DNA of 64,000 nucleotides, taken from assembly GCA_023665275.1 (NCBI GenBank), contig JAMPEF010000001.1, positions 533,224-597,223 on the forward strand. The letters are read 5' to 3'. The notes beneath the pieces were generated by a model. The model did not search any database. It was not told the DNA's origin and saw nothing but the letters and a program-made list of their open reading frames with translations. Shown here piece by piece: positions 1 through 64,000 of this stretch (position 1 is the stretch's first letter; every line of letters starts with the position of its first letter). The translations under genes and the position numbers were made by a program. This DNA comes from Alistipes senegalensis (GTDB taxonomy: Bacteria; Bacillota; Clostridia; Oscillospirales; Ruminococcaceae).

Positions 1-252
1 ATCCTGATAATTATCCTGTCTGATTTCACCCTCAACACAAATCATACTGCCCTTTTTAAAGTAGCGGTTGATAAATTCTGCTGTCTGTCTCCATGCTGTA
101 CATCTGATAAAGTCAGCCTGTCTTTCACCAGTCTGTTTATCAACAAACTTACGATTGACAGCGATGCTGAATCCGCATGATACAATACCGCTTTGTGTCT
201 GTCTGAGTACGGGGTCGGCTGTAAGCCTGCCCATTAAAATAACCTTATTCAT
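1..252 (-). CDS. ssb: Single-stranded DNA-binding protein, C-terminal part missing
   Basis: The minus strand reads MNKVILMGRLTADP, then QSGIVSCGFSIAVNRKF and GERQADFIRC, which is the start of the SSB oligonucleotide-binding fold. SSB coats single-stranded DNA during replication, repair and recombination. Only about 84 codons are inside the window; the rest of the fold and the acidic tail lie beyond base 1. The ATG at 250-252 has an AAGGAGG ribosome site just upstream. It follows rpsF by 27 bases in the classic rpsF-ssb order, so the two are probably cotranscribed, with rpsR expected next outside the window. Confidence 0.93.
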   Translation of the reverse strand, partial: MNKVILMGRLTADPVLRQTQSGIVSCGFSIAVNRKFVDKQTGERQADFIRCTAWRQTAEFINRYFKKGSMICVEGEIRQDNYQD

Positions 253-279
253 CTGACCGCCTCCTTAAAAAAACATAAA

Positions 280-576
280 TTATTCAACAACAGTAACGAG
301 TGAACGGAGAACGCCGTCTGTGATATTAAGTCTTCTTGAGAGTTCAGCCGGATAATCAGGCTTTGACTCAAAAGTATAAATCACATAGTAACCCTCTGTT
401 TCGTCCTCGATAGGATATGCAAGCTTACGCTTACCCCAATCTTCATTGACTTCAACAGCTTCGGCGTGTCTTTCAATTCTCTGCTTGAACTTTTCAACAA
501 GAGCCTTCATAGGTTCTTCACCGTTCTTGAGGCTGAAAACAACCATTACTTCATACTTAGCGGATACCTTTGCCAT
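280..576 (-). CDS. rpsF: 30S ribosomal protein S6
   Basis: The 98-residue product starts MAKVSAKYEVMVVFSLKNGE and contains DWGKRKLAYPIEDETEGYYV and ELSRRLNITDGVLRSLVTVV, the S6 ferredoxin-like fold that binds the central domain of 16S rRNA together with S18. An upstream in-frame start would give a 117-residue product, but the ATG at 574-576 is chosen because AGGAGGAGG sits directly before it and the length then matches the family. It is the first gene of an rpsF-ssb operon with its own promoter at 659-687 and a leader of about 75 bases that holds a stem-loop. Confidence 0.95.
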   Translation of the reverse strand: MAKVSAKYEVMVVFSLKNGEEPMKALVEKFKQRIERHAEAVEVNEDWGKRKLAYPIEDETEGYYVIYTFESKPDYPAELSRRLNITDGVLRSLVTVVE

Positions 577-601
577 TAAAAATACACCTCCTCCTGAATT
601 A

Positions 602-623
602 TGCCCACAACTCACTATGGGCA
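602..623 (-). promoter_or_regulatory. Stem-loop in the rpsF leader RNA
   Basis: TGCCCACA at 602-609 pairs with TATGGGCA at 616-623 (eight pairs including one G-U) around a six-base loop, inside the 5' leader and just upstream of the rpsF ribosome site. Many bacteria autoregulate the S6/S18 operon through such a leader, so this may be the protein-binding element. I could not confirm the conserved CCG signature, so the role is inferred from position only. Confidence 0.4.
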
Positions 624-658
624 AGGATAACAATTATCGCTTTTCACGATACCTGATA

Positions 659-687
659 ATTATACCATATAAAATACGGCTTGTCAA
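659..687 (-). promoter_or_regulatory. Promoter of rpsF-ssb
   Basis: On the minus strand there is TTGACA (682-687), a 17-base spacer and TATAAT (659-664) preceded by TGG, a consensus extended -10 promoter. It lies about 83 bases upstream of the rpsF start. Confidence 0.9.
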
Positions 688-733
688 GGCTTTTCCGGAA
701 ATTTTTTTCAGAAATTTTAAAATTTATGTCATC

Positions 734-763
734 TTGACAAATGCCGTCCGCAAATGGTATAAT
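734..763 (+). promoter_or_regulatory. Promoter of folC
   Basis: TTGACA (734-739), an 18-base spacer and TATAAT (758-763) preceded by TGG. The folC start codon is only 31 bases further on, so the leader is very short. It diverges from the rpsF promoter. Confidence 0.88.
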
Positions 764-793
764 TATTAAAATATTTATGAAAGATGTGACATT

Positions 794-2068
794 ATGAATT
801 ATAATGAATATATTGACTATTTAAAAGAAAGCTCCAACCGTGGAATATGTCTCGGACTGGAGAGAATTTCCGAACTTATGGAAAAACTCGACAATCCTCA
901 GAATAAGACTAAAATAATCCACGTCTCCGGTACTAACGGAAAAGGTTCATTCTGTGCGATGCTGTCGGCTATCCTGAAAAGTGCAGGCTACAGAACCGGA
1001 AATTTTTCCTCCCCTGCCCTCACCGGAATTACGGATAATTTCCGCATAGACTGTGAGGAAATATCAGAAAAAGATTTTACTGAAATTATGGATATTGTCT
1101 ATCCGGCTTGCGAATCCATGACCGACAAACCTACTGAATTTGAAATACTTACAGCCGTCGCATTTGAACTTTTTGCCCGTAAAGAGTGTGATATTGCTAT
1201 AGTTGAATGCGGTATGGGTGGCGATACTGATTCAACAAATGTAATAACTGCTCCCCTGCTGTCTGTGATAACTAACGTCCAGAAAGACCACACGGCTATT
1301 TTAGGAAAAACTATTGACGAAATAGCTACGCATAAAGCAGGAATTATCAAGCACGGCAGACCTGTTTTTTTCGGATGTGTGGATATTCCGGAAATTATAG
1401 AAAAAACTGCCCGTGAAAAAAATTCAGAACTTTTTACCGTTGATTATTCCGGAATAAAGTCGTGTTTTCCTGCTCCGATATGCAGTCTTTCGGGAACTTC
1501 ATTCATGTACAGAGGCATGAAAATAAATCTCTCACTTATCGGAACTCACCAGCTTAACAATGCCGTGAACGTCCTGAACTGCATTGAAATCCTTAAAAAT
1601 AACGGTCTTGAAATTCCGTACAGTGCTATAAAATCCGGACTTGCAAGCGTAAAATGGCGTGGACGTTTTGAAATCCTCCGGAAAAATCCGCCTGTAATAT
1701 TCGACGGTGCACATAATCCCGACGGCGTGAAAAATATTTCCTGTACTATAGAACAGTGTTTCGGCAAAAAGAAATTAGCTTTTCTTATCGGCGTAATGGC
1801 TGACAAGGATTATGACTGCTATGCACATATTCTCCGTGACCATACAGAAATAGTTTTCACTGTAAGTCCGGATAATCCACGTTCCCTTGACTGTCAAACG
1901 CTTGCCGGAAGTTTTTCAGCTAACGGAATACCGGCGTGTGCCTTTCATGAACTTGAATACGGAGTAGAATCCGCATATTCGTATGCAAAAGAACATGACA
2001 TACCACTTATTGCTATGGGTTCGCTCTATATGTATAAAGATTTTATCAATTCACTTAACAAAATATAA
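794..2068 (+). CDS. folC: Folylpolyglutamate synthase / dihydrofolate synthase
   Basis: A 424-residue cytosolic Mur-ligase-family enzyme that adds glutamate to folates, and in many bacteria also makes dihydrofolate from dihydropteroate. The P-loop GTNGKGS is at residues 46-52, followed by the folate-loop region GNFSSPALTGITDNFRID. VECGMGGDTDSTNVI and FDGAHNPDG (about 303-311) are further family motifs. Length is normal. It stands alone on the plus strand behind its own consensus promoter, with a weak ribosome site. Whether it has both activities cannot be told from the sequence. Confidence 0.94.
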   Translation: MNYNEYIDYLKESSNRGICLGLERISELMEKLDNPQNKTKIIHVSGTNGKGSFCAMLSAILKSAGYRTGNFSSPALTGITDNFRIDCEEISEKDFTEIMDIVYPACESMTDKPTEFEILTAVAFELFARKECDIAIVECGMGGDTDSTNVITAPLLSVITNVQKDHTAILGKTIDEIATHKAGIIKHGRPVFFGCVDIPEIIEKTAREKNSELFTVDYSGIKSCFPAPICSLSGTSFMYRGMKINLSLIGTHQLNNAVNVLNCIEILKNNGLEIPYSAIKSGLASVKWRGRFEILRKNPPVIFDGAHNPDGVKNISCTIEQCFGKKKLAFLIGVMADKDYDCYAHILRDHTEIVFTVSPDNPRSLDCQTLAGSFSANGIPACAFHELEYGVESAYSYAKEHDIPLIAMGSLYMYKDFINSLNKI

Positions 2069-2105
2069 AGTATCATTCCAGCAAGTTGTCATACTTCTTT
2101 TTTAA

Positions 2106-2549
2106 TTAATAATCATCTAAATCAATATAATCATATACAGTAAGATATTTTTCATGCGTTCCGCCATCTATTTTTTCCAAAACGTCCCATTTGTCGCTGT
2201 TAAGGTAATAATTTTTACCATCTGTTTCCAGTGAACCATAAATCACAAATTTAGTCAGTTCACAACGGCATATGTATCCTGAAATATCTTTTCGGGGGTC
2301 TGCACCTGTCAGCTCCACAAGGCAGACGGTTGAATCGTCTTCAATATTGTATATATAACAACCGCTGTCGGTGCTATATGGTGTTATGAAATAAACTATG
2401 TAAAATTCTTTTTCATAGTCAATATCTTCCGGCTGTACAACAAATTTTACCGGAATAAAATACAACAAAATCAAAACTGCAACAACTACGCCAAAAGTCA
2501 ATAAAATTATTTTTATAGTTTTTGCAATGATTTTTAATATTTTCTTCAT
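2106..2549 (-). CDS. Small membrane-anchored protein of unknown function
   Basis: A 147-residue product with a lysine-rich N-terminus and one hydrophobic segment (about residues 12-32, ILLTFGVVVAVLILLYFIP), followed by a polar domain of about 110 residues that is probably outside the membrane. The exposed part is rich in Asp, Tyr and short strand-like stretches and ends YDYIDLDDY. No known family was recognised. The start is two bases after the coaX stop, so it is probably cotranscribed with coaX. It has no visible link to pantothenate metabolism. Confidence 0.65.
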   Translation of the reverse strand: MKKILKIIAKTIKIILLTFGVVVAVLILLYFIPVKFVVQPEDIDYEKEFYIVYFITPYSTDSGCYIYNIEDDSTVCLVELTGADPRKDISGYICRCELTKFVIYGSLETDGKNYYLNSDKWDVLEKIDGGTHEKYLTVYDYIDLDDY

Positions 2550-2551
2550 AA

Positions 2552-3334
2552 TCAGCCAGACTTTCGGGATTTATTTTTTCTGTAAATAATAGTAAGTCCC
2601 TTTATTAGCAGACCACTATCAAGAATAATATCACGTCTGCACAACGGAATAACAAGTTCAGAAAGTCCGCCGGTAGCAATGACTGTACATTTTTCACCCA
2701 ATTCTTGCTCAATGCGTTCTATTATGCCGTCCAACGCACAGGCATTAGAATACAACATACCGCTTTTCATACAGTCTATTGTATTAGTTCCGATTACTTT
2801 TTCCGGCTTTTCAAAATTGATACGTGGCAGTTGTGCAGTTTTTGAAATCAGTGCATCTGTAGCCGTACCCATTCCGGCTATGATAAGTCCGCCTATGTAA
2901 TTTCTGTTCCTGTCGACTACCGATACAGTAGTAGCCGTTCCCATGTCAATAATAATCTGTGGCACGGGGTATTGATTTATTCCGGCGACGGCATCAACAA
3001 CCTGGTCGCTACCAAGCTGTGCCGGATTGTCAATAAGGATATTGAGACCGGTTTTCACACCAGGGCTTATTATCATTACATCAATGCCAAAAAGTTTCTT
3101 TATAGCCTCAGTGACGGTCGACGTGACAGACGGCACAACAGATGACATTACAGCATCATTGACATCATTTGTTTTAAAATTATTCATTTCAAGGATATTT
3201 TTTATCAGCGACGCATATTCAGCAGCCGTCGCCTGATGATTAGTTGAAATCCTCTCAAAAAGTACCACGTTGTTGTTTTCGTCCATACAGCCGAAAACTA
3301 TATTAGTATTTCCTATATCTACAGCTAAAAGCAT
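2552..3334 (-). CDS. coaX: Type III pantothenate kinase
   Basis: A 260-residue ASKHA-fold enzyme that phosphorylates pantothenate, the first step of coenzyme A synthesis. LLAVDIGNTNIVFG at the N-terminus is the phosphate-1 motif with the catalytic Asp, and DMGTATTVSVV and GGLIIAGMGTATDAL are the later nucleotide and substrate motifs. In the NPAQLGSDQVVDAVAG segment a Gln stands where many family members have Arg. Its ribosome site AGGAGG lies inside the last codons of the hsdS-like gene upstream, so the two are cotranscribed. coaBC, two steps later in the pathway, is 2 kb away on the other strand. Confidence 0.94.
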   Translation of the reverse strand: MLLAVDIGNTNIVFGCMDENNNVVLFERISTNHQATAAEYASLIKNILEMNNFKTNDVNDAVMSSVVPSVTSTVTEAIKKLFGIDVMIISPGVKTGLNILIDNPAQLGSDQVVDAVAGINQYPVPQIIIDMGTATTVSVVDRNRNYIGGLIIAGMGTATDALISKTAQLPRINFEKPEKVIGTNTIDCMKSGMLYSNACALDGIIERIEQELGEKCTVIATGGLSELVIPLCRRDIILDSGLLIKGLTIIYRKNKSRKSG

Positions 3335-3336
3335 AA

Positions 3337-3981
3337 TTATTTTACCTCCTGTTTTCCTGTTGTATATTCATAAATAAGTGATTTTTTGTATTCCTTAAGA
3401 TTTTTAATCATATTTTCCAAATCAGAAATAGTTTTATCAACTTCTTCACACTTATCGTCTAAAAAATCAGCAATTTTTTTCTGTTCCTCAATTGGCGGTA
3501 CAGGTATGAATGTATTGCCAAAATCCGAAAATGCGATATTCTTTCCATCACGCAAACTCATACTATATGAATTCATTTTATCTATAAAACTTTGGTTTTT
3601 AAAAAGATATTTATAATATCTGTCAGATATTTCCATTATAGGATAGAACACTTGATATGCAGGAGAAACTACACCCTCATGTACACTGTATTCAAAGCCA
3701 CCTTGAAAACTTCTTAAACTAATGCAATAATTGCCTTTATGTATCGTTTTAAATTGGTTCAAATCTGTTTTTTCGCTAACTTTTACCGCAGTGTTTGTTG
3801 CCATTTCTTCAAATAAAGACTGAGGAATAACTCCAAATTTTTGTGTCGGCGAAAGTAATTGAAGATTGATTGTATTTCCTCTCTCACTTCTTTGAGTGAA
3901 TATGTATTTTCCTTTCATAAAACTCCAATTATACGGACATATACCAATCCATTCAATACCACTGTCTTTCATTTGTCTCAT
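3337..3981 (-). CDS. Half-length type I restriction specificity subunit (HsdS-like)
   Basis: The 214-residue product begins MRQMKDSGIEWIGICPYNW, the usual start of HsdS proteins. It has one target-recognition domain and ends with the conserved coiled-coil region PPIEEQKKIADFLDDKC...SLIYEYTTGKQEV. Normal HsdS has two such halves and about 400 residues, so this is one half, either a dimerising single-domain subunit or a remnant. No hsdM or hsdR occurs in the window. The AAAGGAG ribosome site favours the start at 3981. It reads directly into coaX, only two bases downstream. A second half HsdS lies at 15213-15818. Confidence 0.8.
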   Translation of the reverse strand: MRQMKDSGIEWIGICPYNWSFMKGKYIFTQRSERGNTINLQLLSPTQKFGVIPQSLFEEMATNTAVKVSEKTDLNQFKTIHKGNYCISLRSFQGGFEYSVHEGVVSPAYQVFYPIMEISDRYYKYLFKNQSFIDKMNSYSMSLRDGKNIAFSDFGNTFIPVPPIEEQKKIADFLDDKCEEVDKTISDLENMIKNLKEYKKSLIYEYTTGKQEVK

Positions 3982-4038
3982 ATAAAAATATCTCCTTTCC
4001 CTTCCAATATAAATAATTATAACATAAAATCCTCATGA

Positions 4039-4719
4039 TTATATAAATTTATTTGCATCTTCCCAGCGTATAAAGCATTTATATTTTATTACAACAATAT
4101 TTCTCGGTATAAAATAATCATCTGTTTCAAGAACATATTTTCCGTGTGGAAGATAGAATACTATAAATTTTCTTCGTCCTCCAAATCTTAAACGTTCCCC
4201 CTCAAATGCGTGGTCGACTTCAATTTTTGTATATATGGCTGAATCGTCCATGTTCCCCCATATATGTTCCCATATGGCATAGATTGCAAGGCATATCAGC
4301 GTTACCGGCAGAATAACCGCAAGAGTTACAAACATAGTCTCCACACCTTTTGACAGCATCACGAAAAAAGCAAATATAAGTTCAAATCCGATTACAATTG
4401 CCGAAGAAATGAGAAATAATTTTTTATCTGTCTGAAACTCATCTTTCATTCTGTCGGGGAGTTTTTTCCATTCTGGCGGACTTGCTCCGGCAATTTTCTT
4501 TTTTTCGTCCGGCGTAAGATGATGTATTATAACATAGTCAACGACAAGCGTGAGCAATATAATCGCAATACTTACGACTGAAAGATACATGAAACCATCT
4601 TCCATGCTTTTAAGTACAATATATGATATTGCTATAATTACAAAACACGCAACAAACATTGAAAAAATTATGGGTATGGACTGTCCTAAAAAAATATGTC
4701 TGTATTTAAGCCTTTTCAT
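4039..4719 (-). CDS. Multi-pass membrane protein of unknown function
   Basis: A 226-residue protein with two N-terminal hydrophobic segments (about residues 12-35 and 42-65), a charged central stretch (TPDEKKKIAGASPPEWKKLP), two more hydrophobic segments (about 102-120 and 128-148), and a soluble C-terminal tail of about 75 residues. The tail contains YLPHGKYVLETDDYFIPR, which suggests a small beta-rich domain. No family was recognised. The ATG is preceded by AGGAGGG, and a TATAAT sits a short way upstream. It appears to be a single-gene unit between the hsdS-like gene and a divergent small gene. Confidence 0.65.
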   Translation of the reverse strand: MKRLKYRHIFLGQSIPIIFSMFVACFVIIAISYIVLKSMEDGFMYLSVVSIAIILLTLVVDYVIIHHLTPDEKKKIAGASPPEWKKLPDRMKDEFQTDKKLFLISSAIVIGFELIFAFFVMLSKGVETMFVTLAVILPVTLICLAIYAIWEHIWGNMDDSAIYTKIEVDHAFEGERLRFGGRRKFIVFYLPHGKYVLETDDYFIPRNIVVIKYKCFIRWEDANKFI

Positions 4720-4795
4720 AATAATCCCTCCTGATTATCATTATTATAGCATACTGCACGGGAAAAATCCAGTAATTTACAAAAATAATTGAGAT

Positions 4796-4823
4796 TGACA
4801 AAAAGTCCCGTATACTGTAAAAT
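4796..4823 (+). promoter_or_regulatory. Promoter of the 4845 gene and coaBC
   Basis: TTGACA (4796-4801), a 16-base spacer and TAAAAT (4818-4823). The start codon of the next gene is 21 bases downstream, with GAGGTGA as ribosome site. Confidence 0.7.
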
Positions 4824-4844
4824 ATTATAAGAGGTGATTTTTTT

Positions 4845-5273
4845 ATGGAAGAATTAATGGTATATGGTATTTTTGCAGACCTGAATTTAAAATCAGAAAA
4901 ATTATATCAGGAAAAACTTGATACACTTTTTCTTGAAAATCCTGATAATAATAATCTGCTTGAACTTGAATTACTTTCCGGAAATATTTCAGAAAGTATA
5001 ATTTATATAACAAATCATATAAATTTAAATAATATTAAAATTGAGTTATTTAAAAAAAATCTTGCTGAATATCTTAAAAAATTATATCTTGAAATGGATA
5101 TAGACTATTTTTGTGACCTCTGCCATAAAATATGGAATTTAAGACTTCCGGAAAATATCGTAAATGACGAATATTTCAGCATACTTAGTTATGTACATGA
5201 TGGTTCTTGGCTAGGATGGGAATATGCAAGAAAAAATTTTGAAAATTTATTTTCACATTACGAATTAATTTAA
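4845..5273 (+). CDS. Small acidic protein of unknown function
   Basis: A 142-residue soluble product, rich in Leu, Glu and Asn, predicted mainly helical from its spacing of hydrophobics (for example LAEYLKKLYLEMDIDYFCDL). The C-terminus has an aromatic patch, SYVHDGSWLGWEYARKNFENL. The family was not recognised; small acidic proteins of this look are common among immunity and antitoxin-like genes, but no partner toxin is adjacent, so no role is assigned. It has its own promoter and lies 14 bases upstream of coaBC, so it is probably the first gene of that transcript. Confidence 0.6.
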   Translation: MEELMVYGIFADLNLKSEKLYQEKLDTLFLENPDNNNLLELELLSGNISESIIYITNHINLNNIKIELFKKNLAEYLKKLYLEMDIDYFCDLCHKIWNLRLPENIVNDEYFSILSYVHDGSWLGWEYARKNFENLFSHYELI

Positions 5274-5287
5274 AAGGAGAATTTTAA

Positions 5288-6499
5288 ATGCTTACAGGAA
5301 AAACAATATTATTAGGAGTTTCCGGCTCTATAGCAGTTTATAAAATATGCAACCTCGCACGAATGCTCACAAAATCAGGTGCGGAAGTCCACATTTCCAT
5401 GACGCCTAATGCCACAAATTTCGTACACCCCTTGACTTTTGAGACACTCACGCAAAATAAGTGCCTTATTGATACTTTTGACAGGAATTTCCAGTACAGT
5501 GTGGAACACGTAGCCATAGCCAAAAAAGCCGACGTCGTAATGATTGCACCGGCATCAGCAAACGTAATCGGGAAAATAGCCAATGGTATAGCAGACGATA
5601 TGTTGACAACTACAGTTATGGCTTGTCCGTGCAGAAAAATAATAGCTCCGGCAATGAATCATAATATGTTGCACAATCCGATTGTACAGGACAATATAAA
5701 CAAACTGAAAAAATTCGGCTATGAAATAGTACCGTCCGTCAACGGAATGCTTGCCAATCGTGATATAGGTGACGGAAAACTTCCCGACGAGGAAACGCTT
5801 TTTGAATATATAGTCCGTGAAATTGCTTTTGAAAAGGATTTACAGGGCAGAAAAATAATGATTACAGCAGGTGCAACCCGTGAAAATATCGACCCTGTAC
5901 GCTTTATAACTAACCATTCAAGCGGAAAAATGGGTTTTGCACTTGCAAGGATAGCCATGTTAAGAGGTGCGGACGTGACTGTAATTGCCGGACATACAGA
6001 CGTAAAACCACCGATGTTTGTAGACGTTGTAAACGTCGAATCGGCAGAAGATATGTTCCGTGAAGTGACCACACGTCAGACGGATTTTGATATAATTATA
6101 AAAGCCGCCGCTGTCGCCGACTATACACCCGTTACGACAGCCGACAATAAAATTAAAAAATCCAACGGAGATATGTCCATATCGCTGAAACGTACTAAAG
6201 ATATTCTGCAATATATAGGTGAAAACAAGCCAGTCGCACAGGTCATATGCGGATTTTCCATGGAAACGGAAAACGTAATTGAAAACTCACGAAAAAAACT
6301 TGAAAGAAAAAAATGTGATATGATTTGTGCAAACTCCCTGAAAACTGCCGGAGCAGGTTTCGGGACTGATACAAATATCATCACTCTTATAACGAATAAT
6401 AATATAGAAGAACTTCCGATAATGTCAAAAGAACAGGTCGCCGGAATTATCCTCACACGGCTTGATGAGTTGTATAAAAGAAACAATCAGTTGACATAA
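5288..6499 (+). CDS. coaBC: Bifunctional phosphopantothenoylcysteine decarboxylase / phosphopantothenate-cysteine ligase
   Basis: A 403-residue fusion for two steps of coenzyme A synthesis. Residues 1 to about 180 form the flavin-dependent decarboxylase (CoaC), with LGVSGSIAVYK at the N-terminus, the catalytic His in EHVAIAKKAD, the flavin-binding PASANVIGKIANGIADD and the substrate motif APAMNHNM. The second half is the CTP-dependent ligase (CoaB), with ITAGATREN, ITNHSSGKMG and the KKLERKKCDMICAN segment. The ribosome site is AAAGGAGA before ATG. Its stop codon overlaps the -35 box of the aroC promoter. Confidence 0.95.
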   Translation: MLTGKTILLGVSGSIAVYKICNLARMLTKSGAEVHISMTPNATNFVHPLTFETLTQNKCLIDTFDRNFQYSVEHVAIAKKADVVMIAPASANVIGKIANGIADDMLTTTVMACPCRKIIAPAMNHNMLHNPIVQDNINKLKKFGYEIVPSVNGMLANRDIGDGKLPDEETLFEYIVREIAFEKDLQGRKIMITAGATRENIDPVRFITNHSSGKMGFALARIAMLRGADVTVIAGHTDVKPPMFVDVVNVESAEDMFREVTTRQTDFDIIIKAAAVADYTPVTTADNKIKKSNGDMSISLKRTKDILQYIGENKPVAQVICGFSMETENVIENSRKKLERKKCDMICANSLKTAGAGFGTDTNIITLITNNNIEELPIMSKEQVAGIILTRLDELYKRNNQLT

Positions 6500-6519
6500 T
6501 TTTCAATATATGTTATAAT
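6491..6519 (+). promoter_or_regulatory. Promoter of aroC
   Basis: TTGACA (6491-6496), a 17-base spacer and TATAAT (6514-6519) preceded by TGT. The -35 box covers the last codons of coaBC, so the shikimate genes have their own strong promoter despite the tight packing. Confidence 0.88.
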
Positions 6520-6538
6520 TTCGTGGGAGATGATTTAA

Positions 6539-7630
6539 TTGAAAAATACATTTGGTGAAAGCGTTTCGGTTACAATTTTCGGCGAAAGTCATGGCGTCAT
6601 GATAGGTGCAGTCCTTGACGGTTTAGCACCCGGAATAGAAGTCGACGAAGATTTTATAGCGTCACAGATGGAATTAAGAAAATCTGTAGGTGCATTATCC
6701 ACTGCACGTCGGGAAGCTGATAAAGTCAGAATAGTAAGTGGTGTATTTAACGGGAAGACTACCGGAACACCTATAACTTTTATAATCGAAAACAACGATA
6801 CAAGAAGTAAAGATTACGGCGAACTGGCATATAAAGCCCGTCCGGGTCATGCAGATTACACTGCACAGATGAAGTATCATGGTTTTCAGGATTTCAGAGG
6901 TGGCGGACACTTTTCAGGACGTATAACCGCCGGACTTGTCGCTTCCGGAGCTGTTGCTATAAACGCTCTCAGAAAAAAAGAAATCTATATTGGTACGCAT
7001 ATACTCACGTGTGCAGAAGTCCGTGACAGAGATTTTAACAATCTCACAGACGATATAAACACACTTAACAATCTTGAATTTGCCGTCCTTGATGACAATT
7101 CAAAAAATCAAATGACTGAAAAAATCGAACAGGCTAAAAGAAACGGCGACAGCGTCGGCGGAACTCTTGAAACTGTAGTTACAGGATTTCCGGCAGGTGT
7201 CGGTGAGCCGTGGTTTGATACTATGGAGAGTGTACTTGCACATATACTTTTCAGTGTACCAGCTGTAAAAGGTGTTGAGTTCGGGGACGGATTTGACATA
7301 ACGGAAAAATTCGGCAGTACCGCAAATGATGCCTACTACTCCGAAAACGGAAAAGTCTGCACAAAAACTAATCATAACGGCGGAATTTTAGGCGGAATAA
7401 CTAACGGTATGCCTATTGTTTTCCGTACCGCTGTAAAGCCTACACCGTCCATTTATAAGGAACAGAACACAATTGACCTCAACACCATGCAGGAAACTAC
7501 TTTACAGATAAAAGGTCGTCATGACCCTGCAATAGTACACCGTGCAAGAGTCGTTGTTGACAGCGTGACAGCACTTGTTTTATGCGACCAGTTAGCTTTG
7601 AGATACGGCACAGACTGGTTAGCCGAATAA
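6539..7630 (+). CDS. aroC: Chorismate synthase
   Basis: A 363-residue flavin-dependent lyase that converts EPSP to chorismate, the branch point for Trp, Phe, Tyr and folate. FGESHG near the N-terminus, RPGHADYT, GGGHFSGRITAGLVASGA, GGILGGITNGMPI and GRHDPAIVHRA are the family signatures. The start codon is TTG at 6539, supported by the perfect match of KNTFGESVSVTIFGESHG to the family start and GGGAGATG upstream. It leads into the DAHP synthase gene 30 bases later. Its product feeds the trp operon at 19-25 kb. Confidence 0.95.
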   Translation: MKNTFGESVSVTIFGESHGVMIGAVLDGLAPGIEVDEDFIASQMELRKSVGALSTARREADKVRIVSGVFNGKTTGTPITFIIENNDTRSKDYGELAYKARPGHADYTAQMKYHGFQDFRGGGHFSGRITAGLVASGAVAINALRKKEIYIGTHILTCAEVRDRDFNNLTDDINTLNNLEFAVLDDNSKNQMTEKIEQAKRNGDSVGGTLETVVTGFPAGVGEPWFDTMESVLAHILFSVPAVKGVEFGDGFDITEKFGSTANDAYYSENGKVCTKTNHNGGILGGITNGMPIVFRTAVKPTPSIYKEQNTIDLNTMQETTLQIKGRHDPAIVHRARVVVDSVTALVLCDQLALRYGTDWLAE

Positions 7631-7660
7631 TTTAAATAAAAGAAAGGAAGTTTTTTAATT

Positions 7661-8689
7661 ATGGCTATGAATATTATAAGGGAACTCCCACACCCCAGTG
7701 AGATAAAATCCGCACACCCGCTCCCACAGGAACTTATTGACATAAAGGCACAGCGTGATGAGGAAATAAAAAAGATTTTCAGTGGTGAGGAAAATAAATT
7801 CATTCTTATTATAGGACCTTGTTCCGCAGACCGTGAAGACAGCGTACTTGATTATATAACCCGTCTCCGTGAGGTACAGGAAAAAGTAAAGGATAAAATT
7901 TTTATCATTCCGAGAATATATACCGGCAAACCACGTACTACAGGTGATGGCTACAAAGGTATGCTCCACCAGCCTAACCCCACCGGTATGCCTGACCTCA
8001 AAAGCGGTGTTATAGCTGTCCGGAATCTGCATATAAGAGCATTGGCTGAAACAGGCTTCACAAGTGCCGACGAGATGTTATATCCTGAAAATTACAGCTA
8101 TCTTGATGATTTGCTTGCATACGTCGCAATAGGTGCAAGGTCTGTAGAAAATCAACAGCACAGACTTGTTTCAAGTGGTGTAAATATCCCTGTAGGCATG
8201 AAAAATCCCACATCGGGTGATATTTCCGTAATGATGAACGCCATAACCGCCGCACAACATTCGCACGCATTCATATACAGAGGTTGTGAGGCAAAAAGTG
8301 ACGGCAACCCATACGCACACGCTATACTCCGTGGATACGTAGATGATAGAGGAAACTCTTTCCCGAACTATCACTATGAAGATTTAATCCGTCTTTCCGA
8401 TACGTATGCACAGAAAAATCTACTCAATCCGGCATTGATAGTAGATACAAACCACTCAAATTCCGGCAAGCAGTACAATGAACAGATTCGTATTGCTAAG
8501 GAAATCCTCCACAGTATGAGACACAGCGACGACATCAAAAAACTTGTCAAGGGTCTTATGATTGAAAGCTATATTGAAGACGGTTCACAAAAAATCGGCG
8601 AGAATATCTATGGCAAATCCATTACAGACCCATGTTTAGGCTGGGAAAAATCCGAAAAACTCATTTATGAAATTGCAGACCTGCTTTGA
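7661..8689 (+). CDS. aroF: 3-deoxy-7-phosphoheptulonate synthase (DAHP synthase, AroFGH type)
   Basis: A 342-residue class I DAHP synthase that condenses phosphoenolpyruvate with erythrose 4-phosphate, the first step of the shikimate pathway. LIIGPCSADRE, the KPRTTGDGYKGM segment, GARSVENQQHRLVSSG, GMKNPTSGD, FIYRGCEAKSDGNPYA and VDTNHSNSGKQ are the conserved active-site and metal-binding motifs. Length and an N-terminal extension of about 40 residues match the feedback-regulated AroF/G/H group; which amino acid inhibits it cannot be read. It follows aroC on the same transcript, and its TGA overlaps the ATG of a small downstream gene. The symbol follows the subfamily, not a proven orthologue. 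Confidence 0.93.
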   Translation: MAMNIIRELPHPSEIKSAHPLPQELIDIKAQRDEEIKKIFSGEENKFILIIGPCSADREDSVLDYITRLREVQEKVKDKIFIIPRIYTGKPRTTGDGYKGMLHQPNPTGMPDLKSGVIAVRNLHIRALAETGFTSADEMLYPENYSYLDDLLAYVAIGARSVENQQHRLVSSGVNIPVGMKNPTSGDISVMMNAITAAQHSHAFIYRGCEAKSDGNPYAHAILRGYVDDRGNSFPNYHYEDLIRLSDTYAQKNLLNPALIVDTNHSNSGKQYNEQIRIAKEILHSMRHSDDIKKLVKGLMIESYIEDGSQKIGENIYGKSITDPCLGWEKSEKLIYEIADLL

Positions 8690-8975
8690 TGTTGCTTGAA
8701 AAACTAATAGGTGCGGAAATTACCGGAATAAATCATATATATGATTACTGGCAGATTTTAACCGATAAAGGAACAGTTAATATTTATGGTAATGTCAATT
8801 CAAACATATTTGATTCAATAATAAACTGCACTATTACTGCGTACAATATAATGAAGATTATCTGCATTTTGATTTGAATAATAATCAGTCTGTTATAGTT
8901 TCACTGGACAGTCCGGACAATATACCGGAATATTTTTCAATATACCTTAATACAGATGAAATAATTGCAGAATAA
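8689..8975 (+). pseudogene. Small unknown gene with an apparent frameshift
   Basis: The ATG at 8689 overlaps the aroF stop codon, which suggests translational coupling. The frame reads LLEKLIGAEITGINHIYDYW and stops at 8877 after about 62 residues with an unconvincing tail. A second frame, joined near 8847-8850 by a one-base shift, continues as QYNEDYLHFDLNNNQS, then VIVSLDSPDNIPEYFSIYL, and stops at 8975. Joined, the product would have about 95 residues and even composition, so a one-base indel (mutation or sequencing error) is likely. No family was recognised. Confidence 0.6.
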
Positions 8976-9001
8976 TACGAAAAAAGTAACACACAAAACA
9001 C

Positions 9002-9033
9002 AAAAAAAGCACACCATAACGGTGTGCTTTTTT
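9002..9033. terminator. Bidirectional intrinsic terminator
   Basis: GCACACC (9009-9015) pairs with GGTGTGC (9021-9027) around ATAAC, flanked by seven A and six T. It serves the aroC transcript on the plus strand and the DUF1846 gene on the minus strand. Confidence 0.93.
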
Positions 9034-9036
9034 ATA

Positions 9037-10506
9037 TTACTGATATTTCGGCTCACATGTGAGATTTACGCCTAATCTCTTGAAAATTCTTTCATCAACT
9101 GCCGAAAGAATAACAGTTGAATGTACTTCACAGCCACGGAGTTTTGAAATCTGTTCCATAGCTTTTTTAGCGTTATCGTCGGTATTTGCACATATTGAAA
9201 GTGCTATCAATGTTTCGTCGGTATGTATACGGGGATTGTTATTGCCTAAATGTTTTACTTTCAGATTTTGAATAGGTTCAATGACGTGCGGTGACATCAT
9301 AAGTACATCGTCCGGAATACCTCCTAAATATTTCAGGGCATTCAGGAGCAGGGCAGATGCTGCACCAAGCATATCGGAAGTACGTCCGGTTAATATGGTA
9401 CCGTCCGGAAGTTCCATAGCTGTAGCCGGAGCGCCTGTTTCCTTTTCCCGTGCAAGTGCCACTGATACAACTTTTCTGTCATTTACTGTAACATTAGCCT
9501 GTTTCATAAGAAGTTCAAGCTTGTATACTTCATCTTCGGGAATAAGTCCCTTTCTGTTATCGCACATTGCAGTATAATAACGTCTTATAATCTCGTCTTT
9601 TGATGCCTGACATACAACGTCATTATCAATAATGCAGTTGCCAGCCATATTAACACCCATATCGGTAGGTGACTTATACGGTGACTCGCCTAAAATATTC
9701 TCAAACATTGCATTGAGTACGGGGAAAATTTCAATATCACGGTTATAGTTTACGGTAGTTTTTCCGTAAGCCTCCAGATGAAACGGGTCAATCATGTTCA
9801 CGTCATTTAGGTCAGCGGTTGCCGCCTCGTATGCTATATTGACAGGGTGGCGGAGCGGAATATTCCATATCGGGAAAGTCTCAAACTTTGCATAGCCGGC
9901 GTTTATACCTCTTTTGTGTTCGTGGTAAATCTGTGAGAGACACGTTGCCATTTTGCCACTTCCCGGACCTGGAGCAGTTACAACAACAAGACGGCGTGAC
10001 GTTTCTATATAGTCATTTTTTCCATAACCCTTATCGCTGATAATTCTTTCAAGGTTAGACGGATAGCCCTTTATATGATAGTGATGATATACTTTAACAC
10101 CAAGTGCTTCAAGTCTGTTCTGGAATGCGTCAGCGGTAGGCTGGTTTTCGTACTGTGTAAGAACTACACTACTTACGTAAAGCCCTATTCTTGTGAAAAC
10201 ATTGAAAAGCCTTATAACATCGACATCATAAGTAATGCCTAAGTCTCCACGGACTTTATTTTTTTCAATATCACCGGCATTGATTACAATGACAATTTCT
10301 GCCTCGTCCTTAAGCTGCAAAAGCATCTGTAACTTGCTGTCGGGCTTGAATCCCGGAAGAACTCTTGACGCATGGAAATCATCAAAAAGTTTACCACCGA
10401 ACTCAAGATAGAGTTTATCACCAAAATGTGAAATACGCTCCCTTATGTGTTCAGACTGCATACGCAGATATTTATCATTGTCGAAACCTATTTTATTAAT
10501 AGCCAT
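9037..10506 (-). CDS. DUF1846 family protein
   Basis: A 489-residue soluble protein matching the DUF1846 family of Firmicutes: it begins MAINKIGFDNDKYLRMQSEH and contains LYLEFGGKLFDDFHASRVLPG, VVTAPGPGSGKMATCLSQIY and FHLEAYGKTTVNYNRDIEIF. The GPGSGKMATCLSQ segment looks like a phosphate-binding loop. Members have a known structure but no settled function that I can cite. The length is normal for the family. It lies 19 bases downstream of the VanY-like gene and was probably transcribed with it; AGGAGG precedes the ATG. Confidence 0.88.
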   Translation of the reverse strand: MAINKIGFDNDKYLRMQSEHIRERISHFGDKLYLEFGGKLFDDFHASRVLPGFKPDSKLQMLLQLKDEAEIVIVINAGDIEKNKVRGDLGITYDVDVIRLFNVFTRIGLYVSSVVLTQYENQPTADAFQNRLEALGVKVYHHYHIKGYPSNLERIISDKGYGKNDYIETSRRLVVVTAPGPGSGKMATCLSQIYHEHKRGINAGYAKFETFPIWNIPLRHPVNIAYEAATADLNDVNMIDPFHLEAYGKTTVNYNRDIEIFPVLNAMFENILGESPYKSPTDMGVNMAGNCIIDNDVVCQASKDEIIRRYYTAMCDNRKGLIPEDEVYKLELLMKQANVTVNDRKVVSVALAREKETGAPATAMELPDGTILTGRTSDMLGAASALLLNALKYLGGIPDDVLMMSPHVIEPIQNLKVKHLGNNNPRIHTDETLIALSICANTDDNAKKAMEQISKLRGCEVHSTVILSAVDERIFKRLGVNLTCEPKYQ

Positions 10507-10525
10507 AAAAAAATACCTCCTGAAA

Positions 10526-11542
10526 TTAATGATAATATGAATCTATTCCGAAATACTCTTCAAGAGTAAGATACGGGTCGTTCATTTCAAGTGCCTTGCT
10601 GTGAATCTTATATGACATATCAGTACCGACATAGCGTATATGCCACGATTCATATTTATAGCCGGTTATATCCTGTTTTGCCTGAGGATAACGTAAAATA
10701 AAACCATATTCCCAGCAGTGTGCTTCAAGCCATATAGCCTCCGGTGTACCTATGAAAGTATCATCAATCTGATTTACATCAATGGCAAGTCCCGACTGAT
10801 GTTCCGAATGTCCGGGGCGTGCGGAGTAAGTATCTGCATTTTCCTGACCGTCTTTTGCAACATAGTCATTATATATATAGTCCTGAGTTTCATATGAACG
10901 GAATCCCGATGAAAGATATATATTAAGTCCTTCATATGATGCATCATTCTGTAATTTATAGAACTGGTTAAGACACGTCGGGTCAAGTTCCGGATAGAAA
11001 TCAGCCGGAAGACTATATGATTTATTTGCAATAAGAACATTATCAATATATTTTATTCCCGGAATATCATAAATCATCGGAGCAGCACCATAATTATAGT
11101 CGTCAGGTGTGGGAGCGGTCGCCGGAAGTACAGCGCTTGCGGCTGGTGTACCGGCAGCGGCAGTTGATGGGGTATAATCTATAACTGAGTTATCATATAT
11201 TTCAGAATCTTCAGGAATTATATTTGTATCATCTGATAAAAAATCCGTGGCAGTATCGGACGGTATTTCTTCAACGGGTGTTTCCGGTGCGGGAACTTCA
11301 GGAGTTGCCTCCACTGGTGTTTCCGGAGACGCCGGCACATCAGCCGGTACTTCCGGAGTTCCCATACCACCGGTAGCAATATAACCATTCTGCACGTCTG
11401 TCTGTGTGTTATCTTCTGAGATATTTTCGTTTATGATGCCCTGATTTACGGACATTTCAGCAGAACCGACATCATCTTTTCCGCACGCCGAAAGTGTACA
11501 TACACTTGCAAGCAACAACGCAAGCATAATATTTTTTTTCAT
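10526..11542 (-). CDS. VanY-family D,D-carboxypeptidase lipoprotein
   Basis: A 338-residue lipoprotein. Residues 1-20 form a lipoprotein signal with lipobox LSAC. A Pro/Glu/Thr-rich linker follows (about 50-140, many PETPVE-like repeats) and spaces the enzyme from the membrane. The C-terminal half is a peptidase M15B domain: SARPGHSEHQSGLAIDVN carries the zinc-binding His and Asp, and YESWHIRYVG carries the catalytic Glu and second His. Such enzymes trim the terminal D-Ala from peptidoglycan stem peptides. It is probably a housekeeping wall enzyme, since no van resistance genes are near. Confidence 0.9.
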   Translation of the reverse strand: MKKNIMLALLLASVCTLSACGKDDVGSAEMSVNQGIINENISEDNTQTDVQNGYIATGGMGTPEVPADVPASPETPVEATPEVPAPETPVEEIPSDTATDFLSDDTNIIPEDSEIYDNSVIDYTPSTAAAGTPAASAVLPATAPTPDDYNYGAAPMIYDIPGIKYIDNVLIANKSYSLPADFYPELDPTCLNQFYKLQNDASYEGLNIYLSSGFRSYETQDYIYNDYVAKDGQENADTYSARPGHSEHQSGLAIDVNQIDDTFIGTPEAIWLEAHCWEYGFILRYPQAKQDITGYKYESWHIRYVGTDMSYKIHSKALEMNDPYLTLEEYFGIDSYYH

Positions 11543-11576
11543 ATAAAATCCTTCCTTTTTTCAGCTATAATAAAAT

Positions 11577-11605
11577 ATTATATCACTTATTCGCTTTAAT
11601 TTCAA
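11577..11605 (-). promoter_or_regulatory. Promoter of the VanY-like / DUF1846 operon
   Basis: On the minus strand there is TTGAAA (600-605 of the 11 kb block), a 17-base spacer and TATAAT (11577-11582) preceded by TGA, 35 bases upstream of the start codon. Confidence 0.82.
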
Positions 11606-11623
11606 TAGAAAAAACAAAATATT

Positions 11624-11651
11624 ATAAAAAAGGACAGGTTTTCACCTGTCC
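11624..11651 (-). terminator. Intrinsic terminator of adhE and the kinase-like gene
   Basis: GGACAGGT (11632-11639) pairs with ACCTGTCC (11644-11651) around TTTC. On the minus strand it is followed by a six-T run. It lies 10 bases after the stop of the kinase-like gene. Confidence 0.9.
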
Positions 11652-11661
11652 CTGAAAAAAA

Positions 11662-12411
11662 TCAGCTGTAATCAACGACGTTTACCCACGAAAGTAATAT
11701 ATCCCGTTCCTTTTGGTTTTTCTTCACGGATTGTGACGCCGCTACTATCGGACACCATGACTGAACGTATTTTTTAGCTGTATTGCTTTTTTTACAGAAC
11801 AAATCAAGATATTTTTCTGCACCCTCTACATTGCCTTTTAGACAAAATCTTAAATAAGTCCTTGCGACGTCTGCCGAGGCGTTACCTTGTGTAGCGTGTG
11901 ACCAATCAAGAATATACGGTGTTCCATCGGGTTTTATAATGACGTTTGACGGCGTATAATCACCGTGACAGAGTTTATTGTGATTCGGTGCGCTTGCAAG
12001 TCGTGTATATAGTTCATATTTTGTAGTGTCGTCAAGTTCAGTGAGACTTATTTTTCTGTTCATCTTGTCTTTAAGCTGACTTAAAAGCGGTGAACGCTTT
12101 GAATGTATTTCAAGCTGAATATCGACAAAAAGATTCATATATTCATCGTATTTTGCCGGATTAGACGCTATCAGGTCAGCTATATTGTCACCTTCGATAT
12201 ACTCCATTACAATAGCCCACTTGCCGTCTATTCTGGTGACTTCATAGAGTTCCGGAATATTCAACCCAGTTTCTTCAGCCCGTGCGTGATTGAGTGCTTC
12301 ATTGAGAACGTCCGCCCTTGAGTAATCTTCATTGAAAATCTTTATAACCTTGTCGCCATCACGACAGATTTTCTTGTTTATTCTTTCAGCGATTATATTT
12401 CCTGTATTCAT
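11662..12411 (-). CDS. Aminoglycoside phosphotransferase / choline kinase-fold protein
   Basis: A 249-residue protein with the small-molecule kinase fold. The catalytic loop is LCHGDYTPSNVI with HGD at 149-151 and the metal-binding Asn at 156, and the second metal site is ILDWSHA with Asp 169. IVMEYIEGDNIADLI is the hinge region. The sequence is closest in feel to the broad APH-like group common in anaerobes rather than to a resistance enzyme; the substrate is unknown. Its ATG overlaps the adhE stop by four bases (ATGA), so the two are translationally coupled. It shares the adhE terminator at 11624-11651. Confidence 0.8.
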   Translation of the reverse strand: MNTGNIIAERINKKICRDGDKVIKIFNEDYSRADVLNEALNHARAEETGLNIPELYEVTRIDGKWAIVMEYIEGDNIADLIASNPAKYDEYMNLFVDIQLEIHSKRSPLLSQLKDKMNRKISLTELDDTTKYELYTRLASAPNHNKLCHGDYTPSNVIIKPDGTPYILDWSHATQGNASADVARTYLRFCLKGNVEGAEKYLDLFCKKSNTAKKYVQSWCPIVAASQSVKKNQKERDILLSWVNVVDYS

Positions 12412-15011
12412 TTTTCAGAACCTCCGTAATAGGCGTTAAGATACATTTGTTTTATCTCACTTATAAGCGGATAACGTGGGTTTGCACCGGTGCATTGGTC
12501 ATCAAAAGCCTGCTCCGTCATTTCGTCAAGCGTTTCAAGGAAAGATTTTTCATCAATACCGTAATCTGCTATAGTATCTTTTATTCCGACTTTATGCCTG
12601 AGTTCACGGACGGCATTTATTAGATTATCCAGCTTTTCAGTATCGGTATTTCCGCCGAGTCCGAGATAATCGGCAATTTCTGCATAGCGTGCAAGTGTAT
12701 GCGGATAGCCATATTGTGAGAACGTACCCATTTTTGCAGGAGTTTCTGACGCATTGAAACACATTATTTCTTCAATTAACAGGGCGTTTGCTATACCGTG
12801 CGGTAAATGGTGGAATGCTCCTAATTTATGTGCCATAGAGTGACAAACTCCAAGAAATGCATTCGCAAAAGCCATACCAGCCATAGTAGCGGCATTAGCC
12901 ATTTTTTCACGGGCGACAATATCCGACGGGTTTTCATAGGCTATCGGGAGATATTCAAATATAATTTTTAACGCCCTTAGTGCGAGACCGTCTGTAAAAT
13001 CTGTAGCCATCATTGATGCATAAGCCTCTATGGCATGGGTTACGGCGTCAATGCCGGAAGCCGACGTCAGACCTTTCGGGGCTGACATATGAAAATCAAC
13101 GTCAATAACAGCCATATCCGGTAGTAATTCGTAATCGGCAAGCGGATATTTTATGCCTGTTTTTCCGTCCGTGATTACCGCAAACGGCGTTACTTCCGAA
13201 CCCGTTCCGGCAGACGTCGGAACAGCTACAAAACAAGCCTTTTCACGCATTTTAGGGAATTGATATACTCTTTTTCTTATATCCATGAAACGCATAGCCA
13301 TATCCATGAAATCAGCGTCAGGGTGTTCATAAAGAACCCACATTATTTTTGCGGCGTCCATAGCTGAACCACCACCGATTGCAATAATAACATCAGGATT
13401 AAATGCCGTCATCTGTTTTGCACCGTTTTCAGCACATTCAAGCGTCGGGTCGGGTTCGACATCAAAGAATACCGCATACTGAATACCCATTGATTCAAGT
13501 TTATCAGTGATAGATTTTGTATAACCGTTTTCGTAAAGAAATTTATCAGTAACTATAAATGCACGTTTTTTGTCTGAAATTTCGTCCAGTGCCAGTGGCA
13601 GACAACCACGTTTCATATAAATTCTTTCCGGTACTCTGAACCACAACATATTCTCTCTCCTGTCCGCAACGGTCTTTAAATTCAAAAGATGTTTCACACC
13701 AACGTTTTCGCTTATGGAGTTCCCCCCCCATGAACCACAACCAAGTGTCAGTGACGGTGCAAGGTTGAAATTATATATATCGCCTATTCCGCCCTGTGAC
13801 GATGGTGTATTAACGAGTATACGACAGGTTTTCATACGGCTTTGAAATTCCGCAAGTTTTTCAGACTGATTTTTTACGTCAATATAAATTGAAGACGTAT
13901 GACCATAACCACCATCTGCTATAAGTCTTTCGGCTTTTGAAAAAGCGTCCTGAATATCTGACGCCCTGTACATTGCAAGCACCGGCGATAATTTTTCATG
14001 TGCAAACTCTTCAGAAAGTTCAGTACTTTCAACTTCACCAATAAGAATTTTAGTTACCTCTGGTACGCTTATACCGGCAATTTCAGCGATTTTATACGCA
14101 CTCTGTCCGACTATTTTCGCATTCAGTGAACCATTTATTAAAATTGCCTTGCGGACTTTTTCGGTTTCGTCGGGATTGAGGAAATAACAACCTCTTGCGG
14201 AAAATTCAGCTTTTACTTTATCATAGATACTTTCAAGGACTATAACGGACTGTTCAGAAGCACAAATCATACCATTATCGAAAGTCTTTGAATGAATTAT
14301 GGAATTTACAGCAAGAATAACGTCCGCCGAATCGTCGATAATAGCCGGAGTGTTTCCAGCTCCGACACCCAGTGCTGGCTTACCGCTTGAATAAGCAGCC
14401 TTTACCATTCCAGGACCACCGGTAGCAAGAATAATATCAGCCTCACGCATGACAAGATTAGTCATTTCAAGGCTCGGAACGTCTATCCATGAAATAATAT
14501 CTTCCGGCGCACCTGCTTTTACAGCGGATTCCAATACAGCTTTTGCGGCGGCTATAGTGGATTTTTTAGCCCGTGGATGCGGACTTATTATAATACCGTT
14601 ACGGGTCTTGAGGGCAAGCAACGTCTTGAAAATAGCTGTAGAAGTAGGGTTTGTTGTCGGGATGACAGCGGCAATGACTCCTATCGGTTCGGCGATTGTC
14701 TTAGTGCCGTAAGCTGTGTTTTCCTCGATAACATCACAAGTTTTAGCGTTTCTGTATTTATTGTAAATGTACTCGGAAGCATAGTGATTTTTAATCACTT
14801 TATCTTCAACAATGCCCATGCCGGTTTCCTCAACGGCAAGTTTTGCAAGGGGTATGCGTTCTTTGTTGACAGCCGTTGCCGCCGCAAGAAAAATCCTGTC
14901 AACCTGCTCTTGTGTGTACGTTGAAAAGACTTTCTGTGCCTTGCGGACACGTTTAATGGCACTTTCCAGCTTTTCGACGCTGTCAACAATTTCATAGTTT
15001 CTGTTATCCAT
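12408..15011 (-). CDS. adhE: Bifunctional acetaldehyde-CoA / alcohol dehydrogenase
   Basis: An 867-residue fusion that reduces acetyl-CoA to acetaldehyde and then ethanol, regenerating NAD+ in fermentation. Residues 1 to about 440 are the CoA-acylating aldehyde dehydrogenase, with the catalytic Cys in NGMICASEQSVIV. The C-terminal half is the iron-dependent alcohol dehydrogenase, with GGGSAMDAAKIMWVLYEHP and metal-binding His residues in HSMAHKLGAFHHLPHG. An upstream in-frame start would add 24 residues, but the ATG at 15011 has GGAGG seven bases before it and gives the family start (MDNRNYEIVDSVEKL). AdhE usually forms long spirosome filaments. Confidence 0.95.
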   Translation of the reverse strand: MDNRNYEIVDSVEKLESAIKRVRKAQKVFSTYTQEQVDRIFLAAATAVNKERIPLAKLAVEETGMGIVEDKVIKNHYASEYIYNKYRNAKTCDVIEENTAYGTKTIAEPIGVIAAVIPTTNPTSTAIFKTLLALKTRNGIIISPHPRAKKSTIAAAKAVLESAVKAGAPEDIISWIDVPSLEMTNLVMREADIILATGGPGMVKAAYSSGKPALGVGAGNTPAIIDDSADVILAVNSIIHSKTFDNGMICASEQSVIVLESIYDKVKAEFSARGCYFLNPDETEKVRKAILINGSLNAKIVGQSAYKIAEIAGISVPEVTKILIGEVESTELSEEFAHEKLSPVLAMYRASDIQDAFSKAERLIADGGYGHTSSIYIDVKNQSEKLAEFQSRMKTCRILVNTPSSQGGIGDIYNFNLAPSLTLGCGSWGGNSISENVGVKHLLNLKTVADRRENMLWFRVPERIYMKRGCLPLALDEISDKKRAFIVTDKFLYENGYTKSITDKLESMGIQYAVFFDVEPDPTLECAENGAKQMTAFNPDVIIAIGGGSAMDAAKIMWVLYEHPDADFMDMAMRFMDIRKRVYQFPKMREKACFVAVPTSAGTGSEVTPFAVITDGKTGIKYPLADYELLPDMAVIDVDFHMSAPKGLTSASGIDAVTHAIEAYASMMATDFTDGLALRALKIIFEYLPIAYENPSDIVAREKMANAATMAGMAFANAFLGVCHSMAHKLGAFHHLPHGIANALLIEEIMCFNASETPAKMGTFSQYGYPHTLARYAEIADYLGLGGNTDTEKLDNLINAVRELRHKVGIKDTIADYGIDEKSFLETLDEMTEQAFDDQCTGANPRYPLISEIKQMYLNAYYGGSEK

Positions 15012-15090
15012 ACTATTCCTCCAGTACATTTTATTTGTGAAGATGCACAGAAATTTTATACTTCCGGCATTTTTTATCTGCACTATGTAT

Positions 15091-15120
15091 ATTATAACAT
15101 ATTTTTCCGGTAAAATACAA
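15091..15120 (-). promoter_or_regulatory. Probable promoter of adhE
   Basis: On the minus strand there is TTGTAT (15115-15120), an 18-base spacer and TATAAT (15091-15096) preceded by TGT. The leader is about 75 bases. No clear Rex operator was found near it. Confidence 0.65.
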
Positions 15121-15152
15121 GTTGTTTACTGTGGTTATCAGAAATTTTTTTA

Positions 15153-15181
15153 TTGACAGAATATTAAAAAAATGTTAAAAT
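15153..15181 (+). promoter_or_regulatory. Promoter of the second half HsdS gene
   Basis: TTGACA (15153-15158), a 17-base spacer and TAAAAT (15176-15181) preceded by TGT. The 19 bases 15172-15190 recur exactly at 15836-15854 in the next promoter. Confidence 0.78.
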
Positions 15182-15212
15182 AAGTATAACAACATAAAGA
15201 GGGTGGAAATTA

Positions 15213-15818
15213 ATGATAAATAAACTTTGCCCCGACAGCGTGGAGTATATTAGATTAAATACAGTATGTAATATTTATGATGGAACACATCAGACACCAG
15301 ATTATACAAAAAGTGGAGTTAAATTTATAATTGTAGAAAATATAAGTAATATTTATGCGACAGAAAAATATATTTCTGAGAAAGATTATAATAAATATAA
15401 AATAAAACCTCAGATAAATGATGTTTTTATGACAAGAATAGGAAACATTGGTACTTGTGCAGTAGTTGAAAAAAATATTCCTGTCGCCTATTATGTTTCA
15501 CTTGCCTTGTTACGTCCGAATACTGAGGTATTAAATAGCAAGTATTTAAAATATTATATTGAAAGTAAATATGGCGGAAAAGAATTATATAAAAGAACGC
15601 TTGCAAATGCTATACCAATTAAAATTAATACGGGCGATATGGGTAAAATAATGATAAAACTTCCGCCGTTAGAGGTACAACGTGAAATTGTCAGAATACT
15701 TGATGAATATTCCGAAAAAAACGAACAGCTTATAAAAGAACTTTATGCGGAAATTGATTTAAGAAAAAACAATATGAATACTATCGTGACAAAATTCTCA
15801 CATTTTAAGGAAATCTAA
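15213..15818 (+). CDS. Half-length type I restriction specificity subunit (HsdS-like)
   Basis: A 201-residue product starting INKLCPDSVEYIRLNTVC, a common opening of an HsdS target-recognition domain. GTHQTPDYTKSGVKFI, GDMGKIMIKLPPLEVQREIV and the coiled coil LDEYSEKNEQLIKELYAEIDLRKN complete one half. As in the gene at 3337-3981, only one of the two usual halves is present and no hsdM or hsdR is nearby. The two half subunits are not close relatives of each other, so they are not a simple duplication. It has its own promoter and AGAGGGTGG ribosome site, so it may be expressed. Confidence 0.8.
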   Translation: MINKLCPDSVEYIRLNTVCNIYDGTHQTPDYTKSGVKFIIVENISNIYATEKYISEKDYNKYKIKPQINDVFMTRIGNIGTCAVVEKNIPVAYYVSLALLRPNTEVLNSKYLKYYIESKYGGKELYKRTLANAIPIKINTGDMGKIMIKLPPLEVQREIVRILDEYSEKNEQLIKELYAEIDLRKNNMNTIVTKFSHFKEI

Positions 15819-15845
15819 TGACACAATATTTTTTTATGTTAAAAT
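15818..15845 (+). promoter_or_regulatory. Probable promoter of the 15881 gene, copied from the preceding one
   Basis: ATGACA (15818-15823), a 16-base spacer and TAAAAT (15840-15845). Bases 15836-15854 repeat 15172-15190 exactly, and the -35 region is also similar. The -35 box overlaps the stop codon of the half HsdS gene. Confidence 0.6.
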
Positions 15846-15880
15846 AAGTATAACCAATTACAGAAAGGAAAGCCATATAA

Positions 15881-16483
15881 TTGAGTACGTGTTTTGAAGT
15901 TTACCCGACAAATGACAATATACCAGAATTTAGCAAAATAATATTAAAAGCTGTAAGGATGTTTGAAGATTTTCTGAAATTCCATAAAATTGAAACATAT
16001 ATAAACACAGAAATCTATGCGGTACATGAAGATAACATTATATCTGAACCGCAATTTATTACTTTTCAGGAAAATATTTACAATACTATAGAAATAAATC
16101 AAACCGGCAATATATACTTATTTTACATAAAACATGACGATTTTTACAATGGAATGTGGAACGACGAAATTAAAAACAATTCCCGTGCAAAAATACTTGA
16201 AAATTCCATACTTAAAAACCGTCGGATTGGCTATTCATGGGATATTAAACGCACTGTCGGACAACCTGCTATTGTAAGTCTGTTTTATGGATTTATTGCA
16301 ATGGCACTTGCACGAGAAACAGATGGCTTTATATACTCCGACGACGGTGCATGGAGTTACGAATTATTCCCGACAGAATGGCAAAACCTCTATTCAGAGT
16401 ATTTTAACATTGACAGCATAAAAAATCCCGATTCAAAATCAACCGTTAAAAACTGGATAAATCTATTAAAAAAGGAGCATTAA
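15881..16483 (+). CDS. Protein of unknown function
   Basis: A 200-residue soluble product. It starts at a TTG codon (15881) with AGAAAGGAAA upstream. No signal peptide or membrane segment is seen. The best-defined part is the C-terminal third, GQPAIVSLFYGFIAMALARE, then TDGFIYSDDGAWSYELFPTEW, which resembles the aromatic-rich endings of some immunity-type or SUKH-like proteins, but no family can be named. It ends one base before the SGNH esterase gene, whose AAAGGAG ribosome site lies inside its last codons, so they are cotranscribed. Confidence 0.6.
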   Translation: MSTCFEVYPTNDNIPEFSKIILKAVRMFEDFLKFHKIETYINTEIYAVHEDNIISEPQFITFQENIYNTIEINQTGNIYLFYIKHDDFYNGMWNDEIKNNSRAKILENSILKNRRIGYSWDIKRTVGQPAIVSLFYGFIAMALARETDGFIYSDDGAWSYELFPTEWQNLYSEYFNIDSIKNPDSKSTVKNWINLLKKEH

Positions 16484-16484
16484 C

Positions 16485-17618
16485 ATGAAAAGAAAAATAC
16501 TCTCTCTTATATCAGCGGTAACTATGGCATTTACTCTTATCCCGACAGTTGCCGTTGCAGAGGACGAAAAAATTACCGATGAAACTATTAAAATTATGCC
16601 CATTGGCGACTCAATTACACACGGTTACCAGTCTTCCGGAGGCTACAGAAAATATTTCTATCATTTTCTTTCACAGGATTTCAATATTGATATGGTAGGT
16701 GCTAACTCCGATTATCCGGATACTTTCACATGGCTTAAAGAGGAAGTCCAATATGATACAGAACACTGTGGTTACAGCGGTTATGCCATTCAGTACATGG
16801 ACGGAACGGAAACAAGACAGGGTATTCTTGAAACTCTACAGGACGGTAACTATCTCCAGACATATGACCCCGATATTATCATGTTGCAGATTGGCACAAA
16901 TGACATTCTCAGTGCCTACAACGACGGCATAACAGAACGTCTTGGAAATCTTATAAATTACATATCCGACAACACAAGTGATGATACTGTTATATTTGTA
17001 AGTACAATTCCGCACATTGATGCGGTACAGGTCTTTGATTGGTGCTGGGCTTACGGTGACGAAAAATTCAGCAATACTCCCGAAGACTTCAACGTTATAA
17101 TAAATAACTATGTCGACAAATATAATAATTCGATTCCGTTGCTTGTTGACAAACTTCAGGAAGAGGGAAAAAATGTTGAATTTGCCGATATCTACAGTAC
17201 TTTTGAAGAAAACGGTCTTACCACAGACGATTATTTAGAGGACGGCGTACACCCTAACGAAAAAGGTTACGCAAGAATAGGCATAAACTGGGCAGATAAA
17301 ATTTTCAGGTATCTTTTCTTCAAAACCGTGGATTCTGAACTTGAATGTCCGTACAGAGTGGCGGATTTGGTATCACTTTCAAATTACGTTTTAGGACGTA
17401 CAAACCACCAGATTACTGAAGAAAACTACTCTTTATACGACATAAACGGTGATGGTGTACTTGACAGTTTCGACTTAGGACTTTTAAGACAATTATTCAT
17501 AGAAAAAAATATAAAAGTTGAAAAAGTTCAGTCTGTCAATTTAACAGCTTCTACAAGTTCAGAAGCCTTAAACACTACAATTACCGAAATTGACAAATAT
17601 GACAGTAAACATACATAA
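16485..17618 (+). CDS. Secreted SGNH/GDSL esterase with dockerin-like module
   Basis: A 377-residue exported protein. Residues 1-25 are a signal peptide ending VAVA. The SGNH hydrolase domain follows, with the nucleophile in GDSITHG (41-47), the block III motif QIGTNDIL and the catalytic Asp/His in EDGVHPNEKGYA. Such domains in gut anaerobes often remove acetyl groups from plant polysaccharides. At about residues 290-345 is a dockerin-like module: a degenerate first repeat (VADLVSLSNYVLGR) and a good calcium loop in DINGDGVLDSFDLGLLRQLF. A 30-residue polar tail follows. The dockerin would bind a cohesin on a scaffold or the cell surface. Confidence 0.85.
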   Translation: MKRKILSLISAVTMAFTLIPTVAVAEDEKITDETIKIMPIGDSITHGYQSSGGYRKYFYHFLSQDFNIDMVGANSDYPDTFTWLKEEVQYDTEHCGYSGYAIQYMDGTETRQGILETLQDGNYLQTYDPDIIMLQIGTNDILSAYNDGITERLGNLINYISDNTSDDTVIFVSTIPHIDAVQVFDWCWAYGDEKFSNTPEDFNVIINNYVDKYNNSIPLLVDKLQEEGKNVEFADIYSTFEENGLTTDDYLEDGVHPNEKGYARIGINWADKIFRYLFFKTVDSELECPYRVADLVSLSNYVLGRTNHQITEENYSLYDINGDGVLDSFDLGLLRQLFIEKNIKVEKVQSVNLTASTSSEALNTTITEIDKYDSKHT

Positions 17619-17673
17619 CTAAAAAAATCCATATTTTATAATAAATATAAATCGGATTTTAGGAGTAATAACA

Positions 17674-18078
17674 TTGAGATTATCAAAAATCAAAAAAATT
17701 GTTTTAATTATTCTTAGTCTGTTTGTTATTTTCTTTGTCGCAACTGAGGTGTGTATTTTAAAATATCTTAAAGAATACGGATATGGAATCAGTAAACTTC
17801 CCGAAACAACACTTGTATATTTTCATTTAAGCAAAGGAGTTACTGTGCATTGCAATAATAAAGATAATAGTATTTTCATTGGCAGGCATGACTACATATA
17901 TGATGATATTTTTTCAGAAAATGGATATTCACTATATGACCAGATGGGTGAAAATTTTTATTATAAAAATGATAATAATTCCAGTGGTAGTTTTTGCTGT
18001 TATTTAACTACTGATTGGTGTCATTGGTTCAGAATTTACAAATTAAGTCCAAGATATAAAATAGAAGATTTTAAATAA
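17674..18078 (+). CDS. Small membrane-anchored protein of unknown function
   Basis: A 134-residue product from a TTG start with AGGAG upstream. It has a basic N-terminus (RLSKIKKI), one hydrophobic segment (about residues 9-29) and a polar, Tyr/Asn/Cys-rich domain of about 100 residues that would face outward. Three Cys near the C-terminus (CCYLTTDWC) could form a disulfide. The family was not recognised. It lies 55 bases after the esterase gene and 30 before the VOC gene. Confidence 0.6.
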   Translation: MRLSKIKKIVLIILSLFVIFFVATEVCILKYLKEYGYGISKLPETTLVYFHLSKGVTVHCNNKDNSIFIGRHDYIYDDIFSENGYSLYDQMGENFYYKNDNNSSGSFCCYLTTDWCHWFRIYKLSPRYKIEDFK

Positions 18079-18108
18079 AGTGCTTATATATGTGAAAGGA
18101 GTATAGTT

Positions 18109-18510
18109 ATGAAATTGGACGGTTTCGGATTATTTGTTAATGACATGGCTGAAATGATTCGTTTCTATAGAGATGTACTCGGCTTTGAAATTAAAGAAGA
18201 TGAAAACACATCAAATGTATATCTTGTAAAAGATGGCACATTATTTTTGCTTTATGGAAGAAATGATTTTGAAAAAATGACCAGCAGAAAATATGAATAT
18301 CTTAAAGGCGTAAACGGTCATTTTGAAATTGCATTATATGTTGATACATTTGAAGAAGTTGACATTGAATATCATAAAGCAATCTCCAAAGGTGCAACGC
18401 ACATATTAGAGCCTGTAACAGAACCTTGGGGACAAAGAACCTGTTACATTGCTGACCCTGAAGGGAATTTAATTGAAATAGGTTCATTCAACAAACCTTT
18501 TGAAAGATAA
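18109..18510 (+). CDS. VOC (glyoxalase/bleomycin resistance) family protein
   Basis: A 133-residue protein of the vicinal oxygen chelate fold: it opens MKLDGFGLFVNDMAEMIRFY followed by RDVLGFEI and ends EPWGQRTCYIADPEGNLIEI, the paired beta-alpha-beta-beta-beta pattern. The usual first metal-ligand position near the N-terminus is not His, so metal use is uncertain. The final Glu in NLIEIGS is conserved. The substrate is unknown. A GAAAGGAG ribosome site is present, and a strong terminator follows the gene. Confidence 0.85.
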   Translation: MKLDGFGLFVNDMAEMIRFYRDVLGFEIKEDENTSNVYLVKDGTLFLLYGRNDFEKMTSRKYEYLKGVNGHFEIALYVDTFEEVDIEYHKAISKGATHILEPVTEPWGQRTCYIADPEGNLIEIGSFNKPFER

Positions 18511-18513
18511 TTT

Positions 18514-18549
18514 AAGCCCGAAAGCTGATAAAATGCTTTCGGGCTTTAT
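18514..18549. terminator. Intrinsic terminator between convergent genes
   Basis: AAGCCCGAAAGC (18514-18525) pairs with GCTTTCGGGCTT (18535-18546), a perfect 12-base stem. It ends the 15.9-18.5 kb plus-strand genes and, in the other direction, the trp operon. Confidence 0.92.
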
Positions 18550-18570
18550 TATTTATAAGTATAATTTTTA

Positions 18571-18879
18571 TTACTTTACTGAAATTCCAATCATTACAGT
18601 TTCTCCCTGAATATTGTTCCATACAGAGTGCGGAATTTTACCTTCAACTAAAAATGATTCATCTTTTTTCACGATTACTTCTTTGTCGGCAAGTTTGATT
18701 TTTGCCTCACCTTTTGTAACGATAAACAGGTGATTATGTTCATGTGTATGCTGTTCTGTAGGTCCTCCGCCGTTCAAATCAACGTAAGCTATAGAACCAT
18801 CAATAATAGTACCCATTTCACCAAACAGTTTCCTTGCCTTGAAATTAACATGGTCAGGTGGTGTAATAAAATCTTCCAT
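18571..18879 (-). CDS. Small cupin-domain protein at the end of the trp operon
   Basis: A 102-residue single-domain cupin. The first cupin motif is EQHTHEHNHLFIVTKGEAKI with the metal-binding His cluster, and the second is VEGKIPHSVWNN. Its ATG lies two bases after the trpA stop codon, and no promoter or terminator separates them, so it is the eighth gene of the tryptophan transcript. Small cupins may be metal-dependent dioxygenases, isomerases or ligand-binding proteins; the residues do not decide which. The shared T-box control suggests a role tied to tryptophan supply or indole chemistry, but that is inference. Confidence 0.85.
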   Translation of the reverse strand: MEDFITPPDHVNFKARKLFGEMGTIIDGSIAYVDLNGGGPTEQHTHEHNHLFIVTKGEAKIKLADKEVIVKKDESFLVEGKIPHSVWNNIQGETVMIGISVK

Positions 18880-18881
18880 GA

Positions 18882-19658
18882 TTACAAAACCTCAATAGCG
18901 TCTTTCATACTTTTTATGTACTCTCCTACATATTTAGGAGAGTCCTTTCCGTATTTTTCAATAATCTTGATAATTGCCGAACCTACTATAGCACCATCGG
19001 AAAGTCCAGCCATTTTCTTAGCCTGCTCCGGTGTGGATATTCCGAAACCTACAGCACATGGAACATCTGTATTTTCACGGATAACGGAAACTATATCGCC
19101 GATATTGGTTGTTATCTCACTTCTTGTACCTGTCACGCCGAGACTCGATACAACGTATATAAAGCCCTCTGCTTCTTTAGCAATCATGGCTATTCTGTTT
19201 TCGGAAGTAGGTGCAATTAAAGAAATCATTTCAATACTATATTTTTTAGCGATTTCTGTAAATTCTTCCTTTTCCTCAAACGGTATGTCAGGTAATATAA
19301 TACCGTCCATACCTGTTTCAACGCACTTTTTCATGAAATGTTCCGTACCATACGAAAATACCACATTTGCGTATGTCATGAAAACCATTGGTATTTTAAC
19401 ATCTTTTCGGAGTTCGGCGACAAAATCAAAAATCTTGTCTGTAGTAACTCCTCCGGCTAATGCACGGATATTAGCACCCTGAATTACAACACCTTCGGCT
19501 GTAGGGTCTGAAAACGGTATACCTAATTCAATTAAATCCGCACCGTTTGCGACAGCCTCACGGACAATTTTTCCGGTAGTTTCTAAATCAGGGTCACCGC
19601 ACGTAATGAACGGTATAAATGCCTTGCCGTTCTCGAAAGCCTTTTTAATATTACTCAT
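18882..19658 (-). CDS. trpA: Tryptophan synthase alpha subunit
   Basis: A 258-residue TIM barrel that splits indole-3-glycerol phosphate into indole and glyceraldehyde 3-phosphate and passes indole to TrpB. The catalytic Glu and Asp are in [45 protein letters not shown] and [13 protein letters not shown] (phosphate site) are conserved. The start overlaps the trpB stop by eight bases, so the two subunits are translationally coupled. Length is typical. Confidence 0.97.
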
Positions 19659-20835
19659 AGATATTCTCCCCTCTATAACGTGCTATAGCTGCACAATCCT
19701 TGTCACCACGTCCGGAGACAGTGACTATTATAATATTATCCTTGTCCATAGTGGGAGCGAGTTTCATAGCATAGGCTATGGCGTGTGCCGACTCTATAGC
19801 CGGAATAATTCCCTCCGTGCGTGAGAGATATTCAAAAGCATTTACTGCCTCATCGTCAGTAACCGGAACATATTCAGCACGTCCGATGTCATGGAGGTGG
19901 GCATGTTCTGGTCCAACACCTGGGTAGTCAAGACCGGCTGAAATTGAATAAACAGGGGCAATCTGTCCGTATTCGTCTTGACAAAAATATGACTTCATGC
20001 CGTGGAAAATACCTATTTTTCCGGTATTTACGGTAGCTGCCGTCTCGAAAGTATCTATACCACGCCCGGCAGCCTCACAACCAATCAGACGTACTTTTTC
20101 GTCAGGTATGAAATGATAGAAACTTCCTATAGCGTTTGAGCCACCACCAACACAGGCAATTACAGCGTCCGGAAGCCGTCCCTCTTTTTCAAGAATCTGA
20201 CTTCTTGATTCCAGCGAAATAACCGCCTGAAAATCACGCACAATGGTCGGGAACGGGTGCGGACCCATTACCGAACCTAAACAATAATGCGTATCGCTTA
20301 TGCGTGAAGTCCATTCCCGCATAGCTTCGGAAACTGCATCTTTAAGTGTTGCAGTACCTGACTTTACCGGAATAACTTCCGCACCTAATAACTTCATTCT
20401 GTATACATTGAGTGCCTGACGTTTTGTGTCTTCCTCGCCCATGAAAACAACACATTCCATATCAAGCAGTGCCGCCGCTGTAGCAGTTGCGACACCGTGC
20501 TGACCTGCTCCGGTTTCGGCTATGAGACGTGTTTTTCCCATTTTTTTGGCAAGTAAAGCCTGTCCGAGAACGTTATTTATTTTATGTGAACCGGTATGGT
20601 TCAAATCTTCACGCTTCAGATAAATTTTAGCCCCACCAAGTTCACGGGTAAGTTTTTCCGCATAGTAAAGTAATGACGGTCTGCCTGCGTAATTATCGAG
20701 TAATTCCTTTAATTCACGGTTGAAATCAGGGTCATATTTATAGTGATTATAGGCGTTTTCAAGTTCAATGACGGCATTCATAAGAGTTTCAGGAATATAC
20801 TGCCCACCATGAACGCCAAATCTTCCCTTTGACAT
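19651..20835 (-). CDS. trpB: Tryptophan synthase beta subunit
   Basis: A 394-residue PLP enzyme that joins indole and serine to give tryptophan. The PLP lysine is in [44 protein letters not shown] and the phosphate-binding [15 protein letters not shown] are clear. It is the classic TrpB1 type that pairs with TrpA. It follows trpF by six bases, and trpA overlaps its end. Confidence 0.97.
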
Positions 20836-20841
20836 TTTAAA

Positions 20842-21441
20842 TCAATCCTTTCTAACGGCTTTTGCAAAAGCTGTCATTTTGTTTAAATCCTTGTGACCGT
20901 CCGTTTCAAGTGAGGAACTGGCATCGACTGCATAGGGCTGTAATCTGTCGGAAATCTCCCCGACGTTTTCGGGAGTAAGTCCGCCAGCAAGAAAATACGG
21001 ACGGTTTATATTTTGTATAAGTGAATGGTCAAAAGTTTTTCCTGAACCGCTTCCGGAATCAAGAAGTATATAATCCGCTGTAGAGTTTACAGCTTTGTTA
21101 ATATCCTCCGGAGTACTGACCTTAAAAGCCTGTATTACCGGAACGGTTATAATTTTCCGGAGTCCGTTAATATATTCCTCGTCTTCCGTACCGTGCAACT
21201 GGACTATATCAATTATTTTATTTTTCACCAGTCGGGCTATGAAATCTTTTTCAGCATTAACAAAAACTCCTACCGGAATTATGCTTTTATCAAGATTTTT
21301 CCGGAGTTCAAGGGCTTTTTCCGGCGAAACGTAACGTTTACTTTTTTCCGCAAATACAAAACCTACAAAATCCGGCTTGACTTCATTTGCATAGTCAATA
21401 TCACACGGACGGTTTAAACCACACATTTTTATTTTAGTCAT
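20842..21441 (-). CDS. trpF: Phosphoribosylanthranilate isomerase
   Basis: A 199-residue TIM barrel that catalyses the Amadori rearrangement of phosphoribosylanthranilate. The N-terminal KMCGLNRPCDIDYA contains the catalytic Cys, and the catalytic Asp is in DYILLDSGSGSGKTFDHS. PYFLAGGLTPENV and VDASSSLETDGHKD form the phosphate site. Its ATG overlaps the trpC stop by four bases (ATGA). It is a separate gene here rather than fused to trpC. Confidence 0.96.
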   Translation of the reverse strand: MTKIKMCGLNRPCDIDYANEVKPDFVGFVFAEKSKRYVSPEKALELRKNLDKSIIPVGVFVNAEKDFIARLVKNKIIDIVQLHGTEDEEYINGLRKIITVPVIQAFKVSTPEDINKAVNSTADYILLDSGSGSGKTFDHSLIQNINRPYFLAGGLTPENVGEISDRLQPYAVDASSSLETDGHKDLNKMTAFAKAVRKD

Positions 21442-22220
21442 AAAATCCCTTTCAATTCGGCGAGTTTGGCGGTTTTATCGTCGGCACGCATAAGAGTCTC
21501 ACCGATTAAAACAGCATCTGCACCGGCTTCACGGAGAAGTTTTATATCTTCAGGAGTTTTTACACCGCTTTCCGATACAAAAATTATATCTGCCGGAACT
21601 AATTCCCTCATACGACGGCTGTTACCGGTATCAACAGTAAAATCTTTTAAATTTCTGTTATTTACGCCGATAATTCTTGCACCGGAGTTTACAGCGGTTT
21701 TTATTTCGTTTTCGTCGTGTGCCTCAACAAGTGCGGAAATTCCAAGTTTATCGCATATTTTTATATATTCCTTAATCTGTTCGCCCGTGAGAATCGAACA
21801 TATCAATAATACGGCTTTTGCACCAAGGACTTTAGCTTCATAAATCATATATTCGTTAACTGTAAAATCCTTGCGTATACAAGGTATTGAAACATTCTGT
21901 GTTATTTCTTTCAAGTATTCGTCGTGACCTAAAAACCATTTTGGTTCAGTCAGTACGGAAATACAATCCGCACCGGCTTTTTCATAGTCCTTTGCGATTT
22001 GCAGATATGGGAAATCTTCCGCAATAACTCCCTTTGATGGTGAGGCTTTTTTACACTCGCATATAAATGAAATATCATCTTTTGAAAGTGCCTTTTCAAA
22101 CTCAAAATCTCCCACTGGTACGGAAAGTGCCATATTTTTTATCTCGTCAGCTGAAATTTTCTGTTTTGCGATTTCAACACGTTCAAGGGCATAGTCGGCG
22201 AGTTTATCAAGAATTGTCAT
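21438..22220 (-). CDS. trpC: Indole-3-glycerol phosphate synthase
   Basis: A 260-residue TIM barrel that closes the indole ring. FICECKKASPSKGVI carries catalytic Glu and Lys residues, and CIRKDFTVNEYMIYEAKVLG, IGVNNRNLKDFTVD and FVSESGVKTPEDI are conserved. An in-frame start further upstream would overlap trpD by about 68 bases; the ATG at 22220 is preferred because GAGGTG precedes it, MTILDKLADYALERV matches the family start, and the gap to trpD is then ten bases. Confidence 0.95.
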   Translation of the reverse strand: MTILDKLADYALERVEIAKQKISADEIKNMALSVPVGDFEFEKALSKDDISFICECKKASPSKGVIAEDFPYLQIAKDYEKAGADCISVLTEPKWFLGHDEYLKEITQNVSIPCIRKDFTVNEYMIYEAKVLGAKAVLLICSILTGEQIKEYIKICDKLGISALVEAHDENEIKTAVNSGARIIGVNNRNLKDFTVDTGNSRRMRELVPADIIFVSESGVKTPEDIKLLREAGADAVLIGETLMRADDKTAKLAELKGIL

Positions 22221-22230
22221 ATTCCGCACC

Positions 22231-23250
22231 TCAACCGTTAGAGACTTCAATAAGTTTTTCAAGCGTTTCAAGTGCCTTGCCGGAATCGATAATCTCACCG
22301 GCGAGTTTTACGCCATCTGCCATGCTGTCAGCCTTACCACCGATATAAATTGACGCTCCGGCATTAAGAAGTACAGCATTACGCTTATGACCTTTGATTT
22401 CACCACTGAGAATTTTTCTTGTAATTTCGGCATTTTCCGATGGTGTTCCACCTCTTAAATCTTCCTTTGAACACCTTTCAAATCCGAACTGTTCCGGTGT
22501 GATTTCATAATTTTTAATCCAGCCGTTCTGATATTCGCATACTGCCGTAGACGCACTCAAGGAAATTTCATCAAGTTTATCTGTACCATAAACAACCATA
22601 CCATTTTTTGAACCCAGTTTCATAAGAACTTCTGCTACCGGCTCAACAAGTGACCTGTCATAGACACCTAACAGGTGCATTTTAGGATTTGCCGGATTGG
22701 TAAGAGGTCCTAAAATGTTGAAAACTGTTCTGATTCCGAGTTCTTTTCTTATCGGAGCAACGTATTTCATGGAAGTATGATACTTCTGTGCAAAGAAAAA
22801 ACAGAATCCCACTTCATTAAGAAGTTGTCGGCATTTTTCGGGTTCGAGATTTATATTAACGCCGAGTGCCTCCAGACAGTCCGCCGTACCACACAATGAC
22901 GACGCCGCACGGTTGCCGTGTTTAGCGACAAGAACTCCCGATGACGCTATAACAAGTGCTGAAGTCGTCGATATATTGAAACTCTGTGCATTGTCGCCAC
23001 CAGTACCGACAATTTCCAATAAATCAAGGTCATTTTCAAACTTTACAGCAGCATCACGCATAGCGGCGGCACAACCTGTTATTTCCTGAATAGTTTCAGC
23101 CTTTGTGCTTTTCGTGGAGAGTGCCGCAAGAAATGCCGCATTTTGTGTAGATGTTGTCTGTCCGGACATTATTTCCGATACAACCTGATATGCTTCGTCA
23201 TATGTCAAATCCTGTTTGTCAACGATTTTCATAATAGCTTCTTTAATCAT
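22231..23250 (-). CDS. trpD: Anthranilate phosphoribosyltransferase
   Basis: A 339-residue enzyme that moves phosphoribosyl from PRPP to anthranilate. [20 protein letters not shown] is the PRPP-binding signature, followed by [14 protein letters not shown] and [10 protein letters not shown]. The ATG at 23250 has AAAGGAG ten bases upstream; a TTG at 23259 is possible but less well placed. The gene overlaps the trpG stop by eight bases, so translation is coupled. TrpG and TrpD are separate proteins here, unlike the fused enterobacterial form. Confidence 0.96.
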
Positions 23251-23824
23251 TGAAATCAATCTCCTTTATAAAGTTTGCAAGCATAATTTTTCCGTCGGGT
23301 GTCATTATTGATTCAGGGTGGAACTGCACTCCGAAAATATTATAATCCCTGTGCTTTACAGCCATAATTTCGCCGTCATCGGCAACCGCTGTGACCTCCA
23401 GACAATCTGGAATTGTTTCAGGGTCTGCCGAAAGTGAATGATAACGGGCAACAGGTGCATTTGTATCAATTCCCCTGAAAATCGGACAATTTTCATTAAA
23501 AGTTATCACCGACTGCTTGCCGTGCATAAGTTTTTTAGCGTAAGTTATTTTTGCTCCGTATGCCGAACATATAGCCTGATGTCCAAGACATACGCCAAGC
23601 GTGGGGATTTTCTGACATATTGTCTTAGCAGCATCAATGATAATTCCTGCATCTTCCGGACGTCCAGGACCAGGGGAGATTATTATTCTTTCGGGGGAAA
23701 GTTTTTCTATTTCCTCAATGGTCATTTCATCGTTTCGGATAACTTTTATATCCGGACAGATTTCACCGATAAGTTGATACAGGTTATACGAAAAACTGTC
23801 ATAATTATCAATCAGTAAAATCAT
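23243..23824 (-). CDS. trpG: Anthranilate synthase glutamine amidotransferase component
   Basis: A 193-residue class I glutamine amidotransferase that supplies ammonia to TrpE. The catalytic Cys is in [10 protein letters not shown] and the His/Glu pair in [21 protein letters not shown] forms the oxyanion region. [16 protein letters not shown] is the typical N-terminus. A protein of this type may also serve folate synthesis by pairing with PabB, but its place within the trp operon argues for tryptophan. Its ATG overlaps the trpE stop by four bases. Confidence 0.95.
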
Positions 23825-25290
23825 AAGTCTGCCTCCTCTGCTATTTTCAGGGCGTTTATTACTGCCGCCGCCTTGTTAATGCACTCCTGATATTCTTTTT
23901 CCGGTACAGAATCGGCTACAATACCCGCACCACTCCTGACGAATACTTTTCCGTTTTTCTTGTATGCTATTCTGATAGCTATGCAAGTATCAAGATTTCC
24001 TGTAAAATCGATATATCCGACTGCACCGCCGTAAATCCCACGCTTGTTATTTTCGAGTTCCGCTATAAGCTGGCAAGCTCTTATTTTCGGCGCACCGGAT
24101 AGTGTTCCGGCTGGAAGTACAGCACTTACGGCATCAAGTGCGTCAAATTTATCTTCTATAATTTCGCCCCTGACGGTTGAGCCGATATGCATCACGTGCG
24201 AGTAACGTTCTATGCTATGGAGCTTTTCAACCTGTACAGAACCAAATTTACTTATTTTACCTAAGTCGTTGCGTCCTAAATCAACAAGCATATTATGCTC
24301 TGCCAGTTCTTTTTCGTCGGCAAGGAGACCTCTTTCAAGTTCAAGGTCTTCTGCTTCTGTCTTGCCTCTCGGACGTGTTCCGGCAAGTGGGAAAGTATGC
24401 AGTACACCGTTTTCCAGCTTGACAAGAGTTTCCGGCGACGCTCCGGCAATTTCCACATCTGTTCCCGAAAAATAGAACATATACGGCGATGGGTTTATAG
24501 TACGTAATACACGATAGGTATTGAATAAACTTCCATCAAATCCGGCACTCAGTCTGTTTGAAAGTACTATCTGGAAAATATCGCCCTCGTGAATATGATG
24601 TTTTGCTGTTTCAACCATTTCACAATATTTTTCCTGATTGAAAAGCGGTGTCACCTCACTTGTAAGATGTCCTGCCGGTTCTTTGGACTTCTCACCATTA
24701 CGGAGAAGTTCCGCAAGCTGTTTAAGTTCAAGCTGTGCCTTTTTATAGGATGTTTCCGGTTCGCTAAGATTCATATTAGCTATTAAAATTATTTTCTGAC
24801 GGAAATTATCAAATGCTATGACCTTATCGAAAAGCATCAAATCAACGTCCTTGAAATTCTCCGTATCTTCCGTTTCAATGCGGACGGACGGTTCAGAATA
24901 GCCTAAAAAATCATACGAAAAATAACCGACAAGTCCGCCGGTGAATGACGGCAGATAGTCAAATTTAGGACTTTTATAAGATGACAAAATTTGTCTTATC
25001 TGCTGGCGTGGGTCATCGGATTTCATTTTTATGTCGCCTATGGATATATCGCTACCGGAGCAGGTGATTTCAAGTTTCGGGTTAAAACCCATAAAAGTAT
25101 ACCTACCCCATTTTTCCTTATCGGCGACGGATTCCAGCATATAGCAGTGTGCTGAAATGTTCTTTAAAATTCTGACCGCCTCTATGGGCGTGCAGATGTC
25201 GGAAAGAATCTCACAGCTTACGGGGAGAATATCATATTTTCCGGTCTCTGCAATTTCCTTTACTGTTTCAAATTCAGGTAAAAAATTCAT
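23821..25290 (-). CDS. trpE: Anthranilate synthase component I
   Basis: A 489-residue chorismate-utilising enzyme and the first step of tryptophan synthesis. The C-terminal catalytic region has FPLAGTRPRGKTEAED, AGTLSGAPKIRACQLIAELE and VRSGAGIVADSVPEKEY. The N-terminal MLESVADKEKWGRYTFMG is the feedback site where tryptophan normally binds (an LLES-like motif), so end-product inhibition is likely. The ATG at 25290 is chosen over an upstream in-frame start because GGAGGTG lies five bases before it. It is the first gene behind the T-box leader. Confidence 0.96.
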   Translation of the reverse strand: MNFLPEFETVKEIAETGKYDILPVSCEILSDICTPIEAVRILKNISAHCYMLESVADKEKWGRYTFMGFNPKLEITCSGSDISIGDIKMKSDDPRQQIRQILSSYKSPKFDYLPSFTGGLVGYFSYDFLGYSEPSVRIETEDTENFKDVDLMLFDKVIAFDNFRQKIILIANMNLSEPETSYKKAQLELKQLAELLRNGEKSKEPAGHLTSEVTPLFNQEKYCEMVETAKHHIHEGDIFQIVLSNRLSAGFDGSLFNTYRVLRTINPSPYMFYFSGTDVEIAGASPETLVKLENGVLHTFPLAGTRPRGKTEAEDLELERGLLADEKELAEHNMLVDLGRNDLGKISKFGSVQVEKLHSIERYSHVMHIGSTVRGEIIEDKFDALDAVSAVLPAGTLSGAPKIRACQLIAELENNKRGIYGGAVGYIDFTGNLDTCIAIRIAYKKNGKVFVRSGAGIVADSVPEKEYQECINKAAAVINALKIAEEADL

Positions 25291-25318
25291 TAATGCACCT
25301 CCAAAAAATTTATAAAAC

Positions 25319-25356
25319 AAAAAGTCCCCGACAGATAATTATAATCTGCCAAGGAC
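25319..25356 (-). terminator. T-box regulated terminator hairpin
   Basis: On the minus strand GTCC-TTGGCAGAT pairs with ATCTGTCGG-GGAC across 25324-25356, followed by a T run. Its 5' arm overlaps the region used by the antiterminator, as expected for a T-box switch. Confidence 0.85.
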
Positions 25357-25594
25357 GAATAATACTTTATCCGTGGTACCACCTTGCTTCATGGCATAAA
25401 CCATGCACTTTTACGGAATACTGGCATATCCCTGATGATTAACGCACATCTTAACGTTGCGGAATACTTTGATAAAATCATTTGACCGCACCCTCAGTGA
25501 CCCATTATAATAATCTGTTTTTCACCTGATTCTCAGCAACACAGGCTCTCTGTGGAAACATAATTATTTTTACTCTCACGTCAACGGTTTAACT
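25319..25594 (-). promoter_or_regulatory. T-box riboswitch (tRNA-Trp) leader of the trp operon
   Basis: The minus-strand leader has the T-box core AAGGTGGTACCACGG (25371-25385), the site that pairs with the tRNA acceptor end. Upstream are a long stem I with AGAGAGCCTGTG and GCTGAGAATCAGGTG elements, and a candidate specifier triplet TGG (25502-25504, in ATAATGGGTCACTG) that reads tryptophan. Uncharged tRNA-Trp would stabilise the antiterminator and turn on trpE-G-D-C-F-B-A and the cupin gene. Confidence 0.93.
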
Positions 25595-25601
25595 ATATTT
25601 T

Positions 25602-25630
25602 ATTATATCATATAAAAATGAATTTGTCAA
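25602..25630 (-). promoter_or_regulatory. Promoter of the trp operon
   Basis: On the minus strand there is TTGACA (25625-25630), a 17-base spacer and TATAAT (25602-25607) preceded by TGA, immediately upstream of the T-box. Confidence 0.92.
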
Positions 25631-25669
25631 GTAGCAGATAATTATTTTATTTTTTAACTTAATATCCGC

Positions 25670-25698
25670 TTGAAAACATAGTAAACCTATGGTATAAT
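25670..25698 (+). promoter_or_regulatory. Promoter and likely operator of the Rrf2 gene
   Basis: TTGAAA (25670-25675), a 17-base spacer and TATAAT (25693-25698) preceded by TGG. Within the spacer CATAG (25677-25681) and CTATG (25687-25691) form a perfect inverted repeat around TAAAC. A dyad between -35 and -10 fits autorepression by the Rrf2 protein; that is inference. Confidence 0.75.
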
Positions 25699-25728
25699 AA
25701 TATTAACTTGCTGAAAGGAGAATTAATA

Positions 25729-26163
25729 ATGAAAATTACTACAAAAGGACGTTATGCCCTGAGAATGCTTGTTGATATTACTTTACATCAGAATGACGGC
25801 TATGTTTCGCTGAAAGATATTTCTGAAAGACAGGATATTTCCAAAAAGTACCTTGAGCAGATAGTGCCGTTGCTGAGTAAAAGTCATATTATCAAGACAT
25901 CAAGGGGAAACAGAGGCGGTTACAAGATAAACGGCGACCCTAAAAAACATACTATCGGTGAAGTTCTCAGGGCAACGGAGGGAAGTCTTGCACCCGTGGC
26001 TTGTCTTGAATATCAGCCTAATGAATGCGAAAGGGTCAACGAATGTGTAACTCTGCCCATATGGGAAAATCTATATAAGCTCATCACTGATTATCTTGAC
26101 GGCATAACTATTCAGGATATCGCCGACAAATGCATGGGCGGAAATGACCACTATTGTATATAA
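25729..26163 (+). CDS. Rrf2/IscR family transcriptional regulator
   Basis: A 144-residue winged-helix regulator. The N-terminus MKITTKGRYALRMLVDIT and the recognition region KKYLEQIVPLLSKSHIIKTSRGNRGGY are typical. Three Cys at about 92, 100 and 106 (ACLEYQPNECERVNEC) match the spacing style of the [2Fe-2S] ligands of IscR, so it probably senses iron-sulfur cluster or redox state; CymR-type cysteine control is the alternative. The start at 25729 has AAAGGAG upstream; an earlier in-frame start is less likely. It converges with cysK, which supports a link to sulfur metabolism. Confidence 0.9.
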   Translation: MKITTKGRYALRMLVDITLHQNDGYVSLKDISERQDISKKYLEQIVPLLSKSHIIKTSRGNRGGYKINGDPKKHTIGEVLRATEGSLAPVACLEYQPNECERVNECVTLPIWENLYKLITDYLDGITIQDIADKCMGGNDHYCI

Positions 26164-26168
26164 ATATT

Positions 26169-26198
26169 AAAGACTGTCATTTCAGACAGTCTTTTTTT
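26169..26198. terminator. Bidirectional terminator between the Rrf2 gene and cysK
   Basis: AGACTGTC (26171-26178) pairs with GACAGTCT (26185-26192) around ATTTCA, followed by a seven-T run on the plus strand. Confidence 0.92.
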
Positions 26199-26199
26199 A

Positions 26200-27126
26200 T
26201 CATGAAAACATGGGTGTGGATAAATAGCGCTCTCCGGTATCAGGGAAGAGAACAACAATATTTTTTCCTTTGTTTTCGGGTCTCTTTGCAAGTTCCATAG
26301 CCGCCCATAAAGCTGCACCGGAAGAAATTCCCACAAGGACGCCCTCGTTTTTTACTATCTGCCGACCCTGTTCAAAAGCATCTTCGTCAGCAACTTTTAT
26401 AACTTCGTCAAAAATATTCATATTGAGAGTTTCCGGAATAAATCCCGCACCTATACCCTGAATTTTATGACTTCCAGCCTTTCCGCCTGAAATAACCGGC
26501 GAACCTGCCGGCTCTACGGCAACTACCTTAATATCGGGGTTTTTGGACTTTAAATATGCACCTGTTCCGCTGATTGTTCCGCCAGTACCTATAGCAGAAA
26601 CGAATATATCAACTTTTCCTTCGGTATCTTCCCATATTTCAATACCTGTTGAGTTTTCATGTGCCTTAGGGTTTGCCGGATTTGAAAACTGTGCCGGAAT
26701 AAAGCTATTCGGGATTTCCTTTGCAAGTTCCTCTGCTTTTCTGATAGCTCCGGACATTCCGCTTGCTCCGGACGTTAGAACAAGTTCCGCACCATAGGCT
26801 TTCATAAGGTTACGACGTTCAATACTCATCGTTTCAGGCATTGTAATTATAAGTCTATAGCCTCTTGCTGCCGCTACAGATGCAAGACCTATACCAGTAT
26901 TTCCGCTTGTTGGCTCGATAATTACGCTGTCGGGCTTAAGTATTCCTTTTTCTTCCGCATCGTCAATCATAGCTTTTGCCACTCTGTCCTTTACGCTTCC
27001 TGCCGGATTGAAATATTCCAGTTTTGCAATAATTTTAGCGTCAAGATTATTGACTTTTTCAGTATTGACCAGCTCCAGCAACGGAGTTTTTCCGATTAAA
27101 TCGGTTATTGTTTTATATATTTTCAT
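26200..27126 (-). CDS. cysK: Cysteine synthase (O-acetylserine sulfhydrylase)
   Basis: A 308-residue PLP enzyme that makes cysteine from O-acetylserine and sulfide. The PLP lysine is in [14 protein letters not shown], the substrate loop is [12 protein letters not shown], the phosphate loop is [14 protein letters not shown], and [11 protein letters not shown] is near the end. It ends [15 protein letters not shown], the usual CysK C-terminus. Its own consensus promoter is followed by a partly symmetric ACTAT-N4-ATAGG element that resembles the dyad in the Rrf2 gene promoter, so control by the neighbouring Rrf2 regulator is plausible. Confidence 0.96.
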
Positions 27127-27181
27127 GATATACGCTCCTTCGGAAATTATTCTATATTACCTATATAAATAGTATGATTTC

Positions 27182-27210
27182 ATTATAGCAGATAAATTCC
27201 GTTTTGTCAA
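27182..27210 (-). promoter_or_regulatory. Promoter of cysK
   Basis: On the minus strand there is TTGACA (27205-27210), a 17-base spacer and TATAAT (27182-27187) preceded by TGC. The leader of about 50 bases includes ACTATTTATATAGG, a possible regulator site. Confidence 0.88.
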
Positions 27211-27260
27211 TGGTTTTTCCAAAAAAACAAACGGAATTAGCAGATTTTTTCACAGTACAG

Positions 27261-27282
27261 CGGAGGCATTTTTCAGCCCCCG
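27261..27282 (-). terminator. Hairpin after the cohesin-like lipoprotein gene
   Basis: CGGAGGC (27261-27267) pairs with GCCCCCG (27276-27282), seven pairs with one G-U. It lies just after the lipoprotein stop at 27297. The following T run is poor, so it is a probable but not certain terminator. Confidence 0.5.
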
Positions 27283-27296
27283 TTGTTATTATTGAA

Positions 27297-28331
27297 TTAT
27301 TGGGCTTTTTCACCGGTTTGTGTGCTGTTCTTTGAAACTGCTGCAAATTCGCCGTCCGGTACACAGTTGACAACTTCAAGAGCATTGCTGTCATAGTAGT
27401 AACGCATAACAAGTGCGGCAAGTCCAGGATTATCTTTCATATTGATAGAAAATTCTACAGTATCGCCCTGCTTGGCGGAAAGATTATCGCCGTATACAGC
27501 GAACCCATTCATTGAAGACGTGTCAACAGCTTCTGCCGCACCGTTACCAACCTTGATAGAACCATTAAGAATTGTATCGGGAATTATTTCCACGCCCTCG
27601 ATTGTTGAAAGGTCAGGATTGAGTGAAATATTATAAATTCCGTCCGGTGCGTTTTCCTTTATCTTAAAAGTGACTTTTATAATTGAACCATTGAATACAA
27701 AGTCTTCATTTTTAGAAATGTCAATCCACATTGCATACATTTGCTTTGTATTTGAAACATATTCAGAAGTTTCAGCGGCGGTATTCGGTGCAGTTGTTGC
27801 ATTAGGGTCTGCATTCTGATTATTTTCATCAGAAGTATTCTCTGCATTTTCTGGTGTGCTGTTATCTGAAGAGTTGTTATCCGGTTCAGGAGTTGCATTT
27901 GCAATTATTTTAACTTCCGTAACGGGCTGACCTCCAGCCTCTGTAACTGCCTGACCGTTTGCCTCTGTAACGGTCACGACTTCCGTTATCGGTTCACCGG
28001 CTATATATGCAGTAGATTCCTGTTTATCTGTAGCCGTTTCAGAAGATTCATCTGTGGATTTAGTAGGGTCTACATGGTCAGCTTTTACGGGGTCGTCCTT
28101 GTTTATATCGACGCCGTCAAAGGTGAAGTCATCACCATCATGACTGCCCCACTTGAAAGGCACAGCAGTTAGTTCCTCTATGTCCTGTACCTGACTGTTT
28201 TCGCTGCTCTTTGATTTTTTGTCTGAATCGCTGTTGTTTTTGCCGTCACCGTCTGCACAGCCTGTAAACATTGAAAGTGCAACACAGGTAAGTGAAACAA
28301 GTGCAATAATTCTTTTTTTGAAATTATTCAT
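27297..28331 (-). CDS. Lipoprotein with rearranged cohesin-like sequence
   Basis: A 344-residue exported protein with a lipobox (SMFTGC) near residue 25, then a long Asp/Ser/Thr/Asn-rich linker (about 30-190) containing three TE(V/A) repeats such as VTEANGQAVTEAGGQPVTEV. Residues about 195-265 read like the second half of a cohesin (NGSIIKVTFKIKENAPDGIY, LNGSIKVG). Residues about 270-325 read like a cohesin's first half (FAVYGDNLSAKQGDTVEFSI, then LVMRYYYDSNALEV). The halves are in reverse of the normal order. It may display dockerin proteins on the membrane, but that needs the fold to be intact. The gene has its own promoter and no operon partner. Confidence 0.7.
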   Translation of the reverse strand: MNNFKKRIIALVSLTCVALSMFTGCADGDGKNNSDSDKKSKSSENSQVQDIEELTAVPFKWGSHDGDDFTFDGVDINKDDPVKADHVDPTKSTDESSETATDKQESTAYIAGEPITEVVTVTEANGQAVTEAGGQPVTEVKIIANATPEPDNNSSDNSTPENAENTSDENNQNADPNATTAPNTAAETSEYVSNTKQMYAMWIDISKNEDFVFNGSIIKVTFKIKENAPDGIYNISLNPDLSTIEGVEIIPDTILNGSIKVGNGAAEAVDTSSMNGFAVYGDNLSAKQGDTVEFSINMKDNPGLAALVMRYYYDSNALEVVNCVPDGEFAAVSKNSTQTGEKAQ

Positions 28332-28392
28332 AAATATATCCCTTTCGTAAAAAATGCTTTTTTATCGGGCTGTAACCCGTTACCTTATAATA

Positions 28393-28421
28393 ATTATACA
28401 CAAACAATAACGGTTTGTCAA
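28393..28421 (-). promoter_or_regulatory. Promoter of the cohesin-like lipoprotein gene
   Basis: On the minus strand there is TTGACA (28416-28421), a 17-base spacer and TATAAT (28393-28398), about 60 bases upstream of the start codon. Confidence 0.88.
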
Positions 28422-28497
28422 GGAAATGAATAAATTGTAATAATTTATTTAATAAAAAATCACTTTTTCAACGTTTTTCTATCACAAATTAATAACA

Positions 28498-28521
28498 GGC
28501 ACAGGAAAAAAATCCCGTGCC
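28498..28521 (-). terminator. Probable terminator of the Ter cluster
   Basis: GGCACAGG (28498-28505) pairs with CCCGTGCC (28514-28521), eight pairs with one G-U, nine bases after the stop codon of the last terD gene. The T run downstream is weak. Confidence 0.55.
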
Positions 28522-28529
28522 ATATTTTA

Positions 28530-29117
28530 TTATGTAAATCTTTTTGCAAGGTCATTAAGACTTGCATCAGGTGTACCCTGTCCCATTGCATTGAACTTCC
28601 ATTCATTGTTGTGTTTATAGATTTCACCGAAAATCATAGCCATACTGCCGAAATAGTCATCAGTGAGATTATAACGACATATTTCGTTATTATTCCGGTT
28701 GTCAACTATCCTGATAAAAGCATTATTTATCATTCCGAAATGCTGTTTACGCTGTACAGCCTGATAAATATTCACAACAAAAACTATCTTATCAACGTCA
28801 TACGGAACTCTGGAAAGGTCAACGGTAATCTGTTCATCGTCGCCATCGCCTGCTCCGGTGAGATTATCTCCGTTATGGATTACACTTCCGGAACTATGCT
28901 TTAAGTGCGCAAAATATATAATATCTTCCTTTCCGGCAAGTACGCCGTTTCTGAGAAGAATTGCAGAGGCATCACAATCTATGGCTCTTTCTTTTCTTGA
29001 AAAAAGACCCCTTTTCTTCTGTGCCTCGTCCCAGCCAAGACCGACGGTCACTACTGAAAGTCCTGCACTTTCCTTTGACAGACTTATTTTCTGTCCTTTC
29101 ATTAAACTTATAGCCAT
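28530..29117 (-). CDS. TerD family protein (first of three paralogues)
   Basis: A 195-residue cytosolic protein with the TerD beta-sandwich: LSKESAGLSVVTVGLGWDE, then DCDASAILLRNG and the calcium-binding stretch [20 protein letters not shown]. TerD proteins bind calcium and act in tellurite, phage and stress responses. This copy differs from its two neighbours by an insert with basic residues (AQKKRGLFSRKERAIDCD), which may change its ligand or partner. The ATG at 29117 has GGAG nine bases upstream; an earlier in-frame ATG is possible. It is the last gene of the cluster. Confidence 0.92.
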   Translation of the reverse strand: MAISLMKGQKISLSKESAGLSVVTVGLGWDEAQKKRGLFSRKERAIDCDASAILLRNGVLAGKEDIIYFAHLKHSSGSVIHNGDNLTGAGDGDDEQITVDLSRVPYDVDKIVFVVNIYQAVQRKQHFGMINNAFIRIVDNRNNNEICRYNLTDDYFGSMAMIFGEIYKHNNEWKFNAMGQGTPDASLNDLAKRFT

Positions 29118-29135
29118 TTGCAGAAACTCCATATC

Positions 29136-29717
29136 TTATTCAACTTCCACGCCGAAAGCTCCGCACAATGCGGCAAGTCCACCCTGATAGCCCGAACCTA
29201 TAGCATTGAATTTCCATTCTTCTCCGTGTTTGTAAAGTTCGCCGAAAACAGCCGCTGTTTCTATTGAGAAGTCTTCACCTAAATCATAGCGGAGAATTTC
29301 TTCACCGGTTTCTTCATTGTAAATTCTTATAAATGAATTGCTCACCTGACCGAAATTCTGTCTTCTTGCCTCTGCTTCATGGATAGTAACGGTAATATCA
29401 ATCTTTGTTATTTCAGCCGGAACTGCTGAAAGGTCAATTTTAATCTGTTCGTCGTCGCCGTCTCCTGCTCCGGTGAGATTGTCACCACAATGTGTAACAG
29501 CACCTGACGGGTGATTCAGATTGCCGTAAAATACAAAATCTTCTGGCTTTGAAACTTTTCCGGAATCCGTGAGAAGAAATGCAGAAGAATCAAGGTCAAA
29601 TGCTGAACCTGTATCAAAAGCATTCACGTCCCAGCCAAGACCTACAACTACTTTCTTAAGACCAGGGTTGCTTTTTGTGAGACTTATTTTCTGTCCCTTG
29701 CTTAAACTAACTGGCAT
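29136..29717 (-). CDS. TerD family protein (second paralogue)
   Basis: A 193-residue TerD protein: [40 protein letters not shown], and the calcium site [20 protein letters not shown]. It is closer to the 29751 gene than to the 28530 gene; both share [12 protein letters not shown] and end in a GG-A-ALCG motif. TerD paralogues in tandem are normal in Ter operons, and the B. subtilis YceC-D-E set is the nearest known layout. It lies between its two paralogues with short gaps of 18 and 33 bases. Confidence 0.93.
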
Positions 29718-29750
29718 ATTAAAAAACTCCTTTTTAAATTATTTTTTTAA

Positions 29751-30332
29751 TTATTCCGCATCTATTCCATAGTGTCCGCAAAGTGCGGCAAGTCCGCCCT
29801 GAAAACCACTTCCGATAGCGTTGAATTTCCATTCACCGTTATGTTTGTAGAGTTCGCCGACTACAACAGCGGTTTCTATTGAGAAGTCCTCGCCTAAATC
29901 ATAGCGGATAAGTTCTTCATTTGTATCTATATTCACGATTCTGATAAATGCGTTCGATACCTGACCGAAATTCTGTCTTCTGTTGTCTGCATCGTAAATC
30001 GTTACAGTGAAAGCAACTTTTTCGATATTTGCCGGAATTTTGGAAAGGTCAATTTTAATCTGTTCATCATCGCCCTCACCCTCACCGGTAAGGTTATCAC
30101 CCATGTGTTCAACAGCTCCGGAAGAGTGTTTCAGATTTCCGTAAAAAATAAAGTCTGTATCTTTAGGACATTTTCCGTTAGCACCTGCCATGAAAGCGGC
30201 GGCATCAAGGTCGAATGCTGCACCGGAGTCAAAAACATTGACGTCCCAGCCTAAACCTACCATTATGTTTTTAAGTCCGGGATTTGTTTTTGTAAGGTCA
30301 ATTTTCTGACCTTTTGAAAGATTTATCGGCAT
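29751..30332 (-). CDS. TerD family protein (third paralogue)
   Basis: A 193-residue TerD protein beginning [20 protein letters not shown], with [20 protein letters not shown] and the calcium site [20 protein letters not shown]. The ATG at 30332 is preferred to an in-frame upstream start because GGAGG lies eight bases before it and it aligns with the second paralogue. It follows the TelA-like gene by 15 bases. Calcium-binding Asp and Glu residues are all present, so it is probably functional. Confidence 0.93.
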
Positions 30333-30347
30333 AATAAAAACCTCCAA

Positions 30348-31514
30348 TTAATTACCGTTTTTAGGCATACTGTATCTCTTGTTGTACTCCTGTTTGATAA
30401 CTTCCAGTCTTGCCTTATCATCGTTGCGCTGTCTGCGTGCATCTTCCTGAATCTGACGTGTTTCATCAATACCGGTCATAATTGTTGACCACGTTTTTTC
30501 AAGAGTTTCAATCTTTATCGAACTGCCTGAAGCCATTCTTGCTATCATCTTGGACTGCTCAACAGTATTCTGTGCATTTTTTATAAGCATTTCATTTGTC
30601 TTTTCGTCAAGAGCTGACATAGCTTCTGCCTGAATTTTCTGACGTTTAAGCATCATAGCCTGTGCAAGTGCCTGCTTGAATACAGGAAGTGTGACGATAA
30701 ATGCAGAATTGATTTTTCTGACAAGGTTCATATTACTGAATGCCATCATTTTTATCATAGGTACGGACTGCATAGCGATACTTTCAGCGGTTCTTAAATC
30801 CTGTGTTCTCTGTTCAAGCATCATAAGTGCCTGTTCAAGATTCTGAATTTCAAACTGTATAGAGTTATCTCCGGTAGTTGCCATATCCTGCTTGCGCTGT
30901 TCAAGGTAAGCCTCAATTTCCTTACAGCCCTGCTCACCGGCAAGAATGTACTTTACAAGTTTATGATAGTATTCAACATTTGCATTGAACATCTGGTCAA
31001 GTTTTCTGTTAGCCTGTTTGATTTCGTCTTCATACTTACGGAGCTGGACATATATTTTATCGACTTCATCACCCATAGTATGATATTTTTTAAGAATCTT
31101 GTCAAGCTGTTTCTTGGCATTGCCGAATAACTTTTTGAAAAATCCGGGGTCTTCCTTGATTTCCTCAATATCGAACTGCTCCATTATCTTGGCAAGTGCC
31201 GTAAGCATCTGACCGGAATCATTTATCTGACTCATACTCATACTGTTGAGTACAACATCAGAAGCCTTTGAGATTTCGTCGGCGGCGTCTGCACCAAAAG
31301 ATACGATTGTTGTTAAATCGTCAATGACAATCTGGCTTGCAAGTTTGTCGACTTCTTCAGAACCGACAAGCTGATTATTCATCTGATTTCTGTCAGCAAC
31401 AATGTCATATTGCTGTACAACTTCAATTTCCGGCTGTACCGGTGCAGCCGGTGCGGCTGTGATTACAGCGTTTTCATTGGTCTGTGGTTTTGCTCTTGAA
31501 AGGTCTATACCCAT
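30348..31514 (-). CDS. TelA-like toxic anion resistance protein
   Basis: A 388-residue soluble, largely helical protein of the TelA (KlaA/YceH) family. It starts MGIDLSRAKPQTNEN, has a Pro/Ala-rich stretch, then long coiled coils (IYVQLRKYEDEIKQANRKLD and LEQALMMLEQRTQDLRTAES) and the conserved LVRKINSAFIVTLPVFKQAL. TelA proteins occur with TerD genes and give resistance to tellurite and other stresses; the mechanism is not known. An earlier GTG lies inside the AAGAGGTG ribosome site, so the ATG at 31514 is used. Confidence 0.9.
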   Translation of the reverse strand: MGIDLSRAKPQTNENAVITAAPAAPVQPEIEVVQQYDIVADRNQMNNQLVGSEEVDKLASQIVIDDLTTIVSFGADAADEISKASDVVLNSMSMSQINDSGQMLTALAKIMEQFDIEEIKEDPGFFKKLFGNAKKQLDKILKKYHTMGDEVDKIYVQLRKYEDEIKQANRKLDQMFNANVEYYHKLVKYILAGEQGCKEIEAYLEQRKQDMATTGDNSIQFEIQNLEQALMMLEQRTQDLRTAESIAMQSVPMIKMMAFSNMNLVRKINSAFIVTLPVFKQALAQAMMLKRQKIQAEAMSALDEKTNEMLIKNAQNTVEQSKMIARMASGSSIKIETLEKTWSTIMTGIDETRQIQEDARRQRNDDKARLEVIKQEYNKRYSMPKNGN

Positions 31515-31529
31515 TTCAAACACCTCTTC

Positions 31530-33890
31530 TTAATATTTTTTTCTGCCCCATGGCAAGCGGATACGTGAAAAATCAGGTATTTTCATATCATACATATATT
31601 CACCTATCTGATGTTCACTTATTATTGACCGGCTGTAATAATTTTCAACGTTATTATATCCGGTTGGTATCATAAATAAAACGTCGAAACCCACCATACT
31701 AAGAAATTCAAGAGTAATAGCCTGCTCCTGAGTTATGGCATTGTCTCCAGTGTTTATATAAATGACTTTCGGATTCTTCTTTGTAAAATCAAAATTCTGT
31801 AGTTTTCTTATAATTTCCTTGTCAAGATTGAGTATTGTGGAAATTATTTTATACTCCGTACCGTTTTCAAAAGTACCGTTTATAATGCGACTTTCAATAA
31901 GCATCTGCAATTTATCAAAAATGTGATTTTGCATTTCCTCACGAAGAACTTTATATTTATAGTCCGGACTGTTCTTTATTGCTGTACGCTGTAAAGTATT
32001 ATTTTTCCAGAATGTAACAGCACCTTGTGTGGTATTTTCCGGCTGAGTATTATTATACGGTGAAGTACGTATATTTGCGGAGTAGGGATTTGCACTTCCG
32101 AGTGAATACGGATTTATACTGCCGAGTGTACGTCCCATAGCATTCCCACGTGAATAAGGGTTAGCGCTGGTCTGTCGGGTGAAAGACGTTGCAAGACCAT
32201 TTATTATAATAGTATCGTCCGTATTTAGTTTTTTTACAAACTGCCAGTAGGCTTTATGATTACCGTCCTTGACGCCGGAAACTTTCGCAAAGAAAACCGG
32301 TATAATTACTTCTCCGTTATCCGTTGAGAAGTTCGGACGGTATTTAAGTTCCTCGTCCCATAACTGTTCTATTTCCTCAAACATTGTATCAAGAACTATT
32401 GCCGACGCCTTGGCATACTGATGATTTCTGTAAATTCCCGTATCCTGATACATAAGCGTATCAAGTTCACGCTCTGCATGATATGCAACAGTACCGGCAC
32501 GCATTGCAACACCCTCCGGAAAAACATCAACATCTAAAGAACTTTCATAATTAAATTCTGAAAATCTTTCCTTGTAAGTCCTGTATGTATTATTCATAGC
32601 GGGATTGAGTATGATAACATCAACCGGCATCAACGAAAGTATTTCAAGAAAAGCCGTACGGACTTCGTCAATTTTGCAGTTGAAAAGCACAAAACATGGT
32701 ATACTTTCCTTTTTCCAGCCTGAAAAAAGTTTTTTCTGCCACCTTTTCAGCCAGCATATGACGTATACACACATATTAATGAATTTATTTATGGAACACT
32801 CACCTGCATACTTCGGCATTACCTGTGCAAACTGGTATCTCAAAGTCTGCTGTAATGCAGAATCAGAGATATTTATATTACGTGCAAGTCCCGTAACCGC
32901 CATAGCTGGTGTATTATAATTGCTACGGATTATATCTGAAATTTCGTCGTATGTCGGTTCGGCTATTTCCTTGTTGACAATGACTAAATTTCTTTTCTGA
33001 TTATTCATATTGCTTCTGAATGAAATAAGTTCATTGATATAATCAGAACGACTATAAACGCCGTTTATCTGATAGAATATATTGCAGATTTCATTTTCCT
33101 GCCCTCTCTGTTCCGGAGATGTGAGGGCATCACTGAGACCGTCGCCCCTTGCCCATGAATTTGTAACTACATTATATGCTGGTTTATCACCACATACACT
33201 TACGGCGTTAAGTTTTTCAGATACTGCCTGCTGTATTTTTTTTATTGAGAAGTCCGCCGGAAAAGGTTTTCCGGTTTCCGTCCATACGTCAGAAACTCTT
33301 GAATCGGGGTCAAACCCGCTATACTGTGTGTTACCGTTTGTCTGTACAAGAACAATATCACAGCCAGCCTCCGAAAGCATGGAAAGTAACATCAGTTCAT
33401 AGTGACTGCCTATGCCGTTACAAAGAATCTTAGGTATTTCATTTTCACCAAGACGGCTTGTAAGGCTTTCAAACCTGTAGTAAAGCCAGCACATGAATTT
33501 TATATATGCATTTTTTAAAATATTCTGATTTTTTCCCTGAGCCGCAAGTCCTGAAATGACATCATACATTGACCTGCTTATTTCATTGCGCTGAATTGCG
33601 TTCATTCGTGGCAACCACTTCTGAAGTGCCGACATTATGAATTGTCTGTCAAGTCTGAAATTATCACCCATCATTTCATAGTAATATGATATATGATTCT
33701 GGTCAATGACAGGTATGCGACCATCAATAATAACGCCGTTTTTCCTTGCCAGTTCGTAATATCTGCACAGAAAATCCCATACTTCATCACTGTATGAATT
33801 TATTCTGTAAAAAAATACATTGTTTCCGTTTCTTTGATTCAGATTCAAAAAATAGTTATCAAGTGAACTTATTCTGATATGCTGAAACAT
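31530..33890 (-). CDS. YceG-like protein of the Ter cluster
   Basis: A 786-residue soluble protein matching the YceG family (PF14266) linked to TerD and TelA genes; B. subtilis YceG has about 540 residues, so this one is long. Three related segments suggest internal repetition: IPKILCNGIGSHYE...SEAGCDIVLVQ (about 153), IPCFVLFNCKIDEVR...MPVDVIILNP (about 397) and PKVIYINTGDN...VGFDVLFMIP (about 710). Residues about 565-610 carry a low-complexity insert with three NPYS repeats. The function is unproven; the family has been proposed to work in a Ter-linked biosynthetic module. It starts six bases after the rhomboid gene. Confidence 0.8.
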   Translation of the reverse strand: MFQHIRISSLDNYFLNLNQRNGNNVFFYRINSYSDEVWDFLCRYYELARKNGVIIDGRIPVIDQNHISYYYEMMGDNFRLDRQFIMSALQKWLPRMNAIQRNEISRSMYDVISGLAAQGKNQNILKNAYIKFMCWLYYRFESLTSRLGENEIPKILCNGIGSHYELMLLSMLSEAGCDIVLVQTNGNTQYSGFDPDSRVSDVWTETGKPFPADFSIKKIQQAVSEKLNAVSVCGDKPAYNVVTNSWARGDGLSDALTSPEQRGQENEICNIFYQINGVYSRSDYINELISFRSNMNNQKRNLVIVNKEIAEPTYDEISDIIRSNYNTPAMAVTGLARNINISDSALQQTLRYQFAQVMPKYAGECSINKFINMCVYVICWLKRWQKKLFSGWKKESIPCFVLFNCKIDEVRTAFLEILSLMPVDVIILNPAMNNTYRTYKERFSEFNYESSLDVDVFPEGVAMRAGTVAYHAERELDTLMYQDTGIYRNHQYAKASAIVLDTMFEEIEQLWDEELKYRPNFSTDNGEVIIPVFFAKVSGVKDGNHKAYWQFVKKLNTDDTIIINGLATSFTRQTSANPYSRGNAMGRTLGSINPYSLGSANPYSANIRTSPYNNTQPENTTQGAVTFWKNNTLQRTAIKNSPDYKYKVLREEMQNHIFDKLQMLIESRIINGTFENGTEYKIISTILNLDKEIIRKLQNFDFTKKNPKVIYINTGDNAITQEQAITLEFLSMVGFDVLFMIPTGYNNVENYYSRSIISEHQIGEYMYDMKIPDFSRIRLPWGRKKY

Positions 33891-33896
33891 TCCGTG

Positions 33897-34478
33897 TCAC
33901 CTCTTGAATTTATTTTCGACAAACCCGAACGCTGAGCCGATAAGTCCGCCGATTATATGTGTAAGTTCTGAAATATTGTTATTCGTGAAAATGCCATCAT
34001 ATATCTGTTGACCGATATATATTACCGCAACAAGTATAAATGTAAGCGGTATTTTTCCATTCTGGAATCCCGTAAACGATGATAACAATATAAACGCAAA
34101 TACAACACCGCTTGCTCCTAAAAGCTGGACGTGTGGAAAAAATATGAAATTTATAATTCCGGTAACAAGCGCCGTAACTGCAATAATCATAATTATATCG
34201 GTTCTGCCGTATTTTTCTTCAAGCAGAGGTCCTAAAAGCAGAATATATGTCATGTTGCCCATGAAATGCTCCCATGAAGCATGACCGAAAACGTGTCCGA
34301 AAAACCGGATATACGTCAGCGGACTGAGCATTGAAGAATGATACACGCTGAAAACAAGATTATTACTTGCTCCGTGCGTTATATTGCTGAGTATAAGCGC
34401 TATAAGGCATATTGCAGTAAAACCAAGTATCACCGGTGAATTGAATGATATTTTTAAACCTGATTTGTTCTTACCCAT
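33897..34478 (-). CDS. Rhomboid family intramembrane serine protease
   Basis: A 193-residue membrane protein with about six hydrophobic segments. The catalytic Ser is Ser123 in GASGVVFAF and the catalytic His is His174 in ELTHIIGGLIGSAFG. HASWEHFMGN (His71, Asn75) is the conserved oxyanion-side motif. All key residues are present, so it should be active. Rhomboids cut other membrane proteins within the bilayer. It is the first gene of the rhomboid-YceG-TelA-TerD unit and is an unusual partner for Ter genes. The start has GGAGAAAATAA upstream. Confidence 0.9.
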   Translation of the reverse strand: MGKNKSGLKISFNSPVILGFTAICLIALILSNITHGASNNLVFSVYHSSMLSPLTYIRFFGHVFGHASWEHFMGNMTYILLLGPLLEEKYGRTDIIMIIAVTALVTGIINFIFFPHVQLLGASGVVFAFILLSSFTGFQNGKIPLTFILVAVIYIGQQIYDGIFTNNNISELTHIIGGLIGSAFGFVENKFKR

Positions 34479-34503
34479 TTATTTTCTCCGCAGTCAGAAA
34501 TGT

Positions 34504-34521
34504 AATTTAAACATTTAAATT
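34504..34521. promoter_or_regulatory. Perfect palindrome at the Ter-unit promoter
   Basis: AATTTAAA (34504-34511), CA, TTTAAATT (34514-34521) is a perfect inverted repeat that overlaps the -10 box and the expected transcription start. It has the position of a repressor operator. The cognate regulator is not in the cluster. Confidence 0.55.
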
Positions 34522-34548
34522 ATAACATAATTATTAAGTATCTGTCAA
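34519..34548 (-). promoter_or_regulatory. Internal promoter for rhomboid-YceG-TelA-TerD
   Basis: On the minus strand there is TTGACA (34543-34548), an 18-base spacer and TATAAT (34519-34524) preceded by TGT, in the 92-base gap after the DUF2357 gene. Confidence 0.88.
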
Positions 34549-34570
34549 GTATAATTATGAAATATTTTCT

Positions 34571-36343
34571 TTATGTGAAAAGATTTGAAAATGCGTCTTT
34601 AATTACTTTATTGTCGGTGGTATCAGCTCCGGAAAGATTAATGATATACGCAAACGGTCTGACGGTTTTGTTAAGTTTTTCAGATACATCATGAAGATTG
34701 CACATCTGATTTTTATGAACGTCCTTTCCACAAAGTACATACAAACCCTCTAAGGTGTCGTTTTCCTCAAGTGCGCTTACAGAAAACAGGTATTTATAGA
34801 CAAGTTCCATAAGTCTTTCATTTTCTGCCACCTGCATGGAACTGAATTTAGCGTCCATGATGACGTACTTTGAAGAACCATCACGGGTTATTTTAAGAAG
34901 ATAGTCCGGAGTATATATATTGCCTTTGTTTCCGCCTGCCATACTTGCATATCTGTTGCGGTAAAGCATAATTTCATTAGGTCGTGGCGGTGCTATCTCA
35001 CCATATATGACCGGCTGAAAATAAAGTGTTATGTCACTGCCGTCATTGCCCTTGAAAAAGAAAGTATTATTACAATAGGTATTCTGATATAAAGAACCTG
35101 TTTTCTTATATTCAAATCTTTCTGTTCTGCTTTCAATCATGGTACATTTCATTTCCTCACGGATTGTGACAAGCATCTTTATAAGACAGTAATATTCATA
35201 AATTATGCTTGTTGTCTTTCGTGTTGAGATAAAACTTTGCAGAAGCTGACTTTTTGCGGTACTATGTCCCTCGTCGTGACACCATTCATATATTTTCTGA
35301 TATACTGTTCTGTAGGGCATTACAAGCCGGAAAGTATCGGTATATTCCGGCAGAAAATCTATATACATTTCCCTTACACCGAAAATTTTCTGGTATCTGA
35401 AAAGAAGTATATACAGACGTTCCATACATTCTTCAATTGACATTGTGCGGAAACGATATATATATTTTGTGGATTCAATATAGTTGCCTTTTCTGTATGC
35501 GTTGTCTTCATTGATGTAGTCTTTAAGTTCTTCCAGCCTTGAAATAAGCGTTGAAAGAAATCCTGTTATCACTCTGTTTTCATATACATCGCTTGTATAG
35601 ACAGTGCCGGAAATAAGTGTATTTTCCGGCTGAAAATGTCTGTTGCCATATGATATGCCTGTATTGAAATCAACTTCATAGAGTTCTTCAGGGTGGGAGG
35701 CTATATATTGTATGGTCTTAGGAGTTACAGAATCAAGTTTATAGAATTTTCCGACAACTTCTCCGGAAATCGCCCTTGTTTTCGGAGAGTTCTCGAAATA
35801 TCCGGAAAAATGTTCATATATTTCTATGACTTCTTCAATAAATCTTAATTTTGACTCAATTTTTATATCGTCATTGCTGTCGGTGCTGTCAAAACTGACA
35901 TAATCTTCATAAAGATAGTCATTTCCCTTGTCATAGATGTAATCAATCATCTTTATTATGTTCTTATATTGTGTATTATCTGTAACCATTATGGAAATAC
36001 TGTCAGAAACATAATAATCACCGGAAATTTTTATTTTTATCTGTACAATGCCGAAACACTGCATGAAAATTTTTTTATAATCCTTTGAATTTTTTTCAGC
36101 ATTTTTGTCAAATACAAACTGATAGTCATTTTTTCCTGTAGCACAACGCTTTATAGGTACAGCCTCGTCATTTATATAGAAATCGGAAACATAATCTATA
36201 CTGCCCCTGAGTGAAAATGAAGTATAATCATAGTCATTGAACACATATATTTTTTTTTCCGGAGCTGATGTATTTTCTTCTTCTTCCTTATGCAGTGGTA
36301 TTTTTACGGATTCATTCCCTTGTGCTTTCAATAATAATTCCAT
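34571..36343 (-). CDS. DUF2357 / PD-(D/E)XK nuclease-like partner of the McrB-type ATPase
   Basis: A 590-residue soluble protein. The N-terminal half is unassigned, and the middle is helical (for example SIEECMERLYILLFRYQKIFG). The C-terminal part carries a nuclease core: YTPDYLLKI (about residue 479) followed by YVIMDAKFSSMQ (about 495), which gives the PD...(D/E)XK pattern as PD...DAK. DUF2357 proteins are known as partners of McrB-like ATPases in restriction-type systems. It starts 14 bases after the AAA+ gene, so both are one unit. The exact family call rests on these motifs and context. Confidence 0.78.
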   Translation of the reverse strand: MELLLKAQGNESVKIPLHKEEEENTSAPEKKIYVFNDYDYTSFSLRGSIDYVSDFYINDEAVPIKRCATGKNDYQFVFDKNAEKNSKDYKKIFMQCFGIVQIKIKISGDYYVSDSISIMVTDNTQYKNIIKMIDYIYDKGNDYLYEDYVSFDSTDSNDDIKIESKLRFIEEVIEIYEHFSGYFENSPKTRAISGEVVGKFYKLDSVTPKTIQYIASHPEELYEVDFNTGISYGNRHFQPENTLISGTVYTSDVYENRVITGFLSTLISRLEELKDYINEDNAYRKGNYIESTKYIYRFRTMSIEECMERLYILLFRYQKIFGVREMYIDFLPEYTDTFRLVMPYRTVYQKIYEWCHDEGHSTAKSQLLQSFISTRKTTSIIYEYYCLIKMLVTIREEMKCTMIESRTERFEYKKTGSLYQNTYCNNTFFFKGNDGSDITLYFQPVIYGEIAPPRPNEIMLYRNRYASMAGGNKGNIYTPDYLLKITRDGSSKYVIMDAKFSSMQVAENERLMELVYKYLFSVSALEENDTLEGLYVLCGKDVHKNQMCNLHDVSEKLNKTVRPFAYIINLSGADTTDNKVIKDAFSNLFT

Positions 36344-36357
36344 AGTTATACACCCGT

Positions 36358-39300
36358 TCAGGAAAGATATTGACAGTATCCCATATTTCTTTCTGCATTT
36401 TTCATCATTTCTTCAATGGCATTTTTTGTCATATCAAGATGGTGATTATTGCATATACGGATAAATTCATTGAAAAACTTTTCATATAACTTAAGGCGAC
36501 AATTTATTTTAGGAAGCAATTTCTGCATAACTGCATAGTCAGCGGCGATATATTCGGAGGTTACACCACCAATACCATGCATTACCTCACGGGCGGAGGC
36601 TATATAATTATACATACTGAGTTTAATTCTCGGGCTTACCGTCATGCCGTAACTATGGAAAAGTTTTGAAATATTTTCAAGAACCGGCAAAGTATACATT
36701 GTCTCTTCTGTACGGAAAGTAAACGCTTTTTTAAGGTCTTCCCATAAGATATTTTTTTCCGGAACTGGTATTCTTGCATTTATATCTGAATCCGGCAGCT
36801 TTATAATCCATGCACGGTCAAGAAGTCTCGGTGAAAGTGTTTCGGTTGTCTGGTCATTGTTGATAGTTGCAACAAATCGCAATGTATCGGGGATATATAT
36901 ATCATGTTCAAGACCAATATTTATATATATGTCGCTTTCCTCTGACCTGTCGGCAAGCTGCATGAAATCCGCCCAGTAGTATTCCATGGGACTTAAGTTA
37001 GCCTCGTCAAGAAGCACCATATACGGAAATTTTGATTTTTCCCTTTCTTCATTGAGTATCATAAGAGAATCATATAAACGCCGGTTTGTCTTGTCGTATT
37101 TTTTTGTAAGCGGATTATAATAACCGATAAGGTCTTTTTTGGAAGACCAGCCCTTTTCAACTGAAATCGGTACAAAACGGTCATAGCTGATTTCGCCGCT
37201 GCCAAAATTGGTAAGTCCTAAACTGTTGCCTATGATATTACATACTGAAGTTTTTCCCGTTCCGGGCAGACCCGCAAAAACTGTAAGAAATCCCTGTGTG
37301 ATGCAGATATACATATTAAGTATATCATTAGTACTGTAATTTCTGTATCTCTTTACATAATTAACAAGATATTCACACAGTTCTTTACTTTCCATTCTGT
37401 TGCAGTCTTTTGACTTCTGTATAATAATATCAGCTGCTTTACTGTAGATTTCACTTTCCTGTTTTTTATGCCATTCGCTTGCCGCCTCAAGCATTGCGTT
37501 TGAAACATATGGGTCAAAAGCTATATTTACTTCATTAGCCTGCTCCGCAATTGTAGTTTTTATCTTGCCTTTCATTTCGGAATTTTTATGCTGTAATCTT
37601 GCGTTTTCCTCAAGCAGATACGCTTTTATACGTTCCTGATATTCAATATCCTTAAGAATATCCCCGTAAGAAGACAAAACATTATATTCTTCCTTAAGTT
37701 TTTCTATTTTCTGTTCAAGTACTTCAACTTCACCATTTTTTTCACTTATCTTCATGGCTTTTGCAGCTTCAGCGGCAAGCTGTGCCTCTGATTTTGCGGT
37801 CTGAACGGCTTTCGACTTCTTTTCAAGTTCTTTCTGCAAATCCTTGTATTCCTGACTGGCTGTTACCATTCCGGAAAGAGCCTCCTGTACCTGACTATCC
37901 GTGTTATAAGCATCAACAAATGTCATTGCTATCTGTCTTTGTTCGTCGGTGTACTTCTGAATGTTTTTAAAAAGACCATGTATTCTTGCAAGTCTTGAAA
38001 ATTTTACTTCTTCGGGGAGATTTCCTGAAAGAAACGGTGACCTGCCAAGCATCTGTATAAATTCTTCAGGCTTTTTCTTTATTATATTAAAGAAATCTTT
38101 TGAACTTTCTGTCAGCATACTTTTTAAAAGAATTTCGTCAGAAATAATATCTTTCTTATATGTTGAGCCGTCACTAATCATTGCAAACGGTATACATACA
38201 GGGTCACAGTCAAATTCCTGACGTTCACTTATACCGAAAGTAAGTTTTTCTTCCCTGTGACAATTCAGTAAATATCTTTCGTCAGCTATTTTCGGCTGAA
38301 TATAGGTTTTTTCATTTTTCTTGTAAACCTTATAAGGTCCTGAAATATCATCACTGTCGGCATTTGCTGTACCGTCATTTCTGCGCCTTAAAAGTACCAG
38401 TTCATCTTTGGCAAAATCGCTGTTTATTTCAATAATGCCACTTAAAAGCTGATTATCGGTGATATATTCTTCCGGTTCTACAATACGAAAAATTCTCAGT
38501 TCGCTTATTTTCCGGAAAAATTTAGTTGAATTGCGGTTCTTGTCAAATTCTTTCTGTAAATCTATTTTAAGATTAACATCACTATGCTTCAAGCCGGTAA
38601 GATAATTTATGTTTTCTTCAAGAATATCATCAGTAAAAGAAATCGCAAATGTATATTGAAGGTCAAGACCCTCAACTATTTTCTGACTTTGTGAATTGAG
38701 TGAACGGAAGTAAGAAAGATTTATAGTGCCATTAGGTGGGAATTTTTCAGATACCTGACGTAATTCAATAAGTTTTTTTGAAGAACCGTTATCTTCTATT
38801 CTGTACTGTGGTGCAAAATTATAATAAGTTTCACGTTTTTCAATGTGACCTATGTAATAATTTGTTATTTTGTCTTTTGCTTTTTTCTTTGCGGAAACAG
38901 GTTCGGACTTTTCCGGAACTTTTTCCGCTGGTTTTTCAGTTGCTTTTTCAACAGAAGTTTCAGGTATCTGTAAAATAGTTTCTTCCGGAACTACATTTAC
39001 TTTTTCCGGAATTTCATTTATTTCTGGTACTTTTATAACTTTTTGTGGTGTGGCTGTTTCTTCTTCTGTAGTAACTTTTGCTTCTTCAGGGACTTCCGGC
39101 ATTTCAAAAGTAAGCTGTTCTTCTTCAGGAACATCAGTAGAAGATGTATTTTCATCAGTACTGTCATGCGCATCTTCAATTGTTTTTATAAACTGTTCAG
39201 ATTTTATGAAATCTGCCATAATTTTCTGCCCGTATGAACCATCATAGCATTTTTTTAGTACAAGCACAGTATTCATAATGCAGTTTTCATCATTATATGA

Positions 39301-39591
39301 ATTAATAATATCTTCATACTCAACATCTGTTGAAAAAAACATACTACTGCTAAGACACTGATAAATTTCATCTGCAAATGTACTTGCAGATGTACTGGTA
39401 AGAGCAGCTACAATCTTTTCATTAAGTTTCTTTTTACTTTGTGCATCACGTCTGTCTTTACGGCTGAGTTTTTCAATAGCCTTTTCAATAATCTCTTCGG
39501 GAAGTTTAATATAAAACTGTACAAGAGAAGAGAATAATTTCTTATCTGACATTGATGTACCCTTATTCATGGAAATTGCTTTTGGCGACAT
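36358..39591 (-). CDS. McrB-type AAA+ ATPase, large
   Basis: A 1077-residue soluble protein. Residues 1-110 are helical and basic, about 125-225 is a Pro/Glu-rich linker with repeated VPE motifs, about 230-560 is an unassigned mixed domain, and about 590-700 is a coiled coil. The AAA+ domain follows: Walker A GLPGTGKTS near 772, Walker B VLLDEANLSPMEYYW near 860, sensor ATINNDQT, and the arginine-finger region LSPRLLDRAW. DEANLSP is typical of the McrB/MoxR-like group, which forms hexamers that drive a nuclease. The start at 39591 has AAGGA upstream; internal Met codons at 39552 and 39570 are alternatives. Confidence 0.85.
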   Translation of the reverse strand: MSPKAISMNKGTSMSDKKLFSSLVQFYIKLPEEIIEKAIEKLSRKDRRDAQSKKKLNEKIVAALTSTSASTFADEIYQCLSSSMFFSTDVEYEDIINSYNDENCIMNTVLVLKKCYDGSYGQKIMADFIKSEQFIKTIEDAHDSTDENTSSTDVPEEEQLTFEMPEVPEEAKVTTEEETATPQKVIKVPEINEIPEKVNVVPEETILQIPETSVEKATEKPAEKVPEKSEPVSAKKKAKDKITNYYIGHIEKRETYYNFAPQYRIEDNGSSKKLIELRQVSEKFPPNGTINLSYFRSLNSQSQKIVEGLDLQYTFAISFTDDILEENINYLTGLKHSDVNLKIDLQKEFDKNRNSTKFFRKISELRIFRIVEPEEYITDNQLLSGIIEINSDFAKDELVLLRRRNDGTANADSDDISGPYKVYKKNEKTYIQPKIADERYLLNCHREEKLTFGISERQEFDCDPVCIPFAMISDGSTYKKDIISDEILLKSMLTESSKDFFNIIKKKPEEFIQMLGRSPFLSGNLPEEVKFSRLARIHGLFKNIQKYTDEQRQIAMTFVDAYNTDSQVQEALSGMVTASQEYKDLQKELEKKSKAVQTAKSEAQLAAEAAKAMKISEKNGEVEVLEQKIEKLKEEYNVLSSYGDILKDIEYQERIKAYLLEENARLQHKNSEMKGKIKTTIAEQANEVNIAFDPYVSNAMLEAASEWHKKQESEIYSKAADIIIQKSKDCNRMESKELCEYLVNYVKRYRNYSTNDILNMYICITQGFLTVFAGLPGTGKTSVCNIIGNSLGLTNFGSGEISYDRFVPISVEKGWSSKKDLIGYYNPLTKKYDKTNRRLYDSLMILNEEREKSKFPYMVLLDEANLSPMEYYWADFMQLADRSEESDIYINIGLEHDIYIPDTLRFVATINNDQTTETLSPRLLDRAWIIKLPDSDINARIPVPEKNILWEDLKKAFTFRTEETMYTLPVLENISKLFHSYGMTVSPRIKLSMYNYIASAREVMHGIGGVTSEYIAADYAVMQKLLPKINCRLKLYEKFFNEFIRICNNHHLDMTKNAIEEMMKNAERNMGYCQYLS

Positions 39592-39648
39592 AAATAATCA
39601 CGTCCTTAATAAAATTTTCAGGTGAATAAAACAATGCACCTTAATTTT

Positions 39649-39677
39649 ATTATATCACAACAGAAGCAATTAGTCAA
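39649..39677 (-). promoter_or_regulatory. Promoter of the AAA+ / DUF2357 unit
   Basis: On the minus strand there is TTGACT (39672-39677), a 17-base spacer and TATAAT (39649-39654) preceded by TGA, followed by a leader of about 50 bases. Confidence 0.85.
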
Positions 39678-39747
39678 GAACCACAAAAATATTTCAAGAT
39701 TTTTCTTTAAGATTATTTAAAATGTTATTTCTTGTGTAAAATGCAGA

Positions 39748-39772
39748 AAGACCGCTATTTTCAGGCGGTCTT
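39748..39772. terminator. Stem-loop after htrA
   Basis: AAGACCGC (39748-39755) pairs with GCGGTCTT (39765-39772). It lies 41 bases after the htrA stop, with a moderate T-rich tail on both strands, and probably insulates htrA from the AAA+ promoter. Confidence 0.75.
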
Positions 39773-39813
39773 AACTGTTTTTATATAATTAAGGAAAAAG
39801 AGGAAAAATTATT

Positions 39814-41055
39814 TTACTTTCTGATTTCGTCAAGGGTGATTTCAGCGGTCTTTTCAACGCCGTTTCTTACATATGTCACTTTTATAGTATCACCGGCAGA
39901 ATGCATATTTTTCTGTGCGTTGAGTTCCTCAGCAGTTGAGACTTCCACGCCATCAACGGCTGTTATTATGTCGCCAGACTGCAAACCGGCTTTTTCGGAA
40001 GCACTATTTTCTGATACGTCCTTTATATATACACCAACCGGCATATTGTACATACGTGAAACATTTTCGGTCACGTCATGACAACTTATTCCAAGCTGTG
40101 GCTTGCCGGTGACATAGCCATATGACATAAGGTCATCAATAATCTTTGCAGTTTCATTTGACGGAATTGCAAAACCTATGCCCTCTATGCTTGCTTCACC
40201 GTAACTTGCCGACATTTTGGAGGAATTTATACCGATTACCTGACCATATTTATTAATAAGAGGTCCACCGGAATTTCCAGAATTTATAGCCGTATCTGTC
40301 TGTATAAGATTCATAGCTTTATCATTTATTGTTATGTTTCTGTTAAGTCCGGAAACTATTCCGCTTGTAACAGTATTCATTAAATCAAAACCGAGGGGAT
40401 TTCCGATAGCTATGACGGATTCACCAAGCATAAGGCTGTCACTGTCACCAAATTCAGCGGCGGTCAGTCCGGAAGCGTCTATTTTAAGTACAGCAAGGTC
40501 ACAGTCCGTATCATATCCGATAACTTCCGCATCATAACTGCTGTCATCATTCATATGAACCGTGATATTTTCCGAAAGTCCTGCACCATATTCGCTGTCA
40601 TAGATAACATGGGCATTTGTTACTATATAGCCGTCTTCCGTGATTACAACGCCTGTACCTGTACCGGTTGCGGTCGATGTTGAAGGCATTCCGAAACCGT
40701 AATAATAGCCATTATTATTTGATGTTACTGTAAACTGTGATTCAATACCTACAACTGATGGCAAAACTTTCTGTACAACTTCTTCAGTTGTAAGTACAGT
40801 GCCGGAATTGCTGTCAGTATTTATAAGGCTTACTTTTTCGGCTGTAAGAGATGATTTCTTTTCGGAATTTGTCTCGGCTGTTTCTGTAACGGCTGAAACA
40901 GGATTTTCAGTGATTTCACGATAAACAGCTATTGAACCACCGGAAACCATTACCATAGCCATAAGAAAAGCTGTAACTTTTCCTAAAGTATTTCTTTTGG
41001 GTTTCTGTGAGTTGTTTTCATTATCGTTGAGGTTTATATTATTATATTCATTCAT
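39814..41055 (-). CDS. HtrA/DegP-like membrane-anchored serine protease
   Basis: A 413-residue protein. It has a polar Asn-rich N-terminus, one membrane segment (about residues 26-44), a linker, a trypsin-like domain and one PDZ domain. The catalytic His is in IVTNAHVI, Asp in DCDLAVLKID and Ser in INSGNSGGPLI. The PDZ part starts near KPQLGISCHD and includes SASEKAGLQSGDIITAVDG. HtrA proteins degrade or refold misfolded exported proteins. Here it may help control the large exported proteins of the pilus locus next door, but HtrA is common and this is inference. Confidence 0.94.
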   Translation of the reverse strand: MNEYNNINLNDNENNSQKPKRNTLGKVTAFLMAMVMVSGGSIAVYREITENPVSAVTETAETNSEKKSSLTAEKVSLINTDSNSGTVLTTEEVVQKVLPSVVGIESQFTVTSNNNGYYYGFGMPSTSTATGTGTGVVITEDGYIVTNAHVIYDSEYGAGLSENITVHMNDDSSYDAEVIGYDTDCDLAVLKIDASGLTAAEFGDSDSLMLGESVIAIGNPLGFDLMNTVTSGIVSGLNRNITINDKAMNLIQTDTAINSGNSGGPLINKYGQVIGINSSKMSASYGEASIEGIGFAIPSNETAKIIDDLMSYGYVTGKPQLGISCHDVTENVSRMYNMPVGVYIKDVSENSASEKAGLQSGDIITAVDGVEVSTAEELNAQKNMHSAGDTIKVTYVRNGVEKTAEITLDEIRK

Positions 41056-41228
41056 GATAAAATCACGTTCCTTTCAGGTTGTTTGTGTTCTTTAGTATGA
41101 TTGTATTATAAACCGGTACTGTGATATTAATTTGCTTTTTATGTAGCGTTTTGTGGAATTTTTTGTGTGGATTTTTTCACCTGTCTGATAAAAACGTGAA
41201 AATTATTGTCATTTTTTTCACATTTAAA

Positions 41229-41257
41229 TTGACATTTCCGGACAATTATATTATAAT
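41229..41257 (+). promoter_or_regulatory. Promoter of ispD-ispF
   Basis: TTGACA (41229-41234), a 17-base spacer and TATAAT (41252-41257). AAGGAGG follows closely, so the leader is about 20 bases. Confidence 0.88.
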
Positions 41258-41283
41258 TGATATATAAACGCAAGGAGGTTTTT

Positions 41284-41964
41284 ATGGATACATCAGTTGT
41301 TATAGTCTGTGCCGGAAATTCAACAAGAATGGGCGGTGTGAATAAAATTTTAATGCCACTGGGTGAACGTCTTGTAATTGGCGTAACTATGCAGGCTTTT
41401 GAAAAATGTGAAAGTGTTTCCGAAATAATAATAGTCGCCCGTGAGAGTGACATTCCGGCAATACGTCAGGAGGCGGAAAATGCCGGTATCTCCAAACTGA
41501 AAACCTGTACTACCGGTGGTGAAACACGTCAGAAAAGCGTCATAAACGGCATGAAATGTATTTCTGAAAATACTGAACTTATTGCCATTCATGACGGTGC
41601 AAGACCTCTTGTCAAGCCCGAACATATCGAAAAAACTATAAAAGATGCTTCTGTTTTCGGTGGTGCGACACTGGGTGTTCCCGTCAAGGACACTATTAAA
41701 ATGGTTGATGACGGTCTTATTACTGATACACCACCTCGAAAATTCCTCTATATTACACAGACACCACAAGTCTTTAAACGTAATCTCTATTTTGAGGGTA
41801 TCGACTTCGCACTTGAACACGGTCTTGATTTTACAGATGACTGCCAGCTTATTGAGGCTATTGGTGGTAAAGTCTGCATGACTACCGGCGACTACACAAA
41901 TATTAAAATTACTACTCCGGAAGATATTAAAATTGCGGAAATACTTCTTGAAAGAGGTGATTGA
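41284..41964 (+). CDS. ispD: 2-C-methyl-D-erythritol 4-phosphate cytidylyltransferase
   Basis: A 226-residue nucleotidyltransferase of the MEP isoprenoid pathway that attaches CMP to methylerythritol phosphate. VVIVCAGNSTRMGGVNK is the CTP-binding start, with HDGARPLVKPEHI and FLYITQTPQVFKRNLYFEG further on. The ATG at 41284 is used because AAGGAGG is just before it; an earlier in-frame start would reach into the promoter. It is directly followed by ispF without a gap. Confidence 0.94.
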   Translation: MDTSVVIVCAGNSTRMGGVNKILMPLGERLVIGVTMQAFEKCESVSEIIIVARESDIPAIRQEAENAGISKLKTCTTGGETRQKSVINGMKCISENTELIAIHDGARPLVKPEHIEKTIKDASVFGGATLGVPVKDTIKMVDDGLITDTPPRKFLYITQTPQVFKRNLYFEGIDFALEHGLDFTDDCQLIEAIGGKVCMTTGDYTNIKITTPEDIKIAEILLERGD

Positions 41965-42444
41965 ATGTTAAGAATAGGTCATGGCTATGATGTCCATAAA
42001 CTCGTTGAAAACAGAAAACTTATCCTCGGTGGTGTGGAAATTCCGCATGATAAGGGACTTTTAGGGCATTCAGATGCTGATGTACTCGTACACGCCATTA
42101 TGGACGCTATGTTAGGTGCGCTGGCACTCGGTGATATAGGACATCTTTTCCCCGATACAGACGAAAAATTCAAGGGGGCAGATAGTATGAATCTTATGCG
42201 TGAAGTCTGTCGCATAACCGAAGAAAAAGGCTATATCATAGTAAATATTGACGCTACTGTTATTGCACAAGCTCCGAAACTTGCACCTTATATTTTAAAT
42301 ATGCGTGAAAATATTGCCGGAGTGTGTGGCTGTGATGTATCACAAGTCAGTGTAAAGGCTACTACAGAAGAAAAACTTGGATTTACAGGCGAAAAACTCG
42401 GTATATCCGCACACGCTGTCGTACTTATGACGCAAAAAAAGTAA
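41965..42444 (+). CDS. ispF: 2-C-methyl-D-erythritol 2,4-cyclodiphosphate synthase
   Basis: A 159-residue zinc enzyme, normally a trimer, that forms the cyclic diphosphate in the MEP pathway. [19 protein letters not shown] holds the metal-binding Asp and His, [20 protein letters not shown] is the second signature, and [22 protein letters not shown] is the C-terminal motif. Its ATG touches the ispD stop, and GAAAGAGGTG within ispD is its ribosome site. Length is normal. Confidence 0.96.
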
Positions 42445-42465
42445 CACACCAGACGCAAAAAAATT

Positions 42466-42495
42466 AACCGTATACAATTTGTATACGGTTTTTTT
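42466..42495. terminator. Bidirectional terminator between ispF and the sortase gene
   Basis: AACCGTATAC (42466-42475) pairs with GTATACGGTT (42481-42490), a perfect ten-base stem with T and A runs on both sides. Confidence 0.93.
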
Positions 42496-42497
42496 GT

Positions 42498-43361
42498 TTA
42501 TTTTTTAATCATTAATTCAAATAACTGTTGTCCGGAACGTGCAGATTTTTTCTTACTGGTTACTATCCAGAAGCATATTAAAACTACAAGAAACGGCATA
42601 GCTATTGCCGGAACTGCAAGTATCGGGTCTACCTGTGCAGCATCGGCTACTACTTTTGCGTCATAATGATAGGTTGTTTCTATGCGGTGAGAACGCAACA
42701 AAAGTCTGTGACTATTTATTCCGTATGGTGTACAGGTCATCAGAGTTACATAGTCACCATTCGGAATTATTGCCAATTTATCGACCTCTTCGGGCTTTAC
42801 TATCAATATGTCCTCGATTTCATAAGTGTAAACTTCACCCAGTACGTTTATTGTGAAAGTATCTCCTACAACAAGCTGGTCAAGGTCTGTGAAAAGTTTT
42901 GCAGACGGCAAGCCTCGATGTGCCGATATTACAGCGTGTGTATCATTGCCACCTACCGGCAGTGACGAACCTTGCAGATGTCCAGCAGCTATATTAAGGA
43001 CTTCCTCGCTTGTGCCGTGATATATCGGCAGTTCAACTTTTATAAACGGTATGGATATATAGCCCATTATTCCAGTGCCGGAGATATTAAGTATATCATT
43101 ATAGCCCGATATTTCATCATAATTTGTAAGCGGTGCAAATAAATTTGCAAGTTTTTCGTTATAGTCGTGTGCCTCCTGTAGCATTCTTTCAGTTTCGCCG
43201 TCGTCTATTTGTGTTACTATGTGTTCATAGTTTGCAATAGCTTCACGTTGTTCTCTTGTATTCCACCAGTCACTTACAGTAGGATAAAGCATTATAGCAA
43301 GTCCCACAAGCAAGATAACTATCAATATAATTGTTGAAACAATACCTGATTTTTTTCTCAC
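42498..43361 (-). CDS. Class C (pilus) sortase
   Basis: A 287-residue transpeptidase that links pilin subunits and anchors them. It has an N-terminal membrane segment (about 8-26), a catalytic domain and a second C-terminal membrane segment (about 248-268), the class C layout. The catalytic residues are His148 in SAHRG, Cys210 in TLMTCTPYG and Arg219 in NSHRLLLRS. No clear DPW/DPF lid motif is seen in the segment before the core (LFAPLTNYDEISGYN), which is unusual for this class. It is the last gene of the pilus cluster and is separated from the backbone pilin by a stem-loop. Confidence 0.93.
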   Translation of the reverse strand: MRKKSGIVSTIILIVILLVGLAIMLYPTVSDWWNTREQREAIANYEHIVTQIDDGETERMLQEAHDYNEKLANLFAPLTNYDEISGYNDILNISGTGIMGYISIPFIKVELPIYHGTSEEVLNIAAGHLQGSSLPVGGNDTHAVISAHRGLPSAKLFTDLDQLVVGDTFTINVLGEVYTYEIEDILIVKPEEVDKLAIIPNGDYVTLMTCTPYGINSHRLLLRSHRIETTYHYDAKVVADAAQVDPILAVPAIAMPFLVVLICFWIVTSKKKSARSGQQLFELMIKK

Positions 43362-43384
43362 CCATGTGACCTCCTTAGCAGATA

Positions 43385-43410
43385 CTGCCGGCAGATTGCT
43401 CCACCGGCAG
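43385..43410 (-). other. Stem-loop between backbone pilin and sortase genes
   Basis: CTGCCGG (43385-43391) pairs with CCGGCAG (43404-43410) around a 12-base loop. No T run follows, so it is more likely an RNA processing or partial read-through element than a full terminator. It could lower sortase expression relative to pilin. Confidence 0.6.
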
Positions 43411-43446
43411 ATTTGAATTATAATTTATTGTTTGCTGTGCTGTAAA

Positions 43447-45240
43447 TTAGTTTTCGCTTTTGCCCATTCTCTTCTTTGTGATGAGGAATACGCCTGCTAC
43501 TGCTACCATAGCTCCACCGCCGAGGTAGAAGAGAGTTGTACCGATACCACCGGTTGAAGGAAGCTCAGAACCTGATGTATTAAGAACATCTCCTGTAAGT
43601 GAACCGTCAGCTAAAACACTGGGCATTAAATTGCCTTCTGTCAGATTTACTACACTGTTAGCATTATCACTTGTTACTGCACCAGTTAATGATATTAATT
43701 CAAGTGCAACTGCATCTGTTTTAATTTCTTTATCTCCTTCTGTAACTATATCCTGAGTATGTGTAGCTACTACAGTGAAAGTAATCGGATTTTCTAATTG
43801 CTTATATCCTTGAGGTGCATTAGTTTCTGTTAATCTGTAGTTACCATCATCAAGACCCTCGAATTTAAATTCTGAACCTGATTCAGTTTCCACCTGAGCA
43901 ATTTCCACCCAAGTACTTTCTGCACCATCTTCACCTTTGATTTCCTTTTCGAGTGTGAATGTAGCACCTGTCAGAGCTTCTCCCTTGCTGTCAACCTTGT
44001 TGATGATTGTCTGATACGTAAATGCAACAACAATATCTTCCTGAGTCTTACTCTTATCTTCATCGCCTGGCTTTTCTGGATTTTCGGGTGTTCCTTCACC
44101 ATTACCAGTCCAGTTAGGATTATTAGCATACTCAAGATAAGCACTATTCCAGTTACCAGGTGTACCAAGATTAGCTTTAACAGTTAATTCTGCATCATAT
44201 CTAACAACAATTTTTGTATCTTTTGTAACACCCTCAACTAACTTAAGGTCTCCTATTTCTACATTGAAATCTTCGTCACCGTCTGTCTTTCCTGAATTAA
44301 ACTGAGTATCTGTCACTGGAGTAGTGTGAACAGTCTTAGTCCAATAGGTTGAATCAAGCTCTGCTTCCTCTGTTCCATTTACAAGATAAACCTTGATAGA
44401 ATCAGCATTCAAACTAAATACATCTGCCTGAAGGTCATCGTGGAATACAAGATTATAGTGCTTATAATCTGCATAATTGCTCGGCAAAGTAGCTGTAAGC
44501 TGGAAAGGAACATTATCGTTAAAATCATAGTCTGCACTATCCTGCCAATCAGACGTTTCGCCTGTGGAATCATTTGTATCCATAATCTTTTTCTCAAATG
44601 TAGGCATATCAGATTTAACAGTAATTTCAGCACCTTCACTTGCATCATATACACCGAGAAGATATGATGTCTTAGTACCACCATCTGCGAGAGATGTTTC
44701 TTCAATTACATAGTAACCATCTGCTGTAGTACTCTCACCATCAGCAAGCTCTATTATTCCTTCTTCACTTACTGCACTTTCTATAAAAAATTCTTTATTC
44801 TCAACTACAAAATCTGCAAAAGCTTTAGCTTTAGTTGAGTTACTATCATAACCTGAAAGAACCTCTGCAACAGCAGCAGCAGTTGTACAACTTGCAAAAT
44901 CATTAGCTGTTGATTCTCCTGTACCAGCCTCTTCGTCAGCAGGTGTAGTTGTATTAAATCTAGCATCAGTCTTTAATGCTGCAAGGAATGTTGCTGCATC
45001 CTCAGTAGCACAAGCCCATTCTGGATTGTTTAACTTGGATTTTCCACCAAAACCATTTCCATCAGCTGTACCACTAAAAATCTGATAAGCAGTATATGTA
45101 TGAGTACCAGTTGTTGCGCCATTAAATGTAATCTGTCCTGCTGTAGCTGCTGCTGAGGCAGTCATAGCCATAGGAGCGATAGAACATGCTGAGAGTGTGA
45201 GGGCAGCTATCATAGCCGCAAGTTTTTTAGTGTTTTTCAT
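43447..45240 (-). CDS. Major (backbone) pilin, LPSTGG-anchored
   Basis: A 597-residue exported pilin. A signal peptide (about 1-30, ending TASAAA) is followed by an N-terminal domain, a fimbrial D2-type isopeptide domain (PTFEKKIMDTND through AELTVKANLGTPGNW), and a Cna_B domain with the E-box YRLTETNAPQGYK. The C-terminus has the sorting signal LPSTGGIG, a membrane segment and the tail KKRMGKSEN. Lys-Asn isopeptide bonds would make it protease-resistant. Its size and place before the sortase fit the polymerising shaft subunit. AAAGGAG precedes the ATG. Confidence 0.93.
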   Translation of the reverse strand: MKNTKKLAAMIAALTLSACSIAPMAMTASAAATAGQITFNGATTGTHTYTAYQIFSGTADGNGFGGKSKLNNPEWACATEDAATFLAALKTDARFNTTTPADEEAGTGESTANDFASCTTAAAVAEVLSGYDSNSTKAKAFADFVVENKEFFIESAVSEEGIIELADGESTTADGYYVIEETSLADGGTKTSYLLGVYDASEGAEITVKSDMPTFEKKIMDTNDSTGETSDWQDSADYDFNDNVPFQLTATLPSNYADYKHYNLVFHDDLQADVFSLNADSIKVYLVNGTEEAELDSTYWTKTVHTTPVTDTQFNSGKTDGDEDFNVEIGDLKLVEGVTKDTKIVVRYDAELTVKANLGTPGNWNSAYLEYANNPNWTGNGEGTPENPEKPGDEDKSKTQEDIVVAFTYQTIINKVDSKGEALTGATFTLEKEIKGEDGAESTWVEIAQVETESGSEFKFEGLDDGNYRLTETNAPQGYKQLENPITFTVVATHTQDIVTEGDKEIKTDAVALELISLTGAVTSDNANSVVNLTEGNLMPSVLADGSLTGDVLNTSGSELPSTGGIGTTLFYLGGGAMVAVAGVFLITKKRMGKSEN

Positions 45241-45278
45241 AATTTTTTCTCCTTTAAAAAATTTTTGGATTGGATTTA

Positions 45279-45307
45279 GTGGGGCTGGACTGACTCAACA
45301 GCCCCAC
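45279..45307 (-). other. Strong stem-loop between giant adhesin and backbone pilin genes
   Basis: GTGGGGCTG (45279-45287) pairs perfectly with CAGCCCCAC (45299-45307). No T run follows directly. Such an element between a rare and an abundant subunit may stabilise the downstream backbone pilin mRNA or reduce read-through. This role is inferred. Confidence 0.65.
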
Positions 45308-45317
45308 ATCGTATGAA

Positions 45318-48300
45318 TTATATCGATTTTTTGCGTCGTCTTGCAAGAATAAACATCGATATGAACATGAATGTCATGCCTATAATATAATACCGTCTTG
45401 TACCTACACCACCCGTGGAGGGCATTGTTATACTGTCTGATTCACGCTTATGGTTATAAACGGTAACTGTTCCAATTTCTGTCTTTGATGCGTCTATAAA
45501 ATACTCATCGCCTGAAGCGTTGAAAGAATAGCTTGCAGTGTAACCACTGACCTCATCTTCGACTACCCAGTAATAATATTCTTTACCACTTTCATCATAT
45601 TTTGGAAGATTAAGAATTTCTGTCCAGTATCCATCAGTAATGGTACTACTGTTATAACTCATTGTGAGACTTGCGACACCATCATTATTAAACTCTGATA
45701 ACTTACCGGTGATTATAGTCGGCTCAGCAGAGAGGTATGTGTAATCCGGCATTTCAAGTGATGCGAAACTGAGTGAATAATTCTGAGTGGATACACCACC
45801 ATAAGTTTGAACAGTTCCATCAGCATAGGTAATAGTAATACTATTAATTGTTGCTACTGCATTATCTGTATTTAAGGATAATGTTAATGTGTCTACAAAC
45901 CAACTATCCCATTCACTAGCTGAAACACTTATATTACTTACAACTTGTAAATAATGACCAAACACATAACTGTTATTTAATGTTCCACCAATTATTAATT
46001 GTACATAATCACTTGGAACTTCACAATTAACACTAATATTTTGAATTTTCTTAGAACTGTCTAATGTTATTGCTCTAAAATCACTTTTTCCATTTAAAAT
46101 AAAACTATTATTATTTCCACTACCAGTTGTAGTAGTAGTAGATGTTGTAGTAGTTGTGGTAGTAGTAGTTGAAGTTGTCGTTGCAGAAGTTGTTGTTGTT
46201 TCTGTTGTATCTCCAGAAGATGTAGATGCTACAATTGCCTGATCAGTAACAGTAATTTTAATTGTTGCAGTTTCACTTCCGCACTTTGCGGTGATAGTTG
46301 CTTCACCTACACCACGTGCATATGCCTGAACATTTGTTGAATTGTCATTAGCCCTTCTCATTGCATACATTGCAATAGATGCAGCATCATTACTTAAAAT
46401 TTCAACTACATTTGAATCCGAAGAGTACCATTTAACAGCACTTCTGTTTGCAGTCAATGTCCACTCTGAACCAAGATTCACAACCTCACCATTTTGAGAA
46501 GTGATTGACATTATCAGTGGAAGACTATAATCTATATCACTTTCATTAGTAGAACGATGAACCTTTAAATTGATGCTATCATTAATATGTGCCTCGTCGT
46601 CAGACCAAATTTTATTAACTGTCACTTTTATTGATTTTGTATTGGTCAGACTAATAACACCATTTTCATTAGCGATTCCGTCATTGTCATACTTAACAAC
46701 ATATTCATCCGGAACAACTTCAACAATCTTGTATTGATATGGAGCATCACTACTATCATACTTTTCAAGATTACTGTAAGTGTAAGTCCATGTATTATTG
46801 TCACTATAAGTTGGTGTGGGCTGTGTTACATCAACTGTATTCCAATCTGTACCATTTGTTGAACGCTTTAACTCAAGTTGTATTGAATCAGGTCTATTTC
46901 CGTCTTTATTACTAGCGTCAACCCATTTTTTGTTAACCGTGATGCTTATTTTTTCTGTCGTTTTTGTGTTTGTAATTGTAGCTGTCTTTCCACTGTCAAC
47001 AATAAGACCGTTATGTTCATATGTTACATCCCAACCATCAATATTTGTTTCCTTAACATAGTAAACATAATTTTGACCGTTGTCGTTCTGCTTAGGTAAA
47101 TCAGTTATATTAACAGACCAATTACCGCTTTCGTCAGGAAGTTTTATAGTTCTATAAGGAGTACCTAAATCAGAAGGAAGAGTATCAATATCTTGTGGTG
47201 TTTCTACTGTAATAGTATCACCTAAATAATGCTTATTAATAGCATCATAAAATGCATTTGCAATAGCTGTGTAGCCCGCGTCATTCGGATGACAACCGTC
47301 AGCTGTTTTATCTCCTACTGCTGTGTAAATATCTACAAAGTATATATCCTTATTCTTATATTCAGTTTCTACAAGGTTTTTAACCATTGTATTATACTCA
47401 GAAACTAATTCATCCCAATTCTTTTGTAATTCAGCTGCTCCAGGAGCGCCATCCCACTCTATCTTATGATACTTTCCTGACCTATTAGGCCATGTTAAAG
47501 CAGTCATTCGAGGAACATTACCAACAAACAATACTACATCATTTCCAGATTTACTATATATGGAATCAATCAAACTTTTCAGTTTAGCTTCCATTTCTTC
47601 CATAGTATCATCAGTATTAAGCAGATTATTAGTTCCAGCTATTAGTGTGACAATATCATAAGTTGAATCTAATCCTTGATATTTCAAAGATTCTTCAATT
47701 TCCTCAATTTTATGACCTGAAGTTCCAGCATTTGTTATTGTCACATTTTTTAATATACCTTTTAATTGATTAGGATAATTCATACTATTGGTTGAGCCAA
47801 CACCTTCTGTAATAGAATCACCCTCAGCGTATATCTTTAAATTATCAGGTATTTTCTTATCACTATCAACAGCAGATTGAGTTGACTCAAGTTTCTGATA
47901 AATCTCAACATTAATTGAATCAGGTAAATTCTCTGTAATTTCATTGCCGGAAGAATTAACCCATTTCTTTTCTATTCTGAAACTTCCAGGAACACTGTTG
48001 GTGATAGTTATTACAGGATTTGAAAGACTGCCATTATGACTATAGCTTACTTCATAACCCTCAACTGCTGTTGTTTCAAGAACATAATAATAATTGTTTT
48101 TATTATCGTCTTTATACGGAAGGTCTTCCCATGTATGTTCCCAATTATTACTACTGTTTAATGTAGCAGTTCCATTTTTTTCAACCTTAGTTATACCATC
48201 AGGCAAACTATCAGGATTAAGTTCTTTGAGTTCAGAAGGAGTTAAACTTTTATTTGAACGAATAAGAACAACATCTATTGAATTACTTGTATGATTTTCA

Positions 48301-51300
48301 TTTCCGTCGCTCCATACTTTGTTAACATTAACATTAACATTTGCAGGAGTCTTATCCCTATTTGTAAGAGTAATTTCACCTGAGCCGTCAACCACATTAT
48401 AAGTATCACTTATAACATAATTATACATTATATTACGAACTTCTTCATTTATGTCATTAACTTCTTCAATTTCAAACCGTTCATACAAACTAAGTTTCTT
48501 TTCGTCTTCACTCAAATCATTCTTGAGGATATTTGCATCAATAACTGTCTGCCAATTTGGTGCAGATATTGTACCCTCATGAACGAGTTCAACCTTTTTT
48601 CCATCTTCCTTGATACCAAAGAGGTTAAACTTAATTTCGTCAAGCGGAATTTTACTGTTATCAGTAATTTCTTCACCGTTTGAATCAGTCCATACTTTTT
48701 TAACAACAAGATTAGAAGCATTTTTAATATGAACTGTGCTTACCATTTTATTGTCTTGCTTAATTTTACCAGTATTTAAACCATTACCTGTATAAAGCGG
48801 TTCAAAATCGCCTTCCTTACCATCTTTATCCAGATATTTTCCGGATTTTTTATCCAATGTATAAGTTATAGTTTCATTTCCCGATTTTAAGGTATATGAT
48901 TTTTCTCTTACATAATAGTAAACTGGTTTTCTGTTATAACCATTAGGCAGATTATCCCATGTTACACTTGGGAATGCGTCACCTGAACTGTTTGCTGAAA
49001 TAGTCTTAGTACTGTTTTCAATGCCCATCTCAGAAAGTTCATGCAGGTTATTTTCAAGAGGAATACTGCTTGATTTCAGATAAGACCATACAAGTTCTAC
49101 TTCTATGGAAACAGGTTCATAACCATGCGGCATACCTAACCATTCTTTTTCAGCTTTAATACTGAACTTGTTACTATTTTTTACTTTAATATCCTCTGTA
49201 CCACTGACTGAAATAATATCTTTCTGGCTGACAGCATTATCAGCGTCAACGCCTGTATTGATACTATTTAAAATCTCACTGGTTACATCGCCATTATACA
49301 TAAAATAATATACATATGGCTGTTTGCCTTTTACAGATGCATTTGAATTATATCCTAAAGATACATATCCATCAGGTTCATGAACTTCAACCAGCTTATA
49401 AAGTGTATCATTAGTCAAAACAACCTTAAAACCGTCTTCTTTCGGAACTTTAATTAGTTTTGCATCTGTTGGAACTGTTCCATTATCAGTTTCATTTGCT
49501 TCAAATGTCAAAGTATTTACTTTTTCTTTATTTTCAGTCGCATTTGTTACATAAACCCATTTTTTAGTTGTTGTGTCATACTTTGCAAGATAGAAATCAG
49601 CACTAAGAGTAATTGCGTCACTACCCACGTCAACCTTTTTAATAGTTGGAGATTTGTCTACTTCTATTGTAGCCGAAGCTTCTTCAACATAAAAATTGTT
49701 TTTAGTATGCTCTGCACTTGCAGTTCCCTTACTTGTTTGGAAACTTGCTGCATTTTTAATTGTGATATTATGCTCAGCTTGTAAATCAGACAACTTCTTA
49801 CCAATATCTGCAGCGGTTGCACCGGGTGTGTTTTCATTTACTATAAACTCATAAGTGTACCTAATCTGAATAGGCATAGAATCCGGTACTGATAATTGCA
49901 GTTTAGTTTCCTTTGATACGTCCACTGTACATGCCGTTGCAGTTACTTGTGGATTTGTTATATTTTCTACTTGAATAAATAAGTTTGAATTATTAAGTTT
50001 TTTCTTAGTCTGAAGTACAACTGTTGCATCGCCATTTTCATCATATGTTGAAGAAGCACTTATAGTAACATCATCCCAACATTGTAAATTTAATGGTTGA
50101 CCTGGAATACCACCAGATATATTATAGGTAACTTCCAAACTTTCTGGATAATCAAACCTAGATAATTCAAATCCATAAGCATTACCCAAACTACCAACTG
50201 TAACTTCACTAATTGGATAATTTACTTTTGTTTCAACCTTATCTGAATCAAACAAATAACTATAATCATTGGAATCAAGTTTTCTTATCCAATTGCCTGC
50301 ATCATCTACCTGATAAACATTAATACCAGTTAATCTTACGTCGAAAAGATTGCTTCCTTTCGCTGTGCCTGAACCCGTTATATTCTTATTGCCGTAGGAA
50401 TCCTTTGTATAAGTTTTCCATTCATCTTCAACAGTTTCAAATATATCGGAGATGTCAATCATACCACCATTAGTAAGTTTTTTACCTTCAGGATTCACAT
50501 CAATTACATATTGTGCCTGTGCTGTTACATCATACTCATTTCTGCTTATACCTTTTTTAATAAGTGATTTGTCATCCGGTACATCAGAATTTGAAGATTT
50601 AGTGATTTCAAGTGTTGCCGGTGAAAATTCATCTTCATCATTCAACTTTATTTCATTTGTAACTGTATATTTACCATCAGCTTCTACTGCTTTGTCAATA
50701 GTTTCTTTCGGAACAGCTGTACAGTATGTTATCCATTGAACGTTTTTCTTTAAATAGTCACTTTGAACGCTTGAAGTATCTAAACTAAATTTAAATTGAT
50801 TTTCTCCATCAATATCGCTACCATAATTTCCGTCATGTAAAAATGTATTACCAACTGCCGACTTCCAATCATTCCAATGACCTGAAGCAACACCATAAGA
50901 ACCGCTTTCATTACCAATAACGAAATCAAATCTTGCGTTATTAGAACCATAATCTGAAACTAAACCACTATTAGCAAAATCAACATATGGATTTATACCA
51001 TCTGAAATTCTATCTTCAAATTTAACAATATTGATGCCATTTGTTCCAAAATCAAGTTTCCATTTGAAAATATAATATTCTGTTCCATTAACAGTTCTTG
51101 TCGGCCAATTTTTAAGGTCATCTGCTGTAATAGAAGTGATATCTTTATGTTCGCTATCTGTTGCCGGAGCCCAAACATCGCCTGATGAAGTTGTCAAACC
51201 AGGATATATAGCTTTTTTAACACTACTGCCAGTATCACTCTTCTTATTAGTGATTTTTACAGTTTTGTTTGAACTTATTTCACCTGATGGTGCATATGAA

Positions 51301-54300
51301 ACCTTATATCCCTCTACAACGTCCTTTTCAACTACACGATATACAATTTTCTTGCCATCAGCAGTAGTTTTATCAAGACCGTCCCACCTATAAGTAAATC
51401 CGCCTGTTTCCGACTTTGTAAGATGCTGTTCAGCAACTACACCATCTTGATTTACTGGCAACCACTCATATGTAAGGTCAGTTCTATCACTTGGAATCTT
51501 CTTAGCTATTTTACACCTAGGATTAAACCATTGATCCATTACTTCATTGGTATTTAATACAATTTTAATTTTTTCCGAACTATTAGTATTTGGTATAATG
51601 TATTCCTCAATAAATGAAGAATCTACCATTTGAAAATTTGCTTCTTTTAATAATTCACTGCCAGCATAAATCTTTATTGTACCACTAAAATCCTTACCAC
51701 CAGTAATATTAACTTCAACCTTATCTCCTGATGAAAGTACATTCGTATCAAATTCGTTTCCAAAAGTTGTACTTTGATAATCGCCAATTTGTTTTAACTG
51801 ATACTCTTGTTGTTCATAAGGTTCAAATCCAGTACCCTTTAATTTCCACTGCAATTCCAAATCAATGGAATCAATACCATCTGGAATATCTGTTGTAGCA
51901 CCATTGCCATCGTCCCAATACTTCTGAGCTGCAATATACATTTTATCATAAGTATTAGTTATAGTAAGCTCACCAGAATTAATACCTGCATTATTCTCAT
52001 CAGAATAGCTTGCAGTATAATTAGGTACTTTTTCTTCCTCAACCTTATAATAAATATCATTGCCGTTCTCATCAACACCAGGAATACTCTTCCATGAATA
52101 CTTATAACCATTTGCTACATTAAGCGTTGCTGTATAATTTGTTTCTGTCCAATTTGTATGGTCAGTACTCTTTTTCAACTTAACTTTTACATCAGGTCTT
52201 TCAGAATCTTCTTTATCATCTCCGACCCAATTTTTTTCAACATCAATCTGAGTTTTTATATAAGTATTTGTGATGTCGAAACGGGAATTACCATTCAGGT
52301 TTATTCCGTTTGTATTGTAGGTTACTTTGTAATCGCCGTTAAATTTATTATTGTCAATTACATTGCCACTTGCATCAAGTTCAACAATTCTGTATTTATA
52401 AGGCTTTGTTTTATCTGTTTCTGAATATTGCGGAAGGTCATTCCACTTAAACTTATATGTACCTTTAAGCGTCTGAGTAGATGCCTCTGTAACATAATTA
52501 TAAGTTTTATGTGTAAATGTACCATCATTATTATCTTTCCACTCATCAGAATTTCCAGAAGGATATGCTTCCCAAGTAGAACCGTTAAATCTTTGCAACT
52601 GAACTTTAATTTCAGGTTTATCAGTTTGTTTTTCAGCTCTTGCCCAATTCTTACCTAATTCAAGACTATGTTTAGGTACAACAGACGGGTCAGTTCTTGT
52701 AAATGTGAAGTCTGTATTAGGAATAGCATCATTTGCTTTATTCTTGAAAGTTGCACTATTGCCTTTTGGAACATTCTTAGTTTCAGCAGTTGTACTATAG
52801 TGAACTTCAGCTCTTACATAACCATGATTAGCACAATAATCTTTATCAAAAGCAATAGTAAACTGATTTTCTGTATTCTTAGTTGCTGTAAAACCATTAC
52901 CTGAACTTAATGCTGCTGAAGTTCTACCGTCCATTGTCTGGAAAGTTACTTTAATGGCATTAAGCTGAGCATCTGAAATATAATGTCTGCCACCACTTCC
53001 TTCAGTAATCATTACGTCAACTATCTCACTATTAGCAAAATAATCGTACTGTTCTATAACAATTTCCCAATTAAGTATTGTGTCGGCTTCATTGTCCTTG
53101 CCTGCGGGTAAGTCATAATCACCCTCTACTGTTTTACTGCCCTCACTTAACAAACTTTTTGTAAGGCTATTAGACAACTTATGCAACTCAGCCTTACCCT
53201 CTTCTTTTTTGCTTCCTCCTTCTGGGTCTTCTACTGTTACAGTATTTGAAGCAGTTGCAGTTTGACCATCAGATAATTCTTTTCTTGCATTATCTTCTTC
53301 ATCTTTTAACGGACGCTCAAATGTAATAGTAACATAATCTGCATCACCGCTGATTACTCTGTTTGCACCTGAACCGTTTAACTGTACGTCAACTGGTGCG
53401 CCATCTTTTGTACCAGTAATATTAACAGTAGTATTATTTGTTATTAATGAAAAGTCTTCATCTGAAACTTTAAAGCCATCTAATGTACCATTATTGCCAT
53501 CAACATTAGCATCAATTGTAATAGTCCAAACAATTTTACTTTTATCAGTAGCCTTTTCTTCACCCCACTTATTAACTGTAAACAATTCTTTCTTATAAGT
53601 AGGTTTAACTGTACCACCACTATTATCTGGGTCAGGGTCTGGACTATCCTTTGGTTTTTCTACTATAGCACTATTCTCAAATTCCTTATCACCATTTGCT
53701 AAATCCTCTTTAGTAACTGGTGTACGATATTTAATCACAGCACTTGAATAATCACCAAGCTTAATTTTGCCATCAGTTAAAGAAGCACTTTGACCATTAA
53801 CTGTAATACTTCCAGCTATAGCATTTGCTAATTCTTTATCGCTGACTTCATAATCCTTAAGTGATAAATCATATCCACGATTAACATTAATTGTCCATTC
53901 AATATAGCCTCTTTCACCATCAGCTAACTGATAAGACGGAGTACCACTCTTTGTAAGTGTTGCCATTACATTATTTCGATCAAACCAAATTTGAGCTGAT
54001 TTATTTTTGGGTTCTTCTTCACCGTCAACGTGTAAATAAGCATCATTTGTCAACTTATCAGTTTCGTCACGCAGTTGATAAACATCTTTAGCTGGTGTAA
54101 CATAAGTAATTGTAATTTGACCATCATATGCTTGATACTCACCATTAATAACTGCTTTTTTATTATCCTTATCAAGTGTTACAGCGCCTTCAGGTCTTAC
54201 AGTAAAACTTTCAGCATAAGCAAACATATCATCTGTTACATCTGTTAAGGTTGCATAACCGCCTGGATTATTCAATGTAAGCGTCCAAGTAATATTTTTA

Positions 54301-55091
54301 TTATCGTCTGAAAAACTTGCTAATTTGCCTATAGAAACTTCTTTTGTCGGGAAATGTGCTTCAATATCCAAGTCACCAACTTGAATATTTTTATTACCGC
54401 TGGCATCTTCACTACGTCCTAATTTACCATTAAACTTTAATGAACCTACAGCACCATTTGGAGTTTCACTCAAGTACTTAAGATAACCTTCATTATATGT
54501 TATAGTAATTGTATTAGTCTCTTTATTTACAAAAAAAGTACCTGGAATATCATCTGAATATTGTTGATTGTCCGCCTTAAATTTGCTCCATCCATCAGAA
54601 GGGTCGTCAACCGGACCACTTTTATCAGATATAATTGTAATTGCATCTGCGTCTAATGTATAATGAATGGTTTTTAACTCTTCCGGAATATCCAAATAAG
54701 TATAATTTCCACCCATAGTAATATCAGTCCATTTTAAATCATGAAAACCGAGTGTCAATTCGCCTTTCCACTCATCTTGGTCAAAAATGACTACATTACC
54801 ATTTTGTGTTCCTCCACTAAATTGCAACGAATTAATATTTGGTCCAAAATCATAACCACTAAGCTCTGCTGAACGACTTTCACCTGCATCAAGAGCCATC
54901 AGCTGAATACCATCATCATAATATTCAATATCTTCATCACTGTCTGCCGTCATGCTGACCGCCGGCATAATAAGCCCAGCAGAAACTCCGAAAGAAACTA
55001 ACATGGACAGAGCAAGCACTGCCGCAAGATACTTTTTATGTTTCTGATGATTAGTAATATAATTTTGAATTATAGATTGAAATCTCTTCAA
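45318..55091 (-). CDS. Giant pilus-associated adhesin with Cna_B repeats and a nested SGNH hydrolase
   Basis: A 3257-residue exported protein, from a TTG start with AGGAGG upstream. An N-terminal export segment (about 20-48) is followed by adhesin-type domains (residues about 60-800), then about nine Cna_B-like repeats that start with a K-x-W motif and end in ITNT-like strands. Three repeats have inserts: a carbohydrate-module-like insert in the third, an SGNH hydrolase (about 2410-2625; GDSITEG, IAGTNNLL, DGCHPNDAGY) in the seventh, and a BIG2-like domain plus Thr-rich stretch in the ninth. Between the third and fourth is a long adhesin-like region. It ends MPSTGGVG, a membrane segment and ARRRKKSI. 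It is probably the pilus tip subunit. Confidence 0.9.
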   Translation of the reverse strand: MKRFQSIIQNYITNHQKHKKYLAAVLALSMLVSFGVSAGLIMPAVSMTADSDEDIEYYDDGIQLMALDAGESRSAELSGYDFGPNINSLQFSGGTQNGNVVIFDQDEWKGELTLGFHDLKWTDITMGGNYTYLDIPEELKTIHYTLDADAITIISDKSGPVDDPSDGWSKFKADNQQYSDDIPGTFFVNKETNTITITYNEGYLKYLSETPNGAVGSLKFNGKLGRSEDASGNKNIQVGDLDIEAHFPTKEVSIGKLASFSDDNKNITWTLTLNNPGGYATLTDVTDDMFAYAESFTVRPEGAVTLDKDNKKAVINGEYQAYDGQITITYVTPAKDVYQLRDETDKLTNDAYLHVDGEEEPKNKSAQIWFDRNNVMATLTKSGTPSYQLADGERGYIEWTINVNRGYDLSLKDYEVSDKELANAIAGSITVNGQSASLTDGKIKLGDYSSAVIKYRTPVTKEDLANGDKEFENSAIVEKPKDSPDPDPDNSGGTVKPTYKKELFTVNKWGEEKATDKSKIVWTITIDANVDGNNGTLDGFKVSDEDFSLITNNTTVNITGTKDGAPVDVQLNGSGANRVISGDADYVTITFERPLKDEEDNARKELSDGQTATASNTVTVEDPEGGSKKEEGKAELHKLSNSLTKSLLSEGSKTVEGDYDLPAGKDNEADTILNWEIVIEQYDYFANSEIVDVMITEGSGGRHYISDAQLNAIKVTFQTMDGRTSAALSSGNGFTATKNTENQFTIAFDKDYCANHGYVRAEVHYSTTAETKNVPKGNSATFKNKANDAIPNTDFTFTRTDPSVVPKHSLELGKNWARAEKQTDKPEIKVQLQRFNGSTWEAYPSGNSDEWKDNNDGTFTHKTYNYVTEASTQTLKGTYKFKWNDLPQYSETDKTKPYKYRIVELDASGNVIDNNKFNGDYKVTYNTNGINLNGNSRFDITNTYIKTQIDVEKNWVGDDKEDSERPDVKVKLKKSTDHTNWTETNYTATLNVANGYKYSWKSIPGVDENGNDIYYKVEEEKVPNYTASYSDENNAGINSGELTITNTYDKMYIAAQKYWDDGNGATTDIPDGIDSIDLELQWKLKGTGFEPYEQQEYQLKQIGDYQSTTFGNEFDTNVLSSGDKVEVNITGGKDFSGTIKIYAGSELLKEANFQMVDSSFIEEYIIPNTNSSEKIKIVLNTNEVMDQWFNPRCKIAKKIPSDRTDLTYEWLPVNQDGVVAEQHLTKSETGGFTYRWDGLDKTTADGKKIVYRVVEKDVVEGYKVSYAPSGEISSNKTVKITNKKSDTGSSVKKAIYPGLTTSSGDVWAPATDSEHKDITSITADDLKNWPTRTVNGTEYYIFKWKLDFGTNGINIVKFEDRISDGINPYVDFANSGLVSDYGSNNARFDFVIGNESGSYGVASGHWNDWKSAVGNTFLHDGNYGSDIDGENQFKFSLDTSSVQSDYLKKNVQWITYCTAVPKETIDKAVEADGKYTVTNEIKLNDEDEFSPATLEITKSSNSDVPDDKSLIKKGISRNEYDVTAQAQYVIDVNPEGKKLTNGGMIDISDIFETVEDEWKTYTKDSYGNKNITGSGTAKGSNLFDVRLTGINVYQVDDAGNWIRKLDSNDYSYLFDSDKVETKVNYPISEVTVGSLGNAYGFELSRFDYPESLEVTYNISGGIPGQPLNLQCWDDVTISASSTYDENGDATVVLQTKKKLNNSNLFIQVENITNPQVTATACTVDVSKETKLQLSVPDSMPIQIRYTYEFIVNENTPGATAADIGKKLSDLQAEHNITIKNAASFQTSKGTASAEHTKNNFYVEEASATIEVDKSPTIKKVDVGSDAITLSADFYLAKYDTTTKKWVYVTNATENKEKVNTLTFEANETDNGTVPTDAKLIKVPKEDGFKVVLTNDTLYKLVEVHEPDGYVSLGYNSNASVKGKQPYVYYFMYNGDVTSEILNSINTGVDADNAVSQKDIISVSGTEDIKVKNSNKFSIKAEKEWLGMPHGYEPVSIEVELVWSYLKSSSIPLENNLHELSEMGIENSTKTISANSSGDAFPSVTWDNLPNGYNRKPVYYYVREKSYTLKSGNETITYTLDKKSGKYLDKDGKEGDFEPLYTGNGLNTGKIKQDNKMVSTVHIKNASNLVVKKVWTDSNGEEITDNSKIPLDEIKFNLFGIKEDGKKVELVHEGTISAPNWQTVIDANILKNDLSEDEKKLSLYERFEIEEVNDINEEVRNIMYNYVISDTYNVVDGSGEITLTNRDKTPANVNVNVNKVWSDGNENHTSNSIDVVLIRSNKSLTPSELKELNPDSLPDGITKVEKNGTATLNSSNNWEHTWEDLPYKDDNKNNYYYVLETTAVEGYEVSYSHNGSLSNPVITITNSVPGSFRIEKKWVNSSGNEITENLPDSINVEIYQKLESTQSAVDSDKKIPDNLKIYAEGDSITEGVGSTNSMNYPNQLKGILKNVTITNAGTSGHKIEEIEESLKYQGLDSTYDIVTLIAGTNNLLNTDDTMEEMEAKLKSLIDSIYSKSGNDVVLFVGNVPRMTALTWPNRSGKYHKIEWDGAPGAAELQKNWDELVSEYNTMVKNLVETEYKNKDIYFVDIYTAVGDKTADGCHPNDAGYTAIANAFYDAINKHYLGDTITVETPQDIDTLPSDLGTPYRTIKLPDESGNWSVNITDLPKQNDNGQNYVYYVKETNIDGWDVTYEHNGLIVDSGKTATITNTKTTEKISITVNKKWVDASNKDGNRPDSIQLELKRSTNGTDWNTVDVTQPTPTYSDNNTWTYTYSNLEKYDSSDAPYQYKIVEVVPDEYVVKYDNDGIANENGVISLTNTKSIKVTVNKIWSDDEAHINDSINLKVHRSTNESDIDYSLPLIMSITSQNGEVVNLGSEWTLTANRSAVKWYSSDSNVVEILSNDAASIAMYAMRRANDNSTNVQAYARGVGEATITAKCGSETATIKITVTDQAIVASTSSGDTTETTTTSATTTSTTTTTTTTTSTTTTTGSGNNNSFILNGKSDFRAITLDSSKKIQNISVNCEVPSDYVQLIIGGTLNNSYVFGHYLQVVSNISVSASEWDSWFVDTLTLSLNTDNAVATINSITITYADGTVQTYGGVSTQNYSLSFASLEMPDYTYLSAEPTIITGKLSEFNNDGVASLTMSYNSSTITDGYWTEILNLPKYDESGKEYYYWVVEDEVSGYTASYSFNASGDEYFIDASKTEIGTVTVYNHKRESDSITMPSTGGVGTRRYYIIGMTFMFISMFILARRRKKSI

Positions 55092-55130
55092 TGAAGCTCC
55101 CTCCTCTGAATTTTACTTTATCATTAAAAA

Positions 55131-55721
55131 TCATATCCGATTAATAGTTTCAAACGGCCATAATCTGAGAACTACTCTCCCGATAACATATTCATCGGCG
55201 ATACAGCCAACTGTAGTTGAACGGCTGTCAATAGATACTGACCTATGGTCACCCATTACAAAAATTCTGTTATCTGGCACCTGATATGGTAAATTTATAT
55301 CACATGTACCCAATGCCTTTTCATTGATATATGGTTCATCAAGTTCCTCACCATTGACATAAACAGTGCCATCTTCTTTGATGTCTATAATATCTCCGGC
55401 AGTTCCTATAACTCTCTTAAGAAGAATTTTATTATTATAGTAGAAAGCCACTACATCACCGGACTTGAAATTACTTCTTTTTGAACAGATAACAAGTTCA
55501 TCATTCTGAAAAGTCGGTGTCATGCTTGAACCCGTAACCCTCAGAATAGGCAACAGAAGCATTGCAATAAGTACAGCTATTGCCGCAACTACAATCAGTG
55601 ATGATACTGTACTTCTTAATATTCTTGTAAAATCCTTACGGTATTTTACTTGTTTAAGTTCAGAATTAAACTGTTCTGCTGTAGGCAAATTTTCCATAGA
55701 AAGATTAAGTTTCTTGTTCAT
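55131..55721 (-). CDS. Signal peptidase I of the pilus locus
   Basis: A 196-residue type I signal peptidase with one N-terminal membrane segment (about 38-60). The catalytic Ser is Ser66 in RVTGSSMTPTF and the Lys is Lys102 in ILLKRVIGTAGD; VMGDHRSVSIDSR is the box E motif. It carries a cytosolic N-terminal extension of about 35 residues. Being inside the pilus cluster suggests it processes the pilin precursors. Its ATG overlaps the small upstream gene's stop by four bases. An additional housekeeping lepB would be expected elsewhere. Confidence 0.93.
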   Translation of the reverse strand: MNKKLNLSMENLPTAEQFNSELKQVKYRKDFTRILRSTVSSLIVVAAIAVLIAMLLLPILRVTGSSMTPTFQNDELVICSKRSNFKSGDVVAFYYNNKILLKRVIGTAGDIIDIKEDGTVYVNGEELDEPYINEKALGTCDINLPYQVPDNRIFVMGDHRSVSIDSRSTTVGCIADEYVIGRVVLRLWPFETINRI

Positions 55722-55918
55722 GTGCCGGACTCCTTTTCACTTTCGGGACATACGGCATTAAAAATTTTTTCAAGCAGTTCACGGTTATGTTCTGAATTTT
55801 CAATCTGTTTTTTAAGACTTTCATTTTCCGCCTGAAGTTCGTCCAGTTCCTTACGCATATAAAACAGTAAATCCAACAGTTCCGGACGTTTTAGCTTATG
55901 CAGTTCTTTATCAGTCAT
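55718..55918 (-). CDS. Small coiled-coil protein
   Basis: A 66-residue soluble product: MTDKELHKLKRPELLDLLFY followed by a heptad-rich stretch (ELDELQAENESLKKQIENSE) that should form a coiled coil. No signal peptide, so it is cytosolic. It is translationally coupled to the signal peptidase (ATGA overlap), which has its own cytosolic N-terminal extension, so it could act as a partner or scaffold at the membrane. The function is unknown. AAAAGGAG precedes the ATG. Confidence 0.75.
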   Translation of the reverse strand: MTDKELHKLKRPELLDLLFYMRKELDELQAENESLKKQIENSEHNRELLEKIFNAVCPESEKESGT

Positions 55919-55945
55919 ACAGTCAAGCTCCTTTTTTCAGGAAAA

Positions 55946-57310
55946 TTAATCATCTGATTTTCTTCTTGATTTCATAACAAGACCTGCTGAAACAAACAAC
56001 ACACCACCTATTGAAAGTGGAACTACAGGCCACCATAACTGACCCGTCTGCGGAAGTTTTATACTACTGCTGCCACCACTGCTTTTTCCGCCGGAGCTTC
56101 CGCTGCTACCACTACCGGATTTTTTAGTAGTAGTTTTAATAGTTGTTTCAGTTTCGACAGTAGTTGTAGTGCTTTCGCTTTCTGCCACAGAATTTGTTGT
56201 AGTACCAGTAGCTGTTTCAGTTGATATATTGTCGCTGGAAGTAGTTTCTGTAGCAGTACCACTCTGCACTGTATCGGTTGTTGCTGTAGTAACAGTAACT
56301 GTATCACTGGTAGTAGTTCTTGACCTTGTTTCAGTATTGTTCAGTACCGGAAAACTTGCTGTAGTAGTTCTTGTATTTGTAACTGTAGCATTACCTATCG
56401 GAAAAGTCGTTGTAGCAATAGTTGTACTTGCCTGCCCTACTGAAATAGAAGTATTAACTGTAGTGGTTGTTGTTACAGTAGCAGCACCGGAACGTGTTGT
56501 AGTAGTAAAAGGTTCATCAGTATATGAATTCTGAATACGATAATTAATATCATATTCAATAATCATTTCATAGCATTCCGGAATATCCTTTTCCATGACA
56601 ATCCAGCTTGAAGAGCCATCGCTGTCAACCCATCTGTAACGCCAGTCGTTTTCTTCATTGAGAATAACCGTATCATAATATTCTTCATCTCTGTAGATGT
56701 CAACAACTACATGGTCGGGACGTTTATCTAAATGTTCTTCGTCTCCCTCCCACTCTTTGTATACGATATGCGCACGAGGCTGACCGCTCATTACCTGATA
56801 CTCAAATTTAGGATAAGCATCATATTTTAAATCGGTATCTCCTTCTTTAATTTCAATAAGAGATGCATTTGGCAGATAATAATGGCTATCAACTTTAAGA
56901 AGTTTACCCGATATAAGATAAAGACCTGCATTAAGTCCTGTAAACTGTACTTCACCGTGTTCGTCTGTTATTCCTGTCTGAACCGGCTGTATACCTGCTG
57001 CAATCGCATAACTCTGATAAGACTGAGCCGCTTTATTGACGCTGTCCGCAGTGATTCGACGCAAGTTTATCTGAGTTCCTGCAAAATCTTCATTCTGTAC
57101 AAAGTTCTGACCATTTGCAGACCTCTGTCCGACCCTGTAAATCTTCCATTCCATTCCTGCAAGTATAGTATCACCGTTGACACATACAAGAGTAATTGAT
57201 TTGTCATTTTCTTCTGCATATGTACCTTTCGGAATCATCAAAGAAAGAACCGATAAAACAGTAATTATGCATACAACAATACTAAATAATTTAGATTTTC
57301 TTAAAATCAT
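55946..57310 (-). CDS. Minor (basal or linker) pilin, LPQTG-anchored
   Basis: A 454-residue exported protein. A signal peptide (about 1-33, ending GTYAEE) precedes a SpaA-like domain with GITDEHGEVQFTGLNAGLYL (about 115-135) and a Cna_B-like domain (IVYKEWEGDEEHLDKRPDHV on). Residues about 265-410 are low-complexity, almost only Thr, Val, Ser and Ala, then a Gly/Ser stretch, which probably spans the wall. The sorting signal is LPQTG, followed by a membrane segment and SRRKSDD. Being the first gene and having a wall-spanning stalk suit a pilus base. The Thr-rich DNA gives long antisense frames that are not genes. Confidence 0.88.
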   Translation of the reverse strand: MILRKSKLFSIVVCIITVLSVLSLMIPKGTYAEENDKSITLVCVNGDTILAGMEWKIYRVGQRSANGQNFVQNEDFAGTQINLRRITADSVNKAAQSYQSYAIAAGIQPVQTGITDEHGEVQFTGLNAGLYLISGKLLKVDSHYYLPNASLIEIKEGDTDLKYDAYPKFEYQVMSGQPRAHIVYKEWEGDEEHLDKRPDHVVVDIYRDEEYYDTVILNEENDWRYRWVDSDGSSSWIVMEKDIPECYEMIIEYDINYRIQNSYTDEPFTTTTRSGAATVTTTTTVNTSISVGQASTTIATTTFPIGNATVTNTRTTTASFPVLNNTETRSRTTTSDTVTVTTATTDTVQSGTATETTSSDNISTETATGTTTNSVAESESTTTTVETETTIKTTTKKSGSGSSGSSGGKSSGGSSSIKLPQTGQLWWPVVPLSIGGVLFVSAGLVMKSRRKSDD

Positions 57311-57382
57311 AAAATTTCATCTGCCTTTCTTAATTTTTGTAAATTATAAAATTTATCCGTACATATAATAAAAGCAAAAAAA

Positions 57383-57491
57383 TATCAAATAACGATAACT
57401 ACAGATAATATAAGTTATAAATAACTTTAAATTATAAATAACACACTTATAAATAATATTAAGTTAGAAATAACCTTAAATTATGAATAGT
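57383..57491 (-). repeat. Seven-copy direct repeat array with about 16-base period
   Basis: Copies of TTATAAATAAC, some degenerate, start at 57383, 57399, 57415, 57432, 57447, 57464 and 57481 (spacing 15-17). The two first are the most divergent; the core AAATAA is best kept. On the pilus transcript they read GTTATTTATAA. The array lies 73-180 bases before the minor pilin start, downstream of both promoters. Confidence 0.75.
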
Positions 57492-57744
57492 AAAAGTTAT
57501 TAAATGTTTTTCTGCTTTTAGAATATCTTATATTGACAGATTACGTAAATTATTGTACATAATATTATATTTTCAGAAAAACAACATTTTTAATAACTAA
57601 TCTTTCCTTGTTTTTATAATACCACTTTTGTCACCAGATTTAAACCTTAATTTTCAGATAAAATCCGGTATAAAGTAGATAATATGCACATAATTTCTAA
57701 TCTGACTTTTCCTCACACATACTATTAACCGCTTCGATACATTA

Positions 57745-57773
57745 ATTATATCACTGACTGTTATAAATGTCAA
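57745..57773 (-). promoter_or_regulatory. Proximal promoter of the pilus operon
   Basis: On the minus strand there is TTGACA (57768-57773), a 17-base spacer and TATAAT (57745-57750) preceded by TGA. It gives a leader of about 430 bases that contains the repeat array. Confidence 0.85.
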
Positions 57774-57956
57774 TAGTTTTTGTAAAATTCATCATTTTCA
57801 ACAATCAAATGTTATTAAGTTTATGCATTCTGATAAAAATAAATATACCATAAGTTAAAAACGTATTTAAATATTAATATGTTTAAGTATATGATGAATG
57901 ATTCTGTCAAGTGAAAAAGATTGAAAAATTTTTAGAATACACTATTTATAATATGT

Positions 57957-57998
57957 ATATGCACAAAATATGTGTCCGAAATTTCAGATAGTGCATAT
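57957..57998. promoter_or_regulatory. Inverted repeat between the two pilus promoters
   Basis: ATATGCAC (57957-57964) and GTGCATAT (57991-57998) are a perfect inverted repeat with a 26-base spacer. It lies just downstream of the distal promoter, so it is either an RNA hairpin in that transcript or a protein site. ATATGCACA also occurs at 57682-57690. Confidence 0.5.
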
Positions 57999-58009
57999 TC
58001 TCCAAAAAC

Positions 58010-58038
58010 ATTATAACATAGTTGAAATTTTTTGTCAA
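58010..58038 (-). promoter_or_regulatory. Distal minus-strand promoter upstream of the pilus operon
   Basis: On the minus strand there is TTGACA (58033-58038), a 17-base spacer and TATAAT (58010-58015) preceded by TGT. There is no gene for 700 bases downstream, so it serves either the pilus operon or an unannotated small RNA. Confidence 0.8.
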
Positions 58039-58058
58039 GGCATTTTTAAAGAAAAATA

Positions 58059-58087
58059 TTGACTTTTAAGGGAAAATATGATATTAT
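58059..58087 (+). promoter_or_regulatory. Promoter of tRNA-Ala
   Basis: TTGACT (58059-58064), a 17-base spacer and TATTAT (58082-58087) preceded by TGA, 24 bases before the tRNA. Confidence 0.8.
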
Positions 58088-58111
58088 ATAAAATATAGTT
58101 TATATATTCAA

Positions 58112-58187
58112 GGGGCATTAACGCAGCTGGGAGCGTGTCACACTGGCAGTGTGGAAGTCAGGGGTTCAAGTCCCCTATGCTCCACCA
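58112..58187 (+). tRNA. tRNA-Ala (anticodon GGC)
   Basis: A 76-base cloverleaf. The acceptor GGGGCAT pairs with ATGCTCC and is followed by ACCA, so CCA is encoded. The anticodon arm TCACA-CTGGCAG-TGTGG has anticodon GGC, which reads GCC and GCU alanine codons. The T arm is AGGGG-TTCAAGT-CCCCT. A terminator follows at once. Confidence 0.93.
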
Positions 58188-58189
58188 AA

Positions 58190-58218
58190 AAAAGCGCCTG
58201 TTTCAAGGCGTTTTTTTT
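58190..58218 (+). terminator. Terminator of tRNA-Ala
   Basis: GCGCC near 58194-58198 and GGCG (58207-58210), extended by A and T runs into a longer stem, with eight T at the end. Confidence 0.85.
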
Positions 58219-58239
58219 ATGCCCGAAAAATCAAAATAA

Positions 58240-58266
58240 AACCGGTACTCACTGTAAGTACCGGTT
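58240..58266 (-). terminator. Terminator of the SH3-like membrane protein gene
   Basis: AACCGGTACT (58240-58249) pairs perfectly with AGTACCGGTT (58257-58266), 22 bases after the stop codon on the minus strand, with a T-rich tail. Confidence 0.85.
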
Positions 58267-58287
58267 ATTTTTCTGATAACTATATTT

Positions 58288-59040
58288 TTAATAGTTCCAT
58301 GCGTGACCTTGCGAACAGTAATAACAACCGTCCGTGTTACTCCAATATGAATCATAGCCACATATTATGCACCATGCATCAGGATTCCAGCCATCGTCCC
58401 AACCGTCACCGTCAGCGTCAACGCCTGCAAGATTTCCGTTGCCATAATTATTATAATCATATGTATTGTTGTTTTCGCCAATGCTTGTTGTAGTAGTGCT
58501 TGCACTGGTAGTAGTCTGCTTTGCCCCGCCGACTTCTGAAGGGTCAGTTTTTCTTGCGTCAACAAGGTTTATCCAGCCGAAAGCCGTTTCAGTATCTACA
58601 TAGCCCCACTTGTTGCCATCATCATCAACAGTTTCTTTAGTAATTGTATAACTTCCCCTGTCCGTGATAATTCCCGTAACTGAACTACTATAGGACGGTT
58701 CAGAATAGATGCTCAGTTCCGGATTTGCAAGCCTGATAAGATATTCCCTAAATGCTCCGTTTCCCTGAACTGTAACGGTTGTAGTATTTTCCACTGACAT
58801 TTCTTCAAATAACGTTGTTTGTGGTGGTTCAGTAGCTATAATAGTAGTTGTTGTTGCTGGTGGTACTATTACATTTACAGACATTGTGGACTGCATAAAA
58901 ACTGCATTCGGGTCAGCGTTTTTCTGTTCGTGAGTGAGCTTTAAAAGACTTCCGCACCACAACGCCACAAGAATCATTATTATTATTGCGCCGACAATTA
59001 CCATGACTTTACCGACATTAAGAACTTTTTTCTTTGCCAT
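58288..59040 (-). CDS. Membrane-anchored SH3-like protein with Cys-rich C-terminus
   Basis: A 250-residue protein with a basic cytosolic tip, one membrane segment (about 11-31) and an outside region. A Thr-rich linker leads to an SH3b-like domain (about 100-165; LSIYSEPSYSSSVTGIITD and GYVDTETAFGWINL), often used for wall binding. A second Thr-rich linker follows, then an Asp/Gly/Asn stretch. The C-terminus has the four-Cys pattern WCIICGYDSYWSNTDGCYYC, a likely zinc knuckle or paired disulfides, followed by SQGHAWNY. The combination is not one I recognise. AAAAGGAG precedes the ATG. Confidence 0.78.
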   Translation of the reverse strand: MAKKKVLNVGKVMVIVGAIIIMILVALWCGSLLKLTHEQKNADPNAVFMQSTMSVNVIVPPATTTTIIATEPPQTTLFEEMSVENTTTVTVQGNGAFREYLIRLANPELSIYSEPSYSSSVTGIITDRGSYTITKETVDDDGNKWGYVDTETAFGWINLVDARKTDPSEVGGAKQTTTSASTTTTSIGENNNTYDYNNYGNGNLAGVDADGDGWDDGWNPDAWCIICGYDSYWSNTDGCYYCSQGHAWNY

Positions 59041-59208
59041 TTTAATAAACTCCTTTTCCGGAAATACTTCAGTACCTCCGACTTTTACTATGTCCGTATA
59101 ATATTATACATAACAATGCCGAAAATGTCAATAGATTTTTACAGGAAAAACAGCGGATTCGTTGATATTTACAGATAAGTATAAATAATTTTTGACCTAT
59201 TATCACTA

Positions 59209-59237
59209 TTGACAAATACATAATAATATGTTAAAAT
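59209..59237 (+). promoter_or_regulatory. Promoter of the Fur-family gene
   Basis: TTGACA (59209-59214), a 17-base spacer and TAAAAT (59232-59237) preceded by TGT. The start codon is 29 bases downstream. Confidence 0.82.
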
Positions 59238-59266
59238 AGAAACATAATAAGTTTCGGAGGAAAAAT

Positions 59267-59680
59267 ATGAAAAATGATTCCGGATATAAAACAAGACAAA
59301 AAGAAAAAATCCTTGACTATCTTGTTAAAAATAAGGAAAAACATACAAATGTACATGAAATAAGCGAATTTCTTATAGAAGAGGGTACACCTGTGGGGAC
59401 TGCTACAATATATCGCCAGCTTGATAAACTTGTTGATTCCGGAACGGTAAGGCGCTATAATTTTGACGGCAAAACAGGTGCGTGCTATCAATATATAGAA
59501 GATGAAAAAGACTGTCACGAACATTTTCACTTGAAATGTACTGTCTGTGGAAAATTAATCCACCTTAACTGTGAACGTCTTTCCGGAATAGACCGGCATA
59601 TATTTGAACATCACGGCTTTCAGGTTGACCCGTCACAGACTGTCTTTTATGGGAGATGCTCCGATTGTGCAGAAACATAA
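59267..59680 (+). CDS. Fur family metal-dependent transcriptional regulator
   Basis: A 137-residue regulator. The winged helix is residues 1-80, with TPVGTATIYRQLDKLVDSG as the recognition region. The dimerisation part has HEHFHLKCTVCGKLIHLNC with the regulatory His cluster and CxxC structural zinc site, and the second CxxC pair is at the end (GRCSDC). Whether it is Fur, Zur or PerR cannot be told; the His-rich stretch fits a Zur or Fur site. The ribosome site is GGAGG. No metal transporter is adjacent. Confidence 0.92.
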   Translation: MKNDSGYKTRQKEKILDYLVKNKEKHTNVHEISEFLIEEGTPVGTATIYRQLDKLVDSGTVRRYNFDGKTGACYQYIEDEKDCHEHFHLKCTVCGKLIHLNCERLSGIDRHIFEHHGFQVDPSQTVFYGRCSDCAET

Positions 59681-59681
59681 C

Positions 59682-59713
59682 AAAATGCTGTCTTTTTACG
59701 GACAGCATTTTTT
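59682..59713. terminator. Bidirectional terminator after the Fur-family gene
   Basis: AAAATGCTGTC (59682-59692) pairs with GACAGCATTTT (59701-59711) and is followed by T. It also ends the convergent zinc-ribbon gene. Confidence 0.92.
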
Positions 59714-59717
59714 ATTT

Positions 59718-60359
59718 TCAGAAAAGAGAAGAACTGAAAGTATCACCAAGACCCATATCATTATTAAAGCCATAGACTTTCCAGTCATCGCCCTTGACTT
59801 TCACGACATAAAGGGAAGTTTCCTCTGTTTTCTTGTCGTCCTTACCCTTGATGGTAATTTCAGCATTAATCTTGTAAGCCTTTTTTATTTCGGCGTCAAA
59901 TTCATCTTCATATTCTTCCTTGAGTTCGTCAAGGTCATTGCCCTTGACTTTTTCTTTGTCGGCTATTTTCACAGAAAATTTAACATTTTTGCCATAATCG
60001 TCTTCAAGTTCTTCAATAGCCTTTTCTAAAGCGTTGTCCATTTTATCAAGAAAAGCATCATAGTCAATAATGCTGTCTTTAGCTTCTTTTTTCAGTTCTT
60101 TCATTTTGCTTTCAGGAACTGCAACAGAAAGCATTTTAGCCATATCGCAATTATTTACAGCCTTGACGTAATCTTTAACAGGCTTTTTATAGCCACCACT
60201 AAGCGACGACACGCCAATTACTGCTACAACAACTACCGCTGCCGCAGTGACAGGCACAATAAATTTATTTTTTCTTTTTTGTACTGAATTTCCCATATTA
60301 TTACAATCACAGACTGCACCGTCAGGAAGTTCTTTTCCACAATTCCGACAAAATGACAT
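59718..60359 (-). CDS. Zinc-ribbon membrane protein
   Basis: A 213-residue protein. The N-terminal FCRNCGKELPDGAVCDC is a zinc ribbon (two CxxC-like pairs), facing the cytosol. A membrane segment (about 34-53) follows. The exposed domain is highly charged, with Lys/Glu/Asp-rich helices (ALEKAIEELEDDYGKNVKF) and a C-terminal beta part ending KGDDWKVYGFNND. Proteins with a cytosolic zinc ribbon, one membrane segment and a small lipoprotein-like domain are common in Firmicutes, and their role is unknown. GGAGGG precedes the ATG. Confidence 0.82.
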   Translation of the reverse strand: MSFCRNCGKELPDGAVCDCNNMGNSVQKRKNKFIVPVTAAAVVVVAVIGVSSLSGGYKKPVKDYVKAVNNCDMAKMLSVAVPESKMKELKKEAKDSIIDYDAFLDKMDNALEKAIEELEDDYGKNVKFSVKIADKEKVKGNDLDELKEEYEDEFDAEIKKAYKINAEITIKGKDDKKTEETSLYVVKVKGDDWKVYGFNNDMGLGDTFSSSLF

Positions 60360-60442
60360 AATATAAAACCCTCCTATAAAAAACTCTTTTTTATTATTTT
60401 ATCATATAATATTAGTGCTGTCAACAGAAAAAACAAAAAATA

Positions 60443-60471
60443 TTGACTTTCATGCAGATATATGCTATTAT
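60443..60471 (+). promoter_or_regulatory. Promoter of the C39-like gene
   Basis: TTGACT (60443-60448), a 17-base spacer and TATTAT (60466-60471) preceded by TGC, 27 bases before the ATG. Confidence 0.8.
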
Positions 60472-60497
60472 ATCTTTATTTTAAGGAGGTTTTGAAA

Positions 60498-60854
60498 ATG
60501 AACATAAACTACATACACGAACCCACAGACTTACAGTGCGGTCAGGCTGTACTTGCTATGATACTCGGAAAGACAGTCGGTGAAATCGTTGAATATCTCG
60601 GCAATGAAAAGGAAACTACCCTAAAAGAAATGAAACAGACTTTAAGAAATTTTGGTTTTGAAATTTCTGATATAAGATGTCCGGTACAGAATAAAGAGGA
60701 TTTACCGCCGTTATGCCTGCTCAGTCTGGAAACTCCACGATGCTGGCACTGGTCACTTTACTATGATGGGACTTTCTATGACCCCGAACACTATATATTA
60801 AAGGATTTCCCCGAATCGAACCGCCGTTACTACTGGAAAATTTCTGTAAAATAA
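60498..60854 (+). CDS. Stand-alone C39-like papain-fold protein
   Basis: A 118-residue soluble protein with the core of a C39-type cysteine peptidase: the Cys motif DLQCGQAVLAMILGK (Cys14), then CWHWSLYYDGTFYDPE with the putative catalytic His84 and Asp95. C39 domains normally sit at the N-terminus of bacteriocin ABC transporters, but no transporter, leader peptide or signal peptide is present, so the usual role does not fit. It may be a small cytosolic protease or an inactive binding form. The ATG at 60498 has AAGGAGG upstream. It is 76 bases from a MarR regulator gene with its own promoter. Confidence 0.8.
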   Translation: MNINYIHEPTDLQCGQAVLAMILGKTVGEIVEYLGNEKETTLKEMKQTLRNFGFEISDIRCPVQNKEDLPPLCLLSLETPRCWHWSLYYDGTFYDPEHYILKDFPESNRRYYWKISVK

Positions 60855-60857
60855 CTC

Positions 60858-60886
60858 TTGACAAATATGCTGATAAGTATTATAAT
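60858..60886 (+). promoter_or_regulatory. Promoter of the MarR-family gene
   Basis: TTGACA (60858-60863), a 17-base spacer and TATAAT (60881-60886), directly after the C39-like gene's stop codon. Confidence 0.88.
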
Positions 60887-60914
60887 AAGAATAGTTATTA
60901 TAATAATTCTTATT
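60884..60914. promoter_or_regulatory. Likely MarR operator
   Basis: AATAAGAAT (60884-60892) and ATTCTTATT (60906-60914) are a perfect nine-base inverted repeat that covers the -10 box and the transcription start. It is positioned for autorepression by the MarR protein it precedes. Confidence 0.75.
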
Positions 60915-60930
60915 ATTCAGGAGGTACTTT

Positions 60931-61350
60931 ATGGAAAGTCTTCACTATTTATTAATGAAGTCACATTCAGTCATGCAGAGGAAAATTTATTCAGAGGCAC
61001 AGAAAATAGGTCTCACGTCCGGACAGCCGAAAATTCTTGACTATCTCTATGAACACGAGGGCAGTGACCAGAAAACTATAGCCGGCTACTGTGAGATAGA
61101 ACCGGCAACACTTGGTAGTATTCTTTTGAGAATGGAGCAGAAAGGTCTTATTGAACGCCGACAGAAAAACGGTAACCGCCGGTCATGGTTTGTGTATCTT
61201 ACGGAAAACGGAAAGGAAATCTGTGAAAAAATGCATGATATTTTTTCTAAGGCGGACGAACAGGCAATAGAGAATATCAGCCCCGTTGAGATTGAGGAAA
61301 TTAAAAATCTTCTCACGAAAATTTGCCGTAATCTCGACAGAAAGGACTGA
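60931..61350 (+). CDS. MarR family transcriptional regulator
   Basis: A 139-residue winged-helix protein: LTSGQPKILDYLYEHEGSDQ, then KTIAGYCEIEPATLGSILLR as the recognition helix region, the wing RRQKNGNRRSW and a C-terminal dimer helix. MarR proteins repress genes until a small ligand or oxidant releases them. It has a strong promoter overlapped by a nine-base palindrome and leads after five bases into a membrane protein gene, its likely target. AGGAGG precedes the ATG. The ligand is not known. Confidence 0.92.
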   Translation: MESLHYLLMKSHSVMQRKIYSEAQKIGLTSGQPKILDYLYEHEGSDQKTIAGYCEIEPATLGSILLRMEQKGLIERRQKNGNRRSWFVYLTENGKEICEKMHDIFSKADEQAIENISPVEIEEIKNLLTKICRNLDRKD

Positions 61351-61355
61351 TTATC

Positions 61356-62006
61356 ATGGAAAACAAACGTACTTTTACTAACCGTCTTGTATGCTATTTT
61401 GTCGGATTATTCATAATGACTATTGGTATAGCATTGTCCGTAAAATCCGATTTAGGCGTATCGCCTGTAAGTTCAATACCGTATACACTTACTGTCTGCT
61501 GGGGTATCGAAATGGGCAAGGCGACTATATTATTTCATTGCGTACTTATATTAATACAGATACTTATTTTAAGGAAAAATTTTAAATTAAAATCCCTGCT
61601 CCAACTTCCAGTGGGAATAGTTTTCGGGTACTTCACAACTTTCTGTAACTCACTTGCCGACCGTCTGCCGTCAACGGATAATTATTTTATAAGAATATGC
61701 ATGATTTTAATAAGCGTCGTACTTGTTGCCATAGGAATATTCATGTATCTTCCGGCGGACATAATGCCACTTGCCGGTGAGGGTGTTATGCAAGCTGTAG
61801 CCGATACACTGAAAACAGAATTTTCAAAAGTTAAGGTCGCATTTGATGTGACTATGGTTATTATATCGCTTGTAACTTGTCTGATAGTACTTCATACATT
61901 AGGCAGTGTCGGAGTAGGTACGGTTATAGCGGCGTTACTTGTGGGTGTGGTTATCGGTTGGATTAAGAAATTATGGAAAAAGCGTTCTAATCCCAGTAAG
62001 AAGTGA
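61356..62006 (+). CDS. Integral membrane protein of the YczE/YitT-like group
   Basis: A 216-residue membrane protein with about five or six hydrophobic segments. It starts with RLVCYFVGLFIMTIGIALSV and contains SDLGVSPVSSIPYTLTVCW, the typical early motif of YczE/YyaS-like proteins, then MPLAGEGVMQAVADTL. It ends in a basic tail. The group may be transporters but has no proven substrate. It is cotranscribed with the MarR gene, so it probably answers the same signal. Its 3' end overlaps the convergent 61987 gene by 20 bases. Confidence 0.82.
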   Translation: MENKRTFTNRLVCYFVGLFIMTIGIALSVKSDLGVSPVSSIPYTLTVCWGIEMGKATILFHCVLILIQILILRKNFKLKSLLQLPVGIVFGYFTTFCNSLADRLPSTDNYFIRICMILISVVLVAIGIFMYLPADIMPLAGEGVMQAVADTLKTEFSKVKVAFDVTMVIISLVTCLIVLHTLGSVGVGTVIAALLVGVVIGWIKKLWKKRSNPSKK

Positions 62007-63243
62007 CAATATTCCAGAACCTGTCATTTTTAGTATGATTGACAATATAATCAATGAAAAGTTTTTCTGTTTTTTCGTCCTTGAACTGCAAAAGCACTCT
62101 CCATGCCTTTTCAATCGGAAAATTCATATTGTCGGTATTTACTATCTTTATGGCAAGATTATAAGCCATTTCCCTGTCTGTAACCATTAAATAAGCAAGC
62201 GAATATATCAGTTTATCATACTCCACTTTTTTTATGAAGTCGTTAAGTATTTCGTCTGTAAATTCAGACTTTTCAAATTTTACTAAATGCATATCTGCAA
62301 GTGTCCTTATATCGGGATAAAGCAATGAGGCATTTTTTTCAGCTTCTGGAAAACTTCTCCCTGTGAGACTGTATGTTCTGCATTTCAGATTATGCACATG
62401 ATTTTCCGGCTTTAAAGAGTAGCAATATTTTTCTATATACGGGATATTTTCGGCTGATATACTTATATCTGCAAACCATAAAGCCCCTATTTCTATGCCG
62501 GAAGTTCTTTTCTTATCCCATTCCTTAATAAAGCCACTCTGTTTTATAATCGTAAGACATCTTACCTCACGTCCAAGAATTGCGGAGGCTGTAGCCTTAT
62601 GATGACCATCAAGCAATGCACTTATAAAGCCATATTCATGATACGCTAAAGCCCGTGGAGGATTAGGATTATTTTTCAATATTTCAATATATTCATCTAC
62701 ACGCTTTTCACTGCACATTTCAGCGGATTGTGTGGGGTATAAATAGGCTGGAAATCCCTGAATACCATTTCTTAAATCGTCATTATAATACTCATCACAA
62801 AATGCGTCATTGTATGTCATTTCATTCGGTACAGACCAGAAAAAAGTATCATTACTGTCTGTGGGGTAATGCGGAACGTCTGCCAACAGATAATAACCAT
62901 CCTCAAGAAGATTTAAAAGAGGTTTTAGCATTTCAGCGGAATGCCTTATATTAATGTAATTATTATTCAGGCACTCTCGGACTGCTTTAAGTTCCGAACA
63001 GTCTATATTTTCTATTCCGTAACCTGTGGCAAGCATACCCTTACAGGTAGGACAAATCGGCTGATATGTCTGTAATATTGGTTTATCGTTTATAAGCAGA
63101 TGAGCATTATAGCCGTAATCCTCATCTTCTTTGCCTAATTTGTGTGTGATAGTTCCTATGCCGTTATGTACTCTGAACATAATGGCAGAATTGCACCATT
63201 CATATTCTGAAACATCTATTTCATTTAAAATTTTTACTGACAT
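61987..63243 (-). CDS. ParB-like unknown protein
   Basis: A 418-residue soluble protein. SALLDGHHKATASAILGREV (about 205-225) resembles the DGHHR-type catalytic motif of ParB/sulfiredoxin-fold proteins. ICPTCKGMLATGYG near residue 65 is a possible metal or redox CxxC site. The C-terminal part is helical with repeated units (DREMAYNLAIKIVNTDN, EKAWRVLLQFKDEKTEKLF), HEAT-like. A full family was not identified. The ATG at 63243 has GGAGGTCATA upstream; an earlier in-frame start is less likely. It has its own promoter at 63269-63297. Confidence 0.68.
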   Translation of the reverse strand: MSVKILNEIDVSEYEWCNSAIMFRVHNGIGTITHKLGKEDEDYGYNAHLLINDKPILQTYQPICPTCKGMLATGYGIENIDCSELKAVRECLNNNYINIRHSAEMLKPLLNLLEDGYYLLADVPHYPTDSNDTFFWSVPNEMTYNDAFCDEYYNDDLRNGIQGFPAYLYPTQSAEMCSEKRVDEYIEILKNNPNPPRALAYHEYGFISALLDGHHKATASAILGREVRCLTIIKQSGFIKEWDKKRTSGIEIGALWFADISISAENIPYIEKYCYSLKPENHVHNLKCRTYSLTGRSFPEAEKNASLLYPDIRTLADMHLVKFEKSEFTDEILNDFIKKVEYDKLIYSLAYLMVTDREMAYNLAIKIVNTDNMNFPIEKAWRVLLQFKDEKTEKLFIDYIVNHTKNDRFWNIVTSYWD

Positions 63244-63268
63244 ATTATGACCTCCATTTATTTTTGTA

Positions 63269-63297
63269 ATTATATCACGGAAATAACAGAAAGTCAA
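63269..63297 (-). promoter_or_regulatory. Promoter of the ParB-like gene
   Basis: On the minus strand there is TTGACT (63292-63297), a 17-base spacer and TATAAT (63269-63274) preceded by TGA, 25 bases before the start codon. Confidence 0.85.
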
Positions 63298-63309
63298 CAA
63301 ATATTAAAA

Positions 63310-63357
63310 TTATTTCCCTGTGCCGTCAAAGGCTTTTCTTTCGATATATGACATCAT
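63310..63357 (-). other. Possible 15-codon microORF
   Basis: ATGATGTCATATATCGAAAG starts a 15-codon frame (MMSYIERKAFDGTGK) ending in TAA, with AGAGGAAT about eight bases upstream. It may be a small translated peptide or a gene remnant; a chance frame is equally possible. Confidence 0.25.
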
Positions 63358-63369
63358 TGAATTATTCCT

Positions 63370-63591
63370 CTAGTAATGTGACGAAAATAAAATAATAAAT
63401 GCGGAAAATAATACATTATATTTTTTTAATGCAATGCCTGTAATAATAAGCGTCAAAATATATATTCCAATAAAAACCATAATTGTTATATGTTCTTTAA
63501 GCCATTTTTTCTTGTAGAAATCAATCTTTTCTTTCAGGGAAAAATTGCTGTTTTTTATTGTCTGTACAAAATTTTCCTCAGCAGTTTTCAT
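63370..63591 (-). CDS. Small membrane protein paired with an XRE regulator
   Basis: A 73-residue product with a charged N-terminal half (KEKIDFYKKKWLKEH) and two hydrophobic segments (about 37-53 and 58-71) ending SSHY. The family was not recognised. Its ATG lies inside the last codons of the XRE regulator gene (14-base overlap), so it is made by coupling with it. Regulator plus tiny membrane protein pairs of this type are frequent in Firmicutes. Confidence 0.68.
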   Translation of the reverse strand: MKTAEENFVQTIKNSNFSLKEKIDFYKKKWLKEHITIMVFIGIYILTLIITGIALKKYNVLFSAFIILFSSHY

Positions 63592-63775
63592 TTATACTTA
63601 CACCGAATTTTTCACTAATAATTATAAGTGCGTCTGCCGGTGGTAGATATACTCCGTTCTTCCATCGTGAAACGGTTTTATTAGTTACGCCGATTATCTC
63701 ACCTAACTGCTCTTGTGTAAGTCCTTGTTGTTTTCTGAGTTCTGATATGAATTTTCCGATACTGATTAAATCCAT
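63578..63775 (-). CDS. XRE family helix-turn-helix regulator
   Basis: A 65-residue Cro/C1-type DNA-binding protein that is almost only the helix-turn-helix: SELRKQQGLTQEQLGEIIGV followed by TNKTVSRWKNGVYLPPADAL. The ATG at 63775 is preferred over an in-frame start further upstream because CCGGAGGTGATAC lies before it and it gives the usual domain start. It is coupled to the small membrane protein gene. The target is not known; autorepression is likely for this type. Confidence 0.9.
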   Translation of the reverse strand: MDLISIGKFISELRKQQGLTQEQLGEIIGVTNKTVSRWKNGVYLPPADALIIISEKFGVSINENC

Positions 63776-63863
63776 TGTATCACCTCCGGAAAAAATTATA
63801 TCAGATACAGGAGTTTTTGTCCATACCATAAACAGCGAATCCATTGGACATACGCTTCCATAA

Positions 63864-63897
63864 ACAAAAAAACAGGCGTTTTCGGAATACGCCTGTT
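63864..63897 (-). terminator. Terminator of tRNA-Thr
   Basis: AACAGGCGT (63871-63879) pairs perfectly with ACGCCTGTT (63889-63897). On the minus strand a run of seven T follows. It lies 15 bases after the tRNA. Confidence 0.92.
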
Positions 63898-63912
63898 TTA
63901 CTTTTTATTAGT

Positions 63913-63988
63913 TGGAGCTGATGATCGGACTTGAACCGACGACCTACGCCTTACCAAGGCGTTGCGCTACCGACTGTGCCACATCAGC
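63913..63988 (-). tRNA. tRNA-Thr (anticodon GGT)
   Basis: A 76-base cloverleaf on the minus strand: acceptor GCTGATG pairs with CATCAGC, and TCCA follows, so CCA is encoded. The anticodon arm ACGCC-TTGGTAA-GGCGT has anticodon GGT. The T arm is TCGG-TTCAAGT-CCGA. The promoter lies near or beyond the window end. Confidence 0.94.
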
Positions 63989-64000
63989 AATCAACATATA

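Follow-up and report, generated by a model that had tools for sequence, protein, structure and literature searches.

Do the eight genes that stand in a row on the minus strand at 28530..39591 of the window (the whole 64,000-nucleotide stretch of DNA analysed here) encode one machine, or are they two modules sharing a stretch of chromosome? An earlier note on this DNA had proposed a single system, in which a Ter module would act with an McrB-like ATPase and its DUF2357 partner, while allowing that the two halves could be independent. The reading that we favour, with about as much confidence as doubt, is that a once-captured McrBC pair of the NxD type and an older Ter operon are stacked, separately promoted and probably complementary modules.

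Results

All eight open reading frames were found intact on the minus strand, with the coordinates and lengths originally given for them. The first gene of the Ter operon encodes a rhomboid intramembrane protease of 193 aa (33897..34478; Pfam Rhomboid, 75.5 bits), which is a member of the Ter half, and is followed by those for a 786-aa YceG_bac protein (31530..33890; 359.6 bits), a 391-aa TelA (30348..31523; 346.3 bits) and three TerD proteins, TerD 1 (29751..30347), TerD 2 (29136..29717) and TerD 3 (28530..29132), with TerD scores of 288.5, 279.9 and 245.9 bits. Pfam hence bears out the YceG-like, TelA-like and TerD families named before, and finds together the TerD, TelA and YceG by which a Firmicute Ter module is recognised; TerD 1 also matched 2kxt, a tellurite resistance protein of solved structure, at 8.5e-75. 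Motifs were followed by pattern scan at 16 Ter-linked loci, the denominators being the loci where the gene is present in the available DNA. The rhomboid, already described as intact, kept GxSG and TH..G at 16/16, and the acidic motifs of the three TerD proteins, claimed as calcium sites, were kept at 14/14, 13/13 and 13/13. The scanned motif residues are presumably the catalytic or Ca2+-binding ones.

Upstream lies the 1077-aa McrB-like AAA+ protein (36358..39591), an identification that stood on a PADLOC match to PDC-M26A at 1.3e-25, on profile comparison with E. coli McrB (E 5.5e-7) and on its motifs. Its N-terminal region is variable, and the NTPase domain at its C-terminus carries Walker A, Walker B and NxD (NND) motifs; the pattern scan found Walker A at 13/13, LDEANLSP at 12/13 and NND at 13/13 loci, and N911 and D913 were invariant in 16/16 rows of the McrB alignment (A4). 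The motif is thus of the short NxD and not the NxxD type, as in the CoCoNuT criterion given in the part of PMC11090510 used here. A coiled coil is probable at about residues 560-625: a home-made heptad score peaked at 0.825 near residue 583, with 20 shuffles staying at or below 0.725, and the profile weakly matched solved coiled coils. No Pfam family scored above cut-off in this protein, no N-terminal reader domain was recognised at that level, and its profile returned no credible solved-structure relative.

The McrC-like partner of 590 aa (34571..36343) exceeded the Pfam cut-offs for both DUF2357 (33.3 bits, cut-off 23.3) and PDDEXK_7 (23.2 bits, cut-off 22.1), which supports its predicted nuclease fold. 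Its PD...DAK core, pointed out in the earlier note, is intact, being kept at 15/15 loci, with P479, D480, D497 and K499 invariant in 17/17 rows of the DUF2357 alignment (A3). The pair therefore shows two of the features of a type IV McrBC system, namely an AAA+ protein with Walker A/B and Nx(x)D and a DUF2357 protein fused to a predicted PD-(D/E)xK nuclease. The profile match of the DUF2357 protein to E. coli McrC was weak (E 0.013, probability 3%), and no credible solved-structure relative was found with its profile. Both genes are under purifying selection, as dN/dS was 0.08-0.19 for McrB and 0.05-0.15 for DUF2357 (three comparisons each).

Each half is preceded by its own promoter-like site. 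That of the McrB-DUF2357 unit (39649..39677, minus strand, TTGACT-17-TATAAT) is kept in 10/10 gaps compared. The internal promoter proposed earlier, before the rhomboid-YceG-TelA-TerD unit (34519..34548, minus strand, TTGACA-18-TATAAT), is a full 12/12 match, and a matching element is kept in all 15 gaps compared, window included. Terminator-like hairpins were found by scan after TerD 3 (28498..28521, minus strand) and between HtrA and McrB (39748..39772); the latter scores on the plus strand only in the window, but in relatives its tail on the gene strand is rich in T. Between the two halves the window scan found no terminator-like site on their strand, so that read-through across them is possible. 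Two further ideas were rejected, a shared regulon because the extended form of the promoter-like site before McrB has one exact copy in the genome, and a structured 5' leader before McrB because prediction gave no consensus structure, although by eye an inverted repeat whose arms differ can be made out between this promoter and McrB.

Co-occurrence was followed in 125 Ruminococcus genomes (genus sample) and in a class sample of 391 genomes; genes were called there by ORF length and similarity, several of the MAGs sampled are incomplete, the contig scan used two short peptide patterns and can miss relatives, and the weak class-level matches G075, G269 and G441 were left out of locus retrieval. 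The window's YceG type was present in 16/125 Ruminococcus genomes, and DUF2357 adjoins it in 15 of the 16, the last being cut by a contig end; the two sets of genes are therefore neighbours well beyond this genome, as the one-system proposal demanded. Among sampled genomes outside Ruminococcus the arrangement was not seen. By a measure independent of the locus, the ten genomes whose full-length RpoB shares 93-98% identity with that of the window, a ranking confined to ten close relatives, all carry the YceG type, and DUF2357 was seen in nine. Each half also occurs by itself, the rhomboid-YceG-TelA-TerD operon without McrBC at 7 further Ruminococcus loci and the McrB-DUF2357 pair without Ter in 3 of the 125 genomes (plus a weak partial match in G010), which, together with the separate promoter-like sites, upholds the reservation that the halves could be independent. 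Among the stand-alone relatives, PDC-M26A was matched by 5/5 scanned McrB-like proteins and PDC-M26B by one of two scanned DUF2357 proteins (L089, 1.6e-4). An integrase gene lies at one stand-alone locus, and HsdM_N and dynamin-like genes at another; the scanned neighbours of L090 are not defence genes, and the two scanned at L089 had no Pfam match. A mobile carrier of the Ter-linked pair was rejected, as DUF2357 had no match in phage records and matched three plasmid records at 22-23% identity, with no Ter-annotated gene around the two of them that were listed, in annotation that is incomplete.

In trees obtained by quick searches without bootstrap, the Ter-linked DUF2357 sequences formed one clade of 14 (SH-aLRT 100), and the YceG sequences of the same group one clade of 16 (SH-aLRT 99) whose sister, L076, is a rhomboid-YceG-TelA-TerD locus without McrBC. 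These trees point to the pair having probably been captured once, beside an existing operon; because the carriers form one clade sharing much synteny, a single event is preferred to repeated assembly. L076, on which the capture scenario leans, is among the branches flagged as long, and its genome is 88% complete in 440 contigs. The pre-capture locus was not found: HtrA matched at 1e-90 in at least 118 of the 125 genomes, and when 20 HtrA loci were taken in genomes lacking the Ter-linked pair, none of the 20 showed IspD/F, the cohesin-like gene, CysK or TrpE, so that an empty site among them was rejected.

Discussion

TerD systems that include an McrBC-like component have been published before (Anantharaman, Iyer and Aravind 2012, cited in PMC3710099), and the locus studied here, compared with them through that citation, shares the TerD genes and the McrBC-like restriction pair; it is a lineage-specific form of this known association. 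HEPN (DUF4145) genes accompany TerD-McrBC systems on a few occasions according to the excerpt of PMC3710099 consulted, whereas Pfam recognised no HEPN among the eight proteins. With the CoCoNuT and NxD-branch McrBC systems, as far as PMC11090510 was covered, the pair has in common the NxD motif, a coiled coil, here probable, that precedes the NTPase domain, and the DUF2357-PD-(D/E)xK partner. CoCoNuT types II and III-A, however, carry TerY-P in the same excerpts, in place of which we find TelA, TerD and YceG; no TerY VWA protein, PP2C-like phosphatase or kinase was recognised by Pfam among the eight proteins and two flanking ones, nor were the cold-shock, YTH and HEPN domains of CoCoNuTs recognised here. 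Of PADLOC's PDC-M26, the AAA+ protein matches component A and a stand-alone relative of the partner matches component B, but the window's own DUF2357 protein had no PDC-M26B match at E 0.1. The operon yceC-H of B. subtilis likewise unites YceG, TelA and several TerD genes; it differs in that here a rhomboid stands in front, the McrBC pair lies upstream and StiP/PRTase_2 were not found in the window's genome. Tables in PMC3498285 assign yceC-H to sigma factors W, B and M.

The reading that we favour draws its support from gene content, motifs, retention, purifying selection, the single capture and the two conserved promoter-like sites. An McrBC-type NTPase-nuclease pair of the NxD branch, similar to PDC-M26, would have entered a single time, in the ancestor of one clade of gut Ruminococcus, landing immediately upstream of a rhomboid-YceG-TelA-TerD operon that was already there, and would later have been kept as chromosomal backbone. 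Against this reading, stable retention in a syntenic stretch of chromosome is unusual for a defence pair. The McrB-like protein might assemble into a ring, driven by NTP, that would recognise invading nucleic acid or travel along it and switch on the DUF2357-PD-(D/E)xK partner to cut that nucleic acid. The Ter operon, if its function can be carried over from other bacteria to Ruminococcus, would separately protect the envelope, with TelA and YceG working at the membrane face, the rhomboid cleaving a membrane substrate, and the TerD proteins serving as Ca2+-binding sensors, as is known of their family. That the pair acts as a nuclease, what it targets, the role at the envelope and any cooperation between the halves are our inferences.

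A serious contender, though one to which we give less than even credence, is that the halves are independent neighbours, brought together once and adjacent merely through a stable chromosome stretch. The order of the Trp genes, HtrA, IspD/F and the cohesin-like gene is conserved across the same genomes, and the synteny of many flanking genes is as strong as that of the block; after this control, adjacency was rejected as proof of joint function. The genes are well conserved, yet shared inheritance of neighbours is not proof of one machine, and the separate promoter-like sites, the occurrence of each half alone and the single evolutionary event agree with independence. Against it, the pair accompanies the YceG type in 15/15 assessable genomes (a count blind to genomes that lost both halves), whereas its Ter-less relatives are sporadic (3/125), and read-through would be possible. 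The one-system proposal thus survives in that the association extends beyond one genome, and is weakened by its restriction to one clade, the shared synteny, the two promoter-like sites and the halves found alone; a single system is possible.

An integrated form of it, in which McrBC replaces the signal-synthesis arm of Ter systems (StiP, PRTase, C-C lyase, HAD) and TerD/TelA sensing gates the nuclease, we consider unlikely. It would be consistent with retention of the whole block and with the absence of StiP and PRTase_2 from 16/16 group genomes, the window's (G000) among them, against their presence in 14/17 other YceG carriers, including the sister genome G462, which has no DUF2357 match. 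One clade, however, is one independent contrast; StiP is missing from the next outgroup, G466, and from G465 and G528, although these lack McrBC, it lies on another contig than YceG in 7/14 StiP-bearing carriers, 9 genomes have it without YceG, and the promoter-like sites are independent. More speculatively, membrane events at TerD, TelA and rhomboid could release or activate the McrBC effector in place of the nucleotide-signal arm, turning an envelope alarm into restriction, which we regard as rather improbable. The absence of StiP and PRTase_2, markers of the signal-synthesis arm, was in itself unexpected. That the pair was domesticated for a host role in envelope maintenance or cell division, like S. 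aureus PcdA, is very doubtful, for although clade-wide retention and purifying selection would suit such a role and division co-option of an McrB relative is on record, PcdA has a degraded Walker A and no McrC partner in the sections of PMC10602043 used, whereas Walker motifs and predicted nuclease partner are intact here.

Ter proteins are poorly understood, and with the presumed signal-synthesis genes not found and a nuclease pair adjoining the Ter operon, this clade offers a small natural setting for finding partners of TerD and TelA. It also presents a restriction-type pair that behaves as a backbone gene, and it shows that in several Ruminococcus lineages the Ter operon includes a rhomboid protease.

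Results and Discussion

The best-supported reading of the cluster at window 28530..39591 (minus strand) is that a captured McrBC-type pair, formed by an McrB-like protein and a DUF2357 protein, has been stacked on an existing Ter operon and is separately promoted. This stacked pair is probably defensive, and integration of both halves as one machine is a possibility. A McrBC-like component in TerD-dependent systems is already on record (PMC3710099, citing Anantharaman, Iyer and Aravind 2012). According to excerpts of the CoCoNuT paper (PMC11090510), TerY-P is found with McrBC relatives, and excerpts of a study on Staphylococcus aureus (PMC10602043) describe PcdA as an McrB relative co-opted for cell division. 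The exact eight-gene set was undescribed in the partial texts of the matches listed for TerD together with McrB or McrBC, and likewise in those listed for combinations of TelA, rhomboid, TerD, McrC, YceG and phage defense.

The eight ORFs claimed by the earlier note are intact on the minus strand, with their coordinates unchanged, and its domain calls were borne out, save that the 1077-aa protein falls below every Pfam cut-off. We consider this protein McrB-like on three grounds: the match to PDC-M26A, a subunit of a PADLOC defence candidate (1.3e-25), the motifs it carries, and an alignment to E. coli McrB by profile comparison (E 5.5e-7). The sensor motif reads NND and is hence of the NxD form that the CoCoNuT excerpts give as the mark of a separate branch in the McrB family (PMC11090510). 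As for the DUF2357 protein, the PD...DAK motif is intact in 17/17 aligned rows, and a nuclease fold is predicted from Pfam. When the window was compared with three relatives, L042, L038 and L026, dN/dS was 0.08-0.19 for McrB and 0.05-0.15 for DUF2357, with CysK at 0.05-0.07 and HtrA at 0.06-0.13; McrB and DUF2357 are under purifying selection. McrB varies more outside its NTPase domain: 10 Ter-linked rows average 32-42% identity to the window protein over residues 121-240 versus 82% over residues 781-900. Synonymous divergence between the window and L026 is uneven by gene, from 0.42 (HtrA) to 0.99 (rhomboid), which may reflect recombination.

Scanning the genome contig collection with a DUF2357 alignment yielded 19 loci. 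In the 12 that are at least 51% identical, the eight-gene order is common to all as far as contigs reach, with the exception of small ORF insertions in L039 and L046; the L046 contig stops short of McrB, and that of L043 cuts McrB and also stops inside TelA. The other seven loci, at most 36% identical, each have an McrB-like gene adjoining DUF2357, and no YceG, TelA or TerD matches were found around them in the DNA examined (up to 10 kb per side). Judged by its named relatives, the window lies in a Ruminococcus genome, and within this genus YceG matches occur in 33/125 genomes and DUF2357 matches in 19/125. Sixteen YceG matches are at least 60% identical (the McrBC-Ter group), and DUF2357 adjoins YceG in 15 of these; in the sixteenth, G526, the contig starts ~70 bases ahead of the rhomboid gene. 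The remaining four DUF2357 matches comprise three genomes with McrB-DUF2357 and no Ter genes nearby (G016, G467 and G534) and a weak partial match in G010. In the class sample of 391 genomes, weak matches included, YceG was matched in 18 and DUF2357 in 6, and both in the window's genome and in G094, where they sit on separate contigs. TelA relatives below 60% identity were found in 620/72,556 plasmid records, of which 582 are typed as conjugative.

In the YceG tree, the 16 proteins of the McrBC-Ter group form one clade (SH-aLRT 99), whose sister, on a long branch, is the protein of G462. The latter sits in a rhomboid-YceG-TelA-TerD cluster (L076) with neither McrB nor DUF2357 in the 1.7 kb upstream, and no DUF2357 match was found in the G462 genome, which is 88% complete. 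In the DUF2357 tree, the Ter-linked proteins group as a single 14-member clade (SH-aLRT 100), whose two halves match those seen in the YceG tree. The simplest reading of these sequence data is that the pair was captured once, upstream of an operon that would already have been there. The association of Ter genes with the AAA+ pair, put forward previously as a sign of a single system, is maintained within one clade, and has a single origin. Ranked by full-length RpoB matches, partial ones being unrankable, the 10 genomes with RpoB 93-98% identical to that of the window all belong to the McrBC-Ter group; DUF2357 was seen in nine of them, and the tenth is cut by a contig end. G472 (RpoB 92%) also belongs to the group, yet G467 and G461, practically level with it, fall outside. 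G480 (71% complete), with a partial RpoB match of 93% over 1035 residues, yielded neither a YceG nor a DUF2357 match.

The rhomboid gene directly precedes YceG-TelA-TerD without McrBC in L031, which stops near the rhomboid gene, and in L076, L077, L081, L084, L087 and L088, the last two being near copies; because this four-family arrangement is found without McrBC, the rhomboid is part of the Ter half. A promoter-like site lies ahead of McrB in 10/10 gaps compared, and the internal promoter proposed earlier recurs as a promoter-like site ahead of the rhomboid gene in 15/15. The scan for terminator-like sites detected none between the halves on their strand. At window 39590-39820, a stretch of ~55 bases that runs up to the McrB -35 region and takes it in shows strong conservation, and 3' of the -10 box an inverted repeat whose arms differ can be seen by eye; a search for a consensus structure there predicted none. 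Among the minor variations in gene content, L046 carries an extra 105-aa ORF (1830-2147), cupin-like by eye and seen in one species, between DUF2357 and rhomboid, and a ~170-aa ORF, lipoprotein-like by eye, lies 3' of TelA in L039 (about 16024), where it falls between TelA and TerD 1, and in L091 (about 4226).

Other Ruminococcus Ter clusters can carry additional genes: a cation P-type ATPase gene in L075, and StiP-PELOTA, C-C lyase, PRTase-TRSP and HAD genes in L077, a set that resembles the Ter signal-synthesis arm as described in excerpts of PMC7824862. StiP was found in 23/125 genus genomes, in 14/17 of the YceG carriers outside the McrBC-Ter group and in 0/16 genomes within it; nine of the 125 have StiP without YceG. 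PRTase_2 scored over the cut-off in 22/125 genomes, again in 14/17 of the other YceG carriers and in 0/16 of the group. This absence of StiP and PRTase_2 is a single phylogenetic contrast, not many. Of the 14 StiP-bearing YceG carriers, 7 have the two genes on one contig, no more than ~16 kb apart, and 7 have StiP on a different contig. G465, G466 and G528 have neither StiP nor McrBC.

As a synteny control, 54 window ORFs were set against seven regions, six of them longer and one shorter. Many flanking genes, among them the Trp genes, HtrA, IspD/F and the gene of a cohesin-like protein, are as constant in order as the cluster is; CysK is absent in 2/7 regions, and synteny breaks up beyond IspF. 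Adjacency inside the clade therefore does not clearly exceed the local background and on its own cannot show joint function, which weighs against the argument from proximity. A 3257-aa ORF (window 45318-55091), neighboured by genes that by eye are pilin-like and sortase-like, was matched in only 1/7 regions. HtrA-like protease genes also adjoin Ter clusters without McrBC in L033, L066, L075, L081, L082 and L083, and in L075, L081 and L083 the HtrA-like gene shares the strand of the cluster and immediately precedes YceG or rhomboid.
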